33,044 nucleotides of DNA from contig NW_003155245.1 of NCBI RefSeq assembly GCF_000003605.2, positions 1-33,044 on the forward strand, given 5' to 3'. The notes under the pieces are model-generated. The model was given only the letters and a program-made list of their open reading frames with translations. It was not told the DNA's origin and did no database searches. The stretch is from Saccoglossus kowalevskii (lineage: Eukaryota; Hemichordata; Enteropneusta; Harrimaniidae). A program made the position numbers and the translations under genes. Below are positions 1 to 33,044 of this stretch, in pieces (the stretch's first letter is position 1; every line of letters begins with the position of its first letter).

Positions 1-690
1 AAGTGTCCCCATGTCTTCAAAAGTGTCTTTTAATATTTTTAATTTAATAATTTGCATTTATGTCACCATTACTTGTTCATGAATATAACAAATTAATATG
101 ACCTCAAAAGTGTCCCCATGTCTTCAAAAATGTCCCTTAATATTTTTAATTTAATAATTTGCATTTATGTCACCATTACTTGTTCATGAATATAACAAAT
201 TAATATGACCTCAAAAGTGTCCCCATGTCTTCAAAAGTGTCTTTTAATATTTTTAATTTAATAATTTGCATTTATGTCACCATTACTTGTAATGAATATA
301 ACAAATTAATATGACCTCAAAAGTGTCCCCATGTCTTCAAAAACTGTCCCTTAATATATATAATTTAATAATTTGCATTTATGTCACCATTACTTGGTCA
401 TGAATTTAACAAATTAATATGACCTCAAAAGTGTCCCCATGTCTTCAAAAGTGTCCCTTAATATATATAATTTAATAATTTGCATTTATGTTACCATTAC
501 TTGTTCATGAATATAATAAATTAATATGACTTCAAAAATGTCCCCATGTCTTCAAAAGTGTTCTTTAATAGTTTTAATTTGATAATTTGCATATATGTCA
601 ACATTACTTGTTCATGAATATAACAAATTAATGTGACTTCAAAAGAGTCACGTAATATTTTTAATTTAATTATTTGCATTTATTTTGCAC
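1..690. repeat. Tandem array, about 107-bp unit, 6+ copies
   Basis: Unit starts marked by AAGTGTCCCCATG (or a close variant) fall near 1, 108, 215, 321, 429 and 536, so the period is 106-108 bp. The last unit decays at about 690. Each unit holds the core TTCAAAAGTGTC (or CTCAAAAGTGTC) twice, about 20 bp apart, followed by an AT-rich filler. The window edge cuts the array, so the full copy number is unknown. The same core occurs inverted at 1029-1063, which suggests that the array is one expanded end of a transposable element rather than an ordinary satellite. Confidence 0.95.
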
Positions 691-1028
691 GCACTAGAAA
701 TACATATATGAACTAATTTTCATCACACTTTCAAATTAGCCTCAGTCACTAAATCTTAACAATCTCTAAACGAAACTTTAATATGTTATAAATATTAAAT
801 TATAAATAATATTAATTGTGTTTAAATTTGTTAAAACTATACTGTAGGTTACATTATACGACCTGTATATATCATTTATTTATAAGTTAATATTTATATA
901 ATAAACTATATATCCTTTCGGTATTTAGTGTCTGCTAGCATTGCTGTCATTTCACTATGCTGACTTACTACATCTTCACATGTGATACACACCGAGCATA
1001 ACCCCCTATCTTACTGCATTTACGCTCT

Positions 1029-1063
1029 GGGACACTTTTGAAGTCAGGGACACTTTTGAAGTC
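1029..1063. repeat. Inverted core motif, two copies
   Basis: GGGACACTTTTGAAGTC occurs at 1029-1045 and again at 1047-1063. It is the reverse complement of the core of the 107-bp array. The paired spacing (18 bp here, about 20 bp in each array unit) is also conserved, as expected for terminal and subterminal repeats of one foldback or MITE-like element whose left end lies at or beyond the window start. No transposase is visible in the interval 691-1028, which is AT-rich. Confidence 0.75.
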
Positions 1064-1694
1064 TTAACACACGAGATACGTAATTTATTTATTTTATTCC
1101 AGCTAAGTAGATTCAGAAAAAAAACACGTGCTGTTATGTTTTCTCCTATCTTAGCCCAAATGTTGCGAATAATAAACAAGTTAAACATTCCAGGTAAATT
1201 AAATGAACGAAGACTTAGAATAGTATTCGAACTTTATTGGACAAGCAAAACATTGCAATCATACTGTTTTATTTCAACATTTTCAAATTATTTTGCACTC
1301 AAATGTTAATTATTTCAGTTCCAATTCTTTAATTGTTTTCAGCAATAAAACAATAGCTACATAACATATTCCGTATGAGAATACAGTTCGATTCCAGCTA
1401 TGAGTAACATAGAAACTAAATTTGTTACATAATAATTGCATGATACATTCTGATTGTCAATATGTTTTGTTATAACATCCAATTTATTTACTTGATTTAG
1501 CACCTTCATATTTCGTCCCCCTTTCACAGGTGACGTGGCATTAACATAATAATTCTCTGCATTGCGGACTAGTCATAATTCCAATAGGAATCAGACAAAC
1601 TACAATTGTTTATTGATAGGGAGAATATGTCAATTTGAAAGGATTTCATAGGTTAAGTTTCTTCATTGTGGGAAGTAGACTCCGCTTATATACT
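1064..1694. other. AT-rich stretch without recognisable features
   Basis: I see no exon, RNA gene or repeat boundary here. A B-box-like GTTCGATTCC at 1386-1395 has no accompanying A box or tRNA fold. Confidence 0.5.
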
Positions 1695-2275
1695 TGGATT
1701 ATTTAAAGTTAAGCCGAATTCGCGGGTATTTCATGTTTTTGGATGTTTTAAAATCGCTATCGCTGGCACAGAGTACCTTCTATAATTGACCTATGACCTC
1801 TACCTACTTGGAGTAACACTATGATAATTTAACAGCAATTCACGAAATATTTATTCACATTTTCGAACTTTTAACTATGGTACTTGTTAATATGATATCT
1901 CAGTTAACAATCCCGATTGAAACAAGGAACATTGCAATCGCTTTTCACAACTTTGTAAACGGTTGGCTGTTGTGACAATCTGCTTATATATAAGGCATTC
2001 TTGATACATTTACTTATTGTTTTCGAAATTTAACTGCGGGTGTGTCATGACAATGACTTAGGTTACAAGCAAATCCGCCAAAAGTGCCTTCCCTTTTACC
2101 AACATTACTTGCTTTTTTCTAACATTTTACAGTCAGTTCATGTAAAAATCTATAGGCTGTTTTCAACTAGCTCTTAATACATTTGTCGACTTTACCACTG
2201 CGCGTTTCTATATGCCAACAACATAGGACATATATACCAATACACCTACCAACTTTGCGATAACTTTGCAAAACT
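1695..2275. repeat. Local direct duplication, copy 1
   Basis: This segment reappears at 2607-3068 in the same orientation, with matching landmarks: the GGATTATTTAAAGTTAAGCC start, GGGTATTTCATGTTTTTGGA, a shared GACAATGACTTAGGTTA block, and a closing CCAACTTTGC block. Copy 1 carries about 120 extra bases (roughly 1855-1975). No long reading frame is shared, so it behaves as a non-coding dispersed repeat. Confidence 0.85.
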
Positions 2276-2606
2276 TTGCAATCTCTTTGAACAACTTTGC
2301 ACGGTGTGTTAACAGCTTAAAACCTAGTATGTGCCGACAGTATCTACAACTTGTTCTTGAAAATTAGAAAGAATTTGAAAACCTTTCCTTAAATAAAATA
2401 GTTACAAAAATTCCACGATTTTCCACTATAAATGATTGCCATCAAAGTAAGGAAGAATGCACGAACGTTGCCATCTATCTTTACTATGTGTGTGATGAAA
2501 AAAAAAATCAACAGCTCATTTACGCAGTGAGTGTCCCATGCAAGTACTAATCACGCCTGATCGCGCTTTACTTTAAACATTTGTCAGTCTCCTAACCACA
2601 CAGCTG

Positions 2607-3068
2607 CATGGATTATTTGAAATTAAGCCGAATTGGCGGGTATTTCATGTTTTTGGATGTTTTATAATCGTTATCGCTGGCACAAAGTACCTTCTATACT
2701 TGACCTATGACCACTACATACCTGGAGTAACACTACAGTAATTTAACAGAAATTCACGAATTTAATAATCTTCTGTAATAATCTGCTTATATATGAGGCA
2801 TTCTCGATACATTTATTTATTGTTTCGAAATTTAACTGCGGGGATGCCATGACAATGACTTAGGTTAAGTATACAAGCAACTTCGCAAAACATTTCCTTT
2901 GGTTTTTCCAACATTGCTTACATTTTACAGTCAGTTCATGTAAACATCTTTAGGCTGCTTTCAACTGGCTTTATATTAAATTTGTCGATTTTACCACTGC
3001 GCATTTCTATATGACAACAACGTAGGTCATACATACCAATACATCTACCAACTTTGCAATAACTTTGC
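2607..3068. repeat. Local direct duplication, copy 2
   Basis: Second copy of the 1695-2275 repeat, about 910 bp downstream and shorter because the middle section is missing. It ends only a few bases before the segmental duplication that begins at about 3082, so this repeat family sits exactly at that breakpoint. Confidence 0.85.
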
Positions 3069-3081
3069 CCAAATGTAATGA

Positions 3082-5726
3082 ACTTTAAGGAACAACTTAA
3101 TCTCGATTGCAATTGGCCCATTAATACCACTGATGATTGGTCAAAATTAACAATCTTTGATTGATTATTAAACAGCCTGGCGTTTCCCAAAAACAGCCTT
3201 GCGTTTTCCAAGTTGACAACTCGGTAGCTTAGAAAACACGATTTTAGTTTCCGATAGACTACTTAAATTGATATTATCATGTCATGTTTCTTACGATAGA
3301 TTTTTTGATTTAATAACCATGTTTGTGATATATTTACTACAAAGATTTTTCCTATACTTGAAATTGTCATTATGTTTTCTAAACTCATACATACAAGTCT
3401 AAAAAATGATGTACTAAATTATTAATTAATACTTTTTATGCACAGTAATAGTTTTTTTTTACAATGCTCATCATACATCAAACAGAAAGTGTGTCATGCC
3501 GATCATTTAGATCATACAATGTCTAAACAACATATATTCTATGTATTATACACCGACTTCCAATGTTGCACTTAATCTGAGCTATATATTGAAAATGAAG
3601 TCAAAATGATCATATGACATTCGATGTACGTGCATATGCTTTCCAAGGCACATGCTGGTACACAATTTTTAAAGACTGTTCCTCAAATGCTGGCTTCGAA
3701 GTCACTACTAAGTTTAAGCCACGAAAAGATAATATTTCTACAGAAATAAGAACGAGAGTTGTTCGTTCAGCGGTACTGTTGGGAAGCAATATGCTGTTGT
3801 TGATGGACTGGAAATTTTAACAGTAAGTTTTAAATGTGTACAAATTGATGCTTAATGTGTGGAGGGCATGAAATTAACAACTATTCTAAATATTTTTTTA
3901 TCACAGGGACGGACTGATAGACAACTGAATGAAATACAAGCTATTCATGTCATAAAGAAGTCAAAAAAATCATACTGAACTTCACTTTGAAAGACACAAA
4001 ATTCACTCTGGAGTGGACTCATGGTCTAAGTGTTTCCTATTATGACTCTACTTACAATGGTAAACTATGCAGTTTGATTGGAAATGTTGATGGGAATCCT
4101 CTTAACAACTTTGAAAAACTTGATGATAGTAATGTGCGAGACGTTGACGAGTTTGCAAAGAGTTAGAAACTAAAAGGCTAAAAGTAAGTACTTGTATTCT
4201 TTTTCACAAATAAGTTGAACAAATTAGAGCATGTTCAACGACTTGAAATACGCCCTAGACGGATATCTGTATATCAATCTACTTTTTTTAGAAAAATCCT
4301 CCTAATTGCTTTTATAAAACAATCTGTTTATTAAAGTTGCTTCACCAGTTGCGAGTTGCTACAACCTGATCAGCTACCTCTACACATGTCTGACCTCATT
4401 TTAGTAATTATTGATTCAATATCTTCAGAAACATCCCTAATTGACGTATAGCTATATTGAATGTATATTATATTGAATTTTCTACCTATTCCGAAGCTAG
4501 AAGAAACTTTGTTCATATACAAAGCAGTAACACAAAGAAAACTAACCTGTCTCACGACGGTCTAATCTCAGTATAGGCATATCGTAATAAAAAAAACTCG
4601 TTCTTGAACCATTTAAATCAAGTCTTTCTCCAGTCAAGAAAACTAAATGTGTTTGGTTTAGATACTTGCAGAACAAGTCCTATTTTATTTTGCTTAAATT
4701 AATGTCAATTTTTAAATGTCAATTCACAACAGGCATCGTGTATGCTTGTGTTACCAATGGAAGCAATTTTGAATTTTTGGAAATTATTTACCGATAATTA
4801 AATAAAGACAAATTGTTCTGCAGTCGAGTACGTCAATGGATGTATTCACTGACTTTGTCTTATGAAAAAGCAAGGGAAAGTATGAACATCACAATACTTA
4901 TGTATGTATATACATATGATAAATTATCATCCTTTTTACAATTTTAAAAGTGTTGAACTAATTGATTTCCATATTTTAATGTTGCAGCTGTGACTGACAT
5001 GTCTTTTGTCAAGAAGATTAGCTGCTCTCATCAGTTGTAGCTTATTAAGACAATCATTTAATGTTGGTGATGGTCATTACACTTTACTTGACACTTTACT
5101 GATTGACTGGATGATGACAGGAAAAACATTGCATGTAAATCGAAACAAACTAACTAACAGTATATACTACATTACAAATGAAATCGGTTCATTGGTACTT
5201 GTTGGTAGTTTAGTAAAATCATGTCACTAGACCAGTATTTTAAAGTTGAACATTTGAATCGTACCATTACACAGAGTAACATTATTTAACAAGCTAGCAA
5301 ACTCTCAATCTCTATGTTGACTTCAATCATAATACTAAGACTGATTCGACATATTCCAAGCGTCGTTAGTAATTGATAAATGAACAGTTTTGTGAATCTT
5401 GTATATTTGAATTGACCATCTGGCAAAATGTCTAATGAAAAATTCAATTGATAAGTTGCGGATTGCAAATCTGTAAAGATTTCTCAATCTACAGACTGCA
5501 ACATTGCATTTAATAGCCCTGGTCATCCCCATCTCATCTTTACTGTTGCCTACTATTTTTAGCATGGTTATATGTTATTGATGTGAATAAATCTATGCAT
5601 CCTCGTACTAAGCCGTAATTTGTTTGAATCCCTACAAATTAATGTTTATAATGAGAAAAATCGAGATTAACCAATTCCATATATGTGATTAGAGTGCGGC
5701 AGTGTTCTAACATTATTTTTGTGGCC
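3082..5726 (+). repeat. Segmental duplication block 1, upstream copy
   Basis: Collinear with 20955-24052 over its whole length, at roughly 85-90 percent identity by eye. It includes introns, the two VWD exons, the short terminal exon and 3' flanking sequence. The shared left edge lies inside the intron that separates the lectin and VWD exons of the intact gene, so this copy has no lectin part. It lacks a (TA)n-bearing insertion of about 176 bp found at 22481 in the other copy. Confidence 0.92.
3612..4997 (+). pseudogene. VWD-domain pseudogene, orphan 3' half of lectin-VWD gene
   Basis: Three pseudo-exons match exons 5-7 of the intact gene: 3612-3822, 3907-4183 and 4988-4997. The first still reads [11 protein letters not shown] but has lost, through a deletion of about 55 bp, both its 3' splice site and the GDPHM motif that opens VWD domains. 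The deletion joins two CATATGAC-like stretches. It also has a frameshift after the RTRVV stretch. The second pseudo-exon has a 1-base and a 9-base deletion, an early in-frame stop, and a TGG-to-TAG change at the conserved domain-closing Trp. The terminal CTGTGACTGA exon after TTGCAG is kept. No signal peptide or lectin exons lie upstream, so it is almost certainly non-functional. Confidence 0.93.
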
Positions 5727-7345
5727 GTATACAAATTTGTGCCTACAAATCTTCCAAGGGGATCTGGATTATAACACGATCTAAATCCAACTTTAATCAT
5801 ATAATCATATAAACGTTCCATTGTATTTAGTGCCCAACTCTTTTGTTAAGTACAACAACAAATATTTCACTTGTGTGATTGGTCAATGATGGAAGCTCTT
5901 CCAATTCTGTGTTTTACTCCCTATCAATTTGGGCCCTGTTTTACTCCGGGGTTTCGTCCAAACGCCACTCTCTTGACTGGAGATCTGTGTTGAAAAGTAA
6001 TCCTTTGTTGTTGCGGTGAACGCAAGACGATGAATGTTTTTTAACATCACTTCACCCAGTAACAATCCATCCTAGACGTGATAATTTCATTTCAATAGTA
6101 AAAATCCGTTGTCAAAACACAAAATAATCACAACCTCATCGAAATCCATTTTCTATTCTTTCCCACAAGCCATATCCAGACCAGACATCAAAACGAGTGA
6201 TCTGGGGTATACTCGTACTCTGACCCATGCCTGTTTGTAATGCTATATGATAAATCATACTAACTATCACGTGAAACCAAATGAAAATCATTCTAAAATA
6301 ATGTAATTATACCCAATTGGTTCTGGATTCATTGACCAGGGAGAAGAAAATGACATTTGCAATAATAATCGTCGAACAGGTCCGGGTTGTGACGTTCGGT
6401 TGACAAAATAGACGATACAAAGAGCTCCACGGACGATACAACAGTACTAATCGGACCCACATTAATGTTAATCAATTTCACTTTGTTGTTGTTTTTTTGT
6501 CTTTTCCGATTTTTAATAATTCGTACATTAATGGTAATAACTCCAAAAATGAAGTATGATATCTTCAATAGAACGTAGCCGTTAAAACTTGCAAAACAAG
6601 TCTGTTTCGGTCGATCATGGGATCATGGAAGGTACTGGATAGATCATCGCTTAAGCAGCATACATTTTTGGGGGGCTAATTTATAAAAAAACGTGCTTCA
6701 GAATGCTAGATCTTGGCCGATCGTATTTTTACAAAAGACCTGTTCATTCAGAACGAATGTACAGCACTCATTTCACCCAACCTTCTGCTTTTCGATCGTT
6801 TTTTTCACTGGGTTTTACAACCGCTTGTTGAATAATTTCCACTTTATTTTTCGAGCGCCTGAACCGAGAAATATCACACATCTTGCACGCATTTTAAATA
6901 CATGGCCGTCACGGTGGCTTCGTTGTTTTTGCAGGAAAACACATCAATATTTTCCTGGTTTCTCTGCTCTCTGCCCTAAGCAGTTAGCATTGCCTGTATC
7001 ATGTAAATGTCTCGATAATCATATCGTTGAAACGATATAGCAGCTCTGGATTCAAACGGAACACAGTCCCGCTCTATCAGTTTGTTGTGGAGGAACAAGA
7101 GGTCATAGTTCAAGCTGCGTTCGCGAACGATACAAAGTGTTATGGATTGGAAGTGTCGTTCAGAATTAAATAATGATTAATACTCGTTGAAACCTCAAAC
7201 TTTAGCATTAAAACAACCATTTCGGCAATTCATGTACCAGTGATCAGTGTTTGGACAAGCGGGCAGTGTTTTTAATAAGCGAAATAGAAAAGAAAGGAAT
7301 GAAACTACAGTGGTTTGTAGTCGGAAATTAAGGGATATCAATATT
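5727..7345. other. Unique non-coding stretch between duplicated blocks
   Basis: There is no clear counterpart in the downstream unit, where the equivalent interval (24053-29510) is longer and unrelated by eye. The region 6650-7150 is somewhat richer in GC and CpG than its surroundings and contains a 115-codon frame (6693-7040). I recognise no domain in that frame and see no splice context, so it is not called a gene. Confidence 0.5.
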
Positions 7346-7465
7346 ATCACATTGCATACCATTAAAATAATGGTTTCACTAACGAGTTTTACTTACATAT
7401 GTCATTAAAAGTGACACACCAAATACATAAATAAATAATTGCTCTCTGTTGTGAAAAAAATAACG

Positions 7466-7473
7466 TGACGTCA
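7466..7473. promoter_or_regulatory. Perfect CRE palindrome TGACGTCA
   Basis: Full CREB/ATF consensus, inside a block conserved in both segmental copies (matching site at 29645-29652). No adjacent gene start is visible, so function is not established. Confidence 0.4.
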
Positions 7474-7556
7474 ACTAAACTAACAATTCAGTGACACAAT
7501 GATTAATCATAAAAAAAACATCGATTAATCCTGTAACAGCGCCACCAAGTGAGTGT

Positions 7557-7633
7557 CTAACTGTAGACTAATTGGAGCGCTGTCTTGACTTTAGCTTTCT
7601 TCTTAAAATCATTGTCGTATTCACTTGATACTG
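7557..7633 (-). other. Candidate minus-strand terminal exon or conserved element
   Basis: On the minus strand an acceptor-like TTTCAG is followed by an open frame reading SSEYDNDFKKKAKVKTALQL and then a few residues to a stop. The 58 bases 7575-7632 are identical to 29753-29810, although the flanks diverge by about 15 percent. The downstream copy keeps the frame, with a conservative Q-to-E change and an earlier stop. It could be a last coding exon or a conserved non-coding element. I do not recognise the peptide, and a + strand frame is also open across part of it. Confidence 0.35.
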
Positions 7634-7805
7634 AAATATGATATAAAATATACCAACATTGGAAAATATTTGTTACGTAATTAGCGCATGGAACATAATC
7701 AATCTTGAAAGCAATGCAATCCAAAAGCCTATGCACAATCAAATATGGTTGCAAGATGTATAAGTGAACTCCATTGTTCATTAACATATCCACTTTTTAG
7801 ATGAT

Positions 7806-8458
7806 ATTTATAATAAACATTTAATTTTCCTATGTACAGTTCATACTGAATAATGGTCCAGTATTTTCCCAAACCGAGATCCTACGCAGATCCAGAAATA
7901 TAAATAAAAAAAACAAAGGTTCAAAAAGCGCTTATTGAATATTGAGGGCGGTATAATTTAAAAATTAAAGGTTTGCGACATATTTGATATTTTAAAGTAA
8001 CATCTTGTATAGCCATCATTTGTTTCACATTTTTAAGACACTCTGTTTCATTTGTAGTAAACATCGTCATTCATGATCATATATTACCTGACTGTGACTA
8101 ACTTACGATTGAAGGAATAATGAAATCAATCGGGGTCGAGATGCATTGCCATGCATACAATTCACGATACATAATGGTGACAAAAATGGTTGATGTTGGA
8201 AGAAATATGAAAGGAGCCTCTTAACAATTGAGAGGCAATTTCAGCAAATATATAAAAATAAGGAATTTAATAAAATTCATAAATGCTGTTCAAGAGATGT
8301 GACGTAATACCACAAATATTGAGATGATTGTGTATTTTAATTAACTTACATGGATAATATTGAAGCATTGGCATATCGATAACACCTTACATTGTCTCCT
8401 TACACGTGATTTCTGGGATGTGTAGAATGAACGTTCACAAGTAGTAGTAACCGATTAT
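7806..8458. other. Segment present only in upstream duplication copy
   Basis: The downstream copy goes directly from its equivalent of 7805 to that of about 8459 (near 29975-29990). I found no clean terminal inverted repeats or target-site duplication, so this may be an insertion here or a deletion in the other copy. It is AT-rich and has no recognisable gene. Confidence 0.55.
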
Positions 8459-8714
8459 AGACTATGTGATGTACAGGAAATCCGATAGGTCAAAAATAAT
8501 ATTTCACTGAATAAACCCAAAACCAAGATGAAGTGTTATGTGAAAGTAACAAATCATACCCATCAAATCTTATAACGTCTTCTTGGAAAACGCCCTCCTC
8601 ACAGTCGAGCAGGTTGGACAGAAAAGACGTGAAAGATCATATATAAGATTGTTCTCATTCATCATGAGGCATTGGGAAATTAGTTTCTATAGATTTCTAT
8701 ATCTTATTTGTGTA

Positions 8715-8925
8715 ACGTGGGGTGTCAGTTGGACACTGAAACCTTAACGAGAATACGTAAGGGCATATTAACCGGTTGTGCACACTGTGTACATTTCATT
8801 ACCAGTGCGAACATGGTGGCACTGTGTTGCTGCCGGGATTTACCGATTGCAAATCGGAGTATTTCGGAATACCATCTGCCTAATAGGCGACGACAGACGC
8901 GTATTAATTTTGTGATATAACTACA
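8715..8925. other. Conserved CpG-bearing segment, upstream copy
   Basis: About 90 percent identical to 30150-30360 by eye. It includes a perfect 51-base run (8832-8882 = 30262-30312) holding two consecutive hairpins, CCGATT-GCA-AATCGG and GTATT-TCGG-AATAC. Both strands stay open for about 60 codons. The + frame contains LDTETLTRI and GCAHCVHFI, and the minus frame contains LLGRWYSEILRFAIGKSR. The + frame is shared by both copies only for its first half, and a small indel shifts it after that. I recognise no family. A decayed exon, a repeat fragment or a structured RNA are all possible. Confidence 0.35.
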
Positions 8926-9759
8926 ACTTCAGAAAAAGACGGATAACAAAAAAGAGGTTTTCTAGTAGATAAGAAAAATGGAGGATGGTATGCCTAAATT
9001 GAAAGACAAGATGACAACCTTCAATGTAAACAGAATCGATGTTACACTAGTGACGGCCACGTAAGATAAGTGATGTAAAACATGCATTTAGATGCAGTAG
9101 TTCTATATTCACAACAATAACACTCCCACTTGTATATGTTGTTTTGACGTTGAATTATATCTGGTTGAGGTGCGTGTGTGGTTAGTCATTTGGACAAGAT
9201 ATTAGCGCATGAGTTATAGATTGTTGTCAGTACTATCACGGGGCAAATGCCACTCGAGGCAAGGTTTTTTTACCTTGCATATTTATTATTTGTATTGCTG
9301 GGTGTACGACACATATGCAACAATTTCTCAACCAATGAACCATTCGAGTTTATTATAATGTTAAGATCAAGTGGATTACAGTGAAAGTTTTTGTTTAGTG
9401 ATCAGATTTAATTTGATGTTATTTTTCCTTGATTTTTTATAACTACACATTTCGGATTTGGAAGTATAATATAATTTGCATATTGCAAATTTAAAATATG
9501 TTAATGATTTGTGATGTGGGCAGACAATTGTGGATAGAAAAGTTGATATGAACTTAAATTTTGCTTTTTAACCATACTTGCAAAGATATTTCTTGGAGGG
9601 TTGGTCATATAATTAACATTTTATCCTGCAATCAACACTTCCCACACTTCCAATTTAAATAACAACGGTTAATCCGAGTCATATCGGTTCATGCAGTCAA
9701 CAGTTGTTCGCACAATATTGTTGCTATAGGAACAGTTCGCAAAAAAGCACATACGCAAG

Positions 9760-10611
9760 TGAAACTCGGGTATTTCGCGCACCAACTCCACCGCGAGATA
9801 TTTCGTTTTACGCACAATGGAGGACGTGGATAACCGGATTTGGGCTCCGGTGCGAATCTCCCAATTTCATAAATATAGTCGTATTCGAATCTCAAGCTAA
9901 CTAATTTGGCGTGGTGAGGAGCATACAGGCATTTATACCGCCTGGGGGAACGAACGACTGACTTGTCAAATAAAAATAAATGTAAGTGTTAAACAAATAA
10001 TTCATTCAATATAAGGATGCCATAACAACAACAGTTTCTGAACGTTACAAAATATGTGCCTCACAGAAAACATGCGGCAATGTCAATCCCACAAAAAGAG
10101 TCCACTCAGATCTGTCCAAGTTTAATCTTCGGCAATCGCCACACCAAACTGCCGAACGACGTAAACATATTATATTCAGTACCTCGTCGCCTCTGCCTCG
10201 CAGGTTTGGCTGCAATACGATCCGCAAAGCGTTCTTGGTACCTTCTGGGTTGTTTTTCTGATTCGTAGGAAATCGAATAAGTGCCTCTAACGGGTGTGCT
10301 ACGTGCATTTACGCCGACTTGGTGCTTTCCGAAACACGTTCGTGTTCACGGTTTCAAAGCAATCCCGCTTTCAGCTCCTGCCATTTTGTCTGTGTCCTGC
10401 ACCTTCTTCTCTTGCGCGCAGAATCGCGTGACATCCCGGGACGCACCAATCAGTGTAGCACGTCTCAACAGGCGTCAATCATGAGACCAAAACTTTTCCA
10501 TGACGTCACAAATACGGGTTACCATAATAAATAATGCACGAGCCCGTAGTAACAAGAAATATAAAGAAAACTACATTGATTTAAAGAAACAGTAAAATTA
10601 CCCTGGTTTCA
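9760..10611. mobile_element. 852-bp non-autonomous DNA transposon with TIRs
   Basis: The ends are inverted: TGAAACTCGGGTATTT at the left and the reverse complement TGAAACCAGGGTAATTT at the right. CAAG flanks both sides (9756-9759 and 10612-10615). The downstream duplication has a single uninterrupted site (GTAAGGCAATG near 31084), so it is an empty-site control for a precise insertion. The interior is richer in GC and CpG than the surroundings and holds no recognisable transposase. The minus-strand frame 10308-10045 (87 codons) matches no family I know. Confidence 0.8.
10441..10508 (-). promoter_or_regulatory. CRE and CCAAT cluster within the transposon
   Basis: A perfect CRE palindrome TGACGTCA (10501-10508) lies about 50 bp from an inverted CCAAT box (ACCAATCA on the + strand near 10447), in a CpG-rich context. 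Reading leftwards on the minus strand, an ATGGCAGGAGC start-like sequence follows at 10384. This looks like a housekeeping-type promoter plus first exon carried inside the element. The reading frame after that ATG is only 12 codons unless spliced. Confidence 0.4.
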
Positions 10612-11204
10612 CAAGGCAATGTTTATAAACATGATGTCTGCATTAAAAAGGGTCCGGAATCGTACCTTTGCCTCGAAAAGAAGTGTCACATTTTCTTTTA
10701 AACAAAAAATGCAATCGTAGACATTAGACCTCAATGAACGTACTATATATAAAACGTACTTCAGTCATTTAAACTAGGCCTGAGATAATAAATACAATTC
10801 TAAATAAAATTGACTTTTCACTCCTGGTTGACATATGTCCGTATTTTCTGAATTGTCATTTTTTGCCGAACATTATGGGTCAAAACATTCATGTAATTGC
10901 ATGGCTCATATCAACTATATCACTGTTACGGAATAACAAAAGTAACATTTTATAATATTATGATTATCAATTCTACTTTGTTTTCATATGATTTCTGGCC
11001 CAGAAAGCTGCGAATAATGTATCCATTTTCTAAAACCTTTACATTATGAAATTGAATAAAATTATTCAGTAAAACATTTATGTCTATCAGATGAGTGAAT
11101 ATATACTTGTTTCATTACATTTAATTTATGCATATTTGTGAAAAGATATGTATGTTATGATGTACTGCCGAGCCTTACACGATATCTGCATACTTCTGTT
11201 TCTA

Positions 11205-11600
11205 CTTCCGGCAGCCATTCACCCCAGGGGGATCACGCTTTCACCATGTGCATTCTTGCTAAAAAAAATAATAGGCCCCTAGGGCTGGCAGTACATTGGC
11301 AAACCATACCACCTATTGCGGACGCAATGTAAATTTAATACCCCTTAGAGCAGACATATTGAAGAAAAACACACAAAAACACCCACTATTGAGGACATCC
11401 AACCCCCTATTGCGAGCATTCTCTGTCGTTTTTTTACTTGTGGTTGTCGTGTATGCAACTCCTGTTGGTATCATTCGTTGTTTTATGGGTCCGCCAATTC
11501 GGGGCGTAGGGCGGTGTATGGGAGTGATTGTTGCAAGAGGGGCTCTACAGCGGCCTCACATAAAGATCGCACATGTGAACAAAGGAAACGCTGGAAGTGG
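11205..11600. other. Segment unlike the downstream copy, short motif repeated
   Basis: Between conserved flanks (ending near 11203/31589 and resuming near 11600/31740) the two copies carry different sequence. Here a short motif of the form C-C-x-C-[TA]-ATTG-[CA]-G recurs near 11308, 11379 and 11403. The overlapping frames 11296-11622 and 11478-11732 have no recognisable domain. Confidence 0.4.
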
Positions 11601-12633
11601 AAGTGTTCTACCTATAATATAACTTGGCCATGCAATCGTTATGAGACTCGGAGATGCGATGTAATAAATAATGATGTAATAAATAATTTCATTGTGTTTC
11701 CTTACAGAAATATAATTGAAAAAATTGATTAATGGTACGCAAATAGAAAATCATGGAAAATAAATAGTGTTACCATTATTTTGTAGGAAAATCATATTTT
11801 CAAAAAAACAAGTTACGACTTATGGTTACATCGTTAAAAAATAAAACTCAATTGTGTGTCACGAAATTCAATAAATCAATGTATGTTTCTTCTGAATGGA
11901 TGACATTTATAGTGATTGATGCCATTTAGTAAAAACTGTTGTTTATAATAACCCATGTTTCAATTGTGGATTTAGATGAAATATATTTGTATTGAAAGTA
12001 ATTATTTTGGATTATGGCTTTTAAGTACACATGATGCAACTAAAGCATGGTGATATTACCTCATAACTCAGAATTAGTGTAGGAACCACCATGGGACAGA
12101 GTGGTGCTGTAAGGGCGTAGCCCGAAGAAGCTTATGGTCATGTTTATAGTAACCCGAGTGACCAGAAATTGGTCAGTCGTATAGTCAAGGTGATGTTTTT
12201 GAGTTATTATGGACAAATGTCATTCATCACTTTCAAGTATTTTTGAAAAATTTCTATGACAATTTAAGCTTTTCACAATATAGAATAGTAACATGTGACG
12301 ATTTCAAAGTGCCAAATCAAAGAAATAGCAATAGTACAGAAGCTAATAGATGAAAAACAATGCGAACATAAAAGTTCTCTGTAAAGCAGTATAATTTTCA
12401 TTTGTGATTGTTTTGTGACATTCCTTAATTCATACGAAATAAATATTGTACAACATGCATTTTGTCAGTTGTATGTCAAACACAGAGAATGTGAATGTGT
12501 TATTTTACTGGTATACCAATTGTATATCTATATTAAAGTAATGCCATATAATACATAGTGTAGCTTTAAAATACACATACAGTTTGTTTAATTGATTTTT
12601 GTTTGTATATATTGTCGAAGCAGGGACATATAA

Positions 12634-12655
12634 TCTGTCTGTCTGTCTGTCTGTA

Positions 12656-12719
<64 letters not shown>
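12634..12719. repeat. (CTGT)n microsatellite
   Basis: About 21 tetranucleotide repeats with one ATGT interruption near 12653. The 83-codon frame across it (LSVC repeats) is a consequence of the repeat, not a gene. Confidence 0.98.
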
Positions 12720-13536
12720 CATCGTCATTTTTCAGAGCCCTCTTGACCGTATCTATTCATTCATTGCCTGTATCTAGTATGTGGGACATATGCACATGCA
12801 GTGGTTTAGTAATCCGATTCAAGATGGCCGACTGGCAGTCATTTTTTTAAGAAAATGTATTATTATGGACATGCTTTGATTTTTTTGTGAAATTTGGTGC
12901 ATACATAATACATGTTAGAATAAATGTTCAGAACAATTTGTTTTACAACCAGATTACAGATATTTAAGTAATGTTTTTTTGAAAATGTCTCAGTTTACTA
13001 CATTTGCTACAAACTAGACGTTAAGCATTATGTGATTTCAACATAAGGTATTAAATTTAGTAAATGCATATATAGTGTATCCAATTCTCATGTTTAGCTT
13101 GACTTACAATGTCTGAGGTGTAGAACCTCGTTAATGTTGATGTACACTAATTTTATTCTGAGCAAATGCAACAGGTGGATTATTGATTGCTAATAAGGTC
13201 AATGTATTGTTGAACCTGTCAACATTTCTCTGAACTGTTGAGCATGTGATACAGGTTATAATAAACAAGTTGAAGATTAGTTCATTTAATTGTAATATTA
13301 AGAAAGTGTTTGTCCATCAATATATATTAATCATGTACTTATGATATGACCATGTTTTACCATCAATTAAGATGGCATGAGAATGTTTTACTATCATTGG
13401 AGAAGTTGTGAACATGTTATAGTTATCAATGTAAATATATAAACTAATTCTGCTGTCACTGAACACGCATTGACTGGGCTATCAATATACCGTTTATCTT
13501 CTTTTTTGACGGTCCATATTGTTCTTAAATCATGTT

Positions 13537-13814
13537 GGTTATGAATAACCATGATTTGATCATGTTNNNNNNNNNNNNNNNNNNNNNNNNNNNNNNNNNN
13601 NNNNNNNNNNNNNNNNNNNNNNNNNNNNNNNNNNNNNNNNNNNNNNNNNNNNNNNNNNNNNNNNNNNNNNNNNNNNNNNNNNNNNNNNNNNNNNNNNNNN
13701 NNNNNNNNNNNNNNNNNNNNNNNNNNNNNNNNNNNNNNNNNNNNNNNNNNNNNNNNNNNNNNNNNNNNNNNNNNNNNNNNNNNNGGTTATGAATAACCAT
13801 GATTTGATCATGTT
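13537..13814. repeat. 30-bp hairpin minisatellite interrupted by gap
   Basis: An identical 30-base unit lies on each side of the N run (13537-13566 and 13785-13814). It contains two dyads, GGTTAT-GA-ATAACC and CATGAT-TTG-ATCATG, so single strands can fold into paired hairpins. The left unit is preceded by CATGTT, which also ends the unit, as in a tandem array of period 30. Confidence 0.85.
13567..13784. other. Assembly gap (218 N)
   Basis: Unknown sequence. Because the same 30-base unit borders both sides, the gap probably stands for a collapsed tandem array, and its true length may differ. Frames predicted across it are artefacts. Confidence 0.99.
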
Positions 13815-14130
13815 AAAACATGTTTCGTCATCAGAAAAGCTTAATGATTGTTTATATGTTTCGTTCTGGTGTGGAGCACAGATAATGTGGATATTTTATT
13901 TGAATAAAATAGCGCAGGTAATAAGCTATAATTATATGAAAGACATGCAACCGTACTAGTACTTGGCTCTGAAACGAAAAATTGAATACAGAATGTTCTC
14001 TGTTCTGCCATTTAGCTATGAACATTACAAATACGGCGTTAATAGTAATGCTTTTTAGCTTTAGCTTTCGAGACTGTGATAACTTGTGAACAGTAGCTAT
14101 GTTTGAAGTGAGGTAATGCATGTAATACAA

Positions 14131-15308
14131 GCCGGTAGGCTGGTTGGCGATTCGCTCCGCTCAAAAAACAAGCAACATGTTTTTGGCTGTTTCCATGGTA
14201 AGACATGAACGCGAAGCTAACGTCGGTTTATAACTAAATGGGCCCCGTATACGAAGTTCTCAAAAACTATACAGTCTTTAGAAGTCACTTAGTTTATTAC
14301 TAGGACGTATTTTGCTATTACATTTATTATTTCAAACTGTTTTGCGATAGTATTTTCTAGAATGAAGGTAGCATTCATAGTTCATTCAAAGTTCAAAGTT
14401 GCATTGGGATTACGTTGATACAGTGTAACTATGTCGGCGCCGGTGACCTCTTACTAATGCGCAAAGTAGCCAAAATAAAAAGCATGATCATTTGAACACT
14501 GCTATTACAAAACGGGTAGGAGGTAATAAATTTGGCGCGAAAGTATTCAAAAATCAGTTTTTGGCTCTTGCAATGGCAGTGGTTGGCCAGGATTGTTTTC
14601 CAATCATTGACGGTACGACCTTAACTGTCAAATATGGACAAGATCAAAAAAACAAAAAAAATCACAGAGGAGTTAAAAGCCGTTGCTGGTGAAAAGTTAC
14701 CCCAACTTTGTGGTAAATTTTCTCGTTAATGAAAATATACATGAAAAAAAAACAGTAACTTTTTGCCCACACTCAAGCTGAGTTCAATTGGCTACTAGTA
14801 TGTCCTTGCTTTTTAATCATAGAACTGTAGGGTGAGATACATTTAGTGCAAAGGTATGGAAAAAAACAACAGTTTTTTGATGTTGCCATGGAAACGAAGG
14901 ACCAAAGTTTGTTTTCAGATGTTTCAATCTAACTAGAGTGAATGTGTGTCTTTTTTGCCCAGTTTAAACCGAATCGGCCCAGTCAAAACAATCACAGAAG
15001 AGTTAAAATGCCATTCCTGGTGAACAGTTACCCCAAATTTTGGGTCAAATTTCTCGGTAATGAAAAAATATATTAAAATATTCAAATAGTAACTTTGTGC
15101 CTACACTCAAGCTGAGTAAAATGAGCTATGTCTGAGGTGTTTTATCCTAAATTTGTAGGAGGATATACATTTGGCTGTTTCTATGGCAACGGTGTGCCAA
15201 AATTTTCCCTAATAACTAAGGTGAAAGTGTGACCTAACTGCCAAGTTTGAGCGAAATCGGCCAAGCCCAAAAAATCATTGAAGTAATAATACGTGGAAAC
15301 ACTGGAAA

Positions 15309-15349
<41 letters not shown>

Positions 15350-15353
15350 TCGC
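14131..15353. mobile_element. Repeat-type insertion with internal period near 310-380 bp
   Basis: Absent from the downstream copy, which joins the equivalents of about 14130 and 15355 directly. Inside, a motif like TTTTGGCTGTTTCCATGG recurs near 14178, 14558, 14868 and 15168. The associated blocks ATCACAGAGGAGTTAAAA (14660, 14990) and ACTCAAGCTGAG (about 14770, 15106) recur too. It ends next to a (CA)n tract. This fits an internally repetitive non-autonomous element. I could not assign a class. Confidence 0.6.
15310..15346. repeat. (CA)n microsatellite
   Basis: About 18 CA dinucleotides at the right edge of the repeat-type insertion. Frames of CVCVCV on the minus strand are repeat artefacts. 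Confidence 0.98.
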
Positions 15354-15774
15354 CAATAACTACTACAAATTGATGTAATGATGCAAAATGCATGGCTGAC
15401 TCTTCTTAGGGGGTTGTTTTGAAGAGAATCGAATACAAAGGAGATGTATATAGAAAGTTGCAGGGATAGAATATAGTGGACGTCAACATAAATAATTAGC
15501 TTAAATGTAAACATCGTTACTTTAGTGAAGGACTTGTGAAAGAACTGTATACATATAATCTGATGCAGTAAATCTGATATCCACGTTATTACGAACGTTC
15601 GTGTTATGTGCTCAAGATCCCAAATTATATTTCATTTAAAATGTTTAGTGATATACCTGGGTGTGGTGGTTGAGGTAATCATTTCTGGAGAAAATGCTAC
15701 TAATGTAATTCTTGAAGAATTGTTCGGACACTGCTCAAATAAATGTTGAGGGTGGATGGATGGGTCTGTGTTTG

Positions 15775-15805
15775 TGCGCGTGTGTGTGTGTGTGGGGGGG
15801 GGGGG
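15775..15805. repeat. (TG)n followed by poly-G
   Basis: A TG dinucleotide tract runs into an uninterrupted run of about 12 G. It lies at the point where detectable similarity between the two segmental copies ends in this window. Confidence 0.95.
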
Positions 15806-16549
15806 TCATCTGCTGACCATTACCATCTGCTCACTACTGTTCGTCTTTAAGTAGTTTTTATTCATCATAGCCTGCAACGAAAAGCGATATTGGTTTAGAA
15901 CTCAGGTGGTGGCATAGAGACAAATTGTAAGAACGATTAGGTAGCAATCACTTGACTGACATTGAGAAATTTTGCTCTAGTTGTTTCAGGGAAACTTATG
16001 CTGTTTCGTTTTTTGCTTCTATGAAGTATTGTAATGTTTGCTTTATTCAAATTGGCGTGTACATAGTTGTTTCGCCAAATGTTGTCAAACCACCCTTCAC
16101 TGTTGAATGTATTACAGGTGTATTACTGACTGGCCGGTAATTCTACTATCCCTAAAGTGGCACTGTGTAGCAGAGTGTAGTTTTGTTTAGTAGAATCTTC
16201 TGCAAATATTAAACAAATAAAAATCAACAGCATTACATTAGTTAATTTATATTTCTAAGGTGTCTGGAAACGTTTGTGACCCCTCGATTCTTCTTGCCTA
16301 TGAAATATTATCCGCGGCTTCCATTTCGGTTCGTGTGCTCATAAGAAAATTTAAAGACGAGGGTCAACTCGTGGACGACGATCGGAAGCTGAAAGTAATA
16401 AATATTTTCAGTGCATTGTGTTCATTGCAAATATTCTTTCAACGAAACGACAAAATGCGGGTAATTTACATGTAATAGCGAATCATACATGTGATATAAA
16501 TCCAATGGCAGTTAAAATGTGAAAAATGTATGACTGTCTATTATTGCAC
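15806..16549. other. Non-coding stretch, one weak HTH-like frame
   Basis: No supported gene. A frame at 16260-16475 includes SISVRVLIRKFKDEGQLVDD, which loosely resembles the second half of homeodomain-like DNA-binding regions of transposases. It is short, lacks the rest of any transposase and is not called a gene. Confidence 0.3.
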
Positions 16550-16925
16550 CAAATTCACGACTTGGGAATGTGTAAAGCGTGTAAAATCAAATCCTGTGTC
16601 CCGAAATTGAATAAATCAGTGAATGGATCTGCAGGCAGGATAATGCTCTCTGTCATTCAGTTGTATTTCAAATCTGTTCCATCATTTAATTGTGGGCTTA
16701 GATGACATATGTTTTTGTTGGTAGTAATATAGGATTTTATGACAACGGATTAACTTATTTTCAGTGTAGTTAATGATGGTTTTGTGAGAAAAGGACGATG
16801 ATGTTACATGATAAAACACAATTGTTGATATAGGGCTTTAGGTTTTATTACAAGGGATTATCTTGTTTTCAGTGTAGCTGAAAGATGTTTTGTGGGAAAA
16901 GCATGGTGATGTTGAATCATAAAAC
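16550..16925 (+). repeat. Diverged third copy of a dispersed repeat, internally duplicated
   Basis: The part 16570-16740 resembles 11840-12010 and 31970-32140 (CGAAATTGAATAAATCAG, then a TTTAATTGTGGGCTTAGATG-like block). Two roughly 95-bp stretches, about 16735-16815 and 16830-16925, are themselves related, each with a TTTTCAGTGTAG core followed by a GATGATGTT/GGTGATGTT block. The repeat ends some 50 bp before the TATA box of the lectin-VWD gene, so it forms that gene's upstream region. Confidence 0.7.
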
Positions 16926-16952
16926 AATACCAGATGGAGAAGTTATTCAAAA

Positions 16953-17017
16953 TAGTACGTCAGCAAATAACAATCTATATAAAATCGAGTGAATAAATCT
17001 ATCATTTAATATTTCAG
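16953..17017 (+). promoter_or_regulatory. TATA promoter of lectin-VWD gene
   Basis: A strong TATA box, TATATAAAA, lies at 16976-16984. An initiator-like TTTCAGC is about 30 bp downstream (TCAG near 17013-17016), giving a predicted 5' untranslated leader of only about 18 nt. A CRE half-site-like TACGTCAG lies just upstream, near 16956. A sharp TATA promoter with a short leader suits a tissue-restricted, inducible or highly expressed secreted protein rather than a housekeeping gene. Confidence 0.65.
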
Positions 17018-17032
17018 CAGAAAAAGGCAACG

Positions 17033-17096
17033 ATGTTACATGTGCTCGTGATTTTCGCGGTTACCAGTGTTACTCTAGCAGCCCCCAAAGAGATAG
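17033..17096 (+). CDS. Exon 1: signal peptide
   Basis: The peptide is [16 protein letters not shown] followed by APKEI: a short N-region with one His, a hydrophobic core and a small-residue cleavage site. The frame stays open past the donor to 17161, so an unspliced product would be a 42-residue peptide. Splicing at ATAG|GTTTAC (phase 1) joins GT-A to make Val and enters the lectin domain in frame. Confidence 0.72.
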
Positions 17097-20000
17097 GTTT
17101 ACTGCCTTATTCATCACCTCAAATGTATTCTACTATGTCTATGTCTACTAGCCATGTTTAATTTTCATATCAATTATTTAACTTTATTTGTGTATACTAA
17201 TGTTATATAGTGTCGCCTACGTTTGCGTTGTCTTAATAGATACGTCATCGCCATTGACTACCATAAAAAACAAACAAAGCGCTGTGTTATAGTTCAATGT
17301 CCAAACCTCAATACCACAAAAGAACTTTATTTACTACTAATGTCTACCACCCATTTACTGTGGTGGCCAGTTTTACATACTTACATCTTATAAATAATGT
17401 AAACTTAAACACACAAGTTGAGATATGACGTTAAACATTAACAGAGATTGGAAATTGATTTTAGTGTGAATTTGCAAAGTACCATACATCCATATAATGA
17501 AGTGAAATAATAACGACAAAAAACATCAGTAGAACAGCCTGAGTTCAAAAACAAAAACAAGTACTATAAACCATTTCAACGGACAACTAACTACAAACTA
17601 AAGTTCAACATGCTTCTTGAATTTGAGCATTGATCCAAATTGATTTAGTTTCGTGTCAGGTGAGGTAGTCATATTATGTGTACCCCACCCCGTCTTCACC
17701 ATTAGACCGGATCACGAATAAATTATTACTTTTAAACAAGAGAGTCAAAACGATTTAAAATATGGTCATCCTGAGAAATTAAAGTAAGATAAATGTTATG
17801 CTTGTTGGTCAGTAATGCTGGCGTGAAAAGCGGCGAATTAGTTGTGAAAACTTGCTTTTATTATTTATTTTTTGGTAAAATGACGACGACGATTTTTTGG
17901 TTAAATGAAAATTTTATTTTATTCAGTTCATCATTTGAAGGGATAGAGAATGCGAGCAAGTATTGCCTAAAAATAAACATGTTGATATTCTATTGTTTTC
18001 CTCAACATTGTTCTGCGTCGCGAAATGACGGGCTCGTCAATGACATCGGTATCTGCACTTGCATTGCACAAGAGGTTGTGTTACTAGACAATTTTGTGGC
18101 GTTCGTGGTAATCAGTTCTAGTCTTATTTTAACAGCTATTATGAGTCTAAAATTAGTGTCTATCGACTGTGTTTTTCCAACCAGGGCCATGCTTGTGAAT
18201 TTAATTGTGGGTCAAATGTGAAAATGACGACAGTATCATTTTTATAAATTATTAAAATACAGACACATTTGATCCTGTCTGTAGATTTGCTGTCTATTCT
18301 ATTCCCTTGATTTCTGTAAACTATTTCTACACATTTTTCTGATTTTTTAATATCACCATTACACATGATTCTTACAAAATATTAGATTAAACTTACCATT
18401 CCAATTGCAGAATTCATAGTTTATTTGTATGGCATTTATATTAAAAGTGCTTTTAAACCAGCCTTCGAAAATCTATTGACAGCTATCGGATGTATTATGA
18501 AGCATCGATATAGTCCTCTGATTTGTTTTAAAAGCCACTAACTGTGTGGCAAACACTTAGATACTTTTGGCAAGACAGCCACTGTGTGGGTTTGGGTACT
18601 GATCTGTGCCATTATATACAAACAATTGGCAGATTGCATGTTCCATGCTGAGGTGTCATTGTTCCCCGGTTTGAATATGGGAATTGATATCTGGTCTCTG
18701 TTCAATATTGTATTGTCAAAATGGCTTCTCGTCGTGCCTGACCAGATGCACAATAATAACAGTATTTCAGTGATACCCGGATTCCACTCGAGTTGTTTGG
18801 ACTAATAATAAAACATCGTGTTACACCGTGTTGCATAATTACCTAACTGATTGTGTGTAGAATCAGGGGTTAACATTTGTCATGATAAATATGACATTCG
18901 TGTTTCATATAAATGTTGTTTAATACCACTTCTTAACGGATGGCAGCATTCCATCTGTACTGTACTGTTGGAGACAATTAATTTTGAAGTATATATTTCA
19001 ATGACTTCTCATTTATTTATATGGTATGGTTTATACATGTGTCGTAAAATACAAATAAAATAATTTATGATTTAAACAATGAACCCTCGAATATTATTAA
19101 CACATCGACCAAACTCATGTGTGTCGCACTGATATATATTTAAGTGTGTCTGCTTTTTGGTTGTTTACAGACGTTGGTTAAGAAGTCAGGTAGGTAAAAA
19201 TATCGTTTGTAGGAATCATCAATATTGTAATATTATTCGGTAATTTAATTTAATTCTACATATCTAAATTACAGTGTATGATATCATGGCTCCATCTATC
19301 GCATCCGATCAGTAAATTATTTGCATTCAATTCAGGAAGTGTTTTTTTCTGATGTAACATTTTCGACTTAATTCAAAGTCTACTCAATGCCATTGTATTG
19401 AAATAATAGTAAGGCCTGTCAATCATGTTTGTTTACGTAGTTAAGGCCAGACTTTTTTATTCCTTGTTTCGCGAGTTTTTATAAGACAATTTTTTTGAGG
19501 AGGGCGAAAAAAAATTGAATTAATTCTTTTTTTCCATTAGATTGTGTGATTCTCAAAGAATTGTAAGTGAGATCATTGATCGGAGAGAAGAAATGAAATA
19601 AAATGTTATTCCATATATAACCTTGTTTCTCATCTGCGCTAGACTTCAGTACTTTGATCATGATACTCCCACGAAAATGCAACTCGGATTTGTTATGCGG
19701 CGGGCGGTTAAAAAATGAAGATAAAAATAATATTTTTTTTAGCATTTTTTGTGTGCTAACAAGTCGGCGGGCGCGAGAAATTACGCTGAAATAAAATTAT
19801 ATTTTTATTTCATTTTTCGGCTCCTGTTCATTCGGCGGGTTCGCGAAACAAGGGATAATAAAAGTCTGGCCTAAGCGTGTCATCAACTTAGACAGAAGAA
19901 TTCCCTGTCACTTTTCAGCTTTCATACATATCAACAATAACGTTTTTCGTTATTTAGTACCACGGTATGAAGTAGTGAATGGTCCAATGACATGGTTTGA

Positions 20001-22561
20001 TGCCAAAACAGAATGTGCAAATAGAGGTGGCGCACTTGCAGAACCACGCAACCAGGCGGAAAACGATGCATTAGTGGCATTGTATGTCTCAGGTAAGTTT
20101 GCAAACACGTAATTGTTTCTAGTCTAAGCGGCGTAGAATAACTGATTCAACTAATTAGTCTGTTTTATAATTGTTTTACAGTCCTAATCGTAATATTTAT
20201 TTCCCATCTAATAATTTATTTTCACAAGGACGATATTGGCTTGGTATTACCGATGTAAACCACGAAGGGAGGTTCACGTACGCCAGAGACGATTCTGATA
20301 TTGTATACAGTAAGTGGGATGTTGGTGAGCCAAATAATGGAGGGGGGGAGCGAACACTGTACAGAATTGTGGTAAGTTGATTATCATATGTGTTCATAAC
20401 ACGTTAAATGAACAAATGAGGAATTCATTATTTTAGTTTAAATAAATATTTGTAATGCAGAATTAACAAATTCAAATGAGGTTGCATGAGACTCACTAAC
20501 AATGGAATAATCAATGGTAATTGTAGCTTTGCACATGGTCTTCATGTGAATGCATCAATCATTATTTTGTATTTTGTGTTAACAAAAAACACTTATATTA
20601 AACAGGAAAGCCGAGGGGTTATGGAATGATGTTCCCTGTTCCCTCAGCTTGGGACATGCGATCTGTCAGTTCGGTAAGTTTGGTGCTTTACATTACAATA
20701 TGAAAACATGATTTTCTCAACAGACAAGCTAATTGAATTAAAATGTACCAAAACATTTATTCCATTCGATGCAAAGGTTTGTTTTTAAAGAAGAAAAGCA
20801 TGTCGGGCAAAATGTATTTTGCCTTTACAGTAGGAAAACCAGTATTTTTAGTGTGGTTTGACAATTCCCAAACAAACACAATTAGTACAATATGAAACAG
20901 CTATAACATAAGATTATACACAGATTATTTAGATAAAAATGACCTTCGGTAAGTTGAGGAAAAACTTAATATCGTTTGCAATTGGCCCATTAATACCACT
21001 GACGATTGGTCAAAATTGGTTATTAAACAGCCTGGCGTTTCCCAAATTGACATTAAACTTAGTAGTTAGAAAATGCGATTTTAGTTTCCGATAGACTACT
21101 TAAATTTATATTTTTATGTCATGTATCTTACAATAGATTATTTGAGTTAATAACCATGTTTGTGATATATTTACTACAAAGATCTTTCCTATAATTGAAG
21201 TTGTCATTTTTCATGTCTTTTAAACTCATATATACAAGTCTAAAAAACCATGTACTAAATTATTAACTTAATACTTTCTATGTACAGTAATAGTTACTTT
21301 ATTTACAATGCTCATCATACATCAAACGGAAAGTGTGCCATGCCGATCGTAATAGTCATACATTGTTTAAACAACACATATTCTATGTATTTTACACCAA
21401 CTTCCAATGTTGCACTTAATCTGGGCTATATATTGAAAACGAAATCAAAATGACCATATATTGTACTTTTCAGCAAATTTAAATCCTGGTGTTCGTGGTG
21501 ATCCTCATATGACGACATTCGATGGACGTGCATATGCTTTCCAAGGCACATGCTGGTACACACTTTTTAAAGACTGTTCCTCAAATTCTGGCTTCGAAGT
21601 TACTACTAAGTTTGAGTCAAGAAAAGATAACATTTCTGCAGAAATAAGAACGAGAGTTGTTTCGTTCAGCGTTACAGTTGGGAAGCAATATGCTGTTGTT
21701 GATGGACTGGAAATTTTAACAGTAAGTTTTAAATATGTACAAATTTGTAGTGAATATCATTGATGCTTAATGTGCGGAGGACATGAAATTAATAAACAAA
21801 CATTCTAAACAATTTATTCATCACAGGGGCCGACTGATGAGCAACTGAATGAAACACAAGCAATTCATGTCCATAGAGAAGACAAACAAATCCTTCTGCA
21901 CTTCACTTTGCAAGACACAACATTCACTCTGCAGTGGACTTTAAGAAACCATGGTCTAAGTGTTTCCTATTATGGCTCTGCTTACAACGGTAAACTATGC
22001 GGTTTGATGGGAAATGCTGACGGGAATCCTCTTAATGACTTTAAAAATCCTGATGGCAGTGTTGTACGAGACGTTGACGAGTTTGGAAAGAGCTGGAAAT
22101 TAGAAGGCAAAAAGTATGTACTTGTATTCTTTTTCACAAATAAGTTTGACCAATTAGAGTGTGTTCAACGACTTGAAATAAACTCTAGACTAATATAAGT
22201 ATGGCATAGGCATATCGTCTTAAAAACAAACTCGTCTTTGAAAAATTTAAATCAGGTCTCACTCCAGTCAAAAAACCTAAATATAAATGTGTTTGGTTTA
22301 CCTACTTGCAGAAGAAGTCCTATTTTATTTTGCTTAAATTAATGTCCTTTTCAAACATTGAGCATACATGTTAATTCACAACAGGCATCTGGTATAGCGT
22401 GTGTTACCAATAGAAGCAATTTTGAAATTTTGGAAATTATTTATCGATAATTAAATAAAGACAAATTGTTCTGCAGTTGATAGCCATAAGCCCAGAAATT
22501 CGGAGTGACATTTCACAAATATAGTTTGGTTGGCAGTCAATTGGTGAAGTTGAGTTACAAA

Positions 22562-22608
<47 letters not shown>

Positions 22609-22844
22609 GGAACCACATGTTGTAACACAACATAGGCAGCAATAGACCTTATTTGAGTACGTCAATGGATGTATTCACTGGCTTTGTCTTATGAAAAAGC
22701 AATGGAAAGTATGAATTGTAGAGGCAGTATGAACATCACAATTTGTATGTATGCATATACATATGATAAATTGTCATTCTTTCAAAAGTTTTAAAAGTGT
22801 TGAACTAATTGATTTCAATATTTTAATGTTGCAGCTGTGACTGA
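17033..22844 (+). CDS. Secreted C-type lectin + VWD domain protein, seven exons
   Basis: The coding exons are 17033-17096, 19958-20092, 20229-20371, 20606-20673, 21474-21721, 21827-22113 and 22835-22844 (955 nt). Intron phases agree at every junction. Residues 1-16 are a signal peptide (VLVIFAV core, cut after TLA). Residues about 22-136 are a C-type lectin domain and about 137-317 a VWD domain, ending in a tiny exon that supplies the last Cys and the stop. The product is probably an extracellular carbohydrate-binding protein used in innate immunity, mucus or biomineral matrix; that role is inferred. One base must be removed from a G7 run in exon 3 to keep the frame. After this the total is 954 nt, exactly 318 codons. 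The exon 1 donor (GTTTAC) is weak. Confidence 0.85.
17162..19441. other. Intron 1, no supported genes
   Basis: The longest frame of the window (17793-18221 +, 142 codons) lies here, with overlapping minus-strand frames at 18002-18366 and 18538-18753. None shows a domain, splice context or promoter that I recognise. The 18000-18200 part is less AT-rich than its surroundings. Confidence 0.5.
19445..19871. mobile_element. PIF/Harbinger-like MITE, 427 bp
   Basis: Terminal inverted repeats of about 34 bp begin GGCCAGACTTTT and continue to CTTGTTTCGCGA at both ends. The 3-bp target-site duplication TAA flanks the element at 19442-19444 and 19872-19874. A TAA/TTA 3-bp duplication with GG-starting ends is typical of PIF/Harbinger (Tourist-like) elements. 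There is no transposase, so it is non-autonomous. It sits in intron 1 of the lectin-VWD gene, about 85 bp before the exon 2 acceptor. Confidence 0.88.
19958..20673 (+). CDS. Exons 2-4: C-type lectin domain
   Basis: Exon 2 (19958-20092) gives [10 protein letters not shown], the helix and first Cys of the fold. Exon 3 (20229-20371) gives YWLGITD, the WIGL-type core, then WDVGEPNN with the EPN motif linked to mannose-type binding. Exon 4 (20606-20673) gives LWNDVPC and the last Cys in HAICQF. The four canonical cysteines are present (about residues 41, 110, 125 and 134), as is WND, which contributes Ca2+ ligands. Exon 3 as written shifts frame at G7 (20342-20348). With six G it reads [10 protein letters not shown] and joins exon 4 in phase 2. 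An upstream acceptor at 20181 would put exon 3 out of phase, so 20229 is preferred. Confidence 0.85.
21474..22113 (+). CDS. Exons 5-6: VWD domain
   Basis: Exon 5 (21474-21721) opens with [20 protein letters not shown], the signature start of VWD domains. Exon 6 (21827-22113) contains [17 protein letters not shown], matching the Ca2+-binding GNxDGxxxxDF region. In that stretch the usual CGLCG has become CGLMG, so one disulfide partner is missing. The domain closes with [10 protein letters not shown]. No C8 or TIL modules follow, unlike in mucins, von Willebrand factor or BMPER. Exon 6 can read through its donor to a stop at 22196-22198, which would give an alternative tail (YVLVFFF...). Confidence 0.9.
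22481..22656. mobile_element. (TA)n-bearing insertion with TTGA target duplication
   Basis: Relative to the upstream copy (GCAGTCGAGTACG at about 4823), this copy has about 176 extra bases bordered by TTGA on both sides (22477-22480 and 22653-22656). The insertion holds a TA microsatellite (22564-22605) and a perfect hairpin ATGTTGT-AAC-ACAACAT near its right end. It sits in intron 6 of the lectin-VWD gene. I could not assign a class. Confidence 0.65.
22564..22605. repeat. (TA)n microsatellite
   Basis: About 21 TA dinucleotides inside the insertion in intron 6. Confidence 0.97.
22835..22844 (+). CDS. Exon 7: tiny terminal coding exon
   Basis: After the acceptor GTTGCAG, the ten bases CTGTGACTGA complete an Asn codon split in phase 2 and add Cys, Asp and stop, so the protein ends GKNCD. 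The final Cys fits the closing Cys of VWD domains. The same exon and acceptor are kept in the pseudogene at 4988-4997. Confidence 0.72.
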
Positions 22845-23074
22845 CATATCTTATGTCAAGAAGACTTGCTGCTCTCATCAGTTGTAGCTTATTCAGACAA
22901 TAATTTAATGTTAGTGATGGTGATTATACTTTACTCAGCTCAGACTGACTGGATGCATGACAGGGAAAACATTGCATGTAAATCGTAAACAGTATATACT
23001 ACATTCCAAACGGAATTGGTTTATTGGTACTTGTTGGTAGTTTAGTGAAATCATGTCAGTAGACCATTAAGTTA

Positions 23075-23080
23075 AATAAA
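23075..23080 (+). terminator. Poly(A) signal AATAAA
   Basis: Canonical hexamer about 230 bases after the stop codon of the lectin-VWD gene. The pseudogene copy lacks it at the matching place. Confidence 0.5.
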
Positions 23081-24069
23081 CAGCTTGCACAATAACAACT
23101 ATTGCGTTTGAGTACATTTCATTTCTCTATTCATTTGAATTGTACCTTTCCACAGAGAACATTCTCCACTAAGCTATCAAACGACAAAGGCCTAACTGAC
23201 TGTGCATCACTTTCTCTCTCTAAGTTGACATCAATCATAATAATGAAACTGATTCGACATATTCAAAGCGTCGTTAGTAATTGATAGAAGAACAGTCATT
23301 CGTAAAACTTGTATACAAAATACGCCAGCTATGAACTTTCAAGTGCATTTTTTTACTTGCAGTTTGAATTGGCCATCTGGCAAAAATGTCTAATTAAAAA
23401 TTCAATTGATAAGTTGCAAGATAAGATTTCCCCATCTACAGACTGCAAAATTACATTTAATAGCCCTGGTCATCCCCATCTTACTTCTCTGCTCCCTACT
23501 CATTTAAGCATGGTTGTATGTTTACGTCAGTGGTGTTTAGATACCTGATTTTGTGAAATGGCCCAGTTTTCCATAACCTAGTGTCAACTACAGCTGGGTG
23601 TGTTATCAGCTTCACTGGTAATCAAGTACGGGTTACTTCTGACCAACCTCAATTTAAAGCAATTCATACCGCCTTCAACCACGGTGTATACAATATTTTG
23701 CACCAATGTCTGTGATCAATGTCAATGCATTTGATCGAACCATTGTAGAGATTGAATTTATATTTCCTTTATTCCATTCTATTGTATTCAAAAGTGATGT
23801 TTTACTCGCTGTATGTCACTATCATAGAAACACGGTACACTGACTTTCTTTAGTCTGATTCAAATCACTGTTGTTCCCCTACATAGCTGACATAAGTGTT
23901 TATTCTTATTGATGTGACAAAATCTATGCATTCTTGTACTAAGCCGTAATTTGTTTTAAACCCTACAAATTAATGTTTAGGGTGGGGAAAATTGAGATTA
24001 ACCAACACTGTGGTTCGAGTGCGGCAGTGCACTAACATTAGTTTTGTGGCGAATCTCTAAATTGAACAA

Positions 24070-24750
24070 ATTGTTATCAGTGGTTAATTTGGTAAAACGT
24101 GGTGAGAGGCCAATTGCATTAGCGGGAGAGGCTCGATTTTATCAGTAATATTAGAGCTAAACATGGACATCAATATATCTGTCATTACTATGGTGATCCT
24201 GCATTAGAGCAGCATTTCATCAGTTACTAGGGTGACATGGCTAAAGTACAGAACTGTTCACTGATGGGTATGGTGAACGGGAGCTTCATTGTATCAAAGA
24301 TTAGGTTGGAAGTAAAACATTTTATCTGTGCTTGAAGTACTGCTGTCAAAGTCGAGTATCATCCATTGTATGATGAGCAAAGGTTAAGTAGCAGAAACTC
24401 ATCTATGGTTATAAAGACAAAGCTGGTTAATGGTGGTGAAATTGGCTTAGAGTAGCATGTTATCATTGATTACAGGGGTGAAGCAGAGATGGCTTAGCTG
24501 TTGTCACATGTTGAACAGCCTGAGGACGAATGCCATTCTATCAAGGAGGGGCTGGGTTTCATTCTATCAGTGGATATTATGAAGAAGCTTGGAAGGTCCA
24601 CTATTATGTCAGCGTTTTTGGTGCTGAGACTGAATGAAGAAAGCAAACATGGGGTGAAACAGCATTATATTATTGATTCCATTGGAAAAGCTGAGGTGAA
24701 GTTAGATCACAGTGGCAATGCTTGCTTTACCATTGATAACATGTGAGGCC
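24070..24750. repeat. Degenerate minisatellite, period about 40 bp
   Basis: Blocks of the type CATTTTATCAGTGATTA-x-GGTGA-x-(GC)AG recur about every 35-48 bases, e.g. near 24134, 24175, 24210, 24250, 24320 and 24460, with strong divergence between units. The 81-codon frame 24501-24746 lies inside and is most likely a product of the repeat. It starts just after the segmental duplication block ends. Confidence 0.6.
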
Positions 24751-25500
24751 TGATAAACAAGTGCTACTATCAAAAAGTAACATAAGTAACATAATTTATA
24801 TCGACCTACAGCAACTAAATTATAATCAGTGAGTTTTTAATGTAATCAAATACTTCAAACTGAGTATTCTCTATGTTGACTACGGAATTCAAGACAAACA
24901 ATTTTGATGAAAATACATGCTATGGCAGTGAACATAGTTGCACTCTTTTATGGGTTGTTGGCAATGAAACATTGCCCACAGCAATTAAAACAATTTGGTT
25001 TAGTATCATATAACGTTCATAATAATTGTGGTAGTTCTTTTTGCAGGATGTATTGAAAGTAATATGTGCCATAAAAGCATACTTTAATGTAATAAGTGTG
25101 AATAACGGTACATTAAATATATAGAAAAAAGGGGCACTAAACCCCTGTCCTGAAGCGAGATATATGCGATGTTTTTGTGCAATGGTTTGTTCTACACAAC
25201 ATCATACTCGGTTTAAATGGAAACTCTGAAACTGTTTTGTACCTCTGGACAATGATCCGTGGTACATCGTGGCCATTTCACAATGTAATCTCATCCTTAC
25301 AATTAATTAAATAAAAATCTAGTTATTAGTCTTATTTTTGACTCGCTGTTAACGTAATTCTGTACTATGGTATTGGTGATATATGAATTGGGTGCCATAG
25401 GATGGTACTTGATGGCCAACCAACCTAATCAAATATGCATCTTGCTTTGTACGAGTGCAAAATAAGTTATTAGGAAATTAGGATATTATTATATTAGTAC
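24751..25500. other. AT-rich stretch, no supported gene
   Basis: No exon or RNA gene recognised. It includes the first of three copies of a 21-23 bp motif at 25254-25276. Confidence 0.5.
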
Positions 25501-25512
25501 CAGCTGTTTTAT

Positions 25513-25598
25513 ACGCATGCGCATTGGCCGATCTCAAATCAAATCTCGTCGTCTGTTTTGGGGGTGTCTTGTCGATGTGAAATTCCTTCCGCTATTGG
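25513..25598 (+). promoter_or_regulatory. NRF1 + CCAAT promoter-like cluster
   Basis: ACGCATGCGCA (25513-25523) matches the palindromic NRF1-type site and overlaps an inverted CCAAT box (ATTGG, 25523-25527). A second ATTGG is at 25594-25598. The local GC and CpG content is higher than in flanking DNA, and an ATG with a good context follows 70 bp downstream. This is typical of a TATA-less housekeeping promoter, in contrast to the TATA promoter of the lectin gene. Confidence 0.5.
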
Positions 25599-25667
25599 GT
25601 GACGGAATTAACTGGTGTCTGTGTGAAAACTGCTGAAAAAAAAATCTTGTCCAGAATATGATTTTAA

Positions 25668-25753
25668 ATGGCCGAACTTAAACAGATATCAGTCTCGTAT
25701 TGCAAAGCATGTTTCCGGGAAGGAGAGGTATCGAGGTGGCGTAGCTTGTCATG
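25668..25753 (+). CDS. Probable first coding exon of an unidentified gene
   Basis: AAATGGCC gives a favourable start. The frame reads MAELKQISVSYCKACFREGE and continues to ...RSLS, then ends at CATG|GTGAGT, a near-perfect donor (phase 2). Without splicing it would stop two codons later. The promoter-like cluster just upstream supports it. A Cys-x-x-Cys pair is present, but I recognise no family, and no downstream exon could be chosen with confidence before the window turns uninformative. The minus-strand frame over the same bases (25846-25664) is taken as a shadow. Confidence 0.4.
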
Positions 25754-26519
25754 GTGAGTAGATTTCCTCTCAGGACGCCGAGTTGGGCGTCGATACCGAG
25801 AGGGAGGCGGTGAATATGGTGTCGAGCGACCAACATAGTAAACCAAACTTAGAACTTGGGATACTGGTGCAGACGACTATGGTTCAACAACCATGAAAAT
25901 TAAATGGCGGGACTTTGGTGTTGCACATTTAGCACAGAAATAAAAGACACGCCAACAGTTGGACAACCAGTCATTTTATTATTGGTCACGATGTACCTCG
26001 GATCATCTCCATGTCCTTTGTGAACATACACGATGTGCTGCCATCCAATGACGGGATGAGCGGCTTCCTTTGTACACAATCAGCGTCAATTCCATTTGCT
26101 AAGCCAGACCGTCTGGTGGCGCCCTACTAATTCATCAATAAACCAATATACTAAGTAAACTTCGCATGCACAAATATCATATAAAATAGGCCTAATATAC
26201 TAATGTTGTATTTATTTAATTTTAAGAACGAGTTTACATCCTGGAATGGCCATGATGTACCACGGATCGACAATATATGCACAGGGATGTTATTCTAATC
26301 TGCTTAGAGGCGGCCTCTATACAGAGTTGCAGTTGCCTTCAATTCAGTGGCTTCCACCCATTTATTTATATATGTCCTTGTATTATGTATCATCTAATCA
26401 GAGTCTCTCCCCAATGTATATATGCGTGTCCATTTCATTAGTGTGCATGACAGGCATGTCTTTCCTCAAAAGCAAAACCTTCCCTAGATTCGCCGAAAGT
26501 TGGTGTTCACCAATACGGT

Positions 26520-29509
26520 AAATATATTTCGCAAATTATTACATCGTTCACGTCCTCATAGCATCATCTAGGTAAGAATATGTTCGAAAATGACATACAT
26601 GTATTTTATATCAGTCTACCTAGATATTCCCTGTTTCAACATATAGATTTGCCATTTCAGGATATATAACTCAAGACTGAACATCTTAAAGTATATATCA
26701 GGTATAACAAAAAACTTTCTGGCATAATCTCTGCTTAAAATTCAGTTACAAAAAAGTATATATGAGCTTTAAATCCCAAATGTATATTTCCTTAGTGATG
26801 CTACCACATGGTGAACAAACAATTCATACACCAACCTCTATTATACCATATTTACGAATGGTACTTTTTCTCAAATGATCATCTACTACGTTAGGGCTCC
26901 TACTGATTGTGATAATTGTATAATTATAGGTCAGAAGATTAATTCCCATCTAATCATTATGACGTTGTTGGACCGATCCCAGTTTGTGAAGCATATGTTC
27001 TTAGTACAAAGATTTTGTTTTAATATATGGTTCTTACTAAGATTATTAGATAAAGTTTATTTCATTATTTCAGAATCAAACCCCATATATACAATTAAAC
27101 CTTGGTAAATTTATATTTTATAGTTTTCAAGTACGTCAGCTTATGCTTGAAGAGAACACTTAATTATGCAAATGTTATGTATTATGATTTTATATTTGTT
27201 TTTCTTTACTTGTTTCTGCGACCATTCCAATCTAATTTATTATGTATTTATTTGTATCTGTACATAAGGCCAATGGCCACAGTACGAAATAAAAGATATA
27301 TATACTAAGATTCATTTCCAGTTGACCAAAATCAAGTTGTTGATTTTGTTTCTAATGTATATAGGTCTTGAACTGTCTCATTTTGGTAAGATTGGTCAGG
27401 GGGTAGAGCGTCAACCTCATCCCTAACAGTTTTCACTTCTCCCCTCCCAGCTTGTGACCCCAAAGCTCTAATCGCGTAAAACCACACAACATTATGGAAG
27501 TTTTGCAATAAGCCTAATCTTCTCACGGAATTCAAAATGTCTGTAAGAGTTTTCTTATTAGATTTCAATTTTGTTATATATTACATTATCTTCTACATAA
27601 CTTTCCACATCTTCCCCCACCCCTCGGAATATGTTGCAGAACTATTGACTAAGTAAATGAAGAGGAATTATACTGAAAAGGGTGACATGGAATAAAGTCT
27701 GTTTTTGCCGTTGCATTGGGAAATTTGTCAAAACTCAAATAGTGCCCCCCGTACTTGTGTATGATTATTATTACTACTATTATTAGTGCAAAATGAATGA
27801 GTTGCTTGTATTTACCGGAACAACTGAAGATGCAAAGAGAGAGCCTGATCTTTCTATTATCTCCATTTCGAATATGACTTGAACTTAACACTATGAAAAA
27901 GGCTTTCTGTTATCGACAATGTGAATTTATTTAGTTTTTTGGTAAAAAAACCCTGAAAAGCTGATTTTGAAAAGGTAATTCAGAAATTTATGTTAATAAT
28001 TTATAACGAAATGTATTTCCTATAAATAATTTTCATAATTACCGGTTACACAATATTACAGAAAAAAGATAATGTGTTACATTCTCGCCTTTCGTTTGTT
28101 TTCAATTATGGCTGAAAGTAGCTGAAATTACAAAATATGTAGTTTTTCAGCAACTTATGTATGAACAATAACTTTAATAAATATTTTTTGTATGAATAAT
28201 TTCACAATGTCAAACACGGAGTTGTTACTTCCTTAATTGCAGCCTCCGGACTGGCAAGATGGTGGCATAAAGCTTAGAGCACAATGGTTGAGCACAATGG
28301 CAGACAATAAAAACCCCTGTTGGTTCACATTTAGACTTCAAATGTCTACAGAATTTTCTGTAGTTTCTTTATTCTCATAAAGATAAACATTCTATCAACT
28401 CTCCTAATTTATGGTAAGTACCATCAGGACCATCAACATAATTATCATATGGCTGGGTCTCTGACAAGCACATGTGCACAGCACACACACTTTTATGATA
28501 AAGTGATAAAATATTAATTTACCATTTTGATTCTATAATCGACTGAAACAACCCGTTCAATAACTTTATAAGGTTACTTCCATTGTATTTTCAATTTATT
28601 ATTAAATGTTGGGAGTAGTAATTATATCACCCGGTCACACTCTTTTGAGTGTTCTAGGCCTTCTTGTCAAAATATTGTATATCTCTCAATGTTTGCCTGT
28701 ACTTTCTGTGACATCTAGTCAGAATCAACACATAATCATTGTATGCTTAAAATAGACATCGCTACCATTACAGTCTAGACATACAACAGTTGGATATTCG
28801 AAAATCCAAAAATAACTATGAAGACTCATAGTGAGCAAATACAAAGTGTGAAATCGATCTTTCCTTTCACAACCGTATGAACATATTCATAAACGTTCCA
28901 GTACATTTTCGAACCAAACCATTTGCCTGAGGTAGTAGGGACAAGTATTGAGTTGCTCCATGAACAACAGTATAATCAATATAGCGCCCCTGGAATTATA
29001 TAGTCAGCTATGCTAAATACTCAATCGCAAGAAATATGTATCTGAATTCTCCCCACTTCTTACAGAGGTCTTGATCCCAGTACAATAGTCGTTATAAGAA
29101 CTTTGAGTTCTCTGAGAATTGTTCAGTAACTTAAACGTTTTCTCAATGTCTGTTATTGTTTGACTATCATCCATCAATGAACAGAGCAGAGCACGTGACT
29201 CGTTTTGTGGGAGGCGGATATTTTATTGTTAAATTTTGTTCAATCATTGTTCAACACCCAGACGGGTAGTGCCGCAGAAATATTGTGCATTGTTACCTTT
29301 GTTCATACATTTCAGAGGCGATCCAGACAGATTAATCACGAAAATGCTTTTGCCAGTTGAGGCAAGATGGTAAAAACTTGTTTCACTTAACTTATTCTAC
29401 ATTTGGTGTGGCCACGTTGTGTCGAAATAAATACATAACGCTTTGTCAGTATTTCAGAGAAGATGTCATCATTTGGTATTAATATTAATAATAACCCGTC
29501 CATTCTCAA
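26520..29509. other. Long AT-rich interval without supported genes
   Basis: No exon, RNA gene or clear repeat boundary. The minus-strand frame 27568-27332 has a protein-like mix of charged and polar residues (GEVKTVRDEVDALPPDQSYQ) but no recognisable domain or splice context. This interval has no counterpart by eye in the upstream unit, so it probably holds insertions specific to this unit. Confidence 0.45.
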
Positions 29510-29644
29510 TAAAATAACATTGCATACCATTAAAATAAAAGTTTCACTAACGAGTTTTACTTACAAATGTCATAAAATTGACACACCAAATAAAGAAATA
29601 AATGCTCTCTATTTTATTTGCTCTCTGTCATGAAAGTAATAACG

Positions 29645-29652
29645 TGACGTCA
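29645..29652. promoter_or_regulatory. Perfect CRE palindrome TGACGTCA
   Basis: Conserved counterpart of 7466-7473, within AACGTGACGTCAACTAAAC in both copies. Function unproven. Confidence 0.35.
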
Positions 29653-32147
29653 ACTAAACTAACAATTCAGTGACACTATGATGAATCATAACGAAACATG
29701 GATTAACCATGTAACAGCGCCACCACATGAATGTCTAACTTTAGACTAATTCGAGCGCTGTCTTGACTTTAGCTTTCTTCTTAAAATCATTGTCGTATTC
29801 ACTTGATACTTTGAAATATATAATACTCTGAATATATCAGTATTCGAAATGTTTGTTACGTAATTAGCTCATGTAACATAATCAATCTTGAATGTGATTC
29901 AATCCAAAACCCTATACACAATCAAATATAGTTGCAAGTGAATTTCATTGTCCATTAAAATATTCACTTTTTAGATGATATTGTGCGATGTAAGCACAAT
30001 ATAGGTCGAAATAATACTTCACCGAATACACAAAAACAAGATGAAGTGTTAAGTGAAAGTAACAAATCATACCAATCAAACTTATCTGATCTTCTTAGAA
30101 AGCGCCCTCCAACTTTATTTGTATAACGTGAGGTGTTATTAGAACGGCTACGCGAGTTGGACACCGAAACGTTAACGAGAATACATAACGGTATATTAAC
30201 CGGTTGTGCACACTGTGTACATTTCATTAACAGTGCGAACATATGGTGCCACTGTGTTGCGGCCGGGATTTACCGATTGCAAATCGGAGTATTTCGGAAT
30301 ACCATCTGCCTAGTAGGCGACAAAGGACGCGTATTAAATCTTGTGATATAACTACAGCTTCAGAAAAAACGATAATGAAGGGGTTTTCCTAGATAAAAAA
30401 AATGCAGGATGTTGTGACTAAATTGAAGGACAAGATGACAACCTTCAATGTAAATGGATGTTACAATAATGACGGTCATGTAAGATATGAAACTTGCTAT
30501 CAGGTGCAGTAATTCTATATTCACATCATATGTTGTTTGATGTTGATTAAATCTTGTTGAGGTGCGTGTGTGGTTAGTCACTTGGACAACAAATTAGCCA
30601 GAGTTATAGATTGTTGTCAGTACTATCTCGATTTTTTTATTTTGCATAATTGATATTTTGAACAGATCGAGTTTATGTTGGTGTTAAGATCAAGTGGATT
30701 TCAGTGACAGTTTTTGTTTAGTGATTAGATTTAATTTCAAGTACACATATCGGATTTTGAAGTAAAATATGATTTGCTTATTGCAAATTTAAAATTGTTA
30801 TCAATATGTTAATGATTTGTGATGTACTAAATAGTGGAGGAGAAATTATGAATTGAAAAGTGTATTCATCATGCTGTTGATATGAACTTATATTTTGCTT
30901 TTTAATCTTACTTGCAATGATATTGCTTGATAGATAGGTCACATAAGTAACATTTTATCCTGTAATCAACACTTCCCACATTCCCAATTCAAAAGGCACC
31001 AGATAATCCAAGTCATACTGGTTCATGCAGTTTGTTCGCACAATATTTTTGCTATAGGAACAGATCGCAAAACAGCACATTCGTAAGGCAATGTTTATGA
31101 ACATGATGTCTGCATTAAAATGGACAACATATGTTTTTAACTTCTTTGCATGATCCGGAATCGTACTCTTTTCACAAAAGTAAGTGTTCCCAATGTACTG
31201 TTTTTTTTATAAAACGTACTTCAATTATTCAAACCAGGCCTGAGATCAACGCTCTTAAATAAAATTGACTTATGACATTTCACTCGAGTCCTCCTGGTTG
31301 ACATATATATGTCCATAGTTTCTGAATTTTCATTTGTTGCCGAGAATTATGGTTCTAAACATTCATGTAATTACATGGCTCATATCAACAACAATAGCAA
31401 TAAAGTAACACTCAGACAATTGTCTGATTATCAATTCTACTTTATTTTCATATGATTTCTAGCTGGAAATAATGTATCCATTTTCTAAAATATTACATTA
31501 TGAAATTGATTAAAATTATTCTGTAAAACATTTATGTATGATGTACCGCCGAGCCTTACAAGATATCTGCATACTTCTGTTTCTACTTCCCGGTTGTGAG
31601 CTGAAGTTACATTCCCACTGTGAATGATCTATTGACAGCCGTTCACTTAGCTCGTTCAAGCACCATGAACGTTTTGGGTTATTTAAAGCTAATAGGAAAC
31701 TTTAGCAGGCCCGCGTCACATAATAATCACACTTGTGCTCAGAGATGCGATAAATGCATTTCTTTTAGATTGGGCCAACACGTGATGTTATCAATAATGC
31801 ATCTTGGTGATCAATAATAATAATGTGTCTCCTTACAGAAATATACCTACAATGGAAATCCATGCTTAATGGTACACATAAAAAAATATAGAAAATAAAT
31901 AGTATTACCGTTACTTTGTAGGAGATCATATTTTCAAAAACAAGTCACGACTTATGCTTACAGTGTTAAAAGATAAAACTCAATTCTGTGTCACCAAATT
32001 CAATAAATCAGCGTATGGTTCTTCTGAATGGATGACATTTATAGTGGTTGATGCCATTTAGTTGTTTATAATAACCCATGTTTCAATTGTGGGTTTAGAT
32101 GAAATATGTTTTTATTAAAAGTGATTATTTTGGATTACGGCTTTTAA

Positions 32148-32318
32148 GCACACATGATGCAACTAAAACACGTTTATATTACCTCATAACTCAGAATTAG
32201 TGTAGGAACCACCATGGGACAGAGTAGTGATGTGAGGGCATAGCCCGAAGAAGCTTAACACACATGATGCAACTGAAACACGGTGATATAACCTCATAAC
32301 TCAAAATTAGACTATGTT
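32148..32318. repeat. Short tandem duplication, period about 110 bp
   Basis: The block CACACATGATGCAACT followed by ACCTCATAACTC occurs twice, near 32150-32200 and 32260-32310. The upstream segmental copy has it once (about 12028-12080), so the duplication happened after the two units separated. Confidence 0.75.
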
Positions 32319-33044
32319 TCGTCATCAAACAAGTTTATTTATATGGTTTATATGTTTTGTTCTGGTGTGGAGCACAGATAATGTTTGTTTAAACTAATCT
32401 GGATATTTTATTTGAATAAAATAGTGCATGTAGTAGGTTATAATTATATGAAAGACAAGCAACTGATAGTACCTGGTTATGAAACGAACCATTTAGGTGT
32501 GGACATTACAAATACGGCGTTAATAGTAATGCTGTTAGCTAAAGAGGTTTCAAGACTGCGATAACTTGTGGACAGTAGCTATATTTGAAGTGAGCTTGTA
32601 ATATTACTACTACAAATTGATGCAATGATGCGCAATGAAATGGCAGACACTTCTTAGAGCGTTGTTTTGAAAAGAATACAGAGTTTAGGGATATAGAAAG
32701 TTACAGGGATATAGTATAGTGGACGTTAACATAAATGATCAGTTTAAATGTAAACATGTTCGATGTTACTCTAGTTTCGGACGTGTGAAAGAACTGGAAA
32801 CATACAATCTAATGTAGTAAATCTTATATCGACGTTATTACAAACCGTTCATGTTATGCATTCAAGATCACGAAATATATTTCATTTAAAATGTTTGGTG
32901 ATATACCTGGATGTGGTGGTTAAGGTAATGTATTATTTGTTTGGAGAAAATGCCATTTCTTGAAGAATTGTTAAGTTCTTTCGGGCACTGCTCAAATGAA
33001 GATTTACTGAGCATTGTTTGAGAGTGGATGTTTATGTGAATGTC

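Follow-up and report, generated by a model that had tools for sequence, protein, structure and literature searches.

The window, that is, the whole stretch of DNA analyzed here (33,044 nucleotides), harbors on its forward strand a gene of seven exons, and all six of its introns have GT-AG ends, each junction having been checked in the sequence (Table 1). From the introns and the domains encoded, the host of the gene appears to be an animal. The initial annotation described the product as a complete, small secreted C-type lectin fused to a solitary VWD domain, encoded by seven exons that join in phase; its domains, their motifs and the splice dinucleotides are all present at the locus, while the joining in phase is not.

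Table 1. Positions of the lectin-VWD gene, its motifs, and the surrounding duplication in the window.
Feature	Positions	Strand	Content
Exon 1	17033..17096	+	Start codon and predicted signal peptide; weak donor (4/9)
Exon 2	19958..20092	+	First part of the C-type lectin domain; Lectin_C 7.5e-05 alone
Exon 3	20229..20371	+	Middle of the lectin domain, EPN motif; Lectin_C E 0.036 alone, below cut-off
Seven-G run in exon 3	20342..20348	+	GGGGGGG; point of reading-frame loss
Exon 4	20606..20673	+	WND motif and last two lectin cysteines
Exon 5	21474..21721	+	First half of VWD; VWD 1.2e-13 alone
GDPH motif, presumed self-cleavage D146/P147	21497..21508	+	Residues 145-148; motif function as described in PMC10880436
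Exon 6	21827..22113	+	Second half of VWD, CGLM and GNADG loop; VWD 5.6e-08 alone
CGLM (replaces CGLC)	21998-22009	+	Within exon 6
Exon 7	22835..22844	+	Ten bases: last cysteine C316, D317, stop (22842-22844)
AATAAA poly-A signal	23075..23080	+	About 230 nt after the stop
Left-hand duplication copy	3085..15743	+	Tandem segmental duplication
Dead VWD copy without recognizable lectin exons	3616..4997	+	Exon 5 start deleted, two one-base frameshifts, two stops
Right-hand duplication copy	20954..33000	+	Starts within intron 4, which separates the lectin exons from the VWD exons

When the spliced protein (with an X placed where two frames meet) is compared with Pfam, two domains account for nearly its entire length: Lectin_C (PF00059; E 1.3e-17; 64.9 bits vs 22.6) at residues 31-136, matching positions 2-107 of the 107 in the profile, and VWD (PF00094; E 2e-24; 87.1 bits vs 22.9) at residues 143-296, matching positions 3-155 of 156. 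Searched singly, exons 2, 5, and 6 out of exons 2-6 pass the cut-off of the expected family, and exon 4 alone (22 aa) has no Pfam match. The lectin domain has the EPN and WND motifs and four cysteines, read across the frame break described below, and the VWD domain has both the GDPHM start and the GNADG loop. Pfam recognized no C8, TIL, or EGF module in the spliced protein. These were also absent from a six-frame Pfam scan of the window at E 0.01, in which VWD was the sole family, matched at exons 5-6 and again near 3614-3790; the same scan missed the lectin exons, as short pieces within a frame of ~1,900 residues, and other short exons could be missed likewise. A second lectin in the window gave no convincing tblastn match, and the window contains no RNA families at the gathering threshold and no tRNAs. 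A protein extending beyond exon 7 was considered and rejected, given the in-frame stop, the AATAAA signal that follows it, and the finding of no more domains up to 33044 by the scan that also missed the lectin exons; the end of the gene is plausible.

As written, the seven exons total 955 nt (1 modulo 3). Because exon 3 contains the seven-G run, the frame is lost there and literal translation reaches a stop at codon 122, inside the lectin, so that the Lectin_C match does not lie in an open frame; the lectin resumes in the next frame, starting within the run. The 317 residues given by the initial annotation correspond to 954 nt, and hence need one base less in the seven-G run. With the literal frame broken and the exon 1 junction weak, "complete" is too strong a description. 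That one homopolymer base aside, 318 codons across seven exons are open, and the splice signals and all eight cysteines are present. This otherwise open frame speaks against a gene that died long ago, and we consider an assembly error or a recent null allele at the G run the likelier cause of the break.

Other splice sites that restore the frame do so at the cost of a lectin cysteine or of the middle of the lectin. For intron 3, 17 of the 126 donor-acceptor pairs tried reopen the literal frame to the stop, and every one of the 17 loses the EHC cysteine; the main donor joined to an acceptor at 20616, ten bases on (3/13 pyrimidines vs 7 at 20606), gives 314 aa. For exon 3, three of the 13 acceptors tried reopen the frame, without the part that carries EPN, and skipping exons 2-4 leaves an open frame of 202 aa with the signal peptide and VWD. 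None of the splice choices tried encodes, in the sequence as written, a standard lectin with four cysteines and the EPN site. It is very unlikely that the seven G are correct and are spliced around, e.g., from 20372 to 20616 or by skipping exons 2-4: either way, the literal sequence can be read through to the stop, but the acceptor at 20616 is poor, and the lectin would lose a conserved cysteine together with part of its Ca2+ site.

The five donors that follow the one of exon 1 agree with 7-9 of 9 consensus positions, and the acceptors have 7-11 pyrimidines out of 13, the weakest (7/13) being that of exon 4. The exon 1 donor (TAG/GTTTAC) agrees at four of nine positions, and 75% of all GT in the window score at least as high. 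The exon 1 product resembles a signal peptide with an Ala-rich end, as judged by eye and by hydrophobicity. Exon 2 is preceded by a phase-1 intron; phase-1 introns flank the lectin exons 2-4, and the VWD exons keep that phase after the G run. Between 12001 and 19957 there are 14 start-donor pairs that might serve as an alternative first exon, and one of these, at 16021, has a better donor (7/9) and a signal peptide less convincing by eye.

The VWD half of the gene lies in one arm of a tandem segmental duplication, a feature missed by the initial annotation. The two arms (3085-15743 and 20954-33000) align in 15 collinear blocks of 71-95% identity, one of which is a local repeat. The left copy contains exons 5-7 only, and tblastn found no lectin exons in it. 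Its VWD exons, the source of the Pfam match near 3614-3790, are dead: a loss of 54 nt took the exon 5 acceptor and GDPH, two single bases and one stretch of nine bases are also deleted, and two stops interrupt the frame used by the lectin-VWD gene. The two copies do not differ in exon 7 or in its acceptor. Because no match continues to the left of 3085/20954 (1-3084 vs 15744-20953, blastn at E 0.01), the breakpoint falls in intron 4, evidence that recombination took place between the part of the gene coding for the lectin and the part coding for VWD. Two histories would account for this: the left copy is a duplicate that was truncated, or it was through the duplication that lectin exons acquired a VWD tail.

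The second of these alternatives would make the gene a young chimera, which we regard as rather unlikely. The position of the breakpoint and the ~10% divergence between copies agree with such a fusion, but a 5'-truncated copy of an older fusion would look identical, and in 1-3084 Pfam recognized nothing that could be the upstream part of an original VWD gene. The breakpoint also bears on whether there are two genes here, namely a stand-alone lectin (exons 1-4, with the last donor read through) and an unjoined VWD relic, since it separates the lectin exons from the VWD exons and the upstream copy has the latter without tblastn-detectable lectin exons. However, exon 4 ends in TTCG/GTAAGT, a donor with 7/9 consensus positions, the exon 5 acceptor is good, the phase matches past the G run, and both domain models align with the joined product along their whole length; we consider two separate genes improbable.

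Between the copies, exons 5-6 differ at 50 of 484 positions (10.3%) and intron 4 differs by 10.5%. In a pairwise comparison of these two copies, dN is 0.100 and dS is 0.160 (35 and 15 changes), a ratio of 0.63. What this implies for selection depends on the neutral yardstick chosen. If the left copy is taken as neutral and dS as the yardstick, omega for the right copy is about 0.26, and in a Poisson test constraint fits (0.074, 0.42) while its absence does not (P 0.004). With intron 4 as the yardstick (0.113), omega for the right copy is about 0.8, and the same test gives P 0.001 for full constraint, 0.026 for an omega of 0.25, and 0.17 for an omega of 0.5, by which strong constraint on the right copy is disfavored. 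Exons 5 and 6 also differ from one another (Fisher P 0.0015). Disabling lesions in the VWD exons number five in the left copy and none in the right, a count that points to constraint on the right copy, five events being few. These data bear on another possibility, namely that the gene as found here is genuinely a null allele or a pseudogene of recent origin, its lectin cut short at codon 122 by the seven-G run. The literal reading does stop there, the pairwise dN/dS is 0.63 and exon divergence resembles that of the intron, and the adjoining duplicate is dead; against this, the codons are otherwise open with splice signals and eight cysteines kept, and the VWD lesions are confined to the other copy. 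We consider such an allele unlikely.

The lectin domain holds the residues of Ca2+ site 2, which in C-type lectins consists of EPN, a Glu, and WND; here they occur as EPNNGGXSEHC...WNDVPC, spanning the frame break, and we take the first of these segments to align gaplessly with the EPN...EDC site of mannose-binding protein. Sites of the EPN/WND type confer Ca2+-dependent binding of mannose-type sugars. Because the full EPN...E...WND set is present, binding of this kind would be expected of the protein. In the PDB, the top matches to the lectin half are multi-lectin receptors (three chains), followed by collectins (MBP, SP-D, and conglutinin), which are the closest chains with a single lectin domain. 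Collectins share the EPN mannose-type site and trimerize via collagen and neck regions, whereas the lectin-VWD protein is without either region.

For the VWD half, the best match in the PDB is FCGBP (8rde); VWF and mucins also match. The linker from the lectin to GDPH is about eight residues long (137-144). After C134 the next cysteine is C163, and so none lies in the first VWD strand before GDPH; both of the FCGBP domains that could be aligned that far upstream have one there. Similarly, CGLC occurs in 7/7 distinct VWF and FCGBP domains aligned at that position, and the lectin-VWD protein has CGLM (Met280). We take the second Cys of CGLC to be the partner of the first-strand tether cysteine, so that losing this bond as a whole would be expected to remove both cysteines. 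An FCGBP-type disulfide holding the pieces together after cleavage is thus not available to this protein. For the other cysteines, C171 presumably pairs with C277, by comparison with VWF. The distance from H148 to C163 is 15 residues, the same as from H4082 to C4097 in FCGBP D10, which has a C4097-C4255 bond (PMC10880436); a C163-C316 pairing would fit this bond, and exon 7 is supported because C316 comes from this ten-base last exon. All eight cysteines can pair within the two domains.

The initial annotation had suggested that the protein could be self-assembling. VWD domains do occur in polymerizing proteins (PMC10880436), and multivalency would presumably suit a lectin with a single site. 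Yet the protein does not have the D assembly (VWD-C8-TIL-E): the Pfam searches above detected neither C8 nor TIL, CGLC has been replaced by CGLM, and the cysteine count is even and can be satisfied internally. Self-assembly in the manner of VWF or mucins is accordingly disfavored and was rejected as the main reading; we judge it highly improbable. Because GDPH is present and no cysteine lies between it and the lectin, a self-cleaving pro-lectin is favored over a disulfide-assembled polymer, as far as can be told from sequence; the initial annotation had overlooked both the self-cleaving character of this motif and the absent cysteine.

Cleavage of the Asp-Pro bond at GDPH is spontaneous in FCGBP, and the mutants D4080N and H4082N remain uncleaved; after cleavage the first strand stays attached through a disulfide in some VWD domains, and others are without such a disulfide, where cleavage could in principle fragment the protein (PMC10880436). 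The exons are best read as encoding a small secreted lectin with one VWD domain and without C8, TIL, or EGF, which sustains this part of the earlier interpretation, although the gene is not complete as written. Probably, the gene encodes such a protein with VWD at its C-terminus, cut by itself at GDPH. The order of parts would be a signal peptide, a Ca2+-dependent mannose-type CTLD, the short linker, and the VWD domain, which may cut itself during secretion between Asp146 and Pro147, like other GDPH-type VWD domains. Because no cysteine lies between the last lectin cysteine and GDPH, the two pieces would then be held by strand pairing alone, or part, yielding a lectin that binds glycans and is either retained by the Ca2+-binding VWD or set free from it. 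Its site of action would most plausibly be mucus, an adhesive secretion, or surface immunity.

In favor of this probable reading, we count the Pfam and PDB matches to both domains, the donors of 7-9/9 after exon 1, the identity of exon 7 and its acceptor in the duplicate, and the restriction of VWD-exon lesions to the upstream copy. Against it, the protein cannot be read from the literal sequence with the given splice sites, exon 1 has a weak donor, exons 5-6 diverge between copies about as much as introns do, and cleavage made FCGBP D10 more resistant to protease (PMC10880436). A further suggestion, to which we give limited credence, is that the VWD is an autoprocessing C-terminal domain that cuts at GDPH and, being without a tether, frees an intact mannose-type lectin. 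The cut would be made while folding or in an acid secretory granule, and the freed lectin would end in ...VRGD; more speculatively, the freshly cut Asp might couple the lectin to a target.

The initial annotation called the two-domain form compact and unusual. Among the titles, opening lines of abstracts, and text passages covered by a literature search of limited scope, there was no other two-domain lectin-VWD protein, and the main text of two papers on bivalve lectins (PMC10140915, PMC12842671) contains neither a word starting with "VWD" nor "von Willebrand". "Unusual", however, holds only in part: the pairing itself is already known, and a compact form without the tether is a variant of it. 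As described in PMC8621496 and PMC6410801, the constant core of the ap1 adhesive proteins of Macrostomum (Mlig-ap1 of the marine M. lignano and its relatives) likewise has a lectin followed by vWD. Downstream of the vWD these proteins carry C8, TIL, and 7-18 EGF modules (not all of the assemblies being complete), and M. lignano ap1 has long charged flanks, whereas no domain was found after VWD here by the scan that also missed the lectin exons. In the limpet Patella vulgata, P-vulgata_1 combines vWFD and a C-type lectin-like domain in one secreted protein; it differs in its length (1854 aa, in a record without a start codon) and in having two vWFD, six EGF, a cystine knot, and three Kazal domains (PMC7333891). 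The sea star Sfp1 is also a secreted VWD protein, auto-catalytically cleaved into subunits and bearing sugar-binding lectin domains, but it has 3853 aa, vWD-C8-TIL in three of four subunits, and lectin domains of the galactose-binding type (PMC9382459, PMC8621496, PMC6410801).

Other VWD proteins resemble the C-terminal half. According to PMC10880436, FCGBP has GDPH in 11/13 of its VWD domains and a cysteine 15 residues past the His, as here, although the tether cysteines are present in FCGBP and 12/13 of its VWD domains are within full D assemblies. MUC4 and RGMB also have a GDPH-type VWD outside a D assembly; these are a transmembrane mucin and a Neogenin ligand, respectively, and their partner domains differ (PMC10880436). 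Searches for relatives gave none in viral contigs and three VWD-only matches in prokaryote genomes, all in MAG contigs. In its architecture the lectin-VWD protein is related to known underwater adhesives but more compact, and, at 317 residues, with an assayable sugar-binding half and no tether, it would offer a small test system.

The two copies of the tandem segmental duplication differ by insertions and deletions, and one of the best-preserved parts of the duplication outside genes is a short stretch with 93–94% identity between the copies, for which no matches were found in Pfam (at E 0.01) or in Rfam. The run of N gives rise to spurious long ORFs in mechanical ORF lists.

Duplicated and repetitive features of the window
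Feature	Coordinates	Description
Tandem segmental duplication	3085–15743 and 20954–33000	~12 kb; identity by block 71–95%
Conserved non-gene stretch	8727–8907 and 30155–30337	
N run	13567–13784	Gap or masked stretch
Satellite array	1–649	Left edge of window; unit 107 bases, 6.1 copies
Repeat shortly upstream of exon 1	16730–16926	Unit 108 bases, 1.8 copies
TCTG microsatellite	12634–12719	21.5 units

The three VWD-only matches among prokaryote genomes (L001–L003) are contigs from metagenome-assembled genomes (MAGs) of Lishizhenia, Saccharospirillum, and Fluviicola, and their VWD-like stretches, with best-segment identities of 46, 27, and 44%, respectively, represent either contamination or bacterial VWD domains.
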